Source of the DNA: Prevotella sp.
Lineage (GTDB): Bacteria > Bacteroidota > Bacteroidia > Bacteroidales > Bacteroidaceae
Direction: 5' to 3'
Assembly (NCBI GenBank): GCA_017475265.1
Contig: JAFVFY010000027.1
Coordinates: 124,001 to 188,000 of the forward strand
Length of the DNA: 64,000 nucleotides
Shown here: one piece after another, positions 1-64,000 of the stretch
Layout: every line of letters begins with the position of its first letter
How positions within the stretch are numbered: position 1 is the stretch's first letter
The notes under the pieces: generated by a model
What the model was told of the DNA's origin: nothing
What the model saw: only the letters and a program-made list of their open reading frames with translations
The model's database searches: none
Program-made: the position numbers and the translations under genes

Positions 1-1362
1 AAGGCCATCGACGATGCCGGCGACCAGCCGGAGGAGTGTCTGCAGATACTCGCCGACTATTGCCGCAAGGCCTGTCTGCAGGAGGAGGGCTGCGTGGTGC
101 GCGCCCTGTGGAACGCCCGCTTCAAGCCCCTTGGCGAAGACCTGGTGCGCAAGGTGTTCCGCAACACTTACAAGAAGCCCCACAACGGCAAGCCCGTGTC
201 GCAGATGAACGAGAAGGAGCGTATCATGCGTAGCATCGAGGACTTCCTCGCGCGGCGCTATGAGCTGCGCTTCAACACCGTGAAGCAGACGACGGAGTTC
301 CGGCCCAACGACCTGCGCTTCAAGCAGTGGCGACCGCTGACGGAGAGGGAGCTGAAGTCGATGGTCGTGGAGGAGATGAAGGAGGGCGGCGAGAGCTGGA
401 TGAACGACATGCGCACCTACGTCGAGTCGGCCCACATCAAAGACTATAACCCTATCCACGAGTTCCTCGCCGGCTGCGGGAGATGGAACGGCAAGCAGGA
501 CTTTATCGGCGACTTCGCCCGTCGTCTGCCCACCGACTACGACCGCTGGCCACAGTATTTCCACCGCTGGTTCCTGGCGATGGTGGCCCAGGCCCTGAAC
601 ATCAACCGCGACTACGGCAACTCGATGGTGCCGCTGCTCATCGGCGAGCAGGGCTACCTGAAGACGCAGTTCTGCAACCATATACTGCCGCCGTCGATGC
701 GCGAATACTACATGAAGGACATCAAGATGGACAATGCCGAGCAGGTGGAGCGCGTACTGGGCCGTATGTGGCTGGTGAACATCGACGAGTATGACTCGAA
801 GACGCAGCGCGAACAGGCGAAAATAAAAAGGCTGCTCACCGAGAAGGAGGTGCAGGTGCGCAAGATGCGCAGCGACCAGTACACGATGACGCCGCGCCTC
901 TGCTCGTTCATCGCCACCACCAACGACCCCACTCCGCTGCCCTCGGGCGACGGCACCCGAAGATACCTCTGCATAGAGGTGACAGGGCGCGTAGACATGT
1001 CGGGGCAGATACCCTACAAGCAGATGTTCGCACAGGCGGTAACGGAACTGAACGACCCTGACTGTATCTACTGGTTCACCGACGACGACGAACGTGAGAT
1101 ACAGCAGCATAACCGTCGCTACCAGCAGGAGTCGGCACCCGAGATGGTGCTGCAGCAGCTCTTCGAGCCTGCCAAGCAGCACAAGAAGGAGTGCTTCTGG
1201 ACTACCACCGCCATACAGAAGGAGCTCGAGAATCACCTGAAAGCCTCCGACGTGCCCAACCTGGTCAATCTTGGCGCGGCTATCAAGAAACTACGCTGGC
1301 AGCGGTTCAAGAACAACGGCATCAGAGGCTATTACCTCAAGCTGAAGAAGGGCAGCGTATAG
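1..1362 (+). CDS. VapE-family mobile-element ATPase, 5'-truncated by window edge
   Basis: The reading frame is open from base 1, so the true start is outside the window; the GTG at 94 is internal. The visible 453 residues match the virulence-associated protein E family, superfamily-3-helicase-like ATPases found in phages, satellites and genomic islands of Bacteroidetes, probably acting in element replication. A P-loop (GEQGYLKTQ) lies near visible residue 215, followed about 45 residues later by a Walker B-like stretch (LVNIDEYD). A sensor-like IATTNDPTPLPS stretch and a basic C-terminus follow. It marks the edge of an integrated element ending before the fimbrial region. No integrase, tRNA or attachment site is visible in the remaining bases. 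The family call is firm; the role is inferred from the family. Confidence 0.85.
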   Translation, partial: KAIDDAGDQPEECLQILADYCRKACLQEEGCVVRALWNARFKPLGEDLVRKVFRNTYKKPHNGKPVSQMNEKERIMRSIEDFLARRYELRFNTVKQTTEFRPNDLRFKQWRPLTERELKSMVVEEMKEGGESWMNDMRTYVESAHIKDYNPIHEFLAGCGRWNGKQDFIGDFARRLPTDYDRWPQYFHRWFLAMVAQALNINRDYGNSMVPLLIGEQGYLKTQFCNHILPPSMREYYMKDIKMDNAEQVERVLGRMWLVNIDEYDSKTQREQAKIKRLLTEKEVQVRKMRSDQYTMTPRLCSFIATTNDPTPLPSGDGTRRYLCIEVTGRVDMSGQIPYKQMFAQAVTELNDPDCIYWFTDDDEREIQQHNRRYQQESAPEMVLQQLFEPAKQHKKECFWTTTAIQKELENHLKASDVPNLVNLGAAIKKLRWQRFKNNGIRGYYLKLKKGSV

Positions 1363-1477
1363 AGAGGAAGGGGCAATGGGGGCCGTAAAGGGGCGGGGAG
1401 TCTTTGTTAAGAATCCCCTTGTAAATACCTGTTTGGCAAACAGATAGGAGAAAAAGGGGCGCGAGGGGCAGACATTT

Positions 1478-1516
1478 TTGGTGGAGAGAATAGCTAAAGG
1501 CTATTCTCTCCACCAA
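1478..1516. terminator. 17-bp perfect inverted repeat, possible terminator
   Basis: Arms 1478-1494 and 1500-1516 are perfect complements around a 5-nt loop (taaag). The hairpin sits between the VapE-like stop (1362) and the stop of the giant minus-strand gene (1583), so it lies 3' of both convergent genes. No clear U-tract follows on either strand, so its termination strength is uncertain. Confidence 0.5.
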
Positions 1517-1582
1517 CTGTTCTTGGTTCGGCAGAGGGCCTGCGCCACGCAGTTCATCGTTGCAGAAAGGACGGTGAGAGGA

Positions 1583-4500
1583 TTATCTCACTGAAAGCTT
1601 GCGCGTGTACTTTCCGTCGGACGACTGCACGATGTAGACGCCGGAGTTCACGATGTGCGTCTCGCGGCTCTCACCGGGCTGCAGGTCGAAGGTGGCCATG
1701 CAGAGTCCGCTCGGAGCGATGATGCGGATGGTGACGGTCTCCTCCAGCGACGAGCTCACCGTAATCTTGTGGCTTCCAGGACGGGCAGTGATGTAGCCCG
1801 GCTTCATAATCGACTTCTTCTTCTGGTCGTCGTCGTTCTGCGAGAAGACGATGCTGCGCGTCTGGCGCGAAGGTGAAGATGCAGGCGTTGCAATGAAGTA
1901 TGGCCGGAAGGCATAGACACTGGCCGTCGAGGCATCGGTCTCCACATAGCTGTTGCCGTCGCTGTTGAGCAGGAAGGCATGCTTGCCAGTCTCCACATCG
2001 GGATTGTTCAGGTAGCTCGGCTTGAAGGTGTAGCCATCTTCGGTGACTCCCGTTGCATCGTCGCTCACCTCGATGGTCGTTGCTCCGGGCTTCGATGCGA
2101 AGGTAATGGTCTGCTGACCGAGCTGTTTGGGAATAGTGTTCATGGCCGTCACAGCCTCGAAGTTGCCGCTGAGATCGAACTCGTAGTAACGATTGCCGGG
2201 GAAGCCGATGATGTAAGGCGTGGCACCAGCCAGACGCGGATAATTCCTATACGTGTGTTCGGTCTTGTAGTAGTCGCGGCTGGCATCGTCCTCCTGATAC
2301 TCGTCAGTGTTCTGGTCTTCACCAGTGGTGTTACCATCCTGGTATTTTTTGTTGTTGTACGAGTAGTAGTAGTCCCAGAGGAAGGTGTTGGTGTAGTCCT
2401 TATCGCCGTCATCACTATTGGCAACGGGATACTTGAACTCAGCTTTATAGACATTTCCTGAAATCGAACCACCTTCGGTGAATCCACGCAACCAGTACTC
2501 ATGACCGATGTCGTCCTTACTTGAGTTCTTGTAGAAGTGCGTGATTTCGCCCTTGTCGTTGGTGGTCACAATCTCGGCCTTGAAGGGTAGGCTGATGCCC
2601 TCCCAGCCCTTGGTGGTGCGCACGACAGGTGTTTCGGCATTGTTGTCGTGATCCACCCACGCAATATCCACATAGTTGTCGGGGATGCGCTGGTACCACA
2701 TGCGCTGTCCTTCGTCAAATGAGTAGGCTATCGGCGCGTTGAAGTCCTGCTTGTCTATGAGCACATGGTCGTTCAAGGCCAGGAACGAGCTAGCAGACTG
2801 CTTCTGCACGCGGTGGCCGTGAATCTTGATCTGATCAGCGTCGCGATCAGCCACGGTGTGGTAGCGGTAGATGTCACTGTACAGATCTGTCACAGGAGCC
2901 GTCTCCGTCTCTACGTAAGCCTCATCTTGCAGATAGGTGCCCACGGTTGCGTCGGTCGTGGCGGCGGCATCGGTGTCGGTCATGGTGTAGGCCAGCAGGT
3001 TGCGCGTCAGGTCGTCGGCTATATAGAGATCATGCACGCCACCGTCGTCGAGCAGCGGCGGGTAGAAGGCGTAGGCTTCAGTCGACAGTCCATCATTCTG
3101 GGACTTCTGTGACGTCTGAGACCACTTCGACCAGCCCTTCTGGTAGTCATAGTTTGCGTCGTTGTAACCGGTGAAGTCGATGGCCGTCATGTTCTCGTAC
3201 ACCTTGACAGAGGCATCGTCCTTCTTCGTTGCTGCGAACACGGCGTAGGGGTTGAAGTGAGCCACGCTCATGTTGTAGTTGCGGAAGTAGGCCGGTGCGC
3301 GGTAGACGCGGTTGCCCGCCACTGTGGTGAGCACGCGGTCGTCGCTCTTGTTGATGACTGACGGCAGCGGCTGGTGGTCACGCTTGTCGCGTCCGTTGTT
3401 GCCGTCCATGTGGTCATAGTTCAGTGCCTGGCCGAAGAAGATGTAGTCGTCGGGCCAGATGGCGTAGTAGCTCTTCTCCTTCGTGTCGGGATCGGTGTAG
3501 AGGCGCTCGTTGGGCGTGCCCGGAATCTCACCGCCGGCATAGATGAAGTCGCCGTCGCGGAAGCGTTCCTCGACATAGCCGTGCAATGACGTATCATTTA
3601 ACGGGTAGAGGGCATAGTCGGCAGGATAGTAGGCATTACTAATATCCGTGACGAGCGAGCCGTCGGCATTTGCCTTCCAGTAGTTGTACTGCAGACCAGA
3701 GGAAAGTCTCGTACCGTCGTAGTAACGCTTGTTCAGATAGAATCCGTTGAGGTCGTATGCCACCGTACCGTTGTAGAAAGCCTTGTCGGGCATCTGTGTG
3801 GGAACGCCATGGGCTGCATCGTTGCCAGTAGGCACGGTGTAGGCATTGCTCTCAGGATAGTAGCAGTTCACCACCTGCACGAGGTCGGAGGAGCCTGTTC
3901 GTGAAGGATTGCCGAACACGGCATAGTGACCTGTTCCAGTGGTGGGTGTTCCAGTGGTCTTCACCCAGCAGTTCTCCACATAGCCCTCGCCAGTCTCGGC
4001 CACGCCAGCACCAGTGAACGAGCCGGTGACACCGAGGTTGTAGACACGACCACAGAGATGGTTGAAGAGCGAACCAGTGGTTTCGTTTGCGGGCTGAAGG
4101 CCGCTGATGGTATGGCCGTCACCGTGGAGTACGCCCTCGAAGCACTCGGTAGCGTTGTCGGCTATCGGCGTCCAAGAGCTGCCGCTGTGGTCTTGGTCGG
4201 CACGGAGGAAGAATTCCAGATACTTGCCGCCCTTCATCTGCTTGCCAATACTCGTGTTGTCCTGGAGCAGGGCATGGCCCTTCAATGGACTATCAACAGG
4301 CTCGGCATCGGGGTCGGCATTCTTTACCGTTGTGATTAAACCGTTGGCATCGGTGTTCACTTTATCTGTGTCAAGGTAGCTCAGGTCGATGAGGCTCTTG
4401 AACAGGTCAAGACCGTTCTGCGACGTAGATGGGTCATCCGTCTTGTAGTCGTTGATGTATACCTTCGGCTCGTAGCCCACGTCCTTATGGTCGATGTAGT

Positions 4501-7500
4501 AGTGGTGGAGCTTGTCGTCCATCACCTTCTTCAGGTCATGGTAGTTGGCCACGCTGATGGGTACGCTGTTGGAGTAGGCGCGTCCGTGGCTGGTCTCGGC
4601 ATAGTAGGCAATGTAGTAGCCGTTCTGATACCAATAGACGGGCGTCACGGTGTTGGTATACTCGGTGCCGTTGTAGTGGACATCGGCATCGCTCTGGTTG
4701 GAGAAGAGCTGCCATCCGGAGCTGATGACGCGGAAGGCACCCTCGGTGACGGTGGGCACCTCGAGGCCAATGGTGGTGCCGGGCAGCACGATGTCGGGCT
4801 TGTTCAGCTCGCCGATCTCGGGCACGCCGCTCTTGAAGCTGATGTGAATGTTCACGACGTGGCGCTCGCTGACGGGCGAGACGTTGTCGCCGGTCTCGTC
4901 GCTCTCCTCATACTCATAGAGGTAGATGACAGTAATGATCTTCTCCTGCTGCAGATCCTCAATCTCGGAGTCTCTCGACACGTAGAGCGTACTCACCTCC
5001 GTGGGCGACAAGCCGTGGATAAGGAATCCCTTCTGCAAGTTGGGCACATTCTCGTAGTTATCATGGTTGATGATGGTGCCCAAGGGAACTTCATCGCCGA
5101 CATCGTACTCATCTTCATCTTCAGATTCAGAAGAAGTACCAATTTTAGTAGCGGTAATTTTCTTGCCATTGATACCGATGGTGTAGGGCTCACGGCAGTA
5201 GTAGTAGTTCGTGGTTTTATACTCGTACACGTCGCCGCTTGCGGTCTTGTCGATGTCGGCATCGGTAAACTCTATCTCGTGGAAGTTCTTCTTCTGCTGG
5301 TCGTTCATGGCCTGGTAAGAAGGCTCGTCGATGACCTGTCCGATGGTGTAGGGGATGTCGCCGCGTATGAACCTATTGGTCACGACGTAGTACTTGCCAG
5401 GCTTGTCCACCGAGATGGGCGAGTAGTAGTGCTTCTCGTTGGGAATCTGCTCGTAGTCTGTGCGCGAGAGCCATTGAGACTCATTGGTCATCTTGGTGAT
5501 GGTGACATTTTCAGTATCGGAAATTTTATAGGTTAATGGGTCATCGCTGGTGTACTCTGCCTTGTAGTCGATGGGCGTTTCAGGTGAGTACACCTTGTTG
5601 GCCAGCGGGGTGTAGCCAGTGTGCAGCGGGTTGGTGGTGTCAATCTCGTAGCCGTCGTACTGCACCTTGGGATGTCCGTAGTTGGCCTCGGTGCGTCCGC
5701 TGTAGGTGGGGTCGATGAGCAGGTCGAGGGCGTCGTAGTTGAAGGCGAATTTGGCGCGGTCGGCATCGCTCATGGAGCACCATGTGTCGATGGCGCGGTA
5801 GGCCTTTCCGCTGTCGAACCAGCTGCCGCCGTAGAGGCCGGCCTCAGTACAGTAGTAGGCATCGGAGGTATGCTCGCTGATGTATTTTTCAGCCTGTGTA
5901 TCATCGTAGCCGTACTTCTCCTTGACTTTCGCCTTCAGTTTGGAGATGTCGCTTGTGGTACCTGTGGAGAGCAGCTGTCCGGCGTAGATATAGTCTGAGG
6001 CGGAGAACTCCATGTAGCTGGTACACACCTTAGCCTTTGTGGCCTTCGCGGTGATGGCGGCCCACTGGGCATCGGTGTATCCTACAGGGTTACCCTCAGT
6101 ATCAATGGTGTACTTCAGGCTCTTAGCCACAGGTGTTCCGGCGTTGAGGTGCTGCACCTCGTGGCCGCTGGCATCAACGACCGACAACTCGCTGGTCATG
6201 ATGTAACATTCGTCCACTGTAGCCTGACCGGTTGGGAGGGTGTGGCCGCCCTCTGTTATCTTATTGTAGTTACTAACGGTATTGGCATTGATGATGTCGC
6301 CCACCTTGTAGGTCTGCTGGCCGAAGAGGCCGCTCTCCTTTGGTGAGTAGGTGGGGCCTTCAGTGTATAGTTTCTTATCAGCATCCGACAACTTACCGTA
6401 TTCATCTGTGTTCTTGGCATTTGCCTGTCCCGACGACGAGGTCAAGGTGTAGTAGTCGTTCCACACCATGGGGTTGTTCACGTCATAGGTGAGCAGGTAG
6501 CCGGTGTCGTGGCTCATGTTGTTGCTCTGATGGAATGCGTATTCGATGGCTACGTCGGTGGTTCTCTCAGCGCCCTGAGAGTCGGTGGTCACGAGGGTGG
6601 CATATTTCACATTCTCCAAGCCGTCGATTGTCTTTGTCGGGGCATTGTTTATGAGCGCAGTATATTCTTCAGCCGTCAGCACGAAGCCCTCGGCATACTC
6701 GGTGCTGCCCACCCGGCAGCGGTCGGAGACGACGTAGGTCTCTTCGACGAACTTCGCCTTGTCGGCATCGCTCAGGAGCCGATAGTCCCAGTAGGAGATG
6801 GGGTCGTTGAGCCGGTATTCCTTGTCGTTGGTCTTGAAGGTCTCCTCCACGGTGCCTAACTTGTTGCCGTTCTTGTCGTAGTAGGCGTAGTAGTTGGGTT
6901 GCACCTCTCGCAGGGTCATCTTGCCGTGTGCGGCAGCGGTGATGGTCAGCGGCAGCTCTATGCGCTCGGCGTAGGCGGTGGCAGAGCCGGTGTAGGCCGA
7001 AATATACTGGTCATAGACGTAGATGGAGCCCTTGATGTACCAATAGTGTGCGGGCGACTTGTCGTAGCCGTCGTTGTAGATGCCGCCGTAGGGATAGCAG
7101 TCATCGACAATCTGCTTGCTGGCGTGTACGAAGTTGCCTGAGGTCTCAATCTGCTGCAAATTGTTCTCAGCGTAGGTGAAGCGTCGGAAGGTACGGGCGG
7201 GCGTGTTGTAGTCGAGCACCGACACCTTGCCGTATTCCGAATGCCATGTTTTCTCACCGTGCTCGTTCTTGGCATAGACGTAGCCGCCGCCCATGCCGGG
7301 GATGACGTTGATGAGGTCGAGCTCTACAACGCCGGTGATGTATCCCCACACGTCCTTGCCGGCGGTCTCGGTCTCCTCGCGCTTGATTTCCATGTACACA
7401 CCCGAAGCGAGGGCCAACTCGTTGTAGCTGACACCGTTGTTGCGATGCTTGCCGGTGGGCTGGGCAGCTTTCCATTGGTAGTAGGTCTTGCCATCTGCCT

Positions 7501-10500
7501 TAAGGGCATTAGCAACATCAGTGTCGGCGCGACGCACGTCCTTATCAGTGGCGAAGAACACGTCGCTGGTGAGGTTGCCTAAATATTTCACTGAGTTGTA
7601 GACGCCGAAGTAGTTGCCATGAATCAGGTCCCTATCGCTTTCGTTTTGGGCAAGCGACCTGTTCTGGTTGAGCGACAGCTCTCCCACGCGGTTAATGGTG
7701 TAGTTGGCATAGTCGATGTCCTTCGAGGCGCGGTCCTCGGCTCCCTTGAGCACCATGCGGCTGCCGAACACGCCACAGAAGTCGGCACGCTGGATGGTGT
7801 TCAGCGGCCGGCCGGCATACTTGCTGAACACGCCGGCGAGGCTCCAGTTGTTACGCTCAGCGAGGTCCATCAGGCCGTACTCGCCATCGTCAATCTGCTC
7901 ATCCTTCTTATAGTCCTTGTGGCCGGGGTTCCAGTTTCCTTGCTCCGTGGTGCTAAAGCTGGCGTAGGTCTCTGGTGTCACCTTCTGGCCTTTCTTATAT
8001 GCTACGTCGCCTACTTCGTGCAGCATCTTGCTCTCGTAGTAGGTGTAGGTGTGGTCTTTGTTGGCAAGGTACTTCAGCTGGTAGTAGGCCTGCTCGCGTG
8101 GGGTCATGGTCTCGTAAAGTCCGTAGTCCACCTGCTCGGAAAGGCTATAGAAGTCGGTGCCGTAGTTGTTGATGTGCAGTTCGCGGAAGCCGTCGACGAG
8201 CGTGAGGTTGCCATCACCATAGATGCCTCCGATGTCGTCGGAGCCCACGGTGATGAGGTCGCGGTTGTAGATGTCGCGCAGCGATGCGGCTGCGTTGCCA
8301 TAGACAGTGACGGTGTTGGCATAGACGAGGTCGCTACCCGGCGTGATGTTTCCGCCGGCAAAGACGGCATTGTGGATGGTGACGCCGTCGGTGTTGAGTT
8401 TGTTCCAATCTTCGGAGGCTGCCGACTTGTTGCGCAAGTAGGCCAGATAGTCAACAGGCACATATTCGCCGGCACTGAAGGTCTTGCTGTTCAGGGTGAT
8501 GCTGTTGCCTGGCTTCACCTGGCAGTAAGGCTCCACCACGACGTTGCAGGCGATGGACAGGCCTTTGGTCTTGTCGCCTTCTTTATAATAGTAACCGCCG
8601 CCATCTGACGGATGGCCTTTGTCAAACACGGTGTTTTCGGTCACGTCTGTTCCCACCTTCTTACCATTGGAGCTATAGACAAAGCCCTCGTCGCCGCCGC
8701 CGAATACGTTGCCGAAGCCGTGGAGGGCGTTCTCGGCGGTGCCTATCTCGCCGCCGCGTATGTTCACGTCGGTGGTGCCGAAGACATAGCCCTTCGAGCT
8801 GCGGTCCATGGTGAGCTTCTCGTCGTCGGTCATCCAGCCTTCGCCGCCCCAGTTGTCGTAGCCGCGGCCGCCGCCGAAGACGTTGCGCATGACGTGGCCG
8901 CCATAGAGCGTAACGTGGGTCTCGCCGCCCTTGTAAATCTTTGCGCCGGAATGGCTGATAGCCTCAATACCTGGGAGCCTGTCGGGATGAACGGTGCCAC
9001 GGCCCACGGGGCCTATCTCGCCTCCGCCGAAGACGCTGCCGCGCACCTGACCGCCATACATCGTGGTGTGGGTGCGATCGCAATAACTGTTGGCTACGTA
9101 GCCGCCACCGAAGACGTTGCCGCTCTTTTCCAGGTCGGTGTTGGGAATGAAGTTGCCATCGTCATCCTTCTTGCCGTCGTCCTCCAGTTCCTCATCATAT
9201 TTACCTGTCGTGGAATTGTACCTATAACCTATATAGCCTTTGTTGATGGTGACGTAGGCATCGCCGTAGATGGCACCGCCCTCACCGGCGCCATAGACGT
9301 TGCGGGTAATAGAGGGAATGCCATGGACGTGATCCGTACCGTCTTTCTTGCCGATGATCACGTGGGTCTCGCCCAAGCGGTCATTGTTGTTGTTGGCATA
9401 CTCGCTGATGAGGGCATCCGACTCGACGCCGTTTTCCACCTTCACGTGCTTGCCCACATTACCGCGCCATCCGCCGCCGTAGACGTTACGCACCGTGCCA
9501 CCCTCGATGTAGACGTTGGCACTGGGCGTGAAGCCGGCCTGGTTATTTGAACTGCCTGAACCACTATCGTAGGCTCCTGCATTCCACGTGTCTTCCACGG
9601 AGCCGCTGGTACCGGCGGCATAAATGTCCTGCCTCACCTCACCGCCAAGCAGGGCGATATAGGTGGTGCCGGCCACCACAGCCTCGGCACCCAAACCGCC
9701 ACCGTAGGCATAGTTGCCCACGTAGGCTCCTTCTTTGATGAGGACATTGGTGCAATACCTGTTTTGCACTAATGCCAAATCCTCCTGAGTAAGGCCGGTG
9801 AAGTCACGGTCGTCAACCTCGGCCACCCTCACCAATGGGTTGGCAAGGTTTGTAGATGTGTTCTGCCAATAAAATACATTGTCGGAAGTGACGGGCCAAA
9901 TGCCACCGCCGATCTTCCAGGCATTAGCCCAGTCGGAATCCGTAAAGTCCTCGCCAGCCTTTTTAGTCCCTGCTGGCCATTTTGCAGGCTTGAAGTTTTG
10001 GATGAAATTGTACACGCTCTCCGCGTTGTACACCTTTCCGGCCTCTCCACCGCCATAGACTTCCCAGACATTGGCGCCACGGTTAAGGTTCACCTCGGTG
10101 TATTCCGACCATGTGTCGCCACCGCAGCCGGCACCGTAGACCGTTCCCGTGGTCATGCCGTACTTATAGCTGTCCTGCTGGACTTTCACGTCGATGTTGA
10201 CCTTGCCGTAAAGGGTGCGGCGCTTGTTATTGTTACCGCCGTAGATGGCACCTTTGTACAGCTTGTTTCCTACGGTATTGTTGTTCTCGTCGACTCGTAA
10301 CGGATTGTAAATCAGACAGGCATCGGCGCTGTGATACTCCACGTTGGCCTCGTAGGCGTCGCAAGGCAGATAGGTGTCCATGCCATAACCGCCGCCGAAG
10401 ATGCTGCCAATCTTGATGGTGGAGCCTTGCGGCACATTGACCAGCGTGCGGCGGGTGACACCCTCCTCAAAGCTGGCACCGTAGGAAGCTCCAATCTCAC

Positions 10501-13500
10501 CACGAACCAAGTCGGTGATGGCAGAGGCTGAATCGTAGTTGGGGTTCTCGCCACTCAGGTCTACACCCATGCCCACGCCGCCCCAGGCACCGGCACCGAA
10601 GACCTCCATATTCGTGTATTTTTTGAAGGCATCGATCTGCGGAATGTCGATGAGCACGTAGCTGCGGTTCTGCAGCAGGTCGCGCTCCTTCTCGCACGAC
10701 TGTCCCTGACCGGCGCCATAGACGCTCTTCACCACGTTGTTTTCGCTGTAGTAGGTGGGACGGAAATTGACAAAGGCGTTGTTGAGACGCGGCTTATAGA
10801 ATAGTGGGTTGTCATTGCTGTCCAATTTGGAGTCACCGAGTATGTCTTTTGTTACACCATCTGGTATTGTTCCATCAGCTTTTTTAGTGTAAGTGTAGCG
10901 GGCGAACTTGTAGTCAGAGTAGTCGTAGGTACCGTAGCATCCGCCGAAGATGGCGTCGGCGCGGCCCTGCAGGTACTCTACGTAGGCTCCGGCCTTTAGC
11001 ACGTCGGGAATGTGATCGCCGTCGGTATCGTTGGGATGCACCTTGCCAAGCACATCAAGGCCATAGTTTGCGTCGCTCGTGGTGCGCAGTCGGCTCTGGA
11101 AGAGTTTTTCCTTCATAATCCTGCCGCCCAGGTCGTTGCCGCCATACACGATGTCACGCACCCAGGGGAAGCCCTCCACGTAACAGGTGTCGTTGTCAAG
11201 GATTGAGGTATCAGTGCCGGTGGAAGTGCTTCCCAGCTTACCCATGCGCTTTCTGTTCCCGTCTTTCACCATACGACCCACGTAGGTTTCGGAATGACCC
11301 AGAATGTCGGCATTACACGAGCCGCCGAAACTGTTGAAGACGCGGCCCTTGCCTATATTGCTGATGGTGTTACCGCAGATGGGGCCGAAGAAGCCGCCGC
11401 CGTACAGGAACTCACACTCGGCCATGTCCTCACTCGTGTCGGCAGCTTTCGACACACCGGCCTTCGTGCCGCAAATGTTGACGTAGCAGCTGTAGGCCGG
11501 GTTGTACTCATATAGCTTGCCGTCGAAGGCGTATTTGCCTGTAGCGGTGTCTATAGTATAGTTACTGGCTGTGGTAGTGAGTTTTGTCTTCCCATCCGAA
11601 GCGAATAGTGGCTTGCCGATGACACCATCCTCGCTGCCTCCGAAAATCTGGAAGGTATAGCCCTTGTTCAGGTTGATGGTGGTGCTGCCCCATATCTCGG
11701 TGTCCTCACCCTTGCCGCCTCCGAAGACGTTGAGGGCCGAGCCGAACACGTCCATACCCTGCTGGCCGAGAATGACACCGGTGTGGCGCTGCGTGATATT
11801 GAATCTTGTCTGTTCGGTCTGGGTCGCGCCGTAGAGGCTTACCTCCTCGCCCAGCTCGTCGGACTGCACCACGTCGAAGAGCTTCTCGCGCTCAACGATG
11901 GTGGCATTGAGGTTGATGACCACATTGCCCTCCACAATACCGCTACTGTAGCAGCCGCCGTAGATGTTGCCGCCATACAGACGGCGGGCAAGGTCGTCAG
12001 AAGAACTTTCGCAAGATGCGGTTCCTTCAGGGAAAGAAGTCACGGGAGCCACCTCCGTATAGGTCTTAGTGCCAGTGTCGTATTGACGGCTGTCCACGGT
12101 GTTCCACTCCAAATAGCGGTGACGGGTGGTCGCGTCGTTGCCCACTTGGGGTGACAGCAGATAAGTCGGTTGTCCGTTGGTTAAAACAGGCTCATAATTC
12201 TCGTTTCTCTGCACCGCCCAGCGCTTGGGCTGAATGAGAAGGCCGGAGAGGTTGAGTTCCAGCTTGTTGCCGGTTGCCTGGTCGGCACTGCCGATGAGTC
12301 CGCCCTCGTAGACAGCGTTATAGTCTGTTTCGGGCACAACAGCACTGTTGCAGCCGCCCACCAGCTTGTTGTAGATGATGATCTTGTGGGTGAAGTCTAT
12401 CTTCGATGCTCCTGAATGGATCATGCTGCCCACGTTGCCGCCGCAGTAGAACGAGCCAATGTAGCTGCTGTAAGGATCATAGTTGTGGGCATCGCCCTTT
12501 TCCTTGTTGTCGAACACCACGCTGGGAATCATGTCCGTCATAGCACAGCCCTTCATGTATTCGGCGAAGGTGGGGCCGTCTGTGAAGTTGATGGTGTTGA
12601 ACTTGAGGCCATTGGTTGACGTATCAGTTAGTTTCCCGTCAGTGCCGACGTATTTTCCAAACAATTTTAGCACATCGTTGGCTTGCTCGTACTTCACCAT
12701 GTTCTCTCCGTTGTTGCCGAGGAACACATTCTCGGCATAGACGTTTGAGCCAATCTTCAGCTCCACTACGGGATAGTTCGGGTAGCTGGTGTTGTTCAGT
12801 TTGGTAGGGTCTTGCTCCAGGGTGGCGCTGTTGCCACCCACGTAGACGCTACCGCCGATGATGGTGGGATGGTCGGCGTCTTTTCCCCACAAGCGTACCG
12901 ACACCTGCTCGGCATTGGGGCGGTGGGCAGTGAGAGCCTGCACTGAGGTCATCCCACTGGGCACCTCGTAGTAGAAGTCACGGTATTCCTCTTTGTCTTT
13001 CAGGTCGGGGTTGTCGGTATAGGCGTAAGAGCCGTTGCCGCCGCCATAGACATTACCGCGTATGCTGGTGTAGATACCCACGGCATTGCCGAAGTACACT
13101 TTTCCGGAAATGTCGTTACCGCCATAGACATTGTTGATGTCGCCGCCGCGCACCAGCGTGCGGGCTGCCAAGTCTTTGGGGAAGGCATAGCCTTCAGGTG
13201 CCTGGACGTGATCCACCAGGTTTCCGCTGCCATCGAGAGGCTCCACGTTGGCCATACGGCAGCCACCAAAGACGTTCTCAATCTTCAGCTTCATCTTGTC
13301 TTCATACGTTCCTGAGGGGTCGATTTCCAGAAGGAGGCCTATCGGCGAGGTCATCATGCCTTGGTTGCCGCCGCTGTAGAGGTCGCGGATGATACCCTTC
13401 TGTAGGTTCCACTTCGGTATGATGGCCATCGGGGCCTTGTTGTTGCCACCGAACACACGGGCGTGGTTGAAGGCCCAACTGTCGAGTCTGGCCTGGAAGG

Positions 13501-14452
13501 TGGACATATTCACCTTAGACTTGAAATAATCTGTAACACTGGAAATTTCCGGATGTTTGCCAGCAAAAATTATTGCCCCTTTCTCTAAGTGGTCACTACT
13601 GTTGTCAATGTTAATGGTGGTAGCCCCTGTCACCGTGGCATTGTTGCCGCCACCATAGACATGGGCAATGCAACCGCCCTTGATTTCTAAATAGGTTTTG
13701 GAGAGTTCAGGCTTAATGAAGGGTTTTGTACTGGTAGCCACAGTATTATTGCCGTTTTTGACGATGTATTTCCCCCCCTCCATGAGATTATGTCCTTCAT
13801 CGTCCGTGTATGTATAGTCGCCATTGCCGCCACCGAAGAGGCTGGCTACCACAAGCATATTAGCGTCAATGTTTAAGTTAATGCCCTGATATTCTACGGG
13901 CACTTTCACTTTACAGGCACTGGTGCGGACAAAGGTCTTCCATGAAGTGTCGATTTTGTTCTTGGTCTTGTCATCTCCATCAGATGTTTTCCAGATGTTC
14001 TCCAGTTCAGTCGGGACAGTCGTTGGGCCTTCTCCTTCTCCAATCTTTCCTGCTATATCATTGCCGCCATAGACATTGACTATGAAGATGTCGTCGCTGG
14101 CATGTTCGCCGTCGAGATTGACGAATGTGCGCCCCTTCACGTCGGCCTGCTTGGCACCACCGTACACATCTTTGATTTCGCCGGCATACACGGTGACCTT
14201 TGTGCTGCCCGACAAATCGCCGGCATTGCCGCCGCCATAGACGTTGCCGCCAATCACAATCTTCGGTTGCACGACAGGGCTTGTAGTTGCTGGGGTTGAG
14301 GAGCCACCAGAAGACGGATCTGTAGACTGCGCAATTGAAATGAGAGGCAGGAAGATGAGGGCGAGAAGCATCATCCCCAGCCGTCCTCCCTGTGAAAAGG
14401 AAGTATATGGTTTTGCCAATATTTTCATCATCATATATATTGTCTGTTTCAT
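1583..14452 (-). CDS. Giant (4289 aa) secreted Gly-Gly-repeat surface protein with T9SS C-terminal domain
   Basis: A signal peptide (hydrophobic MMLLALIFLPLISIAQ, cleavage after AQ near residue 42) is followed by about 2000 residues carrying roughly forty motifs of the type [VI]-[YF]-G-G-G/N. Each sits between short beta-prone segments such as TxVxIxxG. This suggests a repetitive beta-solenoid, which is an inference. Residues about 2100-3250 hold a second repeat type with tyrosine- and lysine-rich units of the pattern Yx(V/I)Gx...LSDADKxxF. Near 3438-3500 is a GLUG-like stretch (GDGHTISGL). The last ~75 residues, ending GVYIVQSSDGKYTRKLSVR, look like a type A T9SS sorting domain, predicting outer-membrane translocation and surface attachment. 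It lies 76 bp after a fimbrillin-like gene on the same strand and may be co-transcribed with it. Adhesin is the likeliest role but is not shown. Confidence 0.85.
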   Translation of the reverse strand: MKQTIYMMMKILAKPYTSFSQGGRLGMMLLALIFLPLISIAQSTDPSSGGSSTPATTSPVVQPKIVIGGNVYGGGNAGDLSGSTKVTVYAGEIKDVYGGAKQADVKGRTFVNLDGEHASDDIFIVNVYGGNDIAGKIGEGEGPTTVPTELENIWKTSDGDDKTKNKIDTSWKTFVRTSACKVKVPVEYQGINLNIDANMLVVASLFGGGNGDYTYTDDEGHNLMEGGKYIVKNGNNTVATSTKPFIKPELSKTYLEIKGGCIAHVYGGGNNATVTGATTINIDNSSDHLEKGAIIFAGKHPEISSVTDYFKSKVNMSTFQARLDSWAFNHARVFGGNNKAPMAIIPKWNLQKGIIRDLYSGGNQGMMTSPIGLLLEIDPSGTYEDKMKLKIENVFGGCRMANVEPLDGSGNLVDHVQAPEGYAFPKDLAARTLVRGGDINNVYGGNDISGKVYFGNAVGIYTSIRGNVYGGGNGSYAYTDNPDLKDKEEYRDFYYEVPSGMTSVQALTAHRPNAEQVSVRLWGKDADHPTIIGGSVYVGGNSATLEQDPTKLNNTSYPNYPVVELKIGSNVYAENVFLGNNGENMVKYEQANDVLKLFGKYVGTDGKLTDTSTNGLKFNTINFTDGPTFAEYMKGCAMTDMIPSVVFDNKEKGDAHNYDPYSSYIGSFYCGGNVGSMIHSGASKIDFTHKIIIYNKLVGGCNSAVVPETDYNAVYEGGLIGSADQATGNKLELNLSGLLIQPKRWAVQRNENYEPVLTNGQPTYLLSPQVGNDATTRHRYLEWNTVDSRQYDTGTKTYTEVAPVTSFPEGTASCESSSDDLARRLYGGNIYGGCYSSGIVEGNVVINLNATIVEREKLFDVVQSDELGEEVSLYGATQTEQTRFNITQRHTGVILGQQGMDVFGSALNVFGGGKGEDTEIWGSTTINLNKGYTFQIFGGSEDGVIGKPLFASDGKTKLTTTASNYTIDTATGKYAFDGKLYEYNPAYSCYVNICGTKAGVSKAADTSEDMAECEFLYGGGFFGPICGNTISNIGKGRVFNSFGGSCNADILGHSETYVGRMVKDGNRKRMGKLGSTSTGTDTSILDNDTCYVEGFPWVRDIVYGGNDLGGRIMKEKLFQSRLRTTSDANYGLDVLGKVHPNDTDGDHIPDVLKAGAYVEYLQGRADAIFGGCYGTYDYSDYKFARYTYTKKADGTIPDGVTKDILGDSKLDSNDNPLFYKPRLNNAFVNFRPTYYSENNVVKSVYGAGQGQSCEKERDLLQNRSYVLIDIPQIDAFKKYTNMEVFGAGAWGGVGMGVDLSGENPNYDSASAITDLVRGEIGASYGASFEEGVTRRTLVNVPQGSTIKIGSIFGGGYGMDTYLPCDAYEANVEYHSADACLIYNPLRVDENNNTVGNKLYKGAIYGGNNNKRRTLYGKVNIDVKVQQDSYKYGMTTGTVYGAGCGGDTWSEYTEVNLNRGANVWEVYGGGEAGKVYNAESVYNFIQNFKPAKWPAGTKKAGEDFTDSDWANAWKIGGGIWPVTSDNVFYWQNTSTNLANPLVRVAEVDDRDFTGLTQEDLALVQNRYCTNVLIKEGAYVGNYAYGGGLGAEAVVAGTTYIALLGGEVRQDIYAAGTSGSVEDTWNAGAYDSGSGSSNNQAGFTPSANVYIEGGTVRNVYGGGWRGNVGKHVKVENGVESDALISEYANNNNDRLGETHVIIGKKDGTDHVHGIPSITRNVYGAGEGGAIYGDAYVTINKGYIGYRYNSTTGKYDEELEDDGKKDDDGNFIPNTDLEKSGNVFGGGYVANSYCDRTHTTMYGGQVRGSVFGGGEIGPVGRGTVHPDRLPGIEAISHSGAKIYKGGETHVTLYGGHVMRNVFGGGRGYDNWGGEGWMTDDEKLTMDRSSKGYVFGTTDVNIRGGEIGTAENALHGFGNVFGGGDEGFVYSSNGKKVGTDVTENTVFDKGHPSDGGGYYYKEGDKTKGLSIACNVVVEPYCQVKPGNSITLNSKTFSAGEYVPVDYLAYLRNKSAASEDWNKLNTDGVTIHNAVFAGGNITPGSDLVYANTVTVYGNAAASLRDIYNRDLITVGSDDIGGIYGDGNLTLVDGFRELHINNYGTDFYSLSEQVDYGLYETMTPREQAYYQLKYLANKDHTYTYYESKMLHEVGDVAYKKGQKVTPETYASFSTTEQGNWNPGHKDYKKDEQIDDGEYGLMDLAERNNWSLAGVFSKYAGRPLNTIQRADFCGVFGSRMVLKGAEDRASKDIDYANYTINRVGELSLNQNRSLAQNESDRDLIHGNYFGVYNSVKYLGNLTSDVFFATDKDVRRADTDVANALKADGKTYYQWKAAQPTGKHRNNGVSYNELALASGVYMEIKREETETAGKDVWGYITGVVELDLINVIPGMGGGYVYAKNEHGEKTWHSEYGKVSVLDYNTPARTFRRFTYAENNLQQIETSGNFVHASKQIVDDCYPYGGIYNDGYDKSPAHYWYIKGSIYVYDQYISAYTGSATAYAERIELPLTITAAAHGKMTLREVQPNYYAYYDKNGNKLGTVEETFKTNDKEYRLNDPISYWDYRLLSDADKAKFVEETYVVSDRCRVGSTEYAEGFVLTAEEYTALINNAPTKTIDGLENVKYATLVTTDSQGAERTTDVAIEYAFHQSNNMSHDTGYLLTYDVNNPMVWNDYYTLTSSSGQANAKNTDEYGKLSDADKKLYTEGPTYSPKESGLFGQQTYKVGDIINANTVSNYNKITEGGHTLPTGQATVDECYIMTSELSVVDASGHEVQHLNAGTPVAKSLKYTIDTEGNPVGYTDAQWAAITAKATKAKVCTSYMEFSASDYIYAGQLLSTGTTSDISKLKAKVKEKYGYDDTQAEKYISEHTSDAYYCTEAGLYGGSWFDSGKAYRAIDTWCSMSDADRAKFAFNYDALDLLIDPTYSGRTEANYGHPKVQYDGYEIDTTNPLHTGYTPLANKVYSPETPIDYKAEYTSDDPLTYKISDTENVTITKMTNESQWLSRTDYEQIPNEKHYYSPISVDKPGKYYVVTNRFIRGDIPYTIGQVIDEPSYQAMNDQQKKNFHEIEFTDADIDKTASGDVYEYKTTNYYYCREPYTIGINGKKITATKIGTSSESEDEDEYDVGDEVPLGTIINHDNYENVPNLQKGFLIHGLSPTEVSTLYVSRDSEIEDLQQEKIITVIYLYEYEESDETGDNVSPVSERHVVNIHISFKSGVPEIGELNKPDIVLPGTTIGLEVPTVTEGAFRVISSGWQLFSNQSDADVHYNGTEYTNTVTPVYWYQNGYYIAYYAETSHGRAYSNSVPISVANYHDLKKVMDDKLHHYYIDHKDVGYEPKVYINDYKTDDPSTSQNGLDLFKSLIDLSYLDTDKVNTDANGLITTVKNADPDAEPVDSPLKGHALLQDNTSIGKQMKGGKYLEFFLRADQDHSGSSWTPIADNATECFEGVLHGDGHTISGLQPANETTGSLFNHLCGRVYNLGVTGSFTGAGVAETGEGYVENCWVKTTGTPTTGTGHYAVFGNPSRTGSSDLVQVVNCYYPESNAYTVPTGNDAAHGVPTQMPDKAFYNGTVAYDLNGFYLNKRYYDGTRLSSGLQYNYWKANADGSLVTDISNAYYPADYALYPLNDTSLHGYVEERFRDGDFIYAGGEIPGTPNERLYTDPDTKEKSYYAIWPDDYIFFGQALNYDHMDGNNGRDKRDHQPLPSVINKSDDRVLTTVAGNRVYRAPAYFRNYNMSVAHFNPYAVFAATKKDDASVKVYENMTAIDFTGYNDANYDYQKGWSKWSQTSQKSQNDGLSTEAYAFYPPLLDDGGVHDLYIADDLTRNLLAYTMTDTDAAATTDATVGTYLQDEAYVETETAPVTDLYSDIYRYHTVADRDADQIKIHGHRVQKQSASSFLALNDHVLIDKQDFNAPIAYSFDEGQRMWYQRIPDNYVDIAWVDHDNNAETPVVRTTKGWEGISLPFKAEIVTTNDKGEITHFYKNSSKDDIGHEYWLRGFTEGGSISGNVYKAEFKYPVANSDDGDKDYTNTFLWDYYYSYNNKKYQDGNTTGEDQNTDEYQEDDASRDYYKTEHTYRNYPRLAGATPYIIGFPGNRYYEFDLSGNFEAVTAMNTIPKQLGQQTITFASKPGATTIEVSDDATGVTEDGYTFKPSYLNNPDVETGKHAFLLNSDGNSYVETDASTASVYAFRPYFIATPASSPSRQTRSIVFSQNDDDQKKKSIMKPGYITARPGSHKITVSSSLEETVTIRIIAPSGLCMATFDLQPGESRETHIVNSGVYIVQSSDGKYTRKLSVR

Positions 14453-14473
14453 GTAGCCGTTCTTTCTATGGGC

Positions 14474-14509
14474 TTGGTTCGTTCAAAGTACGGATTTGGT
14501 TCGTTCAAA
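14474..14509. promoter_or_regulatory. Paired 14-bp direct repeats upstream of the giant gene
   Basis: TTGGTTCGTTCAAA occurs at 14474-14487 and again at 14496-14509, with an 8-bp spacer and 22 bp start to start, about two helical turns. It lies in the 76-bp gap just before the giant gene's start (minus strand). This is consistent with a binding site for a dimeric regulator. No matching regulator gene is visible, so the function is inferred from spacing only. Confidence 0.4.
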
Positions 14510-14528
14510 CCCTAAGAGTGTCTTGTTT

Positions 14529-15848
14529 CTATTGCATTGTTACCGTCGGGTTGTCCAGGTCGGGCTCGGAGAGCACGTAGAGGTAAGTGGGCTGCACTGT
14601 GAAGGTGAAGGTATAGCAATGACCGCGTGTCGTAGTGAGTCTCTCTCCGAAAAAGTCGCGCAGGTCGATGGTATTCTCTGACTGGCAGCCCTCACGGATG
14701 AGGTTGCCCTCGGGATGAGCATTCGTCACATTTTTGTCGAACACGTCGTAAGTGCTGCGCAGCTTGAAGTACGTGTGGTCACCAGGCACGAAGCAGCCCA
14801 TGAACTCACTGGGGGCTGTGGTGGAAAGCGTGACATAGTTGGCCGGGTTATCCTTCCAGTCAAATATCGGTTCGGGAGCAACGTCGGCACTCGTATCGTC
14901 AGGAGTGAAGACAACGCTCCCTACGATGGGGGTTTTGCCGTCGGTGTTCTTCTTCAAAGTGATTCGGGCATTGTATTTTGCCTTTACGCCTGCGTTGGCA
15001 TCGGTAGAGTAGGCTATCAACTCGAGCTTGCGCAGCTTGATGGTGCGGAGTTTCGCATATTCGGAATCGATGGTGAACCCGAAGCGCAGACCGGAATAGA
15101 GGTGGTCGAAGAGCAGGAATACATAGTTCTTGGCCCCTTCGCTGGAATAGAATCTAACATCGAACTGTCCTTGCTGAAGGCCAGGGACGGTATAGCTGGC
15201 TACGTTGCTATTATAGGAGGGATCATCCTTGGCACCCACAATGACACACACGTCACTGGCCGTGACTGTTTTCAGGCCGATGATGTCGAGCACGGCACCG
15301 TTGCTGTAGCTGCCGTTGGCACTGACGGTGGCCGACTCGGCATCCTCCTCGGGAATGTATCCATAGATGTGGTAGTCGCCGCCAGGTATTTCGTCCAAGC
15401 TCATCTGCCACCTACTGCCTTCTGAAGTCTTCTTGTAGAAGAAGGTGGTCTCCAAAGGCGAGCCATCGTCTTTGGTGAGGAACACGCCAATAGACTTATT
15501 CACCAAGTCCTTCTGACCATCGAACATGCCGTTGATGTTATCGTAGGTGACAAAATGCTTTGTTTCATTCTTTGAATTGGTATACTCCGGCGTAGTCCAC
15601 GCACGTGTGGTGCTACTCATTGGTCGGCTGTCGCTGGGCTGTTCCACATCAGTGAACTCCGAGGCACAGTACTGCGCCTCTATGGTCACGCGCCCCCGGA
15701 GCTCCTCCTGCTCCGTGTCATCGGAGCATCCCAGCAGGAACAATGTCATCAACAGTCCACAACAGGTGTAGGGGCAGGCCCTGTGCCAGCCCGCTATATC
15801 GAATGGTGCAATATGTCGTAGCATCTCTTTCATGCTGTCAATTTTCAA
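14529..15848 (-). CDS. Fimbrillin-like lipoprotein (fimbrillin 5)
   Basis: 439 residues with a lipobox-like LFLLGC (Cys41 from this start). A shorter start at 15833 (MKEML) is also possible, because the first five codons overlap a heptanucleotide array. A Thr-Arg-Ala at 81-83 follows the acidic linker, as in the other fimbrillins here. The rest is beta-rich with no catalytic motif, consistent with the Bacteroidetes type V pilus subunit families (Mfa1/FimA/Mfa2-like). It lacks the clear WEYVG...IKYWD signature of its paralogues, so it may be a tip or anchor component. It follows fimbrillin 4 by 43 bp and precedes the giant gene by 76 bp on the same strand. Family call fairly sure; position in the fibre unknown. 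Confidence 0.7.
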   Translation of the reverse strand: MKIDSMKEMLRHIAPFDIAGWHRACPYTCCGLLMTLFLLGCSDDTEQEELRGRVTIEAQYCASEFTDVEQPSDSRPMSSTTRAWTTPEYTNSKNETKHFVTYDNINGMFDGQKDLVNKSIGVFLTKDDGSPLETTFFYKKTSEGSRWQMSLDEIPGGDYHIYGYIPEEDAESATVSANGSYSNGAVLDIIGLKTVTASDVCVIVGAKDDPSYNSNVASYTVPGLQQGQFDVRFYSSEGAKNYVFLLFDHLYSGLRFGFTIDSEYAKLRTIKLRKLELIAYSTDANAGVKAKYNARITLKKNTDGKTPIVGSVVFTPDDTSADVAPEPIFDWKDNPANYVTLSTTAPSEFMGCFVPGDHTYFKLRSTYDVFDKNVTNAHPEGNLIREGCQSENTIDLRDFFGERLTTTRGHCYTFTFTVQPTYLYVLSEPDLDNPTVTMQ

Positions 15849-15892
15849 TATTCAACGTTCAATCTTCAATTCTCAGTCTTCAATTTTCAATC
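15837..15892. repeat. Heptanucleotide array, 8 units (ttcaatN type)
   Basis: Eight consecutive 7-bp units, mostly ttcaatt/ttcaatc, fill almost the whole gap between two fimbrillin genes and run over the annotated start of the downstream one. No protein-coding signal in it. Confidence 0.8.
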
Positions 15893-17088
15893 TACCAGTT
15901 GTACACCGTATGTTTTGCCGTAAACTCTTCCCACTCCGTGAACGCCGACTGCACGGCATCAATGCTCACGCTCTTGTCCACGTGTACCTTAAAGATGTAG
16001 GTATAGGAGTATCCCGGCAGCCAGTCCATGAACTCTGCCGGCACGATGGTGCTCTTAGGATCGCCGCCGACGTACAACGAGAGGATGTAGGTGCCTTGGC
16101 CTATGGCAGGGAGCACGGTGTACACTATTCCTGTAGCATTTTCGTCGGCATTGAAGTAGGGAGAGGTGACTGTCCCATTTGTTTTTTCTACGGTCGCGTA
16201 GTAGTCCTGCGTGAACGCCGAGATACCCCCTGCCTCTGCGGTGGCATGGAACGACTCCCTGACTCCCGTACCTGTCAGAGGATAGGTGATGGTCACTTTG
16301 CCACTCGTCTTGATGGTGTTGTTGTCGGTGGGATGGAATCTCTTCTCTTTCAGCTCGGTTTCCTTTGCGAGGGTAGGATCCTCGAAAGTAAAGATGAAAC
16401 GAACCTTCGAGAACGGCTTGATGAACTCCAGCTCTACAGGCTGGCCAAACGGCCTGTGACCGTATGAGGTGTTGCCGCTGCTGAACCACAGGCGGCTGTA
16501 GTAGGGCACCGCTGTGGGGTCGGTGGCCTCCTTCTCGGCATCGGCATTGTAGGTCAGCTCGTAGACCTCATATTCGTCAGCAGTGCCGGCGTTGATTGTC
16601 TTTGTTGTTGCCGTCACCTGGTTGGTGCCGTCTGCTCCGGCCACGGCGAAGAAACGGTAGGCTTTCGCGTTCCAGTCCCAGTACTTGATGGTCTGCTCCT
16701 CCTGGCCAAGGGGTTGCTGGTTCACGTATTCCCAGCCGTCGCTGTTGGTGGTAGAGGTTCCGGCGGTGTTCGCCACCCAGTTCACCACGTAGCCAGGGAA
16801 CACCTCCTGATAGTCGGAGTAATCATCGTCGGTGGGGTTATTAGCAGTTCCTTCGTTGCAGGTCATGTTCTTGAAGCCATAGACCTTGAAGAAATTCACT
16901 TTGCTTTCCAGTGGGGAGCCGGCACGGGTGATGTCCTGCTCCTGCTGCTGGGCGGTGAAGGCGATGGGTATGCTGATCTCAGGCTCAGGCACCACTCCGC
17001 CCCCCTCCAGGGCGGCATCGTGGTCGCAACTGCCTAAGAGAACGGTCATCATGACCCACTGTGCAATATGTCTGAATCTAACAGTCAT
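15892..17088 (-). CDS. Fimbrillin family (Mfa1-like) lipoprotein (fimbrillin 4)
   Basis: 398 residues. The lipobox VLLGSC puts the acylated Cys at 21. Thr-Arg-Ala at 54-56 matches the position where FimA/Mfa1-type pilins are cut by an Arg-specific protease before donor-strand assembly. The WEYVN...TIKYWDWN signature near residues 112-134 is shared with fimbrillins 1-3. Expected route: lipoprotein export to the outer membrane, proteolytic trimming, then polymerisation on the surface. Its start overlaps the stop of the upstream AAA-ATPase gene by 4 bp, suggesting translational coupling. Fimbrillin 5 and the giant gene follow. Whether it is stalk, anchor or tip cannot be read from sequence alone. 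Confidence 0.85.
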   Translation of the reverse strand: MTVRFRHIAQWVMMTVLLGSCDHDAALEGGGVVPEPEISIPIAFTAQQQEQDITRAGSPLESKVNFFKVYGFKNMTCNEGTANNPTDDDYSDYQEVFPGYVVNWVANTAGTSTTNSDGWEYVNQQPLGQEEQTIKYWDWNAKAYRFFAVAGADGTNQVTATTKTINAGTADEYEVYELTYNADAEKEATDPTAVPYYSRLWFSSGNTSYGHRPFGQPVELEFIKPFSKVRFIFTFEDPTLAKETELKEKRFHPTDNNTIKTSGKVTITYPLTGTGVRESFHATAEAGGISAFTQDYYATVEKTNGTVTSPYFNADENATGIVYTVLPAIGQGTYILSLYVGGDPKSTIVPAEFMDWLPGYSYTYIFKVHVDKSVSIDAVQSAFTEWEEFTAKHTVYNW

Positions 17089-18662
17089 CTTTCTTCGATT
17101 TTCCAGTCTTCTATGGTTTCTGTCTTACTGCTAAAGCTTGCACCTATTTTGTATAGGGGGCGGCTGTCGGCCTCATAGGCGCGGGCATAGCCACAGTCGT
17201 TGATCTGTTGCAGGGCCTCTGCTGCCGTGCCGTCGAGCTTGAACTCAAAGACATAGATATACTTCGAGGTCTCCACGATGCAGTCGGCGTGGCCCTCCGA
17301 GAGATGCTTCTCCGTGTAGACGGTGTAGCAGGAGATGAGGCGCAGCAGCAGGTAGAACGTGTAGTGGAAATAGAGCTCACGGTCTTTCTGATCCTTCTTC
17401 GGCCTCATGGAGTAGGGTGTCTCGGCGAGGAAGGCGGTGAAGAGCCGCTGCACCAGGTCAAGGTCGGCGACGCGGAGAGCCTTCACCACCTTCTGAACCC
17501 ACGTCACGGCATTGTCGTTGAGCTGCAGGTAGTCGTTGGCAAGAAGGGTGATAAGTCCGCGGCGCACCTCCATATTGGGGAAGTCGAGGCGGTAGGTCTC
17601 AAAGTCGGGGTCGAAGCCCTTGACGGTGAGGTAACCCGCCTGGAAGATCATGGGCAGCGGCCTGGCAGTGTCGGCCTTGTAGTTGACGAACTCGTCGAGG
17701 GTATGCTCCACCTGTGTGAACGACATCACGTCCTCCTGTGTCTGCCCCAGCAGACGCACGGCGTATGTGGGTGTGCCAGACTGGAACCAGTAGTCCTGCA
17801 TCTTCATGTCGGCGAAAACGTTAAGCATGCTGAAGGGGTTGTAGATGTCAATCATACGGTTGCTGAAATGGTAGCCGTCGTAGCGCCGCTTCAGCATTTC
17901 CTTCGTCTCTTCCTCGCTCTTGCCCAGCGTGCTGGCCAGCTCGCGTATGGGTTCTGCAAAGGCAGTGTGCAGCTCTTCGGTGGTGATACCAAGCAATGTG
18001 TCGTAGCGGTTGGAGAGCGAGATGTCGTCGGGCTGGTTGGTGCCGCTGAACATCGTTACCTGCGAGAACTTTGTCACGCCTGTGAGCATGACGAATCGCA
18101 AGTGGCGGTCTTCAGCCTTGAAGATGGAGAAGAAACCTTTGAGCATTTCCCTGTTGTGGTCGAGCCGCTGTGCATCATCCGGGGCGTCAGTGCCGAGGAA
18201 GTCGAGTAATGGCTTGTCGTACTCGTCGACGAGCACCACCACCTCCTTGCCAGTCTTCTCGTGTATAGCTGGCAGCAGACGGCGGAAACGCAGGCCGAGG
18301 TCGTTGGTGTCCTCCGGCGTGATGTCGTATTTCTTCTCGGCCTCCTTTACCTGACTGAAGAGGTAGCAGCGCAAGGGGTCGTCCTCGGCTTTGAGCAGTC
18401 CGTTGAAATCGAAGGTGATAACGGGATAGTCCGTCCACTCCTGCTCCAAGTCCATAATCTTCAGACCCTCGAACAGGTCGCGGCGACCCTCAAAGTAGCA
18501 GCGCAGTGTGTCCATCAGCAGACTCTTGCCGAAGCGGCGCGGGCGGGCGAGGAAGTATACGCTACCCTTGGCCAACTCGTATATCAAGTCGGTCTTGTCC
18601 ACGTAGACGTAGCCACCCTTGCGGATCTTCTCAAAACTCTGTATACCTATCGGGTACTTCAT
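17085..18662 (-). CDS. AAA-ATPase-like / PD-(D/E)XK nuclease family protein (copy 1)
   Basis: 525 residues, the usual size of the AAA-ATPase_like plus DUF1703 family abundant in Bacteroidetes. The N-terminus reads MKYPIGIQSFEKIR, the P-loop is RPRRFGKSLL at about 40-49, and a Walker B-like VVVLVDEYDKPLLD lies near 145. The C-terminal part carries GHADCIV...VFEFKLDG, matching the D...ExK core of PD-(D/E)XK nucleases. The biochemical role of this family is not established; mobile or defence-related functions have been suggested. It lies immediately upstream of fimbrillin 4 with a 4-bp overlap, and paralogues occur at 30410 and 38361. Confidence 0.85.
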   Translation of the reverse strand: MKYPIGIQSFEKIRKGGYVYVDKTDLIYELAKGSVYFLARPRRFGKSLLMDTLRCYFEGRRDLFEGLKIMDLEQEWTDYPVITFDFNGLLKAEDDPLRCYLFSQVKEAEKKYDITPEDTNDLGLRFRRLLPAIHEKTGKEVVVLVDEYDKPLLDFLGTDAPDDAQRLDHNREMLKGFFSIFKAEDRHLRFVMLTGVTKFSQVTMFSGTNQPDDISLSNRYDTLLGITTEELHTAFAEPIRELASTLGKSEEETKEMLKRRYDGYHFSNRMIDIYNPFSMLNVFADMKMQDYWFQSGTPTYAVRLLGQTQEDVMSFTQVEHTLDEFVNYKADTARPLPMIFQAGYLTVKGFDPDFETYRLDFPNMEVRRGLITLLANDYLQLNDNAVTWVQKVVKALRVADLDLVQRLFTAFLAETPYSMRPKKDQKDRELYFHYTFYLLLRLISCYTVYTEKHLSEGHADCIVETSKYIYVFEFKLDGTAAEALQQINDCGYARAYEADSRPLYKIGASFSSKTETIEDWKIEER

Positions 18663-18670
18663 CTATTTTA

Positions 18671-18706
18671 TTTTCGATTTACGAATTTTCGATTTACGAT
18701 TTACGG
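18671..18706. repeat. Heptanucleotide array (tttacga type)
   Basis: Five units of 7, 7, 8, 7 and 7 bp (ttttcga, tttacga and variants) directly upstream of the AAA-ATPase start. The 18663-19073 interval holds this array, a CCGAGGCCCGGCCTCTTCGC repeat at 18756-18775 and the hairpin repeat at 18958. I see no gene in it. Confidence 0.65.
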
Positions 18707-18957
18707 GCTGGCACGGGGCCTGCCCCTACAGTTTCAATATTTAATTCTAATCGCTCCGAGGCCCGGCCTCTTCGCGTGCGCAAACATTAATATTTTTCTT
18801 TCTTCTTTAGCATATAATTACCATGTAATTGTTCATATAATTGCTGCGCGCAGCCATTAATGGTTAATTCGTGGTAATTCGTGTTCTAAATCTTTCTTTC
18901 TTCTTCTTTCCTTTCCCTCCCCCTTTGGGGGAGTTGGAGGGGGCTTTTCTTTTCTTT

Positions 18958-19070
18958 TGTAGCCCGTCGGGGAGTCGCGCTCGGCTTTGCCGCTTGCGTA
19001 GCGTAGTGGAGCAAGAACCCCGACGAGTTTGGTGTTGTCTGTTCGAGCGGATTTGCAATCCGCTCGCAGG
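18958..19070 (-). repeat. T-loop hairpin repeat, copy 1
   Basis: Begins TGTAGCCCGTCGGGGAGTCG (plus-strand reading) and continues through a GC-rich internal stem to a second palindrome at 19045-19065 with arms GAGCGGATT / AATCCGCTC around GCA-type bases. It ends 4 bp before the stop of the deleted PIN gene. Nearly the same block follows the intact PIN gene at 20013-20126. Confidence 0.8.
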
Positions 19071-19073
19071 GAA

Positions 19074-19259
19074 TTATTTTTCATTGAACAGCAGGCTGAG
19101 TCCCTGCCGACGGTAGAATGGGAAACGCAGGTCGCTCGACACGAGGGTCATCTTTTCTGTTATCGCGTGGGAGATGATCATGTGGTCGAAAGGGTCCTTG
19201 TGACCCTTGGCTACGTTGGTACGCAGCCGGGCATTTGTGTCAAGCAGATAGCGTGTCAT
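19074..19259 (-). pseudogene. PIN-domain toxin with 80-codon in-frame deletion (PIN-C)
   Basis: 61 residues. The first nine (MTRYLLDTN) and the last 52 are nearly identical to the intact 141-residue PIN protein at 20130-20555, while residues 10-89 of that protein are missing. The N-terminal acidic residue of the PIN site (LLDTN) and the C-terminal DPFDH and SSD acidic residues remain, but the middle acidic position and the core fold are gone. An active VapC-like nuclease is therefore unlikely. The start overlaps the upstream antitoxin-like gene by 4 bp, as in the intact module. The reading frame is unbroken, so it may still be translated. Confidence 0.8.
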
Positions 19260-19555
19260 AGCATGAAGTTTGGGTCATAGACAATGAATGAACCTTTGAG
19301 CCTTCTCGCGGCCTCCACGTATTTGTTCCCGGCAGGCAACGAGGCGTTCAAGGCCCTGTTCTCTTCAGGTGTGAGCTTTTTCTTCTTGCTCGTCCTTTTC
19401 TTGGTGGATACCGTCATGGTTCCCGATGGTGTGGATTTCTGCAGCATGAAGTTTGGGTCATAGACTTCAAATGAACCTTGGCGCTTCAAGGCCGCCTCCA
19501 TGTACTTGTTCTGTGGTACAATAGTTTTTTCCTTTGTTTCCATAGCTGCTGTCAA
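19256..19555 (-). CDS. Antitoxin-like protein with duplicated C-terminal motif
   Basis: 99 residues carrying the same block twice: NKYMEAALKRQGSFEVYDPNFML near 16-38 (first half) and a NKYVEAARRLKGSFIVYDPNFML-type block at the end (quoted in parts: NKYVEAARR, GSFIVYDPNFML). The 56-residue antitoxin of the intact module (20552-20722) has this block once, so this gene looks like two antitoxins fused in frame after loss of an intervening toxin. An internal Met47 (start 19417) would give a single-copy protein. The basic KKRTSKKKK stretch fits DNA binding or a disordered antitoxin tail. Coupled by a 4-bp overlap to the deleted PIN gene. Confidence 0.6.
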   Translation of the reverse strand: MTAAMETKEKTIVPQNKYMEAALKRQGSFEVYDPNFMLQKSTPSGTMTVSTKKRTSKKKKLTPEENRALNASLPAGNKYVEAARRLKGSFIVYDPNFML

Positions 19556-19573
19556 AATGTTTCTTTTTCTTCT

Positions 19574-19605
19574 TGTAGCCCGCCGGGGAGTCGCGCTCGG
19601 CTTTG
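19574..19605 (-). repeat. T-loop hairpin repeat, copy 2 (short)
   Basis: TGTAGCCCGCCGGGGAGTCG followed by cgctcggctttgg; the second palindrome is absent. It lies a few bases 3' of the PIN-B remnant stop (19610). Confidence 0.75.
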
Positions 19606-19609
19606 GTTG

Positions 19610-19807
19610 TTATTTCTTGTTCTCTATCAGTTCCAAGCCTTGGTTGCGGTAGAAAGGGAACTTGTTGTCTGCTGATATGAGTGGTATGCGATTGGTCAAC
19701 GCGTGACTGATAATCAGATGGTCTGACGGGTCGTAGTGCTCTTGTGCCTCATTGATACGTAGTTTCGCGTAAGTCTCATAGTGCTCTAGTCCAAGTTGGT
19801 TATCATT
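19610..19807 (-). pseudogene. 5'-truncated PIN-domain toxin remnant (PIN-B)
   Basis: A frame open from 19807 to a TAA at 19610-19612 translates to residues such as YAKLRINEAQ, DPSDHLIISHALTN and FPFYRNQGLELIENKK. These align with the C-terminal third of the intact PIN toxin at 20130 (DPFDHMIISHAI, FPFYRRQGLSLL). There is no start codon and the frame overlaps the end of the antitoxin-like gene upstream, so the N-terminal two thirds have been lost. It is diverged from PIN-A/C, hence a separate module rather than a copy. Confidence 0.7.
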
Positions 19808-19920
19808 CTAACTGCATCGTCGAGGGCTTCTATATCCTCTTCGGTCAGTGGTTCCCAGCCTCTTTGCTTAGCATACCACTCCATCTGTTCAAATCTGTTT
19901 TTAAATTTCATTTCTTCCAT
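19786..19920 (-). CDS. Small antitoxin-like protein of decayed PIN-B module
   Basis: 44 residues from ATG at 19920 (MEEMKFKNRFEQMEWYAKQ...). A longer frame to 19992 exists but would run through repeat DNA. Acidic C-terminus EEDIEALDDAVRMITNLD, no recognised domain. It lies directly upstream of, and slightly overlaps, the truncated PIN-B toxin, which is the basis for calling it an antitoxin; no family match is claimed. Confidence 0.4.
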   Translation of the reverse strand: MEEMKFKNRFEQMEWYAKQRGWEPLTEEDIEALDDAVRMITNLD

Positions 19921-20012
19921 ATTCTTTCTTTTTAAGGTGATAATCTTTCTTTGCGTCTCAATAGGCACCGGCCTCTTCGCGTACGCGAACATTTATTTAT
20001 TTCTTTTCTTCT

Positions 20013-20126
20013 TGTAGCCCGCCGGGGAGTCGCGCTCGAACTTGTTCGCTTGCGTATCGAAGAGGAACAAGAACTCCGACGAGTTTGGTGTTGTCTGTTC
20101 GAGCGGATTTGCAATCCGCTCGCAGG
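20013..20126 (-). repeat. T-loop hairpin repeat, copy 3
   Basis: TGTAGCCCGCCGGGGAGTCG, an internal GC-rich arm, then a palindrome at 20101-20121 (GAGCGGATT / AATCCGCTC arms). It ends 4 bp from the PIN-A stop. A CGGCCTCTTCGCG segment related to those at 18756 and 25383 precedes it at 19970. Confidence 0.8.
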
Positions 20127-20129
20127 GAA

Positions 20130-20555
20130 TTATTTTTCATTGAACAGCAGGCTGAGCCCCTGTCGCCGGTAGAAGGGGAAGCGCTGGTCGCTCGATACGA
20201 GGGTCATCTTTTCTGTAATGGCGTGGGAGATAATCATGTGGTCGAAAGGATCCTTATGTCCTTTGGCCACGTTGGCACGCAGTCTGGCAAAGGTGAGGAG
20301 GTGCTCCTCCTTGAACGGCAGGATGCCAATGTAGAACTCCTTGTTGATAGACTCCACCATCTGCTGAGCGTTCTTCCACCTGCGGGTGTCGAAACTCTTG
20401 TTGTTGTAGCCCACGACCATCTCCATGACAGACGCAGAGCTTAGATAGAGCAGAGCATCTGGCTCACGGAGCAACGCGAATACGTCTTTCTTGATTAAAT
20501 CGACATCAGTTGCCCAATATATGAATATGTTCGTGTCCAGCAGATAGCGTGTCAT
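20130..20555 (-). CDS. PIN-domain (VapC-like) toxin, intact (PIN-A)
   Basis: 141 residues, the usual PIN-toxin size. MTRYLLDTNIFIYW carries the first catalytic Asp, the region near VMEMV carries a Glu, and the DPFDHMIISHA block supplies the third acidic position. VSSDQRFPFY is the typical terminal segment. Such proteins are ribonucleases inhibited by the cognate antitoxin. The start overlaps the antitoxin stop by 4 bp (ATGA). Sequence from 20013 to its C-terminal codons is duplicated at 18958-19259. Confidence 0.85.
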   Translation of the reverse strand: MTRYLLDTNIFIYWATDVDLIKKDVFALLREPDALLYLSSASVMEMVVGYNNKSFDTRRWKNAQQMVESINKEFYIGILPFKEEHLLTFARLRANVAKGHKDPFDHMIISHAITEKMTLVSSDQRFPFYRRQGLSLLFNEK

Positions 20556-20722
20556 AACATGAAGTTTGGGTCATACACGATGAATGAACCTTGGTGTTTC
20601 AAGGCTGCTTCTACGTATTTGTTTTGTACAGGCAAAGCAGAATTGGGAATCATGCTTTCCTCTGTCGTGAGTTTTTTCCTTCTCCTCACCGTTTTCTTTT
20701 TCACTGTCGTTGTCGTTTCCAT
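20552..20722 (-). CDS. Antitoxin of the PIN-A module (56 aa)
   Basis: Start ATG at 20722; 56 residues beginning METTTTVKKKTVRRRKK and ending GSFIVYDPNFML. The basic N-terminal arm could bind operator DNA; the hydrophobic/acidic tail is a plausible toxin-binding segment. The stop overlaps the PIN-A start by 4 bp. The same C-terminal block is present twice in the gene at 19256-19555. No named family is assigned; the role is inferred from the pairing and overlap. Between this gene and the next repeat (20723-20821) I see nothing. Confidence 0.65.
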   Translation of the reverse strand: METTTTVKKKTVRRRKKLTTEESMIPNSALPVQNKYVEAALKHQGSFIVYDPNFML

Positions 20723-20821
20723 ATCAGATATGTTTTAGTCTTTCTTGTTATGGATGAGTTCTCATGGCCTCATGTAAACTCCTTATTAAGTTAAACGTGT
20801 TCCAAAATCACTTTTTTCTTT

Positions 20822-20920
20822 TGTAGCCCGTCGGGGAGTCGCGCTCGGCTTTGCCGCTTGCGTAGCGTAGCGGAGCAAGAACTCCGGCGAGCTTGGTGTT
20901 GTTTGTAGGAGCGGATTTGT
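20822..20920 (-). repeat. T-loop hairpin repeat, copy 4
   Basis: TGTAGCCCGTCGGGGAGTCG followed by the same GC-rich internal arm as copy 1, then a partial second palindrome (gagcggattt). It lies 12 bp 3' of the 37-aa ORF stop. Confidence 0.8.
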
Positions 20921-20932
20921 ACTTGTCCTTTC

Positions 20933-21046
20933 CTATAGCAAGTTGTTCACTCTCATCCAACGTCTGCCCGAAAGGGTTAGCCATAGATATATGAGCGCTA
21001 TCAGACACGGCAGACCTACAAATAGAGCACCTAAATAAACTCCCAT
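20933..21046 (-). CDS. 37-aa single-pass membrane peptide
   Basis: Start ATG at 21046, stop at 20933. MGVYLGALFVGLPCLIALIY is followed by LWLTLSGRRWMRVNNLL: one hydrophobic helix with a basic C-terminal end. AGGA lies about 9-12 bp upstream. ACTTGTCCTTTC occurs on the plus strand at both flanks (20921 and 21050), a short direct repeat bracketing the ORF. Size and shape fit a small membrane protein or a type I toxin-like peptide, but there is no family match and no antisense RNA evidence. It sits between two hairpin repeats like the TA modules around it. Confidence 0.5.
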   Translation of the reverse strand: MGVYLGALFVGLPCLIALIYLWLTLSGRRWMRVNNLL

Positions 21047-21063
21047 ATTACTTGTCCTTTCTT

Positions 21064-21162
21064 TTATTGGTTCACTTCATGGTGCGGTTTTTGTTCTGTG
21101 TCTGCCGCTACCAGTTGTATCTGGGCTTTCTGTGACTTTGCTCTTTCACGTCTTGTCGTCAT
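21064..21162 (-). CDS. 32-aa basic peptide ORF upstream of the membrane peptide
   Basis: Start ATG 21162; MTTRRERAKSQKAQIQLVAA then a short polar tail ending HHEVNQ. It lies 17 bp upstream of the 37-aa ORF on the same strand, within the same repeat-bounded interval. No homologue recognised. It may be a leader peptide, a partner, or chance. Confidence 0.3.
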   Translation of the reverse strand: MTTRRERAKSQKAQIQLVAADTEQKPHHEVNQ

Positions 21163-21189
21163 TAGCTTACATCATTTGTCTTTTCTTCT

Positions 21190-21265
21190 TGTAGCCCGCC
21201 GGGGAGTCGAACCCCGACGAGCTTGATGCATTGTCAGTATTGCAAATGCTAATACTCCGTGTCCC
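21190..21265 (-). repeat. T-loop hairpin repeat, copy 5
   Basis: TGTAGCCCGCCGGGGAGTCG followed directly by AACCCCGACGAGCTT, giving a ~12-bp stem (with G-T wobble) around the loop agtcgaa. A second hairpin follows (AGTATT / AATACT around gcaaatgct), again with a gcaaat core but a different stem from copies 1 and 3. Confidence 0.8.
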
Positions 21266-21272
21266 CACCCGC

Positions 21273-21306
21273 ATACCCAAGGCGCGGGGGAACGCGCCAA
21301 GGGTAT
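21273..21306 (-). terminator. Hairpin 3' of fimbrillin 3, probable terminator
   Basis: ATACCC-AA-GGCGCG, loop GGGGAA, CGCGCC-AA-GGGTAT: two 6-bp stems separated by a symmetric AA/AA internal loop, 18 bp beyond the fimbrillin 3 stop. The strength and position suit transcription termination or 3' end protection; no U-tract is obvious. Confidence 0.55.
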
Positions 21307-21323
21307 TGGGGAAGGATAGAGAG

Positions 21324-23204
21324 TTAAGGAGTAGGAACTGCTGCTACCTTGATAATCTTGTAGGTCTTAACCTGCTTGTAATATGTTCCAGATGAGTATG
21401 TACCACTATTCTGTATAGTGTATGTGCCAGAGCTTTCTAAGTAGTAACCAACGAGCGAAGCATCTGCTGCAAGTGTTACAGCTTCGTAGGTTACAAATTC
21501 GATAGCATAGGTGTTTTCCTTAGCACCTGGTAACTTCACAGCATTAATTGTCTTTGTTGTACCATCTTCAGCAGGAACACTAGTTACAACAGAAGGTGAT
21601 TCTGTATTCGTGAAATATGTTCCATCGTTGGACGTAGTGACATTTGTGCATGTTATCTTAGCAGTTCCAGCTGGTGTTACTGCAAGTCTTTCGGCTACAG
21701 AAGCTTCGGTGATCGGGAAATTGTCTGCATCAGAGGTTGTTACCTGATAAATCTGTACATAATTAGTAGCATTGTTTATTCCCAATTGTGGTGTCTGGAC
21801 AGTGCTACCCACCACGAATGTCGCATAGATGTCGTTGCCAGCCTCGTACTCATTCTTGTCTGTTACATACTTGCCTCCGCTGACGCCGAAGGTGGTGATA
21901 CTGGGTTCAGTAACGGTGGTAATGTACTCAGCCTTTCCATCAGCAGCCTCTATGACAGCAGCGTCGAAGGTGATGGGATTCAAGTCATCATCAGTGATCT
22001 TGAAGAGGTAAGTGTATTTGTAGTTGGGTTTCCAGGCCAGATACTTGCCAGGAATCTCAGCGGTCTTGCCTGTGATGGTGATGGTCTCCTTCGTAATCTC
22101 GTTGTAGAGCGTGTAGTTCACCTTCAGCTTTAGGTTCGTCGTGTTGCCTTCCTGTGGCATCACGATGGTGTAGGTTCCACCGTTGGTGTCGTAGGTGGCA
22201 GTTGTGGCAGTCTCACCGAGGAACTTTGCGGCAACGGCAGGTTCTGCCGAAGGATTACCAACAGTCAGTGTGCTATAGTTCGTGCCGAGGACAAGGTCGG
22301 TGGCAGGCGTTCCGCTGACTCCGACGATGGGCTGATTCAAAGCTGCATTAGTGCCATTGCCGTAAGTCACGGTAAGCGTACCCTCGTAGTTCGTACCACT
22401 GATGTTCGGACAAACGGCACCGAAAGCGTTTGTAGGAGTTGAAGCACCGTCATTATACTCAGTCGTACCGTTCTGCTTGAAGAAATGGATAGCCGATACC
22501 TTGTATCCTGGAATCGTCTCAAACACACCCACGCGCACGTGAGACTGCGTATTGCGGAAATTCATTTTCACGGCATTGTGGCTGTAGCCATCGCCCTTGG
22601 CGATGTTGTTGCGGTCAGCAAAGTACAGCTTGGAAAGGTCGGGATAGTTGTCGCTGGCATCCTTCGCCAACACAATGCTGTAGCCTTTGGCATACTGGTC
22701 GCTGCCGCTGGTGGTCTTTGTAATCGTTACACGACCATTCTGGATATCAGCAGGCAAAGCTGAGACAGCGGTGAAGGTGTAGCTTGATGCTGCATCGTCC
22801 CAGAACTTAATGGACTGTACATCAGTGGTGGATGTGGTGATGTTGCTTTGCTCGGCAGAAGTCCAGCTAAGCCCCACATACTCCCAATCATCGGTGTTCG
22901 ATGTGGTAGTATAGGCAGTAGAGGCAGTGTAAGTGACCTTGTAGTTTTGGAACACAAGATTACCTGCAGCAGGAGCAGTACCATCCGTTTCACCCTTCTC
23001 GCCGTAGACGATAAACTGACTGCTGAGTGCTGTGGCGGCAGCTGCATCCTCAAGAGCACGTGTCGGAGTAGGCACATTGAAGCCAAAGCTAATGGCGGTG
23101 TTCTCATTTGCAATGCGCAGGTCTTCGTCTCCCACGAAGTCCTCGCTTGTGCAGCTGGCCAGTCCTAGGAGGGCAACTGCGAAGTAGATATACTTTTTCA
23201 TCAT
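21324..23204 (-). CDS. Fimbrillin family (Mfa1-like) lipoprotein (fimbrillin 3)
   Basis: 626 residues. Lipobox LLGLASC gives Cys18; the second Met is an equally good start. Thr-Arg-Ala at 48-50 marks the likely Arg-protease maturation site. WEYVGLSW...SIKFWDD is the signature shared with fimbrillins 1, 2 and 4. The middle segment PITFDAAVIEA...PSITTFG is shared with fimbrillins 1 and 2, so these three arose by duplication. Long and Thr/Val-rich, consistent with a beta-sandwich pilin with extra C-terminal domains. It follows fimbrillin 2 by 88 bp, with the variant hairpin repeat between them. Likely surface fimbria subunit. Confidence 0.88.
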   Translation of the reverse strand: MMKKYIYFAVALLGLASCTSEDFVGDEDLRIANENTAISFGFNVPTPTRALEDAAAATALSSQFIVYGEKGETDGTAPAAGNLVFQNYKVTYTASTAYTTTSNTDDWEYVGLSWTSAEQSNITTSTTDVQSIKFWDDAASSYTFTAVSALPADIQNGRVTITKTTSGSDQYAKGYSIVLAKDASDNYPDLSKLYFADRNNIAKGDGYSHNAVKMNFRNTQSHVRVGVFETIPGYKVSAIHFFKQNGTTEYNDGASTPTNAFGAVCPNISGTNYEGTLTVTYGNGTNAALNQPIVGVSGTPATDLVLGTNYSTLTVGNPSAEPAVAAKFLGETATTATYDTNGGTYTIVMPQEGNTTNLKLKVNYTLYNEITKETITITGKTAEIPGKYLAWKPNYKYTYLFKITDDDLNPITFDAAVIEAADGKAEYITTVTEPSITTFGVSGGKYVTDKNEYEAGNDIYATFVVGSTVQTPQLGINNATNYVQIYQVTTSDADNFPITEASVAERLAVTPAGTAKITCTNVTTSNDGTYFTNTESPSVVTSVPAEDGTTKTINAVKLPGAKENTYAIEFVTYEAVTLAADASLVGYYLESSGTYTIQNSGTYSSGTYYKQVKTYKIIKVAAVPTP

Positions 23205-23253
23205 CTCTTAAAATTTTAACGCGTGAATATTATTTTCAATTATAACAAGGTGT

Positions 23254-23284
23254 AACCAAGCGAGGAGTCGAACCTCGCTTGGTT
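23254..23284 (-). repeat. T-loop hairpin repeat, divergent copy 9
   Basis: A 12-bp perfect stem (AACCAAGCGAGG / CCTCGCTTGGTT) around loop agtcgaa, preceded by tgt so that TGTA aligns exactly with the other copies. The stem sequence differs from the GC-rich copies, yet pairing is perfect and the loop is the same. It sits 9 bp 3' of the fimbrillin 2 stop. Confidence 0.75.
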
Positions 23285-23292
23285 TGAGAGGG

Positions 23293-25326
23293 TTATGATG
23301 CCGACTTTACGCGGATGATCTTCACACCGTATGCGTTCTGGTTGTCAAGATAGGTCTTCTTGTAATACACACCAGGAGCAAAGGTTGAAGGAGCAGCAGT
23401 TGTGCAATCCTTGTCGGTGAAGTAGAGTGTCGTGCTCCAGTCTGCCGGTGCAGTGGTCAGTGTGTTGGCAATGCCAACAGCCTTCTGAGTGCCGGTAGAG
23501 ATGGTGTAGACGTATGCGTAGACCTTGCCAGCAGTGGGAGTGAACTCAAAGGCTGTATTGGCTGTAACTGTGATGTTGTTACCATCAGCACCGGGGATAG
23601 CGGTGGGTAATGCTGTACCTGTTGTTACCTCTGTGAGTGTCCAACCGTTCATGGGAACAGGAGTAGCATCGAGGCTTACAATGTTCAGAGCGTCCATAAC
23701 CTCGGCTTCAGAAACGACACCGTCCTTATCCAAACCATTAGAAGCAGCAACTTCATAGAGCTTACCCTTGGTGTTAAGATCCGTAGCTAATGCACCATCG
23801 GTCATGACCTGAACGTAAATCTTACCTTTGGAAGCATCATATTCCTCGTCGGTGTTCACATGACCTTTCTGGTAGGTAGTGATGCTGGGAGTAGCCACAG
23901 TGGTGATGGTGCTCTGAGTGTAGTCCTGCGCTTCCATGACGACAGCGTCGAAGGTGATGGGATAGAGACCTGCGGGATCAGTGGCGTTCTGAGCTGCATT
24001 AGCCGTGTTTGTCCAACCGTTGGTGTTGTCGCTAATCTTGAAGATGTAGGTGTAGGCATAGTTGCTCTTCCATGCAGCATAAATGGCAGGCACAAATGCG
24101 GTGGCTCCATAGACATGAATCACCTCGCCTGATTCGTCAATAGACTCAAGGGTATAGTCGATGCGGAGTTCGAGGACAGTACCATCTTCATTAGGCATGG
24201 CAATCTGGTAATAGTTGTTGGCAGCAGCACCAGCAAAGGATGCTTGTGCAGCAGAACGGCCAAGCCAGATGTTACCCGCAGTTTTCTCTTTGTACTGTTT
24301 TTCAGTATAATTCAGCGTGGAGAAATCCTTCGTAGTCACCTTTCCTGTAGCGTCAGCAGCAAAGATGACGTGAGCCTTGTTGTAATCGCTATTGCCAATG
24401 TTACTGGCACCAATGGTGGGGAAATAAACGGTGTACTGTCCTGAGGTGTAGAAGTAGTCCTTGTCAGCTGAACCGCCTGTAGTGAACAGGGTGGCATTAG
24501 CAACTTTATCTCCAGCTGTGGTGGAATTAAGATAGGTAGATGCATTCGTGTAGAACTTCACATCCTTGACACTATAGCCGGGAATCGTCTCATAGAGTGC
24601 AACACGAACCTTGGAGGCCAGGGCACGGAACTTGAGCTGAATCTCATCCTGGAACTTAGGCTGAACAGGAGACATGGAAGCGCCAGTCTTGTAAGCTGTC
24701 ACCATGTCAGCAATGTAGCACTTCTGAAGGTCAGCAGCTGCGCCTTTGAGGGTATAGGCTCCAGTAGTTGTACCAGCATTAGCTGCACTAATAGCAGAAA
24801 CCAGCACATCACCATCGCTTGGGTCACCTGTCGTGATTACTGTGGCATCACCTGTAGAGTAGGCAATGAAGTCATACTGGTCAGCAGTATAGTCCCAGTA
24901 CTTGATAGACTGATCATTTCCAGCAATGCCTGAAGGAGCAAGAGCCGTCAAACCAACATACTCCCAATTGGAAGTGTTAGACAGCGTGGTGCCAGCAGTG
25001 TTGGCAGTCCAGTTTACCTGATAGTTGTCAAAAACCAAACCTGTGGAAGGGACACCAGGTGTGGTGATAGCACCATCAGTGTAAACAGTGGAAGTTCCTG
25101 TAGCTCCTTTAAAACCACCAACGATAAACTTGTTGTTGAGGATACTTGCTGCGTCGGCACCATAATGGTCTGCACGGGTTGTGCCCTTGAACATAGAGCT
25201 AAACGATATGGCCTCAGAACCCATATCGGTCTTCACGTCAGGCCCGTTGTCCACGATGCTGTCGTTGGTACATCCGACCATTAACATAATGGTGGAAGCG
25301 AGGAAAAGATACTTTTTCAAAATCAT
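23293..25326 (-). CDS. Fimbrillin family (Mfa1-like) lipoprotein (fimbrillin 2)
   Basis: 677 residues; lipobox MLMVGC gives Cys19. Thr-Arg-Ala is at 50-52, followed by a DAASILNNKFIVGGFKG segment closely like fimbrillin 1. The NWEYVG...QSIKYWDYTADQYDFIA signature is present (quoted in parts), as are C-terminal PITFDAVVMEA and TPSITTYQ. All support membership of the Mfa1-like fimbrillin family, polymerising surface pilins exported as lipoproteins. It is one of three near paralogues in tandem with fimbrillins 1 and 3, separated from fimbrillin 1 by two TA modules. No catalytic residues are seen. Confidence 0.9.
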   Translation of the reverse strand: MILKKYLFLASTIMLMVGCTNDSIVDNGPDVKTDMGSEAISFSSMFKGTTRADHYGADAASILNNKFIVGGFKGATGTSTVYTDGAITTPGVPSTGLVFDNYQVNWTANTAGTTLSNTSNWEYVGLTALAPSGIAGNDQSIKYWDYTADQYDFIAYSTGDATVITTGDPSDGDVLVSAISAANAGTTTGAYTLKGAAADLQKCYIADMVTAYKTGASMSPVQPKFQDEIQLKFRALASKVRVALYETIPGYSVKDVKFYTNASTYLNSTTAGDKVANATLFTTGGSADKDYFYTSGQYTVYFPTIGASNIGNSDYNKAHVIFAADATGKVTTKDFSTLNYTEKQYKEKTAGNIWLGRSAAQASFAGAAANNYYQIAMPNEDGTVLELRIDYTLESIDESGEVIHVYGATAFVPAIYAAWKSNYAYTYIFKISDNTNGWTNTANAAQNATDPAGLYPITFDAVVMEAQDYTQSTITTVATPSITTYQKGHVNTDEEYDASKGKIYVQVMTDGALATDLNTKGKLYEVAASNGLDKDGVVSEAEVMDALNIVSLDATPVPMNGWTLTEVTTGTALPTAIPGADGNNITVTANTAFEFTPTAGKVYAYVYTISTGTQKAVGIANTLTTAPADWSTTLYFTDKDCTTAAPSTFAPGVYYKKTYLDNQNAYGVKIIRVKSAS

Positions 25327-25420
25327 TCTTAGTTTTTATGTTAATAATGTTTGTTATATAATGTTCTGTTTTCAATTGCTCCGAGGCCCGGCCTCTTCGC
25401 CCGCAATTATTTTCTTCTTT

Positions 25421-25460
25421 TGTAGCCCGCCGGGGAGTCACCCTTCGGGATGCCGAGTGG
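25421..25460 (-). repeat. T-loop hairpin repeat, copy 6 (partial)
   Basis: TGTAGCCCGCCGGGGAGTCA then acccttcgggatgccgagtggcaaatc, so the T-loop itself is altered in this copy. It is preceded by CCGAGGCCCGGCCTCTTCGC at 25381-25400. It lies 4 bp 3' of the PIN toxin stop (25465). Confidence 0.7.
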
Positions 25461-25464
25461 CAAA

Positions 25465-25878
25465 TCAGGTCGGGCGGAGAGGATATACGAACTCCTGTAT
25501 TGTAACTAACGTGACAGGAGGGAAACTCACGTCGCGGAGCGCCCTGAAGTGCTTGTCATTCGACACGAGGTACTCTGCTTGCCCACATACAGCACAGTCA
25601 ACGAACTTGTTGTCGTCAGGATCCTGAGAAATCATGTTGAACCGCCATACGGGCGAGACCCGAACCAGATTTTTCCTGTTCAGAAGTGCCTGGATAATGC
25701 AGTCGGCAAAATATGGAGATGTCTTCTCGGAGAGGATTTCTTCATATTCCATAAGAACCTCATTAGAGACACATATCTCCAACCTCCCTTCGAGAAACTC
25801 CGTCCAAACACTATGGTAAGGACTCCTCGACGGGAGAATGGCCAACAGGCAGTTCGTATCAATGACTACTCTTCTCAT
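25465..25878 (-). CDS. PIN-domain toxin, PIN_3-type
   Basis: 137 residues from ATG 25878 (MRRVVIDTNCLLAIL); a longer frame to 25905 would read back into the antitoxin. IDTN carries the first catalytic Asp, EEILSEK an acidic residue, and DPDDNKFVDCA the C-terminal acidic cluster typical of the DUF132/PIN_3 putative toxins. Expected activity: Mg-dependent RNA cleavage held in check by the upstream antitoxin. Its start overlaps the antitoxin stop by 4 bp. It appears intact. Confidence 0.85.
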   Translation of the reverse strand: MRRVVIDTNCLLAILPSRSPYHSVWTEFLEGRLEICVSNEVLMEYEEILSEKTSPYFADCIIQALLNRKNLVRVSPVWRFNMISQDPDDNKFVDCAVCGQAEYLVSNDKHFRALRDVSFPPVTLVTIQEFVYPLRPT

Positions 25879-26105
25879 TGTGCTTCTCTGTATGGTGTCC
25901 GCCAATGTTCTTGAAGAATCCGCTCTATGGCCTCGCCGTTAAGCGTTCCCTCATCCCAGAGACGATCGGCCTCCTGCTGTACTTTCTTGGCGTAGAAGTC
26001 TGCCAGCACATCTTTCAACTCAGAAACTGTCTGCTCGCTTCCACAATAGTTGAACATCTCTAAGAGGTGCAACTGTACAGGGTTTATAGTTCTTGTATTC
26101 ATCAT
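25875..26105 (-). CDS. Antitoxin of the PIN_3 module
   Basis: About 76 residues from ATG 26105 (MMNTRTINPVQLHLLEMF); upstream codons of the longer frame are repeat DNA. The body, VSELKDVLADFYAKKVQQEADRLW in two parts (VSELKDVLADFYAKKV, QQEADRLWDEG), and the C-terminus ERILQEHWRTPYREAQ resemble the short antitoxins paired with PIN_3 toxins in Bacteroidales. The 4-bp stop/start overlap with the toxin gene supports co-translation. Confidence 0.75.
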   Translation of the reverse strand: MMNTRTINPVQLHLLEMFNYCGSEQTVSELKDVLADFYAKKVQQEADRLWDEGTLNGEAIERILQEHWRTPYREAQ

Positions 26106-26138
26106 AAGCTTACATCCTGATTGTATTTTTTTCTTCTT

Positions 26139-26250
26139 GTAGCCCGCCGGGGAGTCGAACTCCGACGAGCTTGGTGTTGTTTGTACGAGCGGATTCTTGA
26201 GGCCCCGTGGTGGCAATCGGCAGAGCCGGGTGGCAAATCCGGTCGAGGGG
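26139..26250 (-). repeat. T-loop hairpin repeat, copy 7
   Basis: TGTAGCCCGCCGGGGAGTCG with AACTCCGACGAGCTT, then tggtgttgtttgtacgagcggattc and a terminal segment ggtggcaaatccggtcgag that also ends copies 6 and 8. It ends 2 bp from the HigA stop. Confidence 0.8.
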
Positions 26251-26252
26251 GA

Positions 26253-26618
26253 TTAAACTCCCAGCACAATGGCGGGGTCAATGTTCAGCTTACGGCTTAT
26301 CTCGCGTCCTATTTGTAGTGACGGCTCACCCTTGCCAGTGATGATTTTGTTTATGCCGGCAATGCTGATGCCCAGCATTTCGGCTAACGCCTTCTTCGTC
26401 AGTCCCATTTCACACATCCGCAACTGGATGCTTTCTATCAGTGACGGTGCAGTGATAGGATAGTGTTCATCCTCATACTCTTCCACAAGGTCGGAAATCA
26501 TGTCCAATTCGATGTAGTTCTTGTCCGTTGTAGGAGTATCATCGTGAACCAAGGGCAGCAGTTCGTCAATCCTTTTCAATGCCACGCGATAGGCGGCTTC
26601 ATCTTTCAGTTGTGCCAT
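26253..26618 (-). CDS. higA: HigA antitoxin, helix-turn-helix
   Basis: 121 residues. The first ~60 are the HigA dimer/toxin-binding part; residues about 62-115 form an XRE-type HTH (LTKKALAEMLGISIAGINKI with GKGEPS following). HigA neutralises HigB and represses the operon. The order toxin-then-antitoxin with a 5-bp gap is the usual higBA arrangement. Both partners look complete, so this is likely the best-preserved TA system in the window. Confidence 0.88.
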   Translation of the reverse strand: MAQLKDEAAYRVALKRIDELLPLVHDDTPTTDKNYIELDMISDLVEEYEDEHYPITAPSLIESIQLRMCEMGLTKKALAEMLGISIAGINKIITGKGEPSLQIGREISRKLNIDPAIVLGV

Positions 26619-26623
26619 ATCTT

Positions 26624-26920
26624 CTATATGTTTTGAATGTTTTGGATGTGATTGTATTCGGCGTGCGTTCCCACGAAGCGGATATATACCCTTTTGGGTG
26701 TGAACTGAATTACCACAACAAGCCTATAGTCATTGCCTTTGATGTTGAACACGTAATGCTGGTTACCGACATTGTCAACAGAGTTGAACGTTTTTTTCAC
26801 GTCAGCAAATTGTGTCCACGAAGCCTTTCGCGTCTTCTCATACCATGACAACAAGGCCGGTTTGGCTTGAGGTTGTTCGGTGTAGTATTCCACTAATTTG
26901 CTTTTCGAGATGATATGCAT
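26624..26920 (-). CDS. higB: HigB toxin (RelE-fold mRNA interferase)
   Basis: 98 residues, the HigB family length. Features are SWYEKTRKASWTQFADVKKTF, given here in parts (SWYEKTRKASW, FADVKKTFNSVD), then HYVFNIKGNDYRLVVVIQF, VYIRFVGTHAEYN and the terminal HIQNI. This matches type II HigB toxins that cleave mRNA on the ribosome. First gene of the higBA pair, bounded by repeats on both sides. Complete. Confidence 0.9.
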   Translation of the reverse strand: MHIISKSKLVEYYTEQPQAKPALLSWYEKTRKASWTQFADVKKTFNSVDNVGNQHYVFNIKGNDYRLVVVIQFTPKRVYIRFVGTHAEYNHIQNIQNI

Positions 26921-26977
26921 ACATCAATAGCTTTTGAAAACTTGTATGGTTCAGTAGATCCCTACCGTGGTTCTTCT

Positions 26978-27162
26978 TGTAGCCCGCCGGGGAGTCGAAC
27001 CCCGCGCGGGCTTGTAGGTTGCATTTCAAATGCTTTTATTCACTGCGCCCGGATTCTTGCTTCGTTTTACTACGCAAGCGTCACCCTTCTTGCGTCCCGC
27101 TGGTAGCAAGCGTCCAAAGGCCGAGCGCAGGATGCCGAGCGACAAATCCGGTCGAGCAGGAA
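26978..27162 (-). repeat. T-loop hairpin repeat, copy 8 (fullest)
   Basis: TGTAGCCCGCCGGGGAGTCG followed by AACCCCGCGCGGGCTTG: outer 7-bp stem AGCCCGC/GCGGGCT and inner CGGGG/CCCCG around agtcgaa. A second small palindrome follows (gcatttcaaatgc), then GC-rich filler and the tail gacaaatccggtcgagcagg. It ends 8 bp from the fimbrillin 1 stop (27170). Confidence 0.8.
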
Positions 27163-27169
27163 TAGATAA

Positions 27170-29824
27170 TTACTGCACCTTGATAATCTTGGTGTAGTAG
27201 ACACCGTTGTTCTTTGTGTACATGTCGAAGTAGGTCATGCCAGAAATCTCAGCCTCGCTACCACCAACTTCTACATAGCTGTTAGTGTCAACAGTGAACC
27301 AAGTTGTAGCGGTCTGCTCGGGGTAGATGACGCAATAGGTGTAAACATATGGGTCTGCATCAGTTCCAGCGCCTGTCTGGTAATAATAAGCAGTGCCATC
27401 CACAGGCTCAGTCTCCGTCTTTGTCACGAAATATGCACCTGACTTTACATACAATGTTGCAGTAGCAAAATCTGCGTATGCAACTTTATGTGCTTCTTTA
27501 TATGTCGAACCGTCTTTGTAGTAATAGGTCGTACCTGTAGAGGCATACTCGGTAGTTGGTGTAGCAGTACCAGAATTGTTAGTATACAGATTTCCTACGC
27601 CCTGACCGAGGAACACTGGCTGAATACCCGTAGTGGGCTTAACATACACAACATTCTTCTGGACATCAGATGCAGCTGCTACAGCAGTAGTCACATAGCG
27701 GTACTTTGTACCAGTACCGGAGAAAGATCTGGGTTCATACATAGGTGTTTCATCTGTTGATGCCTGCTTCGTGTAGACGAAAGCATAGGTTGTACTTGCT
27801 ACCGGAACGAACTTGGCAGCCTTGCCAGTGCTAACGTCAATGGAGTTACCATCCACACCGTAGGTTACCTCATCAGTTACAACCAGCAATTTGTCATCCA
27901 GAGTGCTATTTCCATCCAGATCTTCGAGACTCAACGGCTCTGTCAGGCCAACGCCGTTGCGACCCTTAATAGTATAGGATGCCTTATCATCCTCCTGATA
28001 CTGCAAAGCATCGATGACCTGAGCCTCAGTTGTGCCGTCAGCTACGGTGTAAAGAGCCACTTTGCCAGTCAGCGTTGCCAGATTGCTAGTATCCAGAGAT
28101 GGCAATAACATCTTATAGTACTTTGTTCCATCTACTGCTACTGCATCTGCTGCGCAAGGAGTATAGACATCAGTCGACGGGTTAGTATAAAGTCCAGCAA
28201 CAGATTCTCCTGCTGTTTTGCTTACTTCCTCATAAGTAGCTTCTCCATCGTTCACGGTCACGTAGATTTCACCCGTAATCTTTCCAGAGGGAGAGAGGAA
28301 GGTGTACTCGTTGTTATTCACAACCTTAGAACCGTTCTGGTAGGTGGTGATGCTGGGCGCAGATACTAGAGTGATGGTCTCCTGCGTGTAATTTCCATCC
28401 TCGGCGTTCACTACGATAGCATCGAAGGTAATAGGATAGAGTCCAGCGGGGTCACTATTAATGGTAGTGTCATCAGGATGCAACGGGTCGTAAACGCCTG
28501 TGTAGCCGTTGGTCTTGTCGCTAATCTTGAAGAGGTAGGTGTAAGCATAACCAGGCTTCCAGGTGGTATAGATGCTGGGCACCTGAGCTGTAGCACCCCG
28601 CACAACAATCTCCTCACCAGAACCGTCGATACTCTCCAAAGTGTAGTTCACGCGGAGGTTCAGGTTCGTACCATCCTCATTGGGAAGATAGAACACGTAG
28701 TAGTTGTCAGCAGCCTTGCCAGCGAAGGAGGCGGTGTTCGAGGTGCGGCCCAGATAAATGTTAAAATTACCAGCATCACCTTTTTCAGCCTCCTGACGAC
28801 CAGTGTAGTTCAGTCTACCCCAGTCAACAGTGGTAGCCTGGGTTGTACCTGTCTTTGCTGTGAACTTGATGTGAGCCTGGTTGTTGTCAGGATTGTCAGG
28901 AGTATCCATAGTGGGGAAATACACGTAGTACTTTCCCTCCGTGAAAATCTGGTTGGCAGTAGTAGTGAAGATCTTGGCGGAAGCAGCACTTGCATCATTA
29001 GAAGCAGCAGCACTGTAGAACTCCACGTTCTTCACCGAGTATCCAGGAATGGTCTCATAGAGTGCGATACGCACCTTGGTTCCGAGCTGGCGGAACTTCA
29101 GGGTGACGGGCTGTCCGTAGCCTTCAACCTCACCATATTGTCCAGCACCACTCTTCTTCACCGTCACGATGTCGGAGATGTAGCAATGGGCCAGGTCTTT
29201 TGCAGCACCTTCAAAAGTGTAAGACAGATTTGCAGGTGCAGGATCAGCAGCAGTAGGCCAAGTTTTATTCTTGCTGTTTGGAACGATAGCCGACACGCGC
29301 ACAGTTTGGGCAGCCAAGTCGGTAGTAGCGGCATCATAAATGGGTGTTATTTCCGTGAGTGTTCCACTGACATCAACTTTGCCCATGCCCCATGCAATGA
29401 AGTCATACTGGTCTTTAGAGTAATCCCAGTACTTGATTGTCTGACTTGTAATACCGTTGTCTGCGGCCCAGTAGATGGGAGCGTTTCCCACATACTCCCA
29501 GTTGGAGGAGTTCGAAGCTGTGGTGTTGGCAGTGTTCGCTTCATACGTCACTTTGTAGTTGTCGAACACGATACTACCAGGAGTAGCCGTAGCGGCGCCT
29601 TTGAAACCAGTGACCACGAACATGTTGTTCAGTAGGTCTGCAGCATCTGCATCCACGTAGTCGGCACGTGTGAAAGCGCTCTGTGAGGAGCTGAACAGGA
29701 TAGGCGCCATTCCGTTTTCCTCTACGTTATTGACGGGAGGAGCCTCAGCGATGAAAGCATCGTCTGCGCAGCTGATGAGCCCTACGGCTGCGATAGCTGC
29801 GATGAAAAAATACTTTGTTTTCAT
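27170..29824 (-). CDS. Fimbrillin family (Mfa1-like) lipoprotein (fimbrillin 1, largest)
   Basis: 884 residues; lipobox VGLISC gives Cys19. Thr-Arg-Ala at 52-54 precedes DADAADLLNNMFVVTGFKG, aligned with fimbrillin 2. The NWEYVG...QTIKYWDYSKDQYDFIAW signature is present (in parts). PITFDAIVVNAEDG and APSITTYQ are shared with fimbrillins 2 and 3. The extra length is a C-terminal run of Tyr/Thr-rich segments (for example YVKSGAYFVTK, YYYQTGAG), perhaps added domains exposed at the fibre tip. First fimbrillin in transcription order after the DUF3868 and DUF5119 genes. Pilin identity is confident; major versus tip role is not determined. Confidence 0.9.
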   Translation of the reverse strand: MKTKYFFIAAIAAVGLISCADDAFIAEAPPVNNVEENGMAPILFSSSQSAFTRADYVDADAADLLNNMFVVTGFKGAATATPGSIVFDNYKVTYEANTANTTASNSSNWEYVGNAPIYWAADNGITSQTIKYWDYSKDQYDFIAWGMGKVDVSGTLTEITPIYDAATTDLAAQTVRVSAIVPNSKNKTWPTAADPAPANLSYTFEGAAKDLAHCYISDIVTVKKSGAGQYGEVEGYGQPVTLKFRQLGTKVRIALYETIPGYSVKNVEFYSAAASNDASAASAKIFTTTANQIFTEGKYYVYFPTMDTPDNPDNNQAHIKFTAKTGTTQATTVDWGRLNYTGRQEAEKGDAGNFNIYLGRTSNTASFAGKAADNYYVFYLPNEDGTNLNLRVNYTLESIDGSGEEIVVRGATAQVPSIYTTWKPGYAYTYLFKISDKTNGYTGVYDPLHPDDTTINSDPAGLYPITFDAIVVNAEDGNYTQETITLVSAPSITTYQNGSKVVNNNEYTFLSPSGKITGEIYVTVNDGEATYEEVSKTAGESVAGLYTNPSTDVYTPCAADAVAVDGTKYYKMLLPSLDTSNLATLTGKVALYTVADGTTEAQVIDALQYQEDDKASYTIKGRNGVGLTEPLSLEDLDGNSTLDDKLLVVTDEVTYGVDGNSIDVSTGKAAKFVPVASTTYAFVYTKQASTDETPMYEPRSFSGTGTKYRYVTTAVAAASDVQKNVVYVKPTTGIQPVFLGQGVGNLYTNNSGTATPTTEYASTGTTYYYKDGSTYKEAHKVAYADFATATLYVKSGAYFVTKTETEPVDGTAYYYQTGAGTDADPYVYTYCVIYPEQTATTWFTVDTNSYVEVGGSEAEISGMTYFDMYTKNNGVYYTKIIKVQ

Positions 29825-30022
29825 AATTGTAAAGAATTAAAAAGTAAATAAAAAGGGTTAATTAAAAAGTTTGTTCATTATTTAAGTTTAATGTTCGAGG
29901 GTCCGGTTATAGATGGTTTTGTCTTGTTCCATCGTTCCGTGAGGGTCGTCAATCTTTGTCGTTAAATTTATGTCTTTATTCTTCTTGTCAGGTTTTCGGG
30001 GCTTCGCTTGGTGTCCCAGATG

Positions 30023-30367
30023 TTACCGTAGCCATGGGAACTCCTTTCTCATTTCTTCTCTCGCTTCTTCTTCTGTCAGATATTCCCCTCTGAGGTATTG
30101 TTCGTGCGACTCTTGTAGCCTGGCACGTAGCTCTTCTAGGGTGTATGGTTCGAGGTCAGAGGTGTCCTGGGTTTCCCAAGGATCCTCCTCCATCTGGTCA
30201 GCCTCCACCTCTTCTGAGATGTAGCGTATGAGGCACTGCTTGTCGTTGAGGCTCAGCACGCTGATGCGGCTGAGGAGGTCGCTGTTGCGCAGCTCGTCGC
30301 TCATGCCGTAGGTCATGGCGAGAGGTTCTGCTGCCCTGTTGGCGGTATATATATTATTGTGTTCCAT
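30023..30367 (-). CDS. Small acidic protein, possible orphan antitoxin
   Basis: 114 residues. A central LSLNDKQCLIRYISEEVE segment is followed by a strongly acidic linker and LEELRARLQESHEQYLRGEY LTEEEAREEM. This pattern resembles antitoxins of RelE/ParE-type modules in Bacteroidales, but no toxin gene follows it. It lies 42 bp downstream of an AAA-ATPase gene and 198 bp upstream of fimbrillin 1. The 29825-30022 gap holds no recognisable feature. Confidence 0.4.
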   Translation of the reverse strand: MEHNNIYTANRAAEPLAMTYGMSDELRNSDLLSRISVLSLNDKQCLIRYISEEVEADQMEEDPWETQDTSDLEPYTLEELRARLQESHEQYLRGEYLTEEEAREEMRKEFPWLR

Positions 30368-30409
30368 ATATCTTTGTTTTTTTACGCTAATTGAGATAAA
30401 TGTTTGTCG

Positions 30410-31975
30410 CTAATTGGGATAAATCTTCCATTCAGTCAGTGTGCGTGCCTCTGTGCTGAAGGCGATGCCCACTTTGTGCAGGCGACGGTCGTCGAGGGTG
30501 TAGGGCAGGAGGTACTCCTTTGTGTCTATTTGTTTAAGAGCCTCGTCGGCAGTCTTATCTATCTTCAACTCCATGACATAGATGTCGGTGGGTGTGTAGA
30601 GCACCATGTCGATGCGCCCCTTTGCCGTGCGTACCTCCTGCTGGACGTAGCGTCCCAGGAGGGAGAATACCACGTAGAGCATCGTCTGGTAGTGGCCCTC
30701 GCTGTTGGCGTTCTCTGCGTAGGGTATGGAGGCGAGGTATGCCTTCAGCGTCTGCAGGGCCTCGTTGAGGTTGTCACGGCGTATGGCGTGGTAAACATCG
30801 GCCACTATATTCCTCGCGTGGATGGGGTCACTTTCCACATAATAAGGTATCAGCGCATAGATCATGCCGTTGCGCACCTCTCGGTTGGGGTATCTCAGGG
30901 TGTAGCTTTCCGTATCGGGTTCATAGCTCTTGATAGTGAGGTAGCCGCTCTGATAGAAGAAGGGCATGGGTGTTGTCATCTTTTCTGTAGGAGCGTCAAA
31001 CTCGTATGCCTCGCACAGGCGACCGTCGTCGAAATCCATCACCTGTGTTCCGAACTTCTCTATCATGTTCAGCAGCGACGAGGGTGTGCCGGTGTCGAAC
31101 CAGAAGTCATTCGTTCTGCCCCACTTAAAAGCCTGCAGCAGACTGTAGGGGTTGTAGATGTCTTTCAGGTCATCGGCAAAGTGGTAGCCGTCGTAGTTGC
31201 GCTTCAGGCGCAGCAGGGCCTCCTCTATGCTTAGGCCAAGGTCGGCAGTGAGGTGTTCCACCCAGGGCCTCATCTGCGTCTCTAGCTCCTCCTGGGTGAT
31301 GCCACAGAGGGTAGAGTATCGGGGCATCATCGTAACCTTGTCGAGGTTGTTCAGCTCACTGAAGATGCTCACCTGCGAGAACTTGGATACACCAGTGATG
31401 AAGACGAAGCGCAGCCACGGGTCGCAGTCCTTCAGGCAGCCGAAGAGCGAACGCACGGTGGTACGCATCTCCTTCAGTTTCTCTGGCTCATGGAGCGTGG
31501 CGAGCAGAGGGGCATCGTATTCGTCGATGATGACCACGGTCTTCTCGCCCGTCTTGATGGGTAACTGCTCTATCAGGTTCTGGAACCGTGCACCTGGGGT
31601 TTCACTTGTTTTCTTAATGCCGAATTGCTCCTCATATCTGGACAGCTGAATGTCTATCTTTGCGTTGAAATCTTCCGTCGTGCCTTCCTTCATGCTGGCC
31701 AGGCTGATGAGCAGCACGGGGTGCTTTCTCCACTCCTTCTCCAGACTTTCCATAGCCAGTCCCTCAAAGAGGTCACGGCGGCCCTCGAAGTAGCTTTTCA
31801 GCGTGGAGCAGAGCAGACTCTTGCCGAAACGACGCGGACGGCTGAGGAACACATAGCTGTGCTCATTAGCCAGGCGGTAAACAAGTGCTGTCTTGTCTAC
31901 GTAGAGGTAATTGCCTTCTCTTATCTTCTCGAAGGTCTGTATACCTGTGGGCAGTGGTTTCAGTCCGTTTTTCAT
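30410..31975 (-). CDS. AAA-ATPase-like / PD-(D/E)XK nuclease family protein (copy 2)
   Basis: 521 residues. GIQTFEKIREGNYLYVDKT at the N-terminus, P-loop RPRRFGKSLL at about 46-55, Walker B-like VVIIDEYDAPLL near 150. The C-terminal GRIDMVLYTPTDIYVMELKIDK supplies the D...ExK nuclease-like core. Same subfamily as copy 1 (17085) and more distant from copy 3 (38361). Function of the family unknown. Directly before its start is an 11-codon remnant of a sister copy. It interrupts the order DUF3868, DUF5119, fimbrillin and so may be an insertion. Confidence 0.85.
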   Translation of the reverse strand: MKNGLKPLPTGIQTFEKIREGNYLYVDKTALVYRLANEHSYVFLSRPRRFGKSLLCSTLKSYFEGRRDLFEGLAMESLEKEWRKHPVLLISLASMKEGTTEDFNAKIDIQLSRYEEQFGIKKTSETPGARFQNLIEQLPIKTGEKTVVIIDEYDAPLLATLHEPEKLKEMRTTVRSLFGCLKDCDPWLRFVFITGVSKFSQVSIFSELNNLDKVTMMPRYSTLCGITQEELETQMRPWVEHLTADLGLSIEEALLRLKRNYDGYHFADDLKDIYNPYSLLQAFKWGRTNDFWFDTGTPSSLLNMIEKFGTQVMDFDDGRLCEAYEFDAPTEKMTTPMPFFYQSGYLTIKSYEPDTESYTLRYPNREVRNGMIYALIPYYVESDPIHARNIVADVYHAIRRDNLNEALQTLKAYLASIPYAENANSEGHYQTMLYVVFSLLGRYVQQEVRTAKGRIDMVLYTPTDIYVMELKIDKTADEALKQIDTKEYLLPYTLDDRRLHKVGIAFSTEARTLTEWKIYPN

Positions 31976-32008
31976 CTTTTTTTCAAAGCTCTGTATTCCT
32001 ATCGGCTA
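31976..32008 (-). pseudogene. 5'-end remnant of an AAA-ATPase-family gene
   Basis: Read on the minus strand, the bases just upstream of copy 2 translate as (I)K-stop-PIGIQSFEKK, in frame with the copy 2 ATG. They match the first residues of copy 1 (MKYPIGIQSFEKI). The start codon is ATA instead of ATG, and the Tyr codon has become TAG. It is thus a dead start of a sister gene abutting the living one. Confidence 0.7.
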
Positions 32009-32015
32009 CTTTATC

Positions 32016-33275
32016 TTACATTTCTATGACGTGTGTCACGGTGTCGGGCTCTAGTACTACGGCATCGAAGCCGGAGCCTCCCCGTCGTGAGGGGATGGGA
32101 ATGGTGTCGACATCCAGTTCTACGGTGATGACACCGCCCTTGTATCTCCTTCGCACCTGGTCTGTGACGTTGAAGACGAAGGTGGAGTCGATACCGTTGT
32201 TGAACTGCATGTCGAGGTCCATGTAGTGCTGGTTGACGTCTTTCACCTCGTCTGCCCGGCTGATGCTGTTGGCCTGGTGTCCTGGTATTCCGAAGGTCAT
32301 GAGTCGTCCTCCTATGATGTCTACCAGCTCCACTGTGTCTGATACCTCTTCGTTGCGTGTCTTGTAGGGCACCAGCGGGTGGTTTTTCTTTAATCTCACT
32401 CCGTAGTTCACGGTGACTGCATCGTCGCCTGCGCGTCCGTTGTTGAGTGTCGTTGTGCGTGCCATTCCCGAGAGGTTCGACGAACCGTCGATGCTGATGA
32501 TTCGCCCGTGGTTGTTGTGCAGTATGACCTGCGTGAGGTATATGTATGTGATGGGTCTGAGCATCATGTTGAGTGTCTTTGTCCATACGTTTTCCACAGG
32601 GTCGAAGACGAATCCGTCGAGGTTCCTGTTCACCTCCATGTCCTCCTCGTATGCGGCGAAGAGCGGCTCGGGTGCGTAGAAAGCCCTTGTGTATTTCGGC
32701 GCATGGTAACGTGACATTATCATCGACGGGTTGGTGTATGCCGTTACGCTGTCGAGTGATGATTGTTCGTCGAAGATGAGGCTCTGCACTCCGTCGAGTG
32801 TAGAAATCTGGTTCCATACGAGTATGTCCCAGAATCCATAGTCGTACTTATCGCGGGTGTGGTTTCCCTCCACGGTGCTGGCGATGACGCCTGTATGTGG
32901 TGCGTCGGGTGTGTCTCCCGTAAAGTATCTTCGCAGACTGAATACTGTAGGTTCTGCGTATCCCAGCTCTCCCCATATTCTTTTGTCTTCCTCGTCCCAT
33001 CCGTAGTACCACTCCGTCTGCCAGTCGTAGTCTATTCCAAAGGCTGTCTCGTAGTCCCAGTACACCTGCAGGTTGAGGTCGATGATGGGATAGTCGATAA
33101 TAACTTCCTTCGGGTCGTAGAGATGGAGAGGAGGCTCGGGGGAGCAGGCGGTTAAATTGATAATTGATAATTGACAATTGATAATTGTAAACAATGACAG
33201 CACGAGCTTATGCCCCTCCCAGTGGCGGGAAGAGTATATGTGGCTCTTCAAATATGTATATGCTGTCTTTATCAT
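32016..33275 (-). CDS. DUF5119-type fimbria-associated lipoprotein
   Basis: 419 residues. The signal segment FTIINCQLSIINLTAC ends in a lipobox with Cys44; these codons come from a heptanucleotide array (33155-33189). The mature part has the composition and motifs of the DUF5119 family (YPIIDLNLQVYWDYE, WDILVWNQIS, FDPVENVWTKTL) found in Bacteroidales fimbrial loci next to DUF3868 and fimbrillin genes. An anchor or accessory pilin role is likely but unproven. It lies 80 bp downstream of the DUF3868/DUF3575 gene on the same strand. Confidence 0.75.
   Translation of the reverse strand: MIKTAYTYLKSHIYSSRHWEGHKLVLSLFTIINCQLSIINLTACSPEPPLHLYDPKEVIIDYPIIDLNLQVYWDYETAFGIDYDWQTEWYYGWDEEDKRIWGELGYAEPTVFSLRRYFTGDTPDAPHTGVIASTVEGNHTRDKYDYGFWDILVWNQISTLDGVQSLIFDEQSSLDSVTAYTNPSMIMSRYHAPKYTRAFYAPEPLFAAYEEDMEVNRNLDGFVFDPVENVWTKTLNMMLRPITYIYLTQVILHNNHGRIISIDGSSNLSGMARTTTLNNGRAGDDAVTVNYGVRLKKNHPLVPYKTRNEEVSDTVELVDIIGGRLMTFGIPGHQANSISRADEVKDVNQHYMDLDMQFNNGIDSTFVFNVTDQVRRRYKGGVITVELDVDTIPIPSRRGGSGFDAVVLEPDTVTHVIEM
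33155..33189. repeat. Heptanucleotide array inside a signal peptide (aattgat type)
   Basis: Five 7-bp units aattgat/aattgac/aattgta. On the minus strand they encode residues about 29-41 of the DUF5119 lipoprotein, its hydrophobic export segment. Confidence 0.8.
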
Positions 33276-33355
33276 AATGATTATCTCTGGGATCTTTTGT
33301 ATTTAGGCCCCTCCCTCACAGGGAGGGGGTGATGGGTTTGATGGGTTTGATGGGG

Positions 33356-35029
33356 CTAATGGGGTTTTTGGGGTAGTTTCTCTTTGTTTTTAAAGCTTGC
33401 GCCTTTCTTCTGTATTCTCCTGTAGAGGAGGTCGTAGGTGAGGGTGACGCCGATGCGTGTAGGTCCTAGCCAGTTCCAGCGGTACTGGCGCTTCTTGAAG
33501 AGTTCGGAACCCTGTGTCCACTTGTAGTAGTAGAGGTCATCGCTAGTTGAAAGGGTGACGGGGTTCCCATATTGGTAGGGGTCGTACTTGCAGCGGAAGA
33601 ACCCGGCCTGCAAGCCGAACTCCAGACGCCAGTGGCCGTTGCGGGAGATGGGGGTGACGTAGCCTACTCCGAGGCCTGCTCCGTAGCCTTCGCCCACCCA
33701 ACCGCGGTTGGCGTCGAAGCAGATGCCGAAGAGACCGCCGTGGATGTAGGCCGAGGCATAGAAGCCGCTGAAGGCGGGGGAGGACTTTGGACTTCGGACT
33801 TCAGATTCTGGACTATAGACTTCAGACGTTCGACCATAGACTTCAGACTTTGGACTATAGACTTCAGACGCTAGACCATAGACTTCAGACTCTGGACTAT
33901 AGACTTCAGACTTTCGACTATAGACTTCAGACTTTGGAGTGGAGGAGCGCAGGTAGTAGCGTGCCTCTACCTGGTAATTGCGCAGCTGGAAGTACTTGTG
34001 GGCGTCGTAGTCCTGCCACCAAGGCATGTCGAAAGATGCTCCGAAGGTGAAGTGGCCGCCCTTGGGGTAGTACTCTATGGCGACGTTGGGTATGGGACAC
34101 CAGCGGTCGTAGCCGGGCATGTAGAGGGCGTAGAAGAGCAGGTTGGTCTTCACGGAGAGCAACTCGCGACGGGGAAGGATGGAGTCGAGAGGCTCGGCGG
34201 GGGGGATGGGGGCAATAGGTTCTATAGACTCTATGGGCTCAATGGGCGTTATGGGTTCAATGGGCTCAGTGGGCTTAATGGGCTCGATGGGGGCTATGGG
34301 CTCGATGGGTACTGCGGGCACGGTGAGGGGCTCTGCAGGCTTGGGAGTATACTTGCGGAGCACGATGATGAAGCGCGCGGTGCGCAGCTGTGGGAAGTAG
34401 GTGTTGAGCAACCGCTGCCAGAGCCTGCCGCCCTGCTCGGCCATGAGTTTCTGCTTCAGGCGGGACAGGTCGCTGTCGAGGAAGCTGTCACAGAGACCCT
34501 TCACGGTGGCGTAGTCGGGGTCGTCGGCACGGCGCATGAGGAGGCAGAGCGAGCGGTAGTCCTCGATGGCGTTATCCACGGAGAGCACATCGTCGCCCAG
34601 CGGGAAACGCAGGTTATCGGAGAAGAACTGGAGCAGCGCCTGTACGCGCTCGCCTCCCAAGCGGCGGTTCAGGTCTACGCTGCCTTCGGGCGAGGCCGCA
34701 CCACGCATCATCATGCTGACAAGCTGCAGGCTGTCGCCGTTGATTTGGGGGATGACAGTGGTGCGCAGCTCGTTGAGCAGGTCATCGTTCTTCGGCAACC
34801 GGCTCACCGCCACAGGGAAGGTGATGCTGGCGGCATGGTCGAAGAACTGCTCGTCGGTGAGTGTGGGGTCGGGTTCGTCATCATTAATTATATATATGTA
34901 CGCGTACTTATTATAGAACGTTGAATCAGAAAGCACAACAGCATGCACAGTGAGGGTATGAAGCAGGAGGGTGCTCCATACACCTAAAAAGGCAGACATA
35001 ATGCGTGTTTTGTTGCCCATGTGCAGCAT
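33356..35029 (-). CDS. DUF3868/DUF3575 outer-membrane protein with inserted repeats
   Basis: 557 residues (start could also be MGNKT at codon 4). N-terminal signal peptide, then a DUF3868/OmpA-like part (GAASPEGSVDLNRRLGGERV near 115-135), a proline-rich linker of IEP-type triplets (about 240-280), then a DUF3575 beta-barrel-like part (SVKTNLLFYALYMPGY and the closing GVTLTYDLLYRRIQ). Residues about 365-416 are a run of SEVYSPK-like heptads encoded by 22 heptanucleotide units. They interrupt the DUF3575 domain between a strand ending YYLRSS and GFYASAYIHGG, so may form an exposed loop. DUF3868 genes open many Bacteroidales fimbrial loci; this one is the first gene of the minus-strand cluster. 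Confidence 0.8.
   Translation of the reverse strand: MLHMGNKTRIMSAFLGVWSTLLLHTLTVHAVVLSDSTFYNKYAYIYIINDDEPDPTLTDEQFFDHAASITFPVAVSRLPKNDDLLNELRTTVIPQINGDSLQLVSMMMRGAASPEGSVDLNRRLGGERVQALLQFFSDNLRFPLGDDVLSVDNAIEDYRSLCLLMRRADDPDYATVKGLCDSFLDSDLSRLKQKLMAEQGGRLWQRLLNTYFPQLRTARFIIVLRKYTPKPAEPLTVPAVPIEPIAPIEPIKPTEPIEPITPIEPIESIEPIAPIPPAEPLDSILPRRELLSVKTNLLFYALYMPGYDRWCPIPNVAIEYYPKGGHFTFGASFDMPWWQDYDAHKYFQLRNYQVEARYYLRSSTPKSEVYSRKSEVYSPESEVYGLASEVYSPKSEVYGRTSEVYSPESEVRSPKSSPAFSGFYASAYIHGGLFGICFDANRGWVGEGYGAGLGVGYVTPISRNGHWRLEFGLQAGFFRCKYDPYQYGNPVTLSTSDDLYYYKWTQGSELFKKRQYRWNWLGPTRIGVTLTYDLLYRRIQKKGASFKNKEKLPQKPH
33782..33935. repeat. 22-unit heptanucleotide array within the DUF3575 domain
   Basis: 154 bp = 22 x 7 without slippage. 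Units vary around agacttc, ggactat, agacttt. The unit type matches the intergenic arrays at 43809 and 54589 (agtctga/agtctaa read on the other phase). Confidence 0.9.
34196..34315. repeat. Nine-bp-period array coding the IEP linker
   Basis: Units of the type aatgggctc/tatgggctc encode repeated Ile-Glu-Pro on the minus strand. A similar 9-bp array (tgatgggtt) lies in the intergenic DNA at 33326-33365, just past the stop. Confidence 0.7.
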
Positions 35030-35058
35030 TTTCTTATGCTTTTGTATATAATATCTTG

Positions 35059-35066
35059 CAAAGATA
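35059..35066 (-). promoter_or_regulatory. Bacteroidetes -7 box, DUF3868 gene
   Basis: TATCTTTG on the minus strand (TAnnTTTG consensus), 30 bp upstream of the DUF3868/DUF3575 start. No good -33 TTTG at the right distance was found. Confidence 0.5.
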
Positions 35067-35186
35067 CAGATTTATATAAAAATATTCCATTATTTATCAA
35101 AAATAATTGAACAAATTAATTCTTTTTAACTGTAAACAATTTGCACAGAAATTGTACAGTACACTTTTACGTTAAACATTGGTAAA

Positions 35187-35220
35187 GTTGGCGTTATTCC
35201 ATATTTTTGGTGTAATTTTG
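35187..35220 (+). promoter_or_regulatory. Bacteroidetes promoter of lptD, abutting the start codon
   Basis: GTTG at 35187-35190, 22 bp, then TAATTTTG at 35213-35220. The only plausible start, GTG at 35226, follows the -7 box by 5 nt, so the transcript may be leaderless. Confidence 0.55.
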
Positions 35221-35225
35221 CAGCC

Positions 35226-38200
35226 GTGAAGCAACGTACTTCCCTTTTGCTGGTCCTTTTAGGCCTTGTTTTGACGTGGGCATGCTCGCCCCTCTCCCTG
35301 ACGAAAAGCCGTAAGAAGTCAGAGGAGGGGACTGCCGCCATTGAGCGACAGGTAAGTGATGCCACCCTCCCGGAGCTGCTGTCCAGCCCCGTGGCCTCGT
35401 CAGCCCTCGACTCGCTGGGTACGGTTGTCGATGGACTGTCGGCGGAGACACTGGGTGTGGACTCTGCGCTTCTGGACCAGGTCAAGGACACCCTCACACA
35501 GCTTGCTTCCGAACTGCCGCCGGTGGATGCCGACGGCCTCACAGACCTCGCTTCACAACTGCCTGCTGTCGGCGACAGCCTCGCCAATGCCGTCGGTGTT
35601 GGACCATTACAAGAATATGTCCCTACGAAGGATGACCTCCCCCCTCTGGGGAAGGCGGCTGCCGCCCTGAAGCGCGACACCACGACGATGGACTCGCTGG
35701 AACTGGCCATCTACAAGTATAACAAGGTGATTGACGACTCGCTGCGCCTGGACAGCCTGAACCGCCAGCGGAAGAACGGCATCGACTCACCCGTGGAGTT
35801 CTCGGCCAACGACTCGCTCATCTACGAGGCCGGTACGGGCATGGCCCACCTCTTCGGACAGTCGCACGTGAAGTACCAGAACATGGACCTGCAGAGCGAG
35901 AAGATTTACATGTGTCTCGACTCGTCGCTGGTACATGCCACGGGAGCCCTCGACAGCCTGGGCAAGCAGTTTGGCACGCCCGTGTTCCAGATGGGCAGCG
36001 ACACCTACGAGAGTGACACGATGGCCTTCAACTTCAAGACGAAGAAGGGTTTTATACAGCAGGTGTACACCGAGCAGGAGGACGGTTACCTGACCAGTGA
36101 GCTGTCGAAGCGCAACAAGGAGGGCGAGCTGTTCCTGCAGCACGGCAAGTACACGACGTGCGACGCCGCGCATCCCGACTTCTACATCGCCCTGTCGCGT
36201 GCCAAGGTGCGTCCCGGTAAGGACGTCATCTTCGGTCCAGCCTACCTCGTGGTGTGCGACGTGCCCGTTCCGCTGGCCGTCCCCTACGGATTCTTCCCCT
36301 TCACGAAGAGCTACTCAAGCGGTTTCATCATGCCCACCTACGGCGATGAGACGTCGCGTGGCTTCTACCTGCGCGACGGTGGCTACTACTTTGCCATTTC
36401 GGACAAGATGGACCTGAAACTGATAGGCGAAATCTACACCAAAGGGTCGTGGGGCTTGAGTGCAGCGTCGAACTATCGCAAGCGCTACCGCTACAGTGGC
36501 TCGTTCCAAGGCAGCTACCAGAACAGCGTCACGGGCGACAAGAACATGCCCGACTACTCGAAGACAACAAGCTTCAAGATACAGTGGAACCACCGACAGG
36601 ACCAGAAGGCAAACCCCTTCTCGAACTTCTCGGCCAGCGTGAACTTCGCCACGACGAGCTACGAGCCCAACAACCTCACGTCGATGTACAACCCGCAGGC
36701 CCTGACGCAGAGTACGCGAACATCGTCGGTGAGTTACAACACGGGGTTCTCGAGCATCGGCATGACGCTGAGCACGACGATGAACCTGAACCAGAACATG
36801 CGCGACTCGACGATAGCCCTGACACTGCCCGACTTGAACATCAGCATCTCGCGCTTCTACCCCTTCAAGCGTAAGAAGATGGCGGGCAAGGAGCGGTGGT
36901 ACGAGAAAATCTCCATGTCGTATACAGGCCATCTGAGCAACTCCATCGACACGAAGGAAGACAAGCTGTTGAAGTCGCGCCTGAACCGCGACTGGAAGAA
37001 CGGTATGCAGCACAGCATCCCCATCAGCGGCAGCTTCGTGCTCATGGACTACATCAACATCAACCCGTCGTTCAACTTCACCGACCGCACCTACCTGAAC
37101 CGCGTCATGCAATCGTGGGACGAGAAAACGGGAACGGTGGTGCGCGACACGGTGAACGGATTCTACAACGTCTACAACTGGAGCCTCTCGCTGTCGGCCT
37201 CGACAAAGCTTTATGGCTTCTACGTCCCCTCAAGGAAGCTCTTCGGCGACAAAATCAACGCCATCCGCCACGTCTTCACGCCGACAGTCAGCTTCTCCTA
37301 CTCGCCTGACTTCAGCGCCTCGCGCTACGGCTTCTACAAGACCTACCAGAAGACTGATGCCGAGGGCAACATCACACTCGTGGAGTATAACCCCTACGAG
37401 GGCCAGCTTTACGGCAGTGTGAGCAAGGGCAAGACAGGCTCCATATCGTTTGACATGTCGAACAACGTGGAGATGAAAATCAGGAGCGAAAGCGACAGCA
37501 CGGGACTGAAGAAAATCAGCCTGATAGACGAGCTGGGCGTATCGGTGAGCTATAACCTTGCTACGAAGATACGCCCGTTGAGCGATGTGAGCACCCGACT
37601 GCGACTGAAACTGACGAAGAGCTATACGTTTAACCTCAACGCCGTCTTTGCCAGCTATGTCTACGAAGCCGACTCCGTGGGTGCCACGCCACGACTGAGC
37701 GAACATACCACCTACTGGCAACAGGGAAAGCTAGGCCGCTTCCAGGGTATGTCGCAGAACCTGTCGTACACCCTCTCGAACGAGAAGGTGGCCGACCTCT
37801 TCAGATGGCTGAAGGGCGAGAAACGGAAGAAGAAAGACGAGGACAGGAACGATGACGAGGAGGACGAATGGGACACCGGCGTGGACACAAACATCGACAA
37901 GGACCTGGAGGCGGGCAAGCACGGGGCGGAGAGCCAAGGCATGGCGGAGACCGACGAGGATGGCTACATGAAGTACAAGCTGCCTTGGTCGCTGAGCTTC
38001 GGCTATGGCATCACCATGCGCGAGGACACTGACGTGAAGCGCTTCAACTACGACACCATGCGCTATCCGTACAAGTTCACGCAAAGCCTGAACGTCAGCG
38101 GAAACATCGTCATCTCGGATGGATGGAACATCTCGTTCTCGTCGGGCTACGACTTCGAACAGAAGAAAATCTCGATGACCACGGCGTCGCTCTCGCGTGA

Positions 38201-38348
38201 CCTGCACTGCTTCAACATGTCGTGCTCGCTGGTGCTCTCGCCCTATACTAGCTATAACTTCACCTTCCGCTGCAACGCCGCCACGCTCACCGATGCTCTG
38301 AAGTACGACAAGCAGAGCAGCTACTCCAACTCCGTGCAGTGGTACTAA
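35226..38348 (+). CDS. lptD: LptD-like LPS assembly outer-membrane protein
   Basis: 1040 residues from GTG 35226; the hydrophobic signal LLLVLLGLVLTWAC starts right there, so a later start would lose it. After a low-complexity segment (20-160), residues from about 195 resemble the LptA/OstA-like N-domain (AHLFGQSHVKYQNMDLQSEK, GKYTTCDAAHPDFYIALSRA). A long C-terminal beta-barrel follows (alternating aromatic strands to VQWY). It matches the Bacteroidetes form of LptD, which inserts lipopolysaccharide into the outer leaflet. A charged insert KRKKKDEDRNDDEEDEW lies near 865-885. First gene of the plus strand after the fimbrial block. Confident at the family level. Confidence 0.82.
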   Translation: MKQRTSLLLVLLGLVLTWACSPLSLTKSRKKSEEGTAAIERQVSDATLPELLSSPVASSALDSLGTVVDGLSAETLGVDSALLDQVKDTLTQLASELPPVDADGLTDLASQLPAVGDSLANAVGVGPLQEYVPTKDDLPPLGKAAAALKRDTTTMDSLELAIYKYNKVIDDSLRLDSLNRQRKNGIDSPVEFSANDSLIYEAGTGMAHLFGQSHVKYQNMDLQSEKIYMCLDSSLVHATGALDSLGKQFGTPVFQMGSDTYESDTMAFNFKTKKGFIQQVYTEQEDGYLTSELSKRNKEGELFLQHGKYTTCDAAHPDFYIALSRAKVRPGKDVIFGPAYLVVCDVPVPLAVPYGFFPFTKSYSSGFIMPTYGDETSRGFYLRDGGYYFAISDKMDLKLIGEIYTKGSWGLSAASNYRKRYRYSGSFQGSYQNSVTGDKNMPDYSKTTSFKIQWNHRQDQKANPFSNFSASVNFATTSYEPNNLTSMYNPQALTQSTRTSSVSYNTGFSSIGMTLSTTMNLNQNMRDSTIALTLPDLNISISRFYPFKRKKMAGKERWYEKISMSYTGHLSNSIDTKEDKLLKSRLNRDWKNGMQHSIPISGSFVLMDYININPSFNFTDRTYLNRVMQSWDEKTGTVVRDTVNGFYNVYNWSLSLSASTKLYGFYVPSRKLFGDKINAIRHVFTPTVSFSYSPDFSASRYGFYKTYQKTDAEGNITLVEYNPYEGQLYGSVSKGKTGSISFDMSNNVEMKIRSESDSTGLKKISLIDELGVSVSYNLATKIRPLSDVSTRLRLKLTKSYTFNLNAVFASYVYEADSVGATPRLSEHTTYWQQGKLGRFQGMSQNLSYTLSNEKVADLFRWLKGEKRKKKDEDRNDDEEDEWDTGVDTNIDKDLEAGKHGAESQGMAETDEDGYMKYKLPWSLSFGYGITMREDTDVKRFNYDTMRYPYKFTQSLNVSGNIVISDGWNISFSSGYDFEQKKISMTTASLSRDLHCFNMSCSLVLSPYTSYNFTFRCNAATLTDALKYDKQSSYSNSVQWY

Positions 38349-38360
38349 AACGAAAACGAT

Positions 38361-39938
38361 ATGGGACTATATATTAACAAAGGCAACGAAGGGTTCCGGC
38401 AGATACGCAACTCAGAGTATGTGGACAAGTCGGGACTAATAGCCATCGTGAACAAGACGCTCTTCACTGAAGGCAAACTGAGCTGCGTGACGCGCTGCCG
38501 CCGCTTCGGCAAGTCGGTGGCGGCAAAGATGCTGGCCGCCTACTACGACCACTCGTGCGACTCGCGAAGCCTGTTTTCCGATCTGGAGATAGCCAGTCAT
38601 CCGTCGTTTGAGGAGCACCTGAACAAGTACCCCGTCATCTATGTGGACATGACGGCTTTCACTTCAGGAGGCAAAAAGGAAGATATTGTCAGCAACATCC
38701 AGAAAGAACTCATCAAGGACATCAGCCAGGCATACCCCCAGGTGACATACCAGGAGGGCGACCATCTGATGGTATATTTGCAACACATAGTTGCTGCCAC
38801 GGGCGACAAGTTTTTCATGATCATCGACGAATGGGATGCCGTCATCCGCATGTATGATGACAATCCAGAATTGAAGGACGACTTCGTGAACCTGCTGCGG
38901 CGTATGTTCAAGGATGTCGCAGCCGTCAGTGTCTTCGCCGGAGTGTACATGACGGGCATACTGCCCATCAAAAGATACAAGACGGAGTCGGCACTGAACA
39001 ATTTCACAGAGTACTCCATGGTAAACCCACGCAACATGTCCCGCTATTTTGGTTTCACGAAAGACGAGGTACTGGCATTGTCAGCTCGTCACGGCATGGA
39101 CTTCGACGAGATGGAGAAATGGTACGACGGCTATCAGATAGGTCCTGAGACGTCGATATTCAACCCCAACTCCGTGATGCAGGCCATCGACAGTGAGTTT
39201 TGCGAGAGTTACTGGTCGGCTACAGGCTCCTTCGAGGCAGTGGCCAGCTATATCAATCTTGACTACGAAGGGCTGCGCAACGACATCGTACAGATGCTGG
39301 GCGGCAGTCGCACCGAGGTAAACCCCAAGGGATTCCTCAACGACCTTTCTGACATTCACAGTCGCGATGACGTGCTCACCGTGCTCATACACCTGGGCTA
39401 CCTGACCTACGACCGCTACACACGAGAGTGCTACATACCAAACCTGGAAGTAGCTGGTGAGATGGAGAATGCCGTCAAAATAAACAAATGGAAGGGCGTC
39501 ACTGAAACGCTACAGCAGTCACGACGGCTGCTGGAAGCCACCCTGCGCGGCGATGCTAACTATGTGGAGCGCGCACTTGCCGCCGCACACAGTGACGACA
39601 CCAGTATATTCTCCTATAACGACGAGAACTCGCTAGCCTGCGTCATCAGCCTGGCCTACTACTACGCCCGCAATGACTATCACATACACCGCGAGTACCC
39701 TACAGGCTCGGGCTATGCCGACCTGGTGCTCATACCCCGGAAGAACGTGGAAAGTCCGGCACTGGTCATCGAGCTGAAATATAACAAGGACGCACAGGCC
39801 GCCATCAGCCAGATAAAAGCAAAGAACTATCCCGACAAGGTGGCACAGTATACCGGCGACATCCTCCTCGTGGGCATCAACTACGACCGCGACACCAAAC
39901 AGCACTCGTGCCAAATAGAACGATGGCACAAGAAGTGA
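38361..39938 (+). CDS. AAA-ATPase-like / PD-(D/E)XK nuclease family protein (copy 3)
   Basis: 525 residues; P-loop-like RCRRFGKSVAAK at about 45-56, Walker B-like FFMIIDEWDAVIR near 155, C-terminal GYADLVLIP...LVIELKYNK as the D...ExK core. Divergent from copies 1 and 2, with a MGLYINKGNEGFRQIRNSEY start typical of a sister subfamily. It lies 12 bp after lptD and 19 bp before ilvB, on the same strand, as if dropped into an operon. Function unknown. Confidence 0.85.
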   Translation: MGLYINKGNEGFRQIRNSEYVDKSGLIAIVNKTLFTEGKLSCVTRCRRFGKSVAAKMLAAYYDHSCDSRSLFSDLEIASHPSFEEHLNKYPVIYVDMTAFTSGGKKEDIVSNIQKELIKDISQAYPQVTYQEGDHLMVYLQHIVAATGDKFFMIIDEWDAVIRMYDDNPELKDDFVNLLRRMFKDVAAVSVFAGVYMTGILPIKRYKTESALNNFTEYSMVNPRNMSRYFGFTKDEVLALSARHGMDFDEMEKWYDGYQIGPETSIFNPNSVMQAIDSEFCESYWSATGSFEAVASYINLDYEGLRNDIVQMLGGSRTEVNPKGFLNDLSDIHSRDDVLTVLIHLGYLTYDRYTRECYIPNLEVAGEMENAVKINKWKGVTETLQQSRRLLEATLRGDANYVERALAAAHSDDTSIFSYNDENSLACVISLAYYYARNDYHIHREYPTGSGYADLVLIPRKNVESPALVIELKYNKDAQAAISQIKAKNYPDKVAQYTGDILLVGINYDRDTKQHSCQIERWHKK

Positions 39939-39957
39939 ACTATAATAATATACGTAT

Positions 39958-41778
39958 ATGGATAAAGAGAAAGACCAATGTACTGCAGGGACAGATTCTT
40001 GTATTTGTCCACATAAGGTAACCGGCAGCGAGGCCCTGATGCTCGCGCTGAAGGCCGAGGGCGTGAAGACCATCTTCGGCTACCCGGGCGGGAGCATCAT
40101 GCCCGTCTACGATGCCCTTTACGACTACACCCGTGGTGAGAAGAAGGCCTTCGACCACATCCTCGTGCGCCACGAACAGGCCGCCACACATGCCGCCGAG
40201 GGTTTTGCCCGCGTGAGCGGAGAGGTCGGCGTGGCCATCGTCACCAGCGGTCCCGGAGCCACCAACACCTTGACGGGCGTGGCTGACGCCATGCTCGACT
40301 CGACCCCCATCGTCGTCATCGCCGGACAGGTGCCCATCGGCGCGCTCGGTACAGATGCCTTCCAGGAGGTAGACCTCGTAGGCGTGGCACAGCCCATCTC
40401 GAAGTGGAGCTACCAGATACGCCACGCTGACGACATCGCCTGGGCCGTGAGCCGTGCGTTCTATATCGCCCGCTCAGGAAGGCCGGGTCCCGTGGTGCTC
40501 GACTTCCCGAAGAACGCACAGGTGGAGACCGTGGAGTTCGTAGAGCAGAAGGTGGACTTCGTGCGCAGCTACGTGGCCTGTCCCCCACTCGACCACGATG
40601 CCGTGGCACAGGCTGCGGAGCTGATCAACAACGCTCGTAAGCCTCTGGCACTTGTGGGGCAGGGCGTGGAGCTGGGCAATGCGCAGGACGAACTGCTGGC
40701 CTTCCTCGAGAAAGCCGATATCCCCGCCGGGCGGACTATGTTGGGACTTTCGGCCCTGCCGTCGACACACCCGCTGAACGTGGGTATGCTGGGCATGCAC
40801 GGCAACTACGCCGTCAACCTGAAGGAACAGGAGTGCGACGTGCTCATCGCCATCGGCATGCGCTTCAGCGACCGCGTGACGGGAAACACGAAGACCTACG
40901 CCCGCCAGGCGAAGGTCATCCATCTGGACATCGACAAGAGCGAGATCGACAAGAACGTCAAGACGGACGTGGCCGTCGTGGCCGACTGCAAGGAGTCGCT
41001 TCCCGCCATCACGGCACTGCTCCGTAAGGCTGACCACCGCGAATGGCGCGAGTCGTTCCTGCCCCTCGACGCGAAGGAGCGTGAGAAGGTCATCGAACCG
41101 GCCATCCACCCCAAGGAAGGACCGCTGCTCATGGGCGAGGTGGTGAACGCCGTGGCCGAGGCCACACAGGGCGACGCCGTGCTCGTCACCGACGTAGGCC
41201 AGAACCAGCTCTTCGCCACACGATACTTCAAATACCCGAAGCGCCGCAGCATCTGCACCAGCGGCGGACTGGGTACCATGGGCTACGGCATGCCCGCCGC
41301 TATCGGAGCCACCTTTGCTTGCGCCCCTGCGGGGCTAATGAATAATGAAAAAAGAACAATGAATAATGAAAAGGGAACGATGAATGGCCGGACGGTCGTC
41401 TGCTTCATGGGCGACGGCGGATTCCAGATGAACATCCAGGAGCTGGGCACCATCATGGAGCAGCAGGCACCGGTGAAGATGATTCTGATGAACAACAACT
41501 ACCTAGGCAATGTGCGCCAGTGGCAGGACATGTTCTGGAACCGCCGCAAGTCGTTCACCCGCATGATGAACCCTTGCTACGAGCTGATAGCACAGGGCTA
41601 CGGCATCCCTTACGAGGCCGTCACCGACCGCAGTCAACTCCAGGCCGCCGTGGAGAAGATGCTCGCCACGAAAGGCCCGTACATCCTGGAGTGCGCCATC
41701 AAGGAGGACGACGACGTGCTGCCGATGACCCCGCCGGGCTCAAACGTTAATGACATGATGCTAACTTTAGTCCCCTAA
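39958..41778 (+). CDS. ilvB: Acetolactate synthase large subunit (with heptamer insertion)
   Basis: 606 residues. It catalyses condensation of two pyruvates, or pyruvate plus 2-oxobutyrate, the first common step to valine, leucine and isoleucine. The TPP-activating Glu is E73 in RHEQAATHAAEGFARV; GPGATNTLTGVADAMLDS, GLGTMGYGMPAAIGA and the TPP/Mg motif GDGGFQMN (about 485) are all present. Between AAIGATFA and TVVC a run of about 17 residues (MNNEKRT MNNEKGT MN) is inserted relative to the family, encoded by seven heptanucleotide units at 41337-41385. It precedes GDGGF by some 10 residues yet leaves the frame open. The regulatory subunit gene follows. Likely functional. Confidence 0.93.
   Translation: MDKEKDQCTAGTDSCICPHKVTGSEALMLALKAEGVKTIFGYPGGSIMPVYDALYDYTRGEKKAFDHILVRHEQAATHAAEGFARVSGEVGVAIVTSGPGATNTLTGVADAMLDSTPIVVIAGQVPIGALGTDAFQEVDLVGVAQPISKWSYQIRHADDIAWAVSRAFYIARSGRPGPVVLDFPKNAQVETVEFVEQKVDFVRSYVACPPLDHDAVAQAAELINNARKPLALVGQGVELGNAQDELLAFLEKADIPAGRTMLGLSALPSTHPLNVGMLGMHGNYAVNLKEQECDVLIAIGMRFSDRVTGNTKTYARQAKVIHLDIDKSEIDKNVKTDVAVVADCKESLPAITALLRKADHREWRESFLPLDAKEREKVIEPAIHPKEGPLLMGEVVNAVAEATQGDAVLVTDVGQNQLFATRYFKYPKRRSICTSGGLGTMGYGMPAAIGATFACAPAGLMNNEKRTMNNEKGTMNGRTVVCFMGDGGFQMNIQELGTIMEQQAPVKMILMNNNYLGNVRQWQDMFWNRRKSFTRMMNPCYELIAQGYGIPYEAVTDRSQLQAAVEKMLATKGPYILECAIKEDDDVLPMTPPGSNVNDMMLTLVP
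41337..41385. repeat. Heptanucleotide array inside ilvB (aatgaat/aatgaaa)
   Basis: Seven 7-bp units coding the inserted MNNEKRT-type repeats of IlvB. Confidence 0.85.
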
Positions 41779-41942
41779 CCTACATTATTCACAGCAATAT
41801 GGAAAAACAACGGATTAAAACTGATTTCACGGATTTTCACGGATCAATTATTTCTTAACATCGAATCTAAAAGAAATCTGTGAAATCCATTATAATCCGT
41901 GTAATCCGTAAAATCCGTTGTTGAAAAGAGTTTGAATAATCC
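41776..41942. repeat. ~167-bp repeat upstream of ilvN, copy 1
   Basis: Starts taacctacattattca and ends gaataatcc; inside is an imperfect inverted repeat (CAACGGATT...AATCCGTTG, 41808-41920) with internal cacggatttt and aatccgt repeats. Nearly identical to 42490-42665. It fills the whole ilvB-ilvN gap. Confidence 0.85.
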
Positions 41943-41952
41943 GCTAAAGACT

Positions 41953-42492
41953 ATGGAAAAGAAACTATACACCCTCCTGGTCTACTCCGAGAACATCGCG
42001 GGTATCCTGAACCAGATTACTGCCGTGTTCACCCGCCGTCAGGTGAACATCGAGAGCCTTAATGTTTCGGCGTCGAGCATACCCCACGTGCACAAATACA
42101 CCATCACCGCCTGGAGCGATGAGGACCAGATAACGAAGATCACCCGTCAGATAGAAAAGAAAATCGACGTGGTGAAGGCCACGTGGTTTACCGACGACCA
42201 GCTCTTCATCCGCGAGACAGGCCTCTACAAGCTGGCCACCGACGTGGTGCTCCAGAACCCTAAGATAAGCAAGGCCATCAGGAAACACGACGCCCAGATA
42301 ACAGAGGTGAACCCCACCTACGTCATTGTGATGAAAAGCGGCAAGACCGATGACATCATGTCGCTCTACCACACGCTAGACGAGTTCCACTGCGTGCTGC
42401 AGTACACCCGTTCTGGCCGCATCGCCGTGACCCGCAGCACCCAGGAACAGGTCAGCGAGTTCCTGGAGCAGCGTGAACGGAGCAGATTTTAA
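41953..42492 (+). CDS. ilvN: Acetolactate synthase small (regulatory) subunit
   Basis: 179 residues from ATG 41953 (MEKKLYTLLVYSENIAGILN); a TTG frame start at 41932 lies in repeat DNA and is rejected. Residues 1-75 form an ACT domain that binds valine for feedback inhibition of IlvB. The C-terminal half (ETGLYKLATDV...GKTDDIMSLYHTL) is the usual second ACT-like part. It is bracketed by two ~170-bp direct repeats, unusual for an ilvBN operon. Confidence 0.93.
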   Translation: MEKKLYTLLVYSENIAGILNQITAVFTRRQVNIESLNVSASSIPHVHKYTITAWSDEDQITKITRQIEKKIDVVKATWFTDDQLFIRETGLYKLATDVVLQNPKISKAIRKHDAQITEVNPTYVIVMKSGKTDDIMSLYHTLDEFHCVLQYTRSGRIAVTRSTQEQVSEFLEQRERSRF

Positions 42493-42665
42493 CCTACATT
42501 ATTCATGGCAATATGTAAAACAACGGATTAAAACTGATTTCACGGATTTTCACGGATTATTTATTATCTCACCATCGAATCTGAAAGAAATCTGTGAAAT
42601 CAATTATAATCTGTATAATCCGTGTAATCCGTAAAATCCGTTGTTGAAAAGAGTATGAATAATCC
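42490..42665. repeat. ~167-bp repeat downstream of ilvN, copy 2
   Basis: Same element as 41776-41942, same orientation, beginning 3 bp before the end of ilvN (its first bases supply the stop codon) and ending 4 bp before the dockerin gene stop. A diverged relative lies at 48570-48715. Confidence 0.85.
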
Positions 42666-42668
42666 AAG

Positions 42669-43805
42669 TTAAAATTCACCTGCCATTATGGAAATTACCA
42701 TTGCGATGTCTGCCACATCCACTGTGCCGTCGCCGTTCACGTCGGCATGCTGTTGACCGCTGCCCATTGATGATTGACCATTGCCGGCCATAATGTCGAT
42801 GATGGTGGCGATGTCTGCCACGTCAACAACACCGTCGCCATTCACATCGCCCCTATAGTTCTCGGCATATTTATTCAGACGGTTGATGGCCTCACGCAGC
42901 GAGGCATCGGTGTCAGTATCGGAAGGATATACCGGTATACTGACAGATGTACCGACAAGGGTTCTCACATGGTCAACGACAGTCTTGTATTCGTTGAAGA
43001 GAACGATGGAGGCATCGGTGGCATCCATCTGGGCGTTAAGGGTATCCCGGAGGTCGCTGTACTCCTCGGCACGTGTGTTGTCATCGAGTGCGAGACTAGC
43101 AACATTCACCTTTTTGATGAGCGACGACCAAGCCTCTGCACTCATTGTCAGGCGGCCGTAGTCAGTACCGTCGGCAAGGTTGTAATCGTTCTCGAAGCGT
43201 TCCAAAGCGGTCAGCAGACCCTTCCGGTCATCCTTGGCATTGAGGTCTGTCAGTTCAAAGCCTCCGGTGATGCACCACGACCGCATCTTATCGAATGTTC
43301 CCGTAATACCGATTTCTATGGTGGTGTTGTCGTTGGCAATGTCGAACTCCACCACATTGCGGTATGTGTTATTGCCCAGACAATCGGCACCGTCAGCCTG
43401 GTTGTCGGCATACGTATCGGCGGTTACACTGCCCTGCGTCTTGACGGCCACCCTCTTTGTGCCAGCCTTCAGATAGGCCTGCGACTTGGAGGCGTTGGTG
43501 TTGTACTTCTCTCCATAGCGGAAGAACGCATTGTTAGTCAGGCGGTAGCTGCCTTTTGGCAGTTTGATTTTCTGCGTAAGGCTGTAGCTTGTCACACTGA
43601 GGCTCGACCATCCTGCGTATGCCTCGACGGCGTATGTGCCGGTATTTGTGCCGCGCACAGGGTTGTTGAAGTTCTTTACTGTCCATCCTGTTGTGCCATT
43701 GGTGAGGGCAGCATTGACGATATACTCACTGGTAATGTCCTTTTGTGCGGCGACGTTTCCCGCCAGCATCATCAGCACAAGAAATGCAAAAACGTATCGT
43801 TTCAT
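42669..43805 (-). CDS. Secreted protein with C-terminal type I dockerin
   Basis: 378 residues. Signal peptide MKRYVFAFLVLMMLAGNVAAQ, then a beta-rich unknown region (YIVNAALTNGTTGWTVKNF; SYSLTQKIKLPKGSYRLTNNAFFRYGE in parts) resembling a carbohydrate-binding-like module, and a helical stretch. Two dockerin Ca-binding repeats close the protein: DVNGDGVVDVADIATIID and DVNGDGTVDVADIAMVIS. The linker between them (NGQSSMGSGQQH) contains heptamer DNA shared with rlmD. No T9SS domain. Dockerins normally bind cohesins; no cohesin is seen here. Confidence 0.75.
   Translation of the reverse strand: MKRYVFAFLVLMMLAGNVAAQKDITSEYIVNAALTNGTTGWTVKNFNNPVRGTNTGTYAVEAYAGWSSLSVTSYSLTQKIKLPKGSYRLTNNAFFRYGEKYNTNASKSQAYLKAGTKRVAVKTQGSVTADTYADNQADGADCLGNNTYRNVVEFDIANDNTTIEIGITGTFDKMRSWCITGGFELTDLNAKDDRKGLLTALERFENDYNLADGTDYGRLTMSAEAWSSLIKKVNVASLALDDNTRAEEYSDLRDTLNAQMDATDASIVLFNEYKTVVDHVRTLVGTSVSIPVYPSDTDTDASLREAINRLNKYAENYRGDVNGDGVVDVADIATIIDIMAGNGQSSMGSGQQHADVNGDGTVDVADIAMVISIMAGEF
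42764..42784. repeat. Heptamer triplet between dockerin repeats
   Basis: ccattga tgattga ccattgc; CCATTGATGATTGACCATT is identical to 52574-52592 inside rlmD. Confidence 0.75.
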
Positions 43806-43808
43806 TTT

Positions 43809-43913
43809 AGTCTGAAGTCTAAGGTCTAAAGTCTAAAGTCTGAAGTCTAAGTACTGAAGTCTGAAGTCTAAAGTCTAAGGTCTAAAGTCTAAGGTCTAAA
43901 GTCTAAAGTCAAA
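43809..43913. repeat. 15-unit heptanucleotide array (agtctaa type)
   Basis: 105 bp = 15 x 7 between the dockerin gene start and the phosphoesterase stop. Confidence 0.9.
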
Positions 43914-43932
43914 GTATAATCTGTAGTCAAAA

Positions 43933-45330
43933 CTAGAACTGCGTCTGGATGACCTCCTTTACGCCCTCGCCGCGCTTGAAGAGGACGATAAATGCATTGT
44001 TCGACTGCTCCGTGTTACCGTTGGCGGCTACGGTGTAGTCGTGTACTTTATTGTCGGAATTAACCGTACTAGTGTATGTCTGGTCGCTGAAACGGTGGTA
44101 ATGGCCGGAGAAGTGCTGCACCTTTCCATCGACCTTTCCCGCCGTCTTCATCATAATGGCTGAGAGTGGGTCCTTCTTCAGCTTGTTGGCAGAGCTGGCA
44201 TTGTTGTAGGAGATGCCTGAGGTGCTGCTGCCGTAGGCCGATTCGTCGGTAGCAGGGATGTAGAGTCCCTTGTCGTTCTGGTCGAGCCACCAACGGTTGC
44301 AGTCGCTACCGGCAAGCCAAGGGTAGTGCTGCATCCAGACGGAGGCTTCGTCGGCGTGGCTCTCCACGAAGGTGTCGAGGGCGCTGATGACACCGTCAGG
44401 AGCATAATACGTGGCGCTGCCGAAGAGCGAGGGTTTCTTGTAGAGCTTCTGGAACCAGTAGGTCTGGGCGCAGTAGAAGCGCACGTCCTTGAACTTGAAG
44501 GTAAAGGGCTTCGACTGGAAACAGCCCGACTTTGATTCGTCGGTGAAGTAGGAGATGTCCTCATCGAATACACCTTGTCCATTCCAATAGCTGTTGTTGT
44601 CGGTGATGGCGCTGATGGTCTTGTCATCAGCATTGGAGCCGCTCCATGTGGCACCCTTGTCGGGATTGTCGCCTGTCCAGTAGTCGGGCGAGATGTCGTG
44701 GTTACCGGCGATGAAGATAAATGGTATTCCGGCGGTCTTTGCCAGCTCTGCGGTGCAGTTGAGGAAATTGTTGTGCGAGCCGCTGCTGCCGTCGTCGCCC
44801 TTGTCCTGGTCTATGTCACCGAGGCAGAAGACGATGCTGGTCTTCGGCACTAGGCTCCTGGCTCCCCCCGTGGTGAAGGAAACCTTCTTCGTCTTTCCGT
44901 CCTTGCCCATGTCGAGGATGTTCTGCATGATTCTAGCCATTTCCTCAGTGCTGGTACCGTCGTGTCCGCTGCCTTGGTTGATGTGGCAGTCAGAGAAGAA
45001 CACACCGCAGAACCATACGTCCTCCGTGAAGCGGAAACCGTAGGCACGGTTATTGTAGGTGAAAATCTTCAATTCGTCGTAGCTAATGTTGGCTGTCGTG
45101 GGGTTGGGGGTGATGTCAGCGGCGCTGACCGTCTGCCCGTCTATCTGCACGGCCGTGATAAGTCCGCTGAGGTTAGTACCCGCAGGTAGGGAGACAGTGG
45201 TGAAACCTTTCTCGTCGGTCTCAGCCACAGACGAGTAGGTCACGCCATTGAGTGTGAATGTCATCTGAGCAAAGGCAGCAGAAAGAGACAGACATGCGAG
45301 GGAAAATGTAGTTAGCAGACGTAATATCAT
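43933..45330 (-). CDS. Secreted calcineurin-like metallophosphoesterase
   Basis: 465 residues; signal peptide LRLLTTFSLACLSLSAAFAQ. Metal-site motifs are visible: CHINQ near the start of the domain, GDIDQD, AGNHD, a HYPWL segment and GHYHRFSD, the order expected for this superfamily (GDxxx, GNHE/D, GHxH). Acts on a phosphoester outside the cytoplasm; substrate unknown. The C-terminal ~60 residues lack a recognised sorting domain. -7 box TATCTTTG at 45358-45365 (minus) lies 27 bp upstream. Confidence 0.85.
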   Translation of the reverse strand: MILRLLTTFSLACLSLSAAFAQMTFTLNGVTYSSVAETDEKGFTTVSLPAGTNLSGLITAVQIDGQTVSAADITPNPTTANISYDELKIFTYNNRAYGFRFTEDVWFCGVFFSDCHINQGSGHDGTSTEEMARIMQNILDMGKDGKTKKVSFTTGGARSLVPKTSIVFCLGDIDQDKGDDGSSGSHNNFLNCTAELAKTAGIPFIFIAGNHDISPDYWTGDNPDKGATWSGSNADDKTISAITDNNSYWNGQGVFDEDISYFTDESKSGCFQSKPFTFKFKDVRFYCAQTYWFQKLYKKPSLFGSATYYAPDGVISALDTFVESHADEASVWMQHYPWLAGSDCNRWWLDQNDKGLYIPATDESAYGSSTSGISYNNASSANKLKKDPLSAIMMKTAGKVDGKVQHFSGHYHRFSDQTYTSTVNSDNKVHDYTVAANGNTEQSNNAFIVLFKRGEGVKEVIQTQF

Positions 45331-45424
45331 AGTATAGGTTGGTTAATAATTGCTCCGCAAAGATACAACAATAATGTAAACGAACGAAGTTAATTAACTA
45401 TTTTTGGGGTTTTTCAGCAAAACA

Positions 45425-45456
45425 TTTGGTGGGATGGGAAATTATTGATAACTTTG
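45425..45456 (+). promoter_or_regulatory. Bacteroidetes promoter of the DUF6057 gene
   Basis: TTTG 45425-45428, 20 bp, TAACTTTG 45449-45456. This excludes the TTG at 45445 as the translation start. Confidence 0.75.
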
Positions 45457-45480
45457 CCGCAAATAAAGAAAAGACTCTCT

Positions 45481-46638
45481 ATGATATATAATAATAATGT
45501 ATTAAGGCACGGTACTGTCACAACTCGAATTGTATGTGCGGTCTGTTTTCTGGTGTTCTCGTTTCTATGGCTCTTTTGGTTTCAGGCCGATTTGCTGGCC
45601 GTGGCGCAGCATACACTTAGCGGCGGAGTGACGCACTATAACCGCACAATGGGAGCCTCCATTATCACTTTGGTGCTCTTCCTGCTGCAACTGGCCGTCC
45701 ACGCCATTACAAGGTTGTCGCGGCGTACGCATGCGCTGACCTACGTGCCGTCGTTCCTCGCCCTGGCATTCCTCTCTGATATCAACGTCTGCTCCGGCAA
45801 TGTGGTGGAGGTAGGCCGACTGTGGTGGCTGTTAGTCATCATGTTCGTGCTCTGGATAGGAGCCGTATGGCTGGCAAAACAGATGCTGCCGTTCAACGAC
45901 AGCGACAAGCAGCCCACAGGACTCTTCTCAGCCCGCACATGGATGAACCTCGTGCAGCTGGCCGTAATGATGCTCTTCGTCGCCGCCTTCGGCAATACCA
46001 ATGCCGTGCTCCATTTCCGTGCCCATGCCGAGACGGCTCTTCTGCGTGGCGACAACAAGGAGGCCATGCGCGTGGGATGGGAGTCGCTGGAGACCGACTC
46101 ACAGCTGATGATGCTCCGTGCCTTTGCCCTCTCTCGCGAGGGACTGATGGGGGAAAAGCTGTTCTGCTATCCCATTGTGGGCAGTGGGGCTGACCTGCTC
46201 CCCATGAACGAGGCCCCGCTAATGATTCCCGCCGACAGCATCTGGAAACACTTAGGCGGAAAGCCTGCCAACCCTATGAACGATGGGAAGTTCTACCACC
46301 TTCTGGAACTCGACTCACTGGCTACACCCGCCGTGGCAGACTACGTGCTCTGTGGTAAGCTTATCGACCGAGACCTCAAGGGTTTCGTAAAGCTGCTGCC
46401 AAAATATTATGGGCAAGCATCTATGCTCCCCCGACATTACCGTGAGGCCCTGGTGCTCTATAACCATTTATATGCCGCGAAGCCCGGAAGCGTCGCCCAC
46501 TACTATGAAGATGAGGCACTTGAGCAAGAGTATAAGCAGCTGCAAGAGCTATTGGCACAGTATCCCGAGGGCAGCGAGAAAAAGCTGAAGATGCTCGAGG
46601 TTTACCGCAACACCTACTGGTATTACTATTCAAATTAA
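45481..46638 (+). CDS. DUF6057-type membrane protein
   Basis: 385 residues from ATG 45481, chosen because the promoter -7 box lies at 45449-45456. Four likely transmembrane segments: VCAVCFLVFSFLWLFWF, GASIITLVLFLLQLAV, LWWLLVIMFVLWIGAVWLA and LVQLAVMMLFVAAFG. A soluble helical, TPR-like C-terminal part follows (EAMRVGWESLE, HYREALVLYNHLY). Matches the DUF6057 family of Bacteroidetes inner-membrane proteins; function unknown. Confidence 0.75.
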   Translation: MIYNNNVLRHGTVTTRIVCAVCFLVFSFLWLFWFQADLLAVAQHTLSGGVTHYNRTMGASIITLVLFLLQLAVHAITRLSRRTHALTYVPSFLALAFLSDINVCSGNVVEVGRLWWLLVIMFVLWIGAVWLAKQMLPFNDSDKQPTGLFSARTWMNLVQLAVMMLFVAAFGNTNAVLHFRAHAETALLRGDNKEAMRVGWESLETDSQLMMLRAFALSREGLMGEKLFCYPIVGSGADLLPMNEAPLMIPADSIWKHLGGKPANPMNDGKFYHLLELDSLATPAVADYVLCGKLIDRDLKGFVKLLPKYYGQASMLPRHYREALVLYNHLYAAKPGSVAHYYEDEALEQEYKQLQELLAQYPEGSEKKLKMLEVYRNTYWYYYSN

Positions 46639-46643
46639 CTCCC

Positions 46644-46678
46644 TTTATTGTTTATTGTATATTGTTTATTGTTTATTG
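46644..46678. repeat. Heptanucleotide array (tttattg type), 5 units
   Basis: Directly 3' of the DUF6057 stop, upstream of the next promoter. Confidence 0.85.
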
Positions 46679-46681
46679 TTC

Positions 46682-46710
46682 TTGCACTTCCACAAAAAAT
46701 ACTACCTTTG
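46682..46710 (+). promoter_or_regulatory. Bacteroidetes promoter of the carboxyltransferase gene
   Basis: TTG 46682-46684, 18 bp, TACCTTTG 46703-46710; start codon 46757. Confidence 0.65.
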
Positions 46711-46756
46711 CATCCAAATTGCATAAACAACCTTTTTTAACTGAAATCATAAAACT

Positions 46757-48535
46757 ATGGCAAAGAAACAAATCAAGTTTAGTCTTGTCTACCGCGATAT
46801 GTGGCAGTCGAGCGGAAAATTCCAGCCTCGCAAGGATCAGTTGGAGCGCATCGCACCCGTCATCATCGACATGGGTTGCTTCGACCGTGTGGAGACCAAC
46901 GGCGGTGCTTTTGAGCAGGTGAACCTCATGGCTGGCGAGAACCCCAACGCTGCCGTGCGCGCTTTCTGCAAACCCTTCAACGAGGTGGGCATACAGACCC
47001 ACATGCTCGACCGAGGACTTAACGCCCTCCGTATGTATCCCGTGCCCGACGACGTGCGCGAGCTGATGTACAAGGTGAAGCACGCACAGGGCGTGGACAT
47101 TCCGCGAATCTTCTGCGGTCTGAACGACACACGCAACATCATTCCCTCGATTAAGTGGGCAAAGGCAGCTGGTATGATTCCGCAGGCCACGCTCTGCATC
47201 ACCACCTCGCCTGTGCATACCGTGGAGTATTACTCGGCCATTGCCGATGAGGTCATCGCCGCCGGTGCTGAGGAAATCTGCCTGAAGGACATGGCCGGCA
47301 TCGGACAGCCCGCCATGCTCGGTGCCCTGACGAAGAGCATCAAGACGAAGCATCCCGACATCATCATACAGTATCACGGCCACTCCGGCCCCGGTCTGTC
47401 GATGGCCTCTATTCTGGAGGTGTGTAACAATGGCGCCGACATCATCGACACCGCTATCGAGCCGCTCAGCTGGGGTAAGGTTCATCCCGATATTATCTCC
47501 GTACAGTCGATGCTAAAGAACGAGGGTTTCGAGGTGAAAGAGCTGAACATGAACGCCTACATGCAGGCCCGCACGCTGACGCAAGAGTTCATCGATGACT
47601 GGCTAGGCTACTTCATCAATCCTGCCAACAAACACATGTCATCGCTGCTGCTCGGTAGTGGACTGCCCGGCGGTATGATGGGAAGTATGATGGCCGACCT
47701 CGGTCCCATACAGAGCATGATTAACAAACTGCGCGAAAAGAAGGGAGAGCCGGCACTGACCATGGACGACATGCTGGTGCGCCTCTTCAATGAGGTGGAA
47801 TACGTGTGGCCGCGCGTCGGCTATCCCCCACTCGTCACGCCGTTCTCGCAATACACGAAGAACATCGCCCTGATGAACCTCCTCACCATGGAGCAGGGCA
47901 AGGGCCGCTACGTGATGATGGACGACGCCATCTGGGGCATGATTCTCGGAAAGAGTGGTAAGGTGCCCGGCACCATCGCTCCCGAGCTTATCGAACTCGC
48001 CAAGACGCAGAAGCGTGAGTTCACCGACGTTGACCCGCACACGCTGCTGCCCAATGCCCTTGAAGGCTTCAAGAAGGAGATGGACGAGAATGGCTGGGAC
48101 TACGGTCAGGACAACGAGGAACTTTTCGAACTGGCCATGCACCCCGAGCAGTACCGTCCGTTCAAGAGCGGCCAGGCCAAGAAGCAGCTGCTGGCCGACA
48201 TCCAAAAGGCAAAGGATGCCAAGCTGGGTGGCTCGAAGATAAGTCCCGAGGAACTGGCCGCCTTCAAGCACGCCAAGGCCGATGCCCTCGTGTGTCCCTC
48301 TGCCGGACAAATCTTCTACGAGTTCAACGGCGACGGCGAGTGTGCTCCGTGCATCGAGCCGTTCATCGGTCAGAAGTATGAGGAAGGCCAGACCTTCTGC
48401 TACCTCGTGGAGAAGTGGGGCGAGATTGTTCCCATCCCCGCAGCCCTCGGTGGCAAGCTCGTGGAGGTCAGTGCCAAGCAGGGTGCGAAGGTGCGCAAGG
48501 GCGACACCCTGGCCTGGATAGAAAGACAGGTATAA
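46757..48535 (+). CDS. PycB/OadA-like carboxyltransferase with degenerate biotinyl domain
   Basis: 592 residues. The TIM-barrel carboxyltransferase core shows D14 in VYRDMWQSS (family RDAHQS, His replaced by Trp), FCGLNDTRN, TTSPVHTVEYY, the metal-lysine motif CLKDMAG and QYHGHSGPG for the H-x-H ligands. A long C-terminal part leads to a lipoyl/biotinyl-like fold (GGKLVEVSAKQGAKVRKGDT ending LAWIERQV). The expected E-A-M-K-M is replaced by VEKWGE, with no lysine at the aligned site. It may be a decarboxylase/carboxyltransferase subunit using a separate biotin carrier. Conserved-looking rather than decayed. No partner subunits nearby. Confidence 0.72.
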   Translation: MAKKQIKFSLVYRDMWQSSGKFQPRKDQLERIAPVIIDMGCFDRVETNGGAFEQVNLMAGENPNAAVRAFCKPFNEVGIQTHMLDRGLNALRMYPVPDDVRELMYKVKHAQGVDIPRIFCGLNDTRNIIPSIKWAKAAGMIPQATLCITTSPVHTVEYYSAIADEVIAAGAEEICLKDMAGIGQPAMLGALTKSIKTKHPDIIIQYHGHSGPGLSMASILEVCNNGADIIDTAIEPLSWGKVHPDIISVQSMLKNEGFEVKELNMNAYMQARTLTQEFIDDWLGYFINPANKHMSSLLLGSGLPGGMMGSMMADLGPIQSMINKLREKKGEPALTMDDMLVRLFNEVEYVWPRVGYPPLVTPFSQYTKNIALMNLLTMEQGKGRYVMMDDAIWGMILGKSGKVPGTIAPELIELAKTQKREFTDVDPHTLLPNALEGFKKEMDENGWDYGQDNEELFELAMHPEQYRPFKSGQAKKQLLADIQKAKDAKLGGSKISPEELAAFKHAKADALVCPSAGQIFYEFNGDGECAPCIEPFIGQKYEEGQTFCYLVEKWGEIVPIPAALGGKLVEVSAKQGAKVRKGDTLAWIERQV

Positions 48536-48569
48536 GGAAGCTATGGTACTGAATTTATAATTTTATATA

Positions 48570-48715
48570 AACAACGAATTACACGATTTTCACGAATTGA
48601 CACGAATCATTTCCAATTTTACGAATTATTGTTAATTCCTTTTTTCTGGCGCAGCAATTCGTATAATAAAATAAGCAATTCGTGTTAATTCGTGAAATTC
48701 GTGAAATTCGTTGTT
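48570..48715. repeat. Large imperfect inverted repeat (acgaatt type)
   Basis: acaacgaattacacgatttt at the left and aattcgtgaaattcgttgt at the right fold together; related in design to the repeats flanking ilvN but with gaatt replacing ggatt. It occupies the convergent gap between the carboxyltransferase and rlmI. Confidence 0.75.
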
Positions 48716-48741
48716 TATAAAAAGGGTTTATTTGTTTCGGA

Positions 48742-49929
48742 TTATTCCACGTAGAGCACCAGTCCTTTGAGGTATTCGCCTTCGGGATGGTAGATGTTTA
48801 TGGGGTGGTCGGCTGGCTGGTGCAGTTGGTGGAGGATGCGCACGCTGCGCCCGGCCTGGGCGGCGGCGGTGAACACGGCGTTTCGGAAGTGTTCCTTCGT
48901 CACCACCTGTGAACAGGAGAAGGTGAAGAGCAGACCGCCAGGGGCAATCTTCTCGAAGGCACACCTGTTGAGCCGGGTGTAACCCTTCAGCGCGTTGTGC
49001 AGCGCCCCACGGTGCTTGGCAAAGGCCGGCGGGTCGAGGATGATAAGGTCGTAAGCCCCCTCCATCCCGTCAAGGAACTTGAAGGCATCCTCACAGAAGG
49101 CCTTGTGACGACGGTCGCCAGGGAAGTTCAGTTCCACGTTGCGTCGCGTCAGTTCTACGGCTTTCACCGAGCTGTCCACGGAGTGGACGAGGCAGGCGCC
49201 GCCGCGCATGGCATAGAACGAGAATCCGCCGGTGTAGCAGAACATGTTGAGCACGGTGCGACCCTTGCTGTAGCGCTCCACCAAGGCACGGTTCTCGCGC
49301 TGGTCTACGAAGAATCCTGTCTTTTGTCCTTTCAGCCAGTCCACGTGGAAGCGCAGCCCATTCTCCATGGCGGTGTCATCCTCGCTGCCTCCCATGAGGA
49401 AACCGTTTGCCGTTTCCATGAAGGGTAGTGTGGTCTCGCTCTTATAGTAGATATTCGCTACGTGGTCGCTCATTACTTCGGCCAAGGCCTCAGCTATGTC
49501 ACGACGACTGCGATGCATGCCGATGCTGTGGGCTTGCATCACGGCTGTGTGTCCGTAAATGTCGATGACGAGGCCGGAGAGCATGTCGCCCTCACCGTGG
49601 ACGAGACGGAAAGCAGTAGTCTGGAGGTGGGAGGAATAGGAGGATAGAAAACCCATGGCTTTTCTGGCTTCGAGCGCGGCTTTCAGGCGTTGCTGCCAGA
49701 AGGCAGCATCGATGGGAATATCAGTAAACGACAGCACACGGACGGCGATGGAGCCACCCTGATAGTGGCCAGTGGCGGCATAGTGGCCGTCGGAGGTCAC
49801 GACGCGAACGACATCGCCCTCGCTGATACCATTGTCAATGTGGTGTATGGCTCCGGAGAATATCCAAGGATGGAAACGCAGCAGGCTTTCCTCCTTGCCA
49901 GGCTTCAAGTATACGGTTCTATAGTTCAT
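48742..49929 (-). CDS. rlmI: RlmI/RlmK-family 23S rRNA (cytosine-C5) methyltransferase
   Basis: 395 residues. N-terminal PUA domain (VYLKPGKEESLLRFHPWIFSG in parts), central EEHRE-like region (GQKTGFFVDQRENR), SAM motifs VLNMFCYTGGFSFYA and DLIILDPPAFA, and a C-terminal YHPEGEYLKGLVLYV. E. coli RlmI makes m5C1962; the same target is likely. The start codon lies inside a heptanucleotide array (49921-49955). Confidence 0.88.
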   Translation of the reverse strand: MNYRTVYLKPGKEESLLRFHPWIFSGAIHHIDNGISEGDVVRVVTSDGHYAATGHYQGGSIAVRVLSFTDIPIDAAFWQQRLKAALEARKAMGFLSSYSSHLQTTAFRLVHGEGDMLSGLVIDIYGHTAVMQAHSIGMHRSRRDIAEALAEVMSDHVANIYYKSETTLPFMETANGFLMGGSEDDTAMENGLRFHVDWLKGQKTGFFVDQRENRALVERYSKGRTVLNMFCYTGGFSFYAMRGGACLVHSVDSSVKAVELTRRNVELNFPGDRRHKAFCEDAFKFLDGMEGAYDLIILDPPAFAKHRGALHNALKGYTRLNRCAFEKIAPGGLLFTFSCSQVVTKEHFRNAVFTAAAQAGRSVRILHQLHQPADHPINIYHPEGEYLKGLVLYVE

Positions 49930-49955
49930 AATTCATAGTCTATAGTTCATAGTTC
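49921..49955. repeat. Heptanucleotide array overlapping the rlmI start (atagttc type)
   Basis: Five 7-bp units; the first encodes part of MNYR at the rlmI N-terminus, the rest is upstream. Confidence 0.8.
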
Positions 49956-49966
49956 AATCGTCCTTT

Positions 49967-50563
49967 TCACTCCCCTTTCACTCCCATGGAAATGAGTTTG
50001 TTCAGTTTGTTATAGATATTGATGCAGGCCCAGGCGTCGGTGGCGGCGTAGAGTTTCTGCTTGTCAGTGAGAATGTCGGCATCCCAGTTGCTCAACTGCT
50101 GGCGCTTGCTTATTTTCTGACGGAAGAGGTTGGCGTAGAGCTTCTGTAGGCTCAAGTCCTCAATGTCCACCTCCTTCACCATGTTCTGAATGTCGATGAA
50201 GTTTCCGGGAGTAAAGGCTCCAAGGTGATGGAGCGAGTTCATGTCATCGGTCAAGGAGAGCCCCACCTTCGTCACGGTATTGTCTTCCAGGAAGGTCTTC
50301 AGTGCAGGGGTAAACCCCGTGTAGCGAAGGCGGAAGAGGAAACATGTGTCGGGCGTGCTCACCTGCAGCAACGACACCAAGTGCTGGTCACCGCGCTTGA
50401 ACGACGGTCGTGTCTCCGTGTCGATGCCCAGCAGGGGCTGCGAAAGCAAATAACGAACGGCGCGTGCCGTCTCGCCAGGTGTCAGGATAACAATGATGCG
50501 GCCGGGAAAAGCCACCACCGGCAGCTCGGCTATTAATTTCTTGTCGAATGTCTTGTATATCAC
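49967..50563 (-). CDS. 3'-5' exonuclease domain protein (DEDDy type)
   Basis: 198 residues from GTG 50563; a longer frame to 50656 would start upstream of the -7 box. IDTETRPSF carries the D-x-E, LSLTDDMNSL the second Asp, and LYAATDAWACINIY the final Y...D motif of RNase D / DNA Pol I proofreading domains. It likely trims RNA or DNA 3' ends; no HRDC domain is present. Confidence 0.85.
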   Translation of the reverse strand: MIYKTFDKKLIAELPVVAFPGRIIVILTPGETARAVRYLLSQPLLGIDTETRPSFKRGDQHLVSLLQVSTPDTCFLFRLRYTGFTPALKTFLEDNTVTKVGLSLTDDMNSLHHLGAFTPGNFIDIQNMVKEVDIEDLSLQKLYANLFRQKISKRQQLSNWDADILTDKQKLYAATDAWACINIYNKLNKLISMGVKGE

Positions 50564-50568
50564 GGCGG

Positions 50569-50576
50569 CAAAGGTA
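50569..50576 (-). promoter_or_regulatory. -7 box of the exonuclease gene, 5 nt from GTG start
   Basis: TACCTTTG on the minus strand, followed by CCGCC then GTG, the same spacing as at lptD. Confidence 0.6.
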
Positions 50577-50661
50577 CGACTTTTTCCTGAAACGGCAAAG
50601 GTGATGCAGGAAATTTCTATGGTGAAAGACCGGGCGTTTAACATTTTTATGGACAAACCGT

Positions 50662-50692
50662 TTTGCCGTGTGCGGATTATTGTGTACCTTTG
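50662..50692 (+). promoter_or_regulatory. Bacteroidetes promoter of the Rpn-type gene
   Basis: TTTG 50662-50665, 19 bp, TACCTTTG 50685-50692, start 50722. Divergent from the exonuclease promoter. Confidence 0.75.
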
Positions 50693-50721
50693 GCGGCGAA
50701 TTGTAATAAAGCGTAATAACC

Positions 50722-51789
50722 ATGATAGTAGCCAATCCTGTTTACGACGTTGTGTTCAAGTATCTCATGGAAGACGAGCGCATTGCCCGCACCATACTTT
50801 CTGCCCTGCTGAAGCAGGAGGTGGTGGAGGTGCACATGCGTAACAACGAGTACAACAACCCACTCACCGACAACCTCACCATCTACCGCATCGACTTCGG
50901 TGCCACCATCATCGACAGCAAGGGACAGCGTCAGACCATCCTCATAGAGGTGCAAAAGACGTGGGTGGAGGCAGAGGTGCTGCGTTTCCGCAAGTATCTT
51001 AGTTTTCAGTATGCCAACGATGCCAACATGACGGGCAATGGCCGTGACATACACGCACTGCCCATGGTAGCCATTTACTTGTTGGGCCACAAGGTGGGCG
51101 GCATAGAAGCACCCGTGGTGTATGTGGGTCATCAGGTGAAGGACTACTACGACAATGTTGTTGAAGGCGGAGCAAAAGACCCATTCGTGGAGAGCCTGAC
51201 ACACGACAGCATCATCGTGCAGATTCCGCGTCTGCACGGGAAGATAAACAACCGTCTGGACAAGGTACTAAGCATCTTCGACCAGACATTGAAGGACGGG
51301 AAGGACCCGCATACCATTGACATAGATGCCGGTGCATATCACGAGGATAACGACATGCAGCCCATCATCCGCCGCCTTCTGGAAGCTGCCGCCGACAGTG
51401 AACTGCGCCGGAAGATGGATGTGGAAGACGAGTTCCTCTCCGTGCTGAAGAGCCGCGATGAGGAGATCATGCACAAGGACATGCAGCTGGCGGAGACAAA
51501 GGTTGCCATCAAGGAGGCAACAGAAAAACTTGGCATGACCGAGGAGAAACTTGGCATGACCGAGGAGAAACTTGGCAGAGCCGAGGAAAAGCTTGGCAGA
51601 GCCGAGGAACAGCGTGCTCAGGCCGAGGAACAGCGAGCTCAGGCCGAGGAACGTGCCGAGCGGATTATGCGCAACTCGGTAATTGCCTTGATGGAGAAAA
51701 GAATGTCAGCTGAAGACATCGCTGCTATGCTTGGTATTGATGTCGCAACTGTAAAACAAATAGCACAGGGCAATGTAACAACCAAATGA
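50722..51789 (+). CDS. Rpn-family PD-(D/E)XK nuclease-like protein with coiled-coil tail
   Basis: 355 residues. PVYDVVFKYLMEDERIAR, RIDFGATI and ILIEVQKTW form the PD-(D/E)XK-type core with ExQ, as in recombination-promoting nuclease/transposase-31-like proteins. Residues about 270-310 are heptads of the form KLGMTEE / KLGRAEE / QRAQAEE, a coiled coil encoded by 21-bp repeats. The end (MEKRMSAEDIAAMLGIDVATV) resembles a small HTH. Role in DNA cleavage is inferred from the family. Confidence 0.8.
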   Translation: MIVANPVYDVVFKYLMEDERIARTILSALLKQEVVEVHMRNNEYNNPLTDNLTIYRIDFGATIIDSKGQRQTILIEVQKTWVEAEVLRFRKYLSFQYANDANMTGNGRDIHALPMVAIYLLGHKVGGIEAPVVYVGHQVKDYYDNVVEGGAKDPFVESLTHDSIIVQIPRLHGKINNRLDKVLSIFDQTLKDGKDPHTIDIDAGAYHEDNDMQPIIRRLLEAAADSELRRKMDVEDEFLSVLKSRDEEIMHKDMQLAETKVAIKEATEKLGMTEEKLGMTEEKLGRAEEKLGRAEEQRAQAEEQRAQAEERAERIMRNSVIALMEKRMSAEDIAAMLGIDVATVKQIAQGNVTTK

Positions 51790-51823
51790 ATGGGGAGCTT
51801 TTATTACCCCTCCGTCCCTTTCT

Positions 51824-53401
51824 TTATTGTTTTTTTACGAGCAGAACCACATTCTCCACATGCGGAGTATGGGGGAACATATCGACGGGCTGCACTACGG
51901 CGACACGGTAGGCCTCGTCGAGCACTTGCAGGTCGCGGGCCTGTGTGGCGGGGTTGCAGCTGACGTAGACGATACGCTCAGGAGCCGCCCGCAGGATGGT
52001 CTTTACCACGTCGGGATGCATGCCGGCACGTGGCGGGTCGGTGATAATGACATCGGGACGACCATGCCGGGCGATGAACTCATCGGTGAGGATGTCTTTC
52101 ATGTCGCCGGCAAAGAAAAGGGTGTTGTCGATACCGTTCAGCCGTGAGTTCTCCTTCGCATCCTCGATGGCCTCGGGTACATATTCTATGCCGATGACCT
52201 GGCGGGACTGGCGGGCCACAAAGTTGGCAATGGTGCCCGTGCCGGTGTAGAGGTCGTAGATGAGGGGAGCCTCCCCCGCCCCCTCCAAAGGAGGGGAGAA
52301 CTGCCCAGATTCTATGGATGGGTTTGGTGAGGCCAATTCGCTCACAACTTTATATAAGTGACAGGCTTGCTCAGTGTTCGTCTGGTAGAACGACTTCGGA
52401 CCGACCTTGAAGCGCAGGTCTTCCATCAGTTCGGTGATGTGGTCCTGCCCCTTAAACAGCTTTATGTCGAGGTCGCCGATGGTGTCGTTGCACTTCTGAT
52501 TGTCCACGTACATCAGCGATGTTATCTGTGGGAACGTGTCGGCGAGGTGTTGCAACAAACCATTGACCATTGACCATTGATGATTGACCATTTCTTTTTC
52601 CTGCTCCTCGGAATGGTCAATGGTCAATGGTGAATGGTCAATGGTCAATGGTGAATGGTCAATGGTCAATGGTGAATGGTCAATGTGAACCTGCACGATG
52701 ACGAGCCACTCTCCAGAGGCCGAGTTACGGATGATGAGGTCGCGCAACAATCCCTTTTGCTCTCGTAGGTCAAAGAAGGAGAAACCATGCTCCGTGGCAT
52801 AGCGCAGCGTCTCGTTGCGTATCTCGTTGTGCAGGTCGTCCATGAGATGACACCGCTCTATGGGCAGAATCTTGTCGAAGGCCCCGGTGATGTGAAAACC
52901 GATGGCAGGGCGGTCTTTCTCTGAGGCGTGAGGGGTGAGGGGTGAGAGGTTGGCTATTTCCTCTTTCGTCAGGTATCGCTTGTTGGCGCATCCGAAGTCG
53001 AGCTTGTTGCGGTATTCGCGGGTCTTCACACTTCCTAGAATGGGTCTCAGCGGCGGCAGCTCCACCTTTCCTATACGGCGCAGTTGGTCTTCCACCTGCT
53101 GTTGCTTCATACGCAGCTGTGCATCGTAGGGCAACATCTGCCACTTGCATCCTCCGCAGACGCCGAAGTGCTGGCAGAACGGTTCCGTACGTACGTCGCT
53201 CTTCTTCACAAACCGCACCACCTCGCCCTCGGCATAGGAGTGTTTCTTGCGCCGCAGCTGCACGTCGCACACGTCGCCCGGTACACACCAGGGTACAAAC
53301 ACCACCATATCGTTCCAGTGGAACAAGCTCTTACCCTCGGCAGCCACGGCCTCTATGGTCACACCTTCGAGCAGTGGCAATGGTTTCTTATTTCTTCCCA
53401 T
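51824..53401 (-). CDS. rlmD: 23S rRNA (uracil-C5)-methyltransferase RlmD, with two repeat insertions
   Basis: 525 residues, longer than the usual ~450. N-terminal TRAM domain, Fe-S cysteines C76, C82 and C85 (CQHFGVCGGC), SAM motif DLYTGTGTI, DPPRAGMHP, and catalytic Cys in YVSCNP. It makes m5U1939 in E. coli. Two insertions are seen: residues about 238-281 (IDHSPLT repeats, then MVNHQWSMVNG) from heptamer arrays, and about 363-383 (SPNPSIESG QFSPPLEGAGE) from a CCCCTCC-type palindrome just before the SAM motif. Both keep the frame, so the protein is probably active with extra loops. Confidence 0.9.
   Translation of the reverse strand: MGRNKKPLPLLEGVTIEAVAAEGKSLFHWNDMVVFVPWCVPGDVCDVQLRRKKHSYAEGEVVRFVKKSDVRTEPFCQHFGVCGGCKWQMLPYDAQLRMKQQQVEDQLRRIGKVELPPLRPILGSVKTREYRNKLDFGCANKRYLTKEEIANLSPLTPHASEKDRPAIGFHITGAFDKILPIERCHLMDDLHNEIRNETLRYATEHGFSFFDLREQKGLLRDLIIRNSASGEWLVIVQVHIDHSPLTIDHSPLTIDHSPLTIDHSEEQEKEMVNHQWSMVNGLLQHLADTFPQITSLMYVDNQKCNDTIGDLDIKLFKGQDHITELMEDLRFKVGPKSFYQTNTEQACHLYKVVSELASPNPSIESGQFSPPLEGAGEAPLIYDLYTGTGTIANFVARQSRQVIGIEYVPEAIEDAKENSRLNGIDNTLFFAGDMKDILTDEFIARHGRPDVIITDPPRAGMHPDVVKTILRAAPERIVYVSCNPATQARDLQVLDEAYRVAVVQPVDMFPHTPHVENVVLLVKKQ
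52280..52299. repeat. Palindromic repeat inside rlmD shared with the glycogen synthase gene
   Basis: CCCCTCCAAAGGAGGGGAGA, identical to 61694-61713. Confidence 0.85.
52560..52685. repeat. Opposed heptanucleotide arrays inside rlmD
   Basis: Left: ccattga x3, tgattga, ccatttc (52560-52594). Right: gaatggt/caatggt units (52611-52685), with a 21-bp super-period. The two sides are reverse complements (CCATTGA vs TCAATGG) around a 16-bp spacer, so they can form a hairpin. Confidence 0.9.
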
Positions 53402-53414
53402 TATTACTTATTTG

Positions 53415-54581
53415 TTATTTCTGAATGAGCAGGACGATGACCTGCAGTGCGAAGTCGAAGAACACTATCTTCGCATTGGCGTTCTGTCCGATGTCACGGC
53501 TGGCGCGGTTGGCCAGGTCGTAAAGGGGAATGACGTTGGTCTCGTTGATGAAGCGGGCGAAGTTACGGGCGAAATCCTCCTCCTTCTGCGTCATGTAGCA
53601 GAGGTCGGGGTTCTGGAAGTTATACATGAAGCTCTCGCGCACCATGCGGAGGAAGAAGTCGAGGAATCGCTTCTGCTTCTCACGCCCGAAGGCGGCCATC
53701 GTGTCGCTCCACTTGCGCAGTTCCTTCACCTTCCGCTGATAGGCCAGTCGCATGAGGCTGATGAAGAGGTCGAGGAACTGTTCGTTCTCCGTTCCCACCT
53801 GCAACTCCTGAAGCGCTTTCATCCACGAGCCGTTGGCCAGTCGGGCGATGCGTGTGGCCTGTCCCTCGTCCACGCCACGTCGTTCAACGAGTGCCTTGGC
53901 AATGGTCTCTGTGGGCAGCAGCTTCACGTCGACGCGCTGCACACGGCTGCGGATGGTCTCCAGCAGACGGTCAGGCTCCTCGCACACCATGAGGAACACC
54001 GTCTGTGAAGGTGGCTCCTCGATGAGCTTCAGCAGCTTGTTGGCACAGGCGATGTTCATTCGCTCTGGCAGCCAGATGATGCTCACCTTGTAGCCTCCCT
54101 GGCTCGACTTCAACGAGAGCTTGCGCACCAGTTCGTCGCTCTCTCCGGCGGTGATGATGGCCTGCTGGTTCTCGGCGCCGATGGCCGTCATCCACTCGTC
54201 CATGGAGAAATAGGGTCCTTGCATCATCACCTCGTGCCATTCACGGGCGAAGTCATCGCTCACAGGCTGATGGTCGCTGCCCATCGACGGTAGCTTGATG
54301 GTGGGGTAAGTGAAGTGCAGGTCGGGGTGCTCCAGCTTCTTTAGCATAGGATGTTCCGAGGGCACTAGAGGCTCGTCTGCGAACATCGCGGGCGAGCCGC
54401 CGACGCTCCCATTACTCTGATTGCGGGATAGCAAGTAGCATCCGAAGGCCGTGGCCAGTGCTTTCTTCCCCACGCCCGTAGGTCCGCAGAGCATGATGGC
54501 ATGGGGCAGTCGGTCCTCATCAACCATCTGCACGAGCCGCTCACGCACCTCCTCCTGTCCTATAACTTCATTAAATGTCAT
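53415..54581 (-). CDS. holB: DNA polymerase III delta' subunit
   Basis: 388 residues. The N-terminus MTFNEVIGQEEVRERLVQMV and P-loop LCGPTGVGKKALA are typical of clamp-loader delta'. KVSIIWLPERMNIACANKLL followed by KLIEEPP and a sensor-like segment (quoted in parts) carries the usual E-E-P-P motif. It loads the sliding clamp on DNA with gamma/tau and delta. 13 bp downstream on the same strand is rlmD. Slightly longer than E. coli HolB. Confidence 0.88.
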   Translation of the reverse strand: MTFNEVIGQEEVRERLVQMVDEDRLPHAIMLCGPTGVGKKALATAFGCYLLSRNQSNGSVGGSPAMFADEPLVPSEHPMLKKLEHPDLHFTYPTIKLPSMGSDHQPVSDDFAREWHEVMMQGPYFSMDEWMTAIGAENQQAIITAGESDELVRKLSLKSSQGGYKVSIIWLPERMNIACANKLLKLIEEPPSQTVFLMVCEEPDRLLETIRSRVQRVDVKLLPTETIAKALVERRGVDEGQATRIARLANGSWMKALQELQVGTENEQFLDLFISLMRLAYQRKVKELRKWSDTMAAFGREKQKRFLDFFLRMVRESFMYNFQNPDLCYMTQKEEDFARNFARFINETNVIPLYDLANRASRDIGQNANAKIVFFDFALQVIVLLIQK

Positions 54582-54588
54582 CTTATTC

Positions 54589-54672
54589 AGTCTAAAGTCT
54601 ATTGTCTGAGGTCCATAGTCTATAGTCTGAAGTCTAAAGTCTATAGTCTGAAGTCTTAGTCTTTAGTCTTAG
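54589..54672. repeat. 12-unit heptanucleotide array (agtctga type)
   Basis: 84 bp = 12 x 7, running from just upstream of holB into the last codons of the histidine phosphatase gene, whose stop lies inside it. Confidence 0.85.
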
Positions 54673-55993
54673 CAAAGTCATTGAGTTTTTTCTTCCAGTA
54701 GGCCCTCAAGTCGTCCCACCGGTAGTATGGATGCATGGTCGTAGGCACTGGCAGCGAAGCCTCGCGCTCATTGAGCAGGGCCTTGACAAGGATGTCGCCT
54801 GTTGCACCGGATTTGAAATCCCGTGCTTTCTTCGGCTTATAAAATATAAGTTGTATATTGCAGCCCATGGGGAAAATCTTGTAGTTCTGCCAGTGGAGAT
54901 CCACCTCGTCGAGGTTCTCCACCGCCACGCCACAGGAGTCCAGCTCCATGAGGCAGGCCAGCGGTAGCACGCACACCTCGTGGCCGAATCGCATCGTGGC
55001 CTGTGTCTTGCCCAGACTGACGCAGGTGTCGGCGGTCTCGATGATGTTCGTCAGTAGGTTGAATTGCGAAAAAGGCATCACGCCCTTTGTCTGCGGTGCA
55101 GCCCCGTAGTTGACGTACCACCCTGCGTTCTGTACGCGCCACTGGTCGTATATTTCCTCTTCGGTGAAGAGGTCGGCCAGTTCGTAGGGGGCATCGTCGT
55201 GGCTCTGCATGTTGATAGCCACTTCAAAAAGATTTCGCATAAAGCTCTTCGTCCGGATGCTGTCGTGTGCCCACTGCTGGTCGTTGAAGAGCACGGTGAG
55301 CAGCCGCTCCGGGTGGGTGTGTTTGTCGCCGAACTCATGGCGGACTTTCCCCGTCTTGTCGCCCTCGGCTTTTACGCGGCCTTCCCAGCCTTGGTTCAGG
55401 TAGTACTGCAGGGCGTCGCTCACATCGTTGTGAATGTGAGCCGTGGGGTTGGCGGCCATCAGTTCCTCGCACTCTGCCACCATCGAGAGGATGCAGCGGT
55501 TCACCGTCGTGGAGCGTGCATCGATGTGTACGCCCTTCGTCTTGACGAATATCTCGGGGAAGTGCTGGGCTATTCGACGGCCGATGCCGTGGTGCTGTCG
55601 CTCGCCCACGGTGGTGAGGTCACCCAGGCGCTTCTGAGTGGTCTTGTTGAATATTTCCAGCTTGCGCAGTATTTCCTGCCCCTCTCGTGTCAGCTTTCCC
55701 TCCATGCGTGCCTTGCGCATGGGTCTTATCACACGCTCGTAGTCATCCTTGCCTATGAGCCAGCGCGAGCCGTGACGGCCATAGTGCGAGAAGTAGAAGG
55801 GCACGTAGCCTTTCGGAGCCTTCGTGTAGTTGAAGTCGGGCAGCTGGCGGTCGTAGTCCAGATAGTTCGACCCTGCCAGCCAGTGGTTCTTGCGAATCTC
55901 CTCGCGGGCCGTCTGTGCTGTGGAAGTGATAAGTGATAAGTGAAAAGTGATAAGTAGTGCCAGTGCGAAATGTGGGATGATGGTCTTGCTCAT
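54656..55993 (-). CDS. Secreted histidine-type phosphatase
   Basis: 445 residues. Signal peptide ALALLITFHLSLITSTAQ, of which residues 13-24 come from a heptanucleotide array. SHYGRHGSRW (R73-H74) is the histidine phosphatase nucleophile motif; GHEVCVLPL near 325 supplies the second active-site region (HE rather than the usual HD/HAE). Similar to acid phosphatase/phytase (MINPP-like) proteins of gut Bacteroidetes; substrate undetermined. Promoter -7 TACCTTTG at 56022-56029 with TTTG 22 bp further upstream. Confidence 0.82.
   Translation of the reverse strand: MSKTIIPHFALALLITFHLSLITSTAQTAREEIRKNHWLAGSNYLDYDRQLPDFNYTKAPKGYVPFYFSHYGRHGSRWLIGKDDYERVIRPMRKARMEGKLTREGQEILRKLEIFNKTTQKRLGDLTTVGERQHHGIGRRIAQHFPEIFVKTKGVHIDARSTTVNRCILSMVAECEELMAANPTAHIHNDVSDALQYYLNQGWEGRVKAEGDKTGKVRHEFGDKHTHPERLLTVLFNDQQWAHDSIRTKSFMRNLFEVAINMQSHDDAPYELADLFTEEEIYDQWRVQNAGWYVNYGAAPQTKGVMPFSQFNLLTNIIETADTCVSLGKTQATMRFGHEVCVLPLACLMELDSCGVAVENLDEVDLHWQNYKIFPMGCNIQLIFYKPKKARDFKSGATGDILVKALLNEREASLPVPTTMHPYYRWDDLRAYWKKKLNDFAKTKD
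55924..55958. repeat. Heptanucleotide array inside a signal peptide (aagtgat type)
   Basis: Five 7-bp units aagtgat/aagtgaa/aagtagt encoding LLITFHLSLITS on the minus strand. Confidence 0.85.
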
Positions 55994-56105
55994 AGTTATC
56001 TATGTATTTTACAAACTTTTGCAAAGGTACTAATAAATTCCGTGTCACGGGCAAAGACTTATTCTTATTTAACATTTCCAACGAAAACATCGTGCTAAAC
56101 AGCGT

Positions 56106-56145
56106 CGAAGGGGCGACAGACTATGGATAATCTGTCGTCCCTTCG
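56106..56145 (-). terminator. Hairpin terminator 3' of glycogen phosphorylase
   Basis: Arms CGAAGGGGCGACAGA / TCTGTCGTCCCTTCG (15 bp, one G-T pair) around a 10-nt loop, 33 bp beyond the glgP stop. Confidence 0.6.
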
Positions 56146-56177
56146 GGCTGTTCAATGATTATTTTTGGAAATGCTTC

Positions 56178-58754
56178 TTAAAAGTTGTTAGGCAGTTCGA
56201 GCCACTTCACGTAGCAGAAATCCTGGCGGTGAGGCAGATTCTTGTTCTTCGGGTACATGCGCACGGCACTCCTGTAGATACCGGCCTGCTTGGGAGCCAG
56301 CTCGGCCTCGAAGGTGTATAAGTTACCCTCGTGCTTCACCAAATTCAGCGGCTCAACGCTGTAAACGTAGTCCTCGCCCTTCTTGTTGGTGGAGATATTC
56401 ACCTTCTCCAGTGCCACGGCATCGTCCAGCCCCTGCTCGTCGATGACATAGCGCAAGGTGTACTTCAGACCAGTCTCCAGTCCTGTTGCGGGTATGTTCC
56501 ATTCGCAGTTTACCACGTTTATTCCGTCCCAACGCTCGGCCACGGTTTCCTTCCACAGTGCGATGTCCTTGGCCAGTCGGTAGCCGTCCTTGCATATTTC
56601 CTTGAAGCGCTTGGCCTCCTTCTCGTAGAACTTCGAGTAGTAATCGTCCAGCTGGCGCTTCATCGTGTAGTGCGGTGCAATCTGTGCGATGCTGTTCTTG
56701 ATGACCTTGATCCATCCCTCGCTGATGCCCTTTTCGTTCTTGTTGAAATAGAGAGGTATAATCTCGTTCTCAAGCATCGTGTAGATGGTGGCGGCGTCGA
56801 GCTGGTCCTGATAGCCCTGGTTGTCGTAGGTGCGATGCTCCGTGAGAGCCCATCCGGCACCCTCGCGGTAGCCCTCAAGCCACCAGCCGTCCTTCACCGA
56901 GAGGTTCACCACGCCGTTCATCTCAGCCTTCTCGCCCGATGTGCCGGAGGCCTCGAGCGGACGTGTCGGGGTGTTCATCCAGATGTCCACACCACTCACA
57001 AGACGGCGGGCCAGCAGGAAGTCGTAGTCCTCAAGGAAGATGACCTTGCCAAGGAAGTCGGGTTGCTGAGAGATTTCGAAGATACGCTTGATAAGTCCCT
57101 GTCCTGCGCCGTCGGCGGGGTGGGCCTTGCCGGCGAAGAGGAACATCACTGGACGCTGCGGGTCGTTGACAATCTTCTTCAGGCGCTCCAGGTCGGTGAA
57201 CAGCAGGTGTGCGCGCTTGTAGGTGGCGAAGCGGCGGCAGAAGCCGATGACCAGAGCGTCGGGGTTGAATTTCTGCACCAGGCCGATGACGCGCTGGGGG
57301 TCGCCCTGGTTCTTCAGCCATGTCTCGCGGAATTGCTCTACGATATAGTCGAAGAGCTTCGTGCGCAGTGTCTTGCGGGTCTCCCAGATTTCCTCATCGG
57401 GACAGTTGTAAATACCGTGCCAGATTTCCTCGTTAGACTGGTCAGACATGAATTTCTTGTCGAAATACTTGGCATAAAGCTCACGCCATTCAGCGGCACA
57501 CCAGGTGGGGAAGTGCACACCGTTGGTCACGTAGCCCACGTGGTTCTCCTCGGGATAGTAGCCCTTCCAGATGCCAAAGAACATCTTCTGCGAGACCTTG
57601 CCGTGGAGCCAGCTGACGCCGTTGACCTCCTGACAGGTGTTGCAGGCGAAGGTGCTCATGCAGAACTTCTCGCCGTGGTCGTCGGGATTCGTGCGGCCCA
57701 TGCCGATGAACTCATCCCACGTAATGCCCAGACGCTGCGGATAGCCGCCCATGTACTTGCCGAAGAGACCCTCGTCGAAATAGTCGTGGCCGGCGGGCAC
57801 GGGGGTGTGAACGGTGTAGAGGCCGCTTGCACGAACGAGCTCCAGGGCCTGGTTGAAGGTCAGGTGCTCACCCTCGATGTAGTCGCACAGACGCTGCAGG
57901 TTGCAGAGTGCGGCGTGACCCTCGTTGCAGTGGTATATCTGCTTCTTGATGCCCAGCTTCTTCAGCGTCAGCACGCCACCGATACCGAGCAGAATCTCCT
58001 GCTTCAGACGGTTCTCCCAGTCGCCGCCATAGAGGCTATGGGTGATGGGCTTGTCGAAGTCCGAGTTCATCTCGTTGTCGGTGTCAAGCAGGTAGAGCTT
58101 GATGCGGCCCACGTTCACACGCCACACGTATGCATGTACCACGTAGTTCATATAGGGCACCTCCACCACCATCGGGTTGCCGTTTTCGTCGAGCTGGCGC
58201 TCAATGGGCAGGGTGGTGAAGTTCTGGGCCTCGTAGTTGGCAATCTGCTGGCCGTCCATGTTGAGGCTCTGTGTGAAATAGCCATAGCGATAGAGGAATC
58301 CCACGGCGCACATATCGACGTTAGAGTCGCTGGCCTCCTTCAGGTAGTCTCCGGCGAGCATTCCAAGACCGCCTGAGTAGATTTTCAGGGCTGAGTGCAT
58401 ACCGTACTCCATGGAGAAGTAGGCCACCGAGGGGCGCTTCTTGTCGGGAGTCACGTCCATATAGGCGCGGAACAGCTTGTACACCTCCTTGATGCGCCTC
58501 ATCAGCGCCTTGTCCTTCACGATGCCCTCCTTGCGGGTGAGGCTCAGACGCTCTAAGAGCATCACGGGGTTATGCTTCACCTCGTGGTAAAGCTCAGGAT
58601 CCAGGTCGCGGAACAGGTCGCGAGCCTCATAGTTCCATACCCACCAAAGGTTGTGGGCAATCTCGTCGAGACACTTCAGCTCCTCAGGGAGGCTCGACTT
58701 AACGGTCAGCTCCTTCCATTGCGGAGCGTTCACATAGTCTGCTTTGATTTTCAT
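56178..58754 (-). CDS. glgP: Alpha-glucan (glycogen) phosphorylase
   Basis: 858 residues. N-terminal DUF3417 segment ([20 protein letters not shown]), [34 protein letters not shown] and the PLP-lysine motif [16 protein letters not shown], with Lys near 608. This is the short alpha-glucan phosphorylase family, which releases glucose-1-phosphate from glycogen or maltodextrin. -7 TACCTTTG at 58830-58837 (minus). With the GT3 glycogen synthase 1.8 kb away it forms a glycogen-turnover pair. Two ORFans lie between them. Confidence 0.92.
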
Positions 58755-58964
58755 AAGTTATCTATACCTTAAAAGTTAATTCAGTCAAAAATAACGTCTG
58801 TGAATCTCTAACTTGTTGAAATTCGGCGGCAAAGGTAGTAATTATTTCGCAAAAAAGAGAATAAAAATGAAACAATTTATTCCTCGCCGTCAAAATATTG
58901 ACATATATTGCTCTGGGGTACCCGTTGCAGCCACCCCCGCAAGCCAATACGTCGGTTTAATGAA

Positions 58965-59000
58965 ACTTAGCTCAGCAAGCCCACGCACTTAGCTCAGCAA
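58965..59000. repeat. Paired 14-bp direct repeats
   Basis: ACTTAGCTCAGCAA at 58965-58978 and 58987-59000 with an 8-bp spacer: the same 14+8+14 geometry as at 14474. It lies between glgP and the 218-aa ORFan. Confidence 0.55.
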
Positions 59001-59037
59001 AACCGCGAACTGACAAAAAAAACGGCGGACGAAACTC

Positions 59038-59694
59038 TTACCAACGTTGATTTGGGTCATCAATCCAAGAGAAGTCATCTTTCACAGGACTGCCGTGCCA
59101 GTACTCAATGAAGTCTTGCGAACATGCAGGTGGATTGTCAATTTGTCCTTCGCGGAAGATGTATTCGGTTTCCTGCTCTGCTTCGTAGCCTCTCATCTCT
59201 TCAGCATATTCTATCAATCCTTCCAAGGGTTCATAGCCATACTTCTCACTCCATAAATACCAATAGGAGGTGCCAAAGCGTAAGCTATGGTATCGTTCCA
59301 TTTTCTCATCCCACCAGTCGTACTCTGGAAATCCCAGTGCACGCCATAGCTTGCTACAGCGACGAGTAAGTAGCTCACATTCTGTTTCAGAGATTACATC
59401 CCCAATGCTTACCCATTTGTTGTTGAACCACTCATAGAGATTGTCATCGTAGTCTTTTTCTTCAATCAGATACCTTGTGAATCTCCAAATCTTCAATGCC
59501 CAATAGAAATGCCCAGTTTCTGCACAGAGGTCGCCGATACGCATACCTTTCATGTACTTCTGCTTGCAGCTTGCGGCACAACGTATGGGATGTATTGTAC
59601 TGTTTACCATTTCCTTCAGCAGTCGGGCTTCAAGATGGGTAACAACGCCATTGGGCATGCAGCTGCACACCCGATAAGGAATTCTTCTTCTCAT
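59038..59694 (-). CDS. Unknown 218-aa protein
   Basis: Not recognised. Trp/Tyr/Glu-rich (YEWFNNKW, PEYDWWDEKMERY, SYWYLWSEKYGYEP), acidic overall, Cys-rich N-terminus (VCSCMP, CAASCKQKY), no signal peptide or membrane segment. The compact acidic aromatic composition resembles immunity-type or orphan cytoplasmic proteins, but that is only a resemblance. It lies 67 bp downstream of the next ORFan on the same strand, between two glycogen genes. Confidence 0.6.
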   Translation of the reverse strand: MRRRIPYRVCSCMPNGVVTHLEARLLKEMVNSTIHPIRCAASCKQKYMKGMRIGDLCAETGHFYWALKIWRFTRYLIEEKDYDDNLYEWFNNKWVSIGDVISETECELLTRRCSKLWRALGFPEYDWWDEKMERYHSLRFGTSYWYLWSEKYGYEPLEGLIEYAEEMRGYEAEQETEYIFREGQIDNPPACSQDFIEYWHGSPVKDDFSWIDDPNQRW

Positions 59695-59761
59695 GTGAAT
59701 AATTGTTGTTTAAAATCCAATTTTGATTTTCGGGCGAGGAACCTCAATGGGAACAATGTCC

Positions 59762-60052
59762 TCAGGTGGATTTGACAAGGCACCAGCGGCCTTCACGGAA
59801 AATAAGGGGACTGAGTGTTTCGGATTCTTCGTATTTCTGTTCTTCACCCTGCCCGCAGCAGTCAAGGCATACCACGACCATACTTGAATTGTCGCAATAT
59901 AGATATACGTCGAAGTCCGTCAAAAATGGGGCTAAGCCCTTCAGGTGAGAGGAATAGACGGCATAATTCACCGCCATAGCATCTAAGTGCTTCCAGATAG
60001 TTGTTTGTGTCTGTCTCCTAAAATCGCTAATAAGTCTGTATTCTTTCCGCAT
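59762..60052 (-). CDS. Unknown 96-aa protein
   Basis: Not recognised. MRKEYRLISDFRRQTQTTIW then AVNYAVYSSHLKGLAPFL, a VYLYCDNSSMVVVCLDCCG strand pair and a polar end. Soluble by composition. It may form a two-gene unit with the 218-aa ORFan. Confidence 0.55.
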   Translation of the reverse strand: MRKEYRLISDFRRQTQTTIWKHLDAMAVNYAVYSSHLKGLAPFLTDFDVYLYCDNSSMVVVCLDCCGQGEEQKYEESETLSPLIFREGRWCLVKST

Positions 60053-60099
60053 AATCTACATAATTCTAATCACTATAAAAAACAAAAGAAAGCGTAAAT

Positions 60100-60253
60100 C
60101 CCCTTGGTATGGGGGCACAAGAGTTAATAGGCAGGTGCTTCGGCACCAACCTATGGAATAATAGCGTATTCTGTTCAGGAAATACACTATCACAATCCCC
60201 GACAATTGTAGCAATATGTCAAAGACCGCTCAGGGTCTTCGAGGCAAAGCCTC
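60100..60253. other. Run of four small hairpins in the 60053-60557 gap
   Basis: CCCC(ttggtat)GGGG at 60100-60114, TAGG-CA-GGTGC(ttcg)GCACC-AA-CCTA at 60128-60153, AGACC/GGTCT at 60223-60238 and GAGGC(aaa)GCCTC at 60241-60253. There is no ORF of note in this 505-bp gap. It may be a structured RNA, a 5' leader of nothing, or degraded repeats. The right end of the gap carries the glycogen synthase promoter. Confidence 0.35.
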
Positions 60254-60488
60254 AAAGAATGTACATAACGACAAGGTACAATCCTCCCGTCGATTCTCAG
60301 ATTCAGTACTTTACTTCATCATTGAACCGCTCGACACCTGACTGTTTCCTTTGTCATCATGTTCATTCTTGCTACAATGTTTAAATGTGATTTGTGATAG
60401 AATTATGTAATTCGGCTGCAAAAGTAGCTAAAATTCCCGTTCCCAACAAATATTTTGTGGAAAATTTCCATAACTTTTAGTCTGAACC

Positions 60489-60519
60489 TTTGTCGATTCA
60501 GTTTTTCTTCGTAACTTTG
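60489..60519 (+). promoter_or_regulatory. Bacteroidetes promoter of glycogen synthase
   Basis: TTTG 60489-60492, 19 bp, TAACTTTG 60512-60519; start 60558. Confidence 0.8.
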
Positions 60520-60557
60520 CACCCTGTTTCTAAGAATATTATTTAATAAATTTCGAT

Positions 60558-62306
60558 ATGGATAATGAGCTAAGAATACCCGACTATATCTTTGAGTCAA
60601 GCTGGGAAGTATGTAACAAGGTGGGTGGCATCTACACCGTGCTCTCCACACGTGCAAAGACACTGCAAGAGAAGTTTCACGACCGCATCATCTTTATTGG
60701 TCCGGACTTCTACAGAGATTGCAAATCCCCTCAGACAGATAACAATGACCCCAAGGAGAAGGAGAGTCCCTACTTCCGCGAGGACAAAAAACTTTTTGCC
60801 GAGTGGCAATTGGAAGCCAAGGAGCAGGGGCTGAACGTTAGGGTTGGGCGCTGGACCATCCCAGGCGAGCCCATCGCCGTGCTGGTGGACTTCAAGCCTT
60901 TCTTCACTGAGAAGAACGACATCTACGGATGGGCATGGGATAACTTCGGCGTGGACTCGCTCCATGCCTACGGCGACTACGACGAGGCCTCAATGTTCTC
61001 TTGGGCAGCAGGAAAGGTGGTGGAGAGCCTCTTCTCTCAACTCTCAACCCTTAACCCTCAACTCAAAGTGGTCTACCACGCCAACGAGTGGATGTGCGGC
61101 CTGGGTGCCTTATATATAAATAAGGTGTTGCCACAGGTGGGCACCATCTTCACCACTCACGCAACGAGCATCGGACGCTCCATAGCCGGAAACCAGAAGC
61201 CACTCTACGACTACCTCTTCGCCTACAACGGCGACCAGATGGCTGGCGAGCTGAACATGCAGTCGAAACACTCGATAGAGAAACAGACGGCCCACTACGT
61301 GGACTGCTTCACCACCGTGAGCGACATCACCGCCAACGAGTGTGTGGAACTGCTCGACAAGCCCGTCGACGTAGTCCTGCCCAATGGCTTCGACAACAGC
61401 TTCGTACCTCATGGCGCTACCTTCACCCGTAAGCGCAAGCTAGCACGCCGCAGACTGCTCGAGGTGGCCAATGCCCTCATGGGTGAGCAACTGAAGGACG
61501 AGGACACGCTCATCGTCTCTACCTCGGGCCGTTATGAGTTCCGCAACAAAGGCATCGACGTATTCATCGAGGCTATGAACCGTCTGTTGCGCGACCGCGA
61601 CCTGAAGAAGAAGGTGCTGGCCTTCATCGACGTGCCCGGATGGGTGGGCGAGCCGAGAGAGGACCTGCAGGAAAGGTTAACGGCTTCCCCCAACCCCTCC
61701 AAAGGAGGGGAGAGGAAAACCCCTCCTTCGGAGAGGCAGGGGGAGGCTTTGGAGGTTCCAATGATTACCCACTGGCTGCACAACATGGGACACGACAACG
61801 TGCTCAACATGCTGAAATACTACGACATGCACAACCGCCACGAAGACCGGGTGAAGGTTATCTTCCTGCCCTGCTACCTTGACGGTAAGGACGGTATTCT
61901 CAACCTTTCGTACTACGACGTGGTGCTGGGAAACGACCTCTGCATCTATCCCTCGTACTATGAGCCATGGGGCTACACGCCGCTGGAAGCCGTGGCTTTC
62001 AAAGTTCCCTGCATCACCACCGACCTGGCCGGTTTCGGTCTCTGGGTGAACAAGGAGCTGGGCCATGAGGGTGAGATAAAGGACGGCGTGAAGGTCATCC
62101 ATCGTACGGACTACAACTACTCCGAGGTAGCCGACTACATCAAGGACACCGTGGCCAACTACTCCGCCATGACGCAGAAGGAGATTGATGCCTGTCGCAA
62201 GAAAGCCGATGCCCTCTCGAAGAAAGCCCTTTGGAGCGAGTTCATCAAATACTACTACCAGGCCTACGACATCGCTCTGCGCAAGGCAGAGGAGCGTGAA
62301 AGCTGA
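60558..62306 (+). CDS. Glycogen synthase, GT3 (animal/fungal-type)
   Basis: 582 residues. FESSWEVCNKVGGIYTVLST matches the GT3 N-terminal motif. HANEWMCGLGALY, TTHATSIGRSIAG and YYEPWGYTPLEAVAF follow in order; the last carries the E-x7-E-type acceptor region. It elongates alpha-1,4 glucan from a nucleotide-sugar donor. Residues about 373-397 (SPNPSKGGERKTPPSERQGE in the middle) are an insertion encoded by palindromic repeat DNA, one part of which is identical to a repeat in rlmD. Expected to keep activity, as the insertion lies in a loop before MITHWLHNMGHDNV. Confidence 0.9.
   Translation: MDNELRIPDYIFESSWEVCNKVGGIYTVLSTRAKTLQEKFHDRIIFIGPDFYRDCKSPQTDNNDPKEKESPYFREDKKLFAEWQLEAKEQGLNVRVGRWTIPGEPIAVLVDFKPFFTEKNDIYGWAWDNFGVDSLHAYGDYDEASMFSWAAGKVVESLFSQLSTLNPQLKVVYHANEWMCGLGALYINKVLPQVGTIFTTHATSIGRSIAGNQKPLYDYLFAYNGDQMAGELNMQSKHSIEKQTAHYVDCFTTVSDITANECVELLDKPVDVVLPNGFDNSFVPHGATFTRKRKLARRRLLEVANALMGEQLKDEDTLIVSTSGRYEFRNKGIDVFIEAMNRLLRDRDLKKKVLAFIDVPGWVGEPREDLQERLTASPNPSKGGERKTPPSERQGEALEVPMITHWLHNMGHDNVLNMLKYYDMHNRHEDRVKVIFLPCYLDGKDGILNLSYYDVVLGNDLCIYPSYYEPWGYTPLEAVAFKVPCITTDLAGFGLWVNKELGHEGEIKDGVKVIHRTDYNYSEVADYIKDTVANYSAMTQKEIDACRKKADALSKKALWSEFIKYYYQAYDIALRKAEERES
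61694..61713. repeat. Palindromic repeat inside the glycogen synthase gene
   Basis: CCCCTCCAAAGGAGGGGAGA, identical to 52280-52299; a variant (CCCCCTTTGGGGGAG) lies in the intergenic DNA at 18919. Confidence 0.85.
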
Positions 62307-62319
62307 AACAGATAATAAC

Positions 62320-63783
62320 ATGTTGCGTTTTTATACAGTTCTATTATTGTTGACAACGTTCTTGCTGCCCCTGCCCGTGTCGGCCCAGCAACGCTACCAC
62401 GTGGGGGTGTGCGACTGGATGGTGCTGAAACGTCAGAAACTGGGCGAGTTTGCCCTGGCCCATGAGCTGGGTGCCGACGGCGTAGAACTGGACATGGGAG
62501 GCCTGGGCCAGCGCGAGATGTTCGACAACAAGCTGCGCGATGAGGCCGAAGCCCGTCACTTCAAAGGCGTGGCCGACTCGCTGGGCATTGCCGTAGGGGC
62601 TGTGGCCATGAGCGGGTTCTATGCTCAGGACCTCACGAAACGTGATAACTACATGGAGCTGGTGGCCGACTGCTTCGACACCATGGACCGCATGGGCAGC
62701 GGCCCCGTGGTCTTCCTACCACTTGGTGGTTGCGGTAACGACTGGGCCACGGACAAGGCCAAGCGTGCAGAGGTGGTGCGCCGTCTGCACGACATCGGCG
62801 AGGAGGCTCTTCGAAGGGGCAAACGAGTAGGCATAGACATGCCGCTCGACGCGAAAGGTAACCTTAAACTGTTGCGCGATGTGAAGAGCGAGGGCATCGC
62901 CATCTTCTACAAGTGGCAGACCATCGTGGAGAACGGCTGGGACATCGCCAAGGACATGAAAGCACTGGGCGCAAAGAACATCTGCGCCATCCACGCCTCG
63001 AACTCCGACCGCGTGTGGCTGCGCAACGACTCAACAATCGACCTACTCGCCATCAAGCGTACACTCGACAACATGCAATGGCAAGGCTGGCTCTTCGTGG
63101 AGCGAAGCCGCGACACCTCAATGGTGAAGAACGTCCGCATGAACTACGGCGCCAACGTGCACTACCTAAAAGAGGTGCTGGGGCTGCCCTACCCCACCCC
63201 ACAGGTGGCCCTTGACAGCGCAGGCCGCGCCCTTGACTATGTGGAGACCATCCTAAAACGCTCACAGAAGGTCACCGACGAACTGGGTATCACCTACACC
63301 GTGGAGGGGCGAAACGTACTCAACATTGTGGCCAACCGATACTTCCGCCTGAACGACATCTACGCCGAGCGCGACTCACTCATCGCAAAAAGTAAGTCAA
63401 ATCGTCAAATAGCTGAGGCACAGGCCGACTCGAAGCTCTACCGCTCGCACTTCGGTTTCGAGGCTGACCTTTCCAAGTATCTCTCGCCTTCCCAGATAGA
63501 GACCGTGAAGGACGTAATGACTTTCAACGTTGTGAAAGTCACCTACGACGCACAGCTCGACATGATTCCCACGCTCAAAGAAGAAGAGAAGCAGCAGATA
63601 CTTGCCTGGCTGAAGGAGGCCCGCGAGCTGGCTATCGATGCCGAAAGCTCGAAGAAGAAGCATGAGGTCTTCGGCAAGTACAAGGGTCGCATCAACAACT
63701 ACCTCTCCGCCCGTGGCTACGACCTCGTCAAGGAACGCGAGGCCTGGTACGAACGGATAAAGGCTCGGGGAGGAAAGCTATAG
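62320..63783 (+). CDS. Secreted sugar isomerase-like TIM barrel fused to DUF3826
   Basis: 487 residues from ATG 62320; the longer frame overlaps glycogen synthase. Signal peptide VLLLLTTFLLPLPVSAQ. Residues about 25-290 are an AP-endonuclease-2/sugar phosphate isomerase-like TIM barrel (GVCDWMVLKRQKLGEFALA, GADGVELDMGGLGQ, CAIHASN, GWLFVERS). The C-terminal ~190 residues (KVTDELGITY, HFGFEADLSKYLSP, LAWLKEARELAIDAESSKKK) look like DUF3826, usually a separate protein. It starts 13 bp after the glycogen synthase stop. Substrate unknown; periplasmic sugar metabolism is likely. Confidence 0.78.
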   Translation: MLRFYTVLLLLTTFLLPLPVSAQQRYHVGVCDWMVLKRQKLGEFALAHELGADGVELDMGGLGQREMFDNKLRDEAEARHFKGVADSLGIAVGAVAMSGFYAQDLTKRDNYMELVADCFDTMDRMGSGPVVFLPLGGCGNDWATDKAKRAEVVRRLHDIGEEALRRGKRVGIDMPLDAKGNLKLLRDVKSEGIAIFYKWQTIVENGWDIAKDMKALGAKNICAIHASNSDRVWLRNDSTIDLLAIKRTLDNMQWQGWLFVERSRDTSMVKNVRMNYGANVHYLKEVLGLPYPTPQVALDSAGRALDYVETILKRSQKVTDELGITYTVEGRNVLNIVANRYFRLNDIYAERDSLIAKSKSNRQIAEAQADSKLYRSHFGFEADLSKYLSPSQIETVKDVMTFNVVKVTYDAQLDMIPTLKEEEKQQILAWLKEARELAIDAESSKKKHEVFGKYKGRINNYLSARGYDLVKEREAWYERIKARGGKL

Positions 63784-63792
63784 CCTGAGAAA

Positions 63793-64000
63793 ATGACAGC
63801 CGCCGAAGTAATTGCCTACATGGAGTCGCTGCGCAACGAGGAGCAGCGGCGGGTGCTCGTGCAGTTCTTCAAGACCGGACCGGGGGAGTATGGCGAGGGC
63901 GACGAGTTCCTCGGGCTAAAGGTGCCACAGACACGTGAGGTGGTGAAGAGTGTGGCTAAGGATTTCCCCTTGAGCGAGGTGCCGGAGCTGCTGATGAGCC
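63793..64000 (+). CDS. DNA alkylation repeat protein, 3'-truncated by window edge
   Basis: 69 visible residues from ATG 63793 (MTAAEVIAYMESLRNEEQRR) through FFKTGPGEYGEGDEFLGLKV and PQTREVVKSVAKDFPLSEV. This matches the start of AlkD-like HEAT-repeat glycosylases that remove alkylated bases. It starts 9 bp after the preceding stop. The catalytic part lies outside the window. Confidence 0.75.
   Translation, partial: MTAAEVIAYMESLRNEEQRRVLVQFFKTGPGEYGEGDEFLGLKVPQTREVVKSVAKDFPLSEVPELLMS

Follow-up and report, generated by a model that had tools for sequence, protein, structure and literature searches.

The locus raises the question of whether a repeat that follows gene after gene marks mobile cassettes or a common element of the transcript. 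Integron cassettes are one-gene units, rich in toxin–antitoxin (TA) modules, each closed by a folded attC repeat. The array described here has the same unit layout and TA richness, and a first-pass annotation of the sequence compared it with such cassettes, naming another shuffling mechanism or a shared 3′ RNA element as equally possible. All coordinates below are positions in the window, the whole stretch of 64,000 nucleotides that was analysed. The 19-mer TGTAGCCCGYCGGGGAGTC matches the plus strand eight times, at 18958, 19574, 20013, 20822, 21190, 25421, 26138 and 26978, with C at Y in six of the eight copies and T in two, and shuffled sequences gave a mean of 0.00 matches over 100 shuffles. 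A diverged copy at 23251 has a different stem and an identical loop, so that the eight copies and one diverged copy of the annotation, in a single orientation, were all found again. With up to two mismatches allowed, the 4.75-Mb genome contains just those eight copies, all within 8 kb; a random scatter over the genome, which the annotation had considered as a case against cassettes, is absent.

The genes of the array and its surroundings are listed in Table 1. The TA labels of the first-pass annotation are backed by Pfam (PIN, PIN_3, HTH_3 and HigB_toxin), whereas its "fimbrillin" genes have no match to a fimbrillin family in Pfam, NCBIfam or PDB and are therefore termed fimbrillin-like. The grounds for this label are the lipoprotein leaders and the presence of DUF5119 and DUF3575 proteins next to the array, which we take to be linked to fimbriae. 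A single weak PDDEXK_2 match, under the cut-off, lies at 50722.

Table 1. Features of the locus in window coordinates; E denotes the hairpin described in the text.
Feature	Position	Strand	Basis or remark
Giant protein, 4289 aa, recurrent last gene of locus	1583..14452	-	ORF; first 1500 aa compared with relatives
P439, recurrent downstream gene	14529..15848	-	Comparison of relatives
P398, recurrent downstream gene	15892..17088	-	Comparison of relatives
AAA-ATPase_like/PDDEXK_9 protein, left array border	17085..18662	-	Domain match
E, insert type, after PIN-C	18949..19037	-	R1 match E-value 2e-9; fold z -3.72
PIN-C module remnant: antitoxin-like ORF and shortened PIN ORF	19074..19555	-	93% identity over PIN-A residues 87-141; repeats D3, D5
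Truncated E after PIN-B remnant	19565..19610	-	19-mer; weak R1 match, E-value 0.12
PIN-B module remnant	19612..19992	-	57% identity over PIN-A residues 84-141
E, insert type, after PIN-A	20004..20093	-	R1 match E-value 2e-7; fold z -0.30
PIN-A toxin, 141 aa	20130..20555	-	PF01850 1.7e-15
Antitoxin-like ORF of PIN-A	20552..20722	-	Translation
E, insert type (split T-loop), 3′ of very short ORF	20813..20901	-	R1 match E-value 4.5e-9
E of fim3, short type	21181..21231	-	R1 match E-value 1.4e-16; fold z -4.46
Fimbrillin-like lipoprotein fim3, 626 aa	21324..23204	-	LPAM_1
E of fim2, other stem, same loop	23242..23292	-	R1 match E-value 2.1e-12
Fimbrillin-like fim2, 677 aa	23293..25326	-	ORF; relatives at 31-81% identity
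Degenerate E after PIN_3 module	25412..25455	-	19-mer retained (25421-25439); loop and 5′ arm gone
PIN_3 toxin	25465..25878	-	PF13470 9.8e-20
Antitoxin-like ORF AT3	25875..26105	-	ORF, no Pfam match; 97% aa identity in L085
E after HigBA, short type	26129..26179	-	R1 match E-value 4.4e-16
HigA antitoxin, HTH_3	26253..26618	-	PF01381 1.6e-11
HigB toxin	26624..26920	-	PF09907 9.4e-33
E of fim1	26969..27020	-	T-loop minihelix; R1 match E-value 3.9e-12; fold -25.8 kcal/mol, z -3.79
Fimbrillin-like lipoprotein fim1, 884 aa	27170..29824	-	ORF
AAA-ATPase_like/PDDEXK_9 protein, right array border	30410..31975	-	Domain match
DUF5119 protein, recurrent upstream gene	32016..33275	-	Domain match; comparison of relatives
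DUF3575 protein, recurrent upstream gene	33356..35029	-	Domain match; comparison of relatives

In gene sense, the 19-mer covers no more than the 3′ half of a hairpin, designated E, which consists of a 12-bp stem, a 7-nt loop (UUCGACU) and then mostly A-C-A-A with an A-rich tail. The copies at 18958, 20013 and 20822 carry a 38–39 nt insert in the loop, that at 19574 is truncated, and that at 25421, which belongs to the PIN_3 module, has lost the loop; the same degenerate form is present in the relative L085. The fim1 hairpin has one additional base separating 7-bp and 5-bp stem parts. The hairpin of PIN-A does not fold better than shuffled sequence.

Because the array genes are on the minus strand, the repeat lies downstream of their stop codons. 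Stop codon and stem are separated by 8 nt for fim2, 44 for PIN-A, 81 for HigA, 100 for fim3 and 158 for fim1, and the spacing of a few to ~20 bp given in the first-pass annotation understates most of these values; in relatives the separation is 9–15 nt in 20 of 63 cases. The upstream gene is co-directional with the hairpin in 76 of 78 cases (opposite strand in 2) and the downstream gene in 71 of 79 (opposite in 8), compared with 280 of 367 when every close neighbour in these loci is counted, hairpin pairs included. A simple ORF caller places 8 of 81 hairpins within an ORF. A GC-rich hairpin shortly past stop codons could act as a transcription terminator, but this is highly improbable, as the tail is A-rich, TTTT occurs in the 20-nt tail of none of 67 hairpins, and the downstream gene mostly continues in the same direction. 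A terminator scan of window positions 17000–30500 gave 16 sites (12.5 expected), none of them in gene sense at E.

Covariation was tested on alignment A5 (31 sequences, 500 shuffles). Stem pairing reached 98.1% of cells against a shuffled mean of 67.5, and 110 cells were changed on both sides against a shuffled mean of 27.4; 0 of 500 shuffles attained either value. Pairs with both sides changed numbered 11 of 12 (shuffled mean 8.8), a count that is weak taken alone because 10 of the 500 shuffles were as high. Slid registers gave 35–52% pairing, and RNAalifold recovered the same 12 pairs without a supplied structure. The stem ends at 12 pairs: of 67 hairpins, 5 have a standard pair between bases −1 and 73, and 53 have A-A there. 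Rfam gave no match at gathering score in eight related loci and none at E ≤ 1 in window positions 17000–31000. Since the stems covary across species and the loop is nearly constant, it is the structure that has been kept, rather than a target sequence for a recombinase. The shared 3′ RNA element, the alternative of the first-pass annotation, is thus strongly supported.

The element extends beyond this genome. fim1 has a match in 18 of 150 genus genomes, its own included, and strong hairpin matches lie on the fim1-bearing contig in 11 of the 17 others; the hairpin also occurs in a second family of the order. The genes preceding it in relatives are fimbrillin-like and other surface-lipoprotein genes, and many copies stand after lone lipoprotein genes with no visible array around. 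No hairpin was found in the examined fimbrillin-like loci of G111, G141 and G151, and G188 had none in the survey; both searches may miss weak copies.

Gene content at the locus is fluid, and the identical gene order in all relatives that the first-pass annotation had set against cassettes is not what the comparison gave: the number of fimbrillin-like genes varies between species, as do inserts of TA, Bro-N, IVP-like and AAA-ATPase_like genes. One hairpin of L085 is flanked 5′ as the fim1 hairpin of the window is and 3′ as the window's HigA/AT3 hairpin is, which indicates that a unit of HigBA and one hairpin is either there or missing, with the switch point within the repeat. A breakpoint in the repeat, which the annotation had suggested looking for, is seen for this one unit, and homologous recombination suffices for it. 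A site-specific recombination site, either integron-like or a tRNA-type att site for a tyrosine integrase, would also fit this switch and the diverse inserts. The block common to the copies here corresponds to the 3′ half of a tRNA-like sequence, an arrangement also found in tRNA att sites. However, none of the 13 Phage_integrase matches in the genome is on the window's contig (C36), as the annotation had stated for this region, no tyrosine or serine recombinase family matched among 30 window ORFs scanned, and no attC core sites were recognised by eye. In addition, pairing rather than stem sequence is conserved across species, and E also follows single genes elsewhere. We therefore consider a recombination site very unlikely; of the integron-like proposal, the gain and loss of units stands, while an integron is not supported. 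Homologous recombination between repeats explains the gain and loss of units without a dedicated recombinase.

REP/BIME elements, which are associated with RAYTs, are intergenic palindromes past genes with GTAG on one strand. E is likewise an intergenic, imperfect palindrome, and its 19-mer contains GTAG on the plus strand, so a REP-type element mobilised by a RAYT (Y1) transposase has to be weighed. The genome has three Y1_Tnp matches, and a second hairpin, of the GCGGATTTGCAATCCGC type, is dispersed and flanks a Y1 gene on contig C20. The repeats at that gene are nevertheless not E, which is limited to 8 kb instead of being dispersed in this genome, follows the direction of transcription and has structure-conserved stems that covary across species; no Y1 match lies on the window's contig. 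A REP origin is highly improbable.

In its stem and T-loop, and in the start of its A-C-A-A tail, E looks like a tRNA cut down to its acceptor/T-arm half. The loci were collected with models containing both loop and tail, so the loop and tail statistics given above and below are partly ascertained. The loop of 74 short and bulged (non-insert) copies is UUCGACU in 67 and UGCGACU in 7 (the scan admitted these two only), and the tail has A73 in 59, C74 in all, C75 in 8 and A76 in 58 of 67 hairpins. UUCGACU fits the tRNA T-loop consensus U54-U55-C56-R57-A58-N59-Y60, from which UGCGACU deviates at position 55. The tail begins with N73-C74, as it does in the native tRNA genes examined from the same genome, which have C74 in 33 of 33 cases and C75 in 10 of 33. 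Seven copies have an additional stem base; counted from the loop, it follows pair five in six of them and pair six in one, the place where tRNA carries its other arms. The hairpin model weakly matches the native tRNA-Glu and tmRNA 3′ ends, and ARAGORN finds no full cloverleaf tRNA in the window. The putative RNase P site looks unlike that of native tRNA: at +1 the hairpins mostly have A or U (52 of 67) and the native tRNAs G (28 of 33), and at −1 the hairpins mostly have A (59 of 67) and the tRNAs T (20 of 33). We are confident that E is a tRNA-minihelix-like element under structural selection.

The likeness could still be incidental if E were a generic protective or spacer hairpin whose stem blocks 3′ exonucleases after a cut by another RNase. 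Its stems are stable and sense-oriented past stop codons, mostly amid co-directional genes, and stem-loops at processed sites are described in the consulted part of PMC4423207. Such a hairpin would not need a fixed 7-nt loop, a fixed 12-bp length, A-A at −1/73 or C74. Moreover, the T-loop recurs: perfect or near-perfect 12-bp/7-nt-loop hairpins of the window and the fimbrillin-like loci have the T-loop sequence, on either strand, in 10 cases, the UGCGACU variant in 3 and 10 other loops once each, whereas 251 kb of other sequence from the same genome contains 12 such hairpins with 12 distinct loops and no T-loop. We regard the generic hairpin as rather unlikely.

Judging from the sequence, E is probably an intercistronic tRNA-minihelix mimic that engages tRNA-maturation enzymes or shields the upstream mRNA end and thereby sets subunit dosage. 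An action on mRNA processing or stability is the reading we favour to the same degree; that it works through tRNA-maturation enzymes is a possibility just short of even. E would dock RNase P and/or RNase Z, and possibly CCA addition, on the polycistronic mRNA. The transcript would then be cut beside the hairpin or its upstream end protected, so that pilin-like cistrons could attain a dosage unlike that of other cistrons. In excerpts of PMC11143913, hairpins of acceptor stem, T-stem and T-loop are classical RNase P model substrates, cleavage is reduced when tetraloops replace the T-loop, and −1 identity is variable, with A−1 common in some bacteria. Human RNase Z is described in PMC11996679 as clamping the acceptor-T minihelix. 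Two archaeal RNase Zs require a mature 5′ end according to a portion of PMC7479834, which makes a hairpin inside an mRNA a poor fit to RNase Z; the enzyme is present in one genus genome. Many of the same features would also be expected from a plain protective hairpin or the target of a T-loop-binding protein. In this genome, E has multiplied locally, probably one per unit during entry of TA modules into the operon, and its similar copies probably double as homology for unit gain or loss.

tRNA mimicry at an RNA end is also seen in the TYMV 3′ end, MALAT1/mascRNA and the tRNA domain of tmRNA. These folds are fuller than a minihelix, whereas E is a minihelix only and lies between bacterial genes. 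RNase P reportedly acts on a polycistronic mRNA (Alifano 1994), and the bacterial mRNA sites known for it are individual sites. They resemble E in location but not in being a recurrent covarying class. AT1/pMini-type model substrates carry RCCA and G+1. These are laboratory constructs, while E is natural and intergenic, with A/U at +1 and mostly ACAA. An acceptor-plus-T-stem helix, a T-loop and single-stranded flanks are common to both, as far as the excerpts of PMC11143913 describe them, and mRNA sites cut by RNase P are cited there (ref. 220). In the cellulosome operon, intergenic processing and stem-loops fix the subunit ratios of a surface complex, as proposed for E, although the consulted part of PMC4423207 does not mention a tRNA-like loop.

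We tentatively propose, at somewhat less than even confidence, that E defines a new type of cis-acting RNA in bacteria, namely a natural acceptor/T-arm minihelix in operons that may serve as an mRNA 3′-end or intercistronic processing signal. It would be read by tRNA-maturation enzymes, perhaps with CCA addition to the mRNA end, and would set pilus and surface-lipoprotein subunit dosage in Bacteroidales; as a homology-spread module, it may let new genes such as TA pairs join an operon with their own signal. The puzzling cassette array is accounted for without a recombinase. Research has treated acceptor/T-arm minihelices as minimal substrates for enzymes and as presumed relics of early tRNA; here, one is a conserved, covarying operon part whose stem is specific to the species. 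Should tRNA enzymes act on E, it would provide a natural test of RNase P and RNase Z acceptance in vivo, and surface-protein dosage would be tied to tRNA processing.

The repeat described in the first-pass annotation is genuine. Its 19-mer, which is the 3′ half of hairpin E in gene sense, occurs eight times in the window in a single orientation (mean in shuffled sequence, 0.00). The 4.75 Mb genome holds no additional copy at two or fewer mismatches, and at one mismatch the 19-mer was found in this genome alone among 100 genomes (own included). A scan of the genome collection with a 20-mer form gave six contigs, all from Prevotella/Prevotellaceae MAGs, two of them labelled rumen. The viral collection contained no match to the 19-mer, and hence no phage link is seen.

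All genes of the array are encoded on the - strand. In gene sense, the window copies and those of relatives form a common hairpin with the loop TTCGACT. Scanning 446 kb, made up of the window and related loci, for the T-loop consensus with a 12-bp stem yielded 24 hairpins, of which 22 were kept and two excluded as chance matches, and the identical scan of 251 kb of other sequence from the same genome gave none. In an ungapped register, which misplaces bulged copies, 87.9% of the cells of the 22 hairpins were paired and 11 of 12 pairs had changed on both sides. We also refer to A5, an alignment of 31 unbulged copies hand-picked from model and scan matches, which adds other genes, the UGCGACU loop variant and another family. 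In A5, 98.1% of 372 cells were paired, a percentage that is ascertained because pairing was partly required in finding the copies; this bias affects the diversity of pair types less. Changes on both sides affected 110 cells (shuffled mean 27.4, sd 4.1), a value reached in none of 500 shuffles. Pairing was only 35-52% when the register was slid, and RNAalifold recovered the identical 12 pairs without a given structure. Rfam gave no match to the hairpin.

Removal by eye of three tailless candidates reduced 84 hairpins to 81. The upstream ORF resembles a fimbrillin-like protein of the window in 43 and a window toxin-antitoxin (TA) protein in two, and is another ORF in 34, many with lipoprotein leaders; none was found in two. 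The 43/81 is not an unbiased rate because some loci were chosen for their fimbrillin-like genes. Among genes called with a simple greedy ORF finder, the one upstream shares the hairpin strand in 76/78 cases and the one downstream in 71/79, against a baseline co-direction of 280/367 for close neighbours in the hairpin loci (hairpin pairs included). Eight of the 81 lie within an ORF so called. The distance from stop codon to stem is 9-15 nt in 20/63 (maximum 258). The relatives show a recurring gene order of DUF3575, DUF5119, at least one fimbrillin-like gene, P398, P439 (both recurrent downstream genes) and a giant protein, with the hairpins 3′ of the fimbrillin-like genes. The fimbrillin-like fim2 gave no match in a PDB profile search, and its Pfam matches were limited to a lipoprotein leader and weak ones to unrelated families. 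Outside the array, our genome has one more hairpin, with a UGCGACU loop, 3′ of a lipoprotein (162 aa) judged cupin-like by eye. Apart from this and the array, search model R2 found only tRNA-Glu and three matches at E>=2 over 685 kb of own sequence, including the window.

The resemblance to tRNA was examined on the 67 of 81 hairpins without bulge or insert. None has TTTT in the 20-nt tail. The stem stops at 12 bp, where positions -1/73 are A-A in 53/67 and a standard pair in 5/67. Seven further copies carry an extra base; counted from the loop, it follows pair 5 in six of them and pair 6 in one, a place between the counterparts of the T-stem and the acceptor stem. The tail begins N73-C74, and C74 is present in 67/67 hairpins and in each of the 33 native tRNA genes examined from the genome (L166-L195), even where CCA is not encoded. 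The covariance model weakly picks up the 3′ ends of tRNA-Glu, tRNA-Gln, tRNA-Arg and tmRNA; the window itself has no tRNA gene. Unlike in tRNA, position +1 is A/U in 52/67 hairpins (G in 28/33 tRNAs) and -1 is A in 59/67 (T in 20/33 tRNAs). C75 occurs in 8/67 hairpins versus 10/33 tRNAs, and the UGCGACU loops depart from tRNA at position 55.

Eleven of 17 other genomes matching fim1 have strong hairpins on the matching contig; G143 has a weak match there, and G149 has one at another gene. The survey found none in G111, G141, G151 and G188, nor did a separate examination of stretches of the first three. The genome surveys scored part of the first-look candidates, for example 150/1396. Model R1 matched 63/150 genus genomes at E<=0.01, and 10 of 15 mostly weak-match R1 loci contain tRNA or tmRNA. 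R2 matched 44/299 genus genomes at E<=1e-4, including a tRNA-Glu (G021) and, in G106, a T-loop-less hairpin next to a real one. Order-wide, 12/295 genomes matched at E<=1e-4; the hairpins recognised as real are those of our genome and of G360 and G442 (family f111), 3′ of fimbrillin-like genes, and the remaining nine matches are seven tRNA genes plus L202 and L206.

Features of the array, its surroundings and related loci
Feature	Sequence	Positions	Remark
Array unit 1, fim1	window		E
Array unit 2, HigBA	window		E
Array unit 3, AT3/PIN_3	window		E, degenerate
Array unit 4, fim2	window		E
Array unit 5, fim3	window		E
Array unit 6, short ORF	window		E, insert
Array unit 7, PIN-A	window		E, insert
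Array unit 8, PIN-B remnant	window		E, truncated
Array unit 9, PIN-C remnant	window		E, insert
Insert-type hairpins	window	18949-19037; 20004-20093; 20813-20901	
Insert-type hairpin	L034	2319-2400	
Insert-type hairpin	L143	847-930	
Insert-type hairpins	L144; L145; L146		
E hairpin outside array	C8	12680	UGCGACU loop
GCGGATTTGCAATCCGC-type hairpin	window	19044-19066; 20100-20122	
GCGGATTTGCAATCCGC-type hairpin	L013; L016; L019; L022; L024		
Repeat containing AATCCGTAAAATCCGTTGTTGAA	window	41810-41930; 42520-42650	dispersed
PIN-A module copies	window	19074-19992	two, decaying, in tandem with PIN-A
AAA-ATPase_like/PDDEXK_9 genes	window	17085-18662; 30410-31975	flank array
AAA-ATPase_like/PDDEXK_9 gene	window	38361-39938	
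AAA-ATPase_like/PDDEXK_9 gene	L091		
PIN_3 module, compared part	window	25465-25878	
PIN_3 module, compared part	L085	9257-9319	toxin shortened
Chance scan hairpins	L087; L099	4412; 5283	excluded
Tailless hairpins	L087; window; L143	4412; 41097; 1211	removed by eye

The hairpins are intact at all three fimbrillin-like genes and insert-type or damaged at 4/5 TA units. In the insert type, a 30-39 nt segment interrupts the T-loop at TTC/GACT. This type recurs in other species, with near-identical 84-nt copies in four genomes, which in three of the four follow small ORFs ending WDDWDE. When the insert-type loops were folded, five of six copies had z < -2 and one had z -0.30, and no common fold was seen. 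PIN-C lacks an internal part and keeps its start and end. At the same place in relatives, TA pairs, a Bro-N protein, a 23S rRNA IVP-like ORF and AAA-ATPase_like genes are present or absent, and the number of AAA-ATPase_like/PDDEXK_9 genes varies at the same locus.

The proposed likeness to integron cassettes with their attC sites is not supported, and we reject an integron, because contig C36, to which the window belongs, has no integrase-domain match. For cassette gain and loss with breakpoints in the repeat, there is one candidate unit, in the comparison with locus L085. In MAFFT alignment columns, the 5′ flank of the single L085 hairpin corresponds to that of the window fim1 hairpin (33/45 identical columns vs 16/50) and its 3′ flank to that of the HigA/AT3 hairpin (49/67 vs 32/63). 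Therefore, HigBA with one hairpin is a present/absent unit with the switch inside the hairpin, for which homologous recombination suffices because the two window hairpins have about 30 bp in common. Protein identity to L085 is 97% for AT3 and 58% for fim1, which suggests that the TA unit was transferred recently. In L085, an internal deletion truncates the PIN_3 toxin, and the antitoxin-like partner is 97% identical.

The same gaps contain a different hairpin, of GCGGATTTGCAATCCGC type, which fits a REP/RAYT identity; we rejected that identity for E. The GCGGATTTGCAATCCGC-type hairpin is dispersed in the genome, flanks a Y1 (RAYT-like) transposase gene on both sides on contig C20, and is likely a REP family. 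A GTAG-plus-palindrome scan covering 321 kb returned no site at the threshold used, which was too strict because it also missed E. Copies of the dispersed repeat with AATCCGTAAAATCCGTTGTTGAA are found on several contigs.

The other proposal, a shared 3′ RNA element, is supported and can be sharpened to a tRNA-minihelix mimic. The analysis shows a tRNA-minihelix-like structure that is conserved, lies in sense orientation and sits mostly between cistrons. No title among the literature matches listed, in one search 12 of 294, concerns such an element, and no paper combining fimbrillin with a tRNA-like element was found in the literature searched, which included excerpts of the microbiome RNA motif catalogue PMC8040213; within that literature, the element is not in print.

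We infer that E is transcribed through and acts on the mRNA. According to excerpts of PMC11143913, E. coli RNase P RNA, both alone and with its protein, cleaves hairpins of acceptor stem, T-stem and T-loop, and T-loop replacement reduces and shifts the cleavage; that paper also cites (ref. 220) a polycistronic mRNA with a site that depends on RNase P. Human RNase Z holds the acceptor-T minihelix in a clamp (excerpt of PMC11996679). Excerpts of PMC7479834 state that B. subtilis RNase Z contacts the T-arm and acceptor stem and is inhibited by CCA, and that two archaeal RNase Zs require a mature 5′ end. RNase Z is present in one genus genome (G106). A 3′ cut or mere binding appears likelier than a 5′ cut, since positions -1/+1 are unlike native tRNAs and the 3′ side is alike, if that matters. 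If a cut fell beside the hairpin, the pilin-like mRNA would end in a strong 3′ stem and the downstream cistrons would be released, as has been reported with stem-loops for a cellulosome operon (excerpt of PMC4423207). We class the hairpin as tRNA mimicry in RNA, with a putative enzymatic step.
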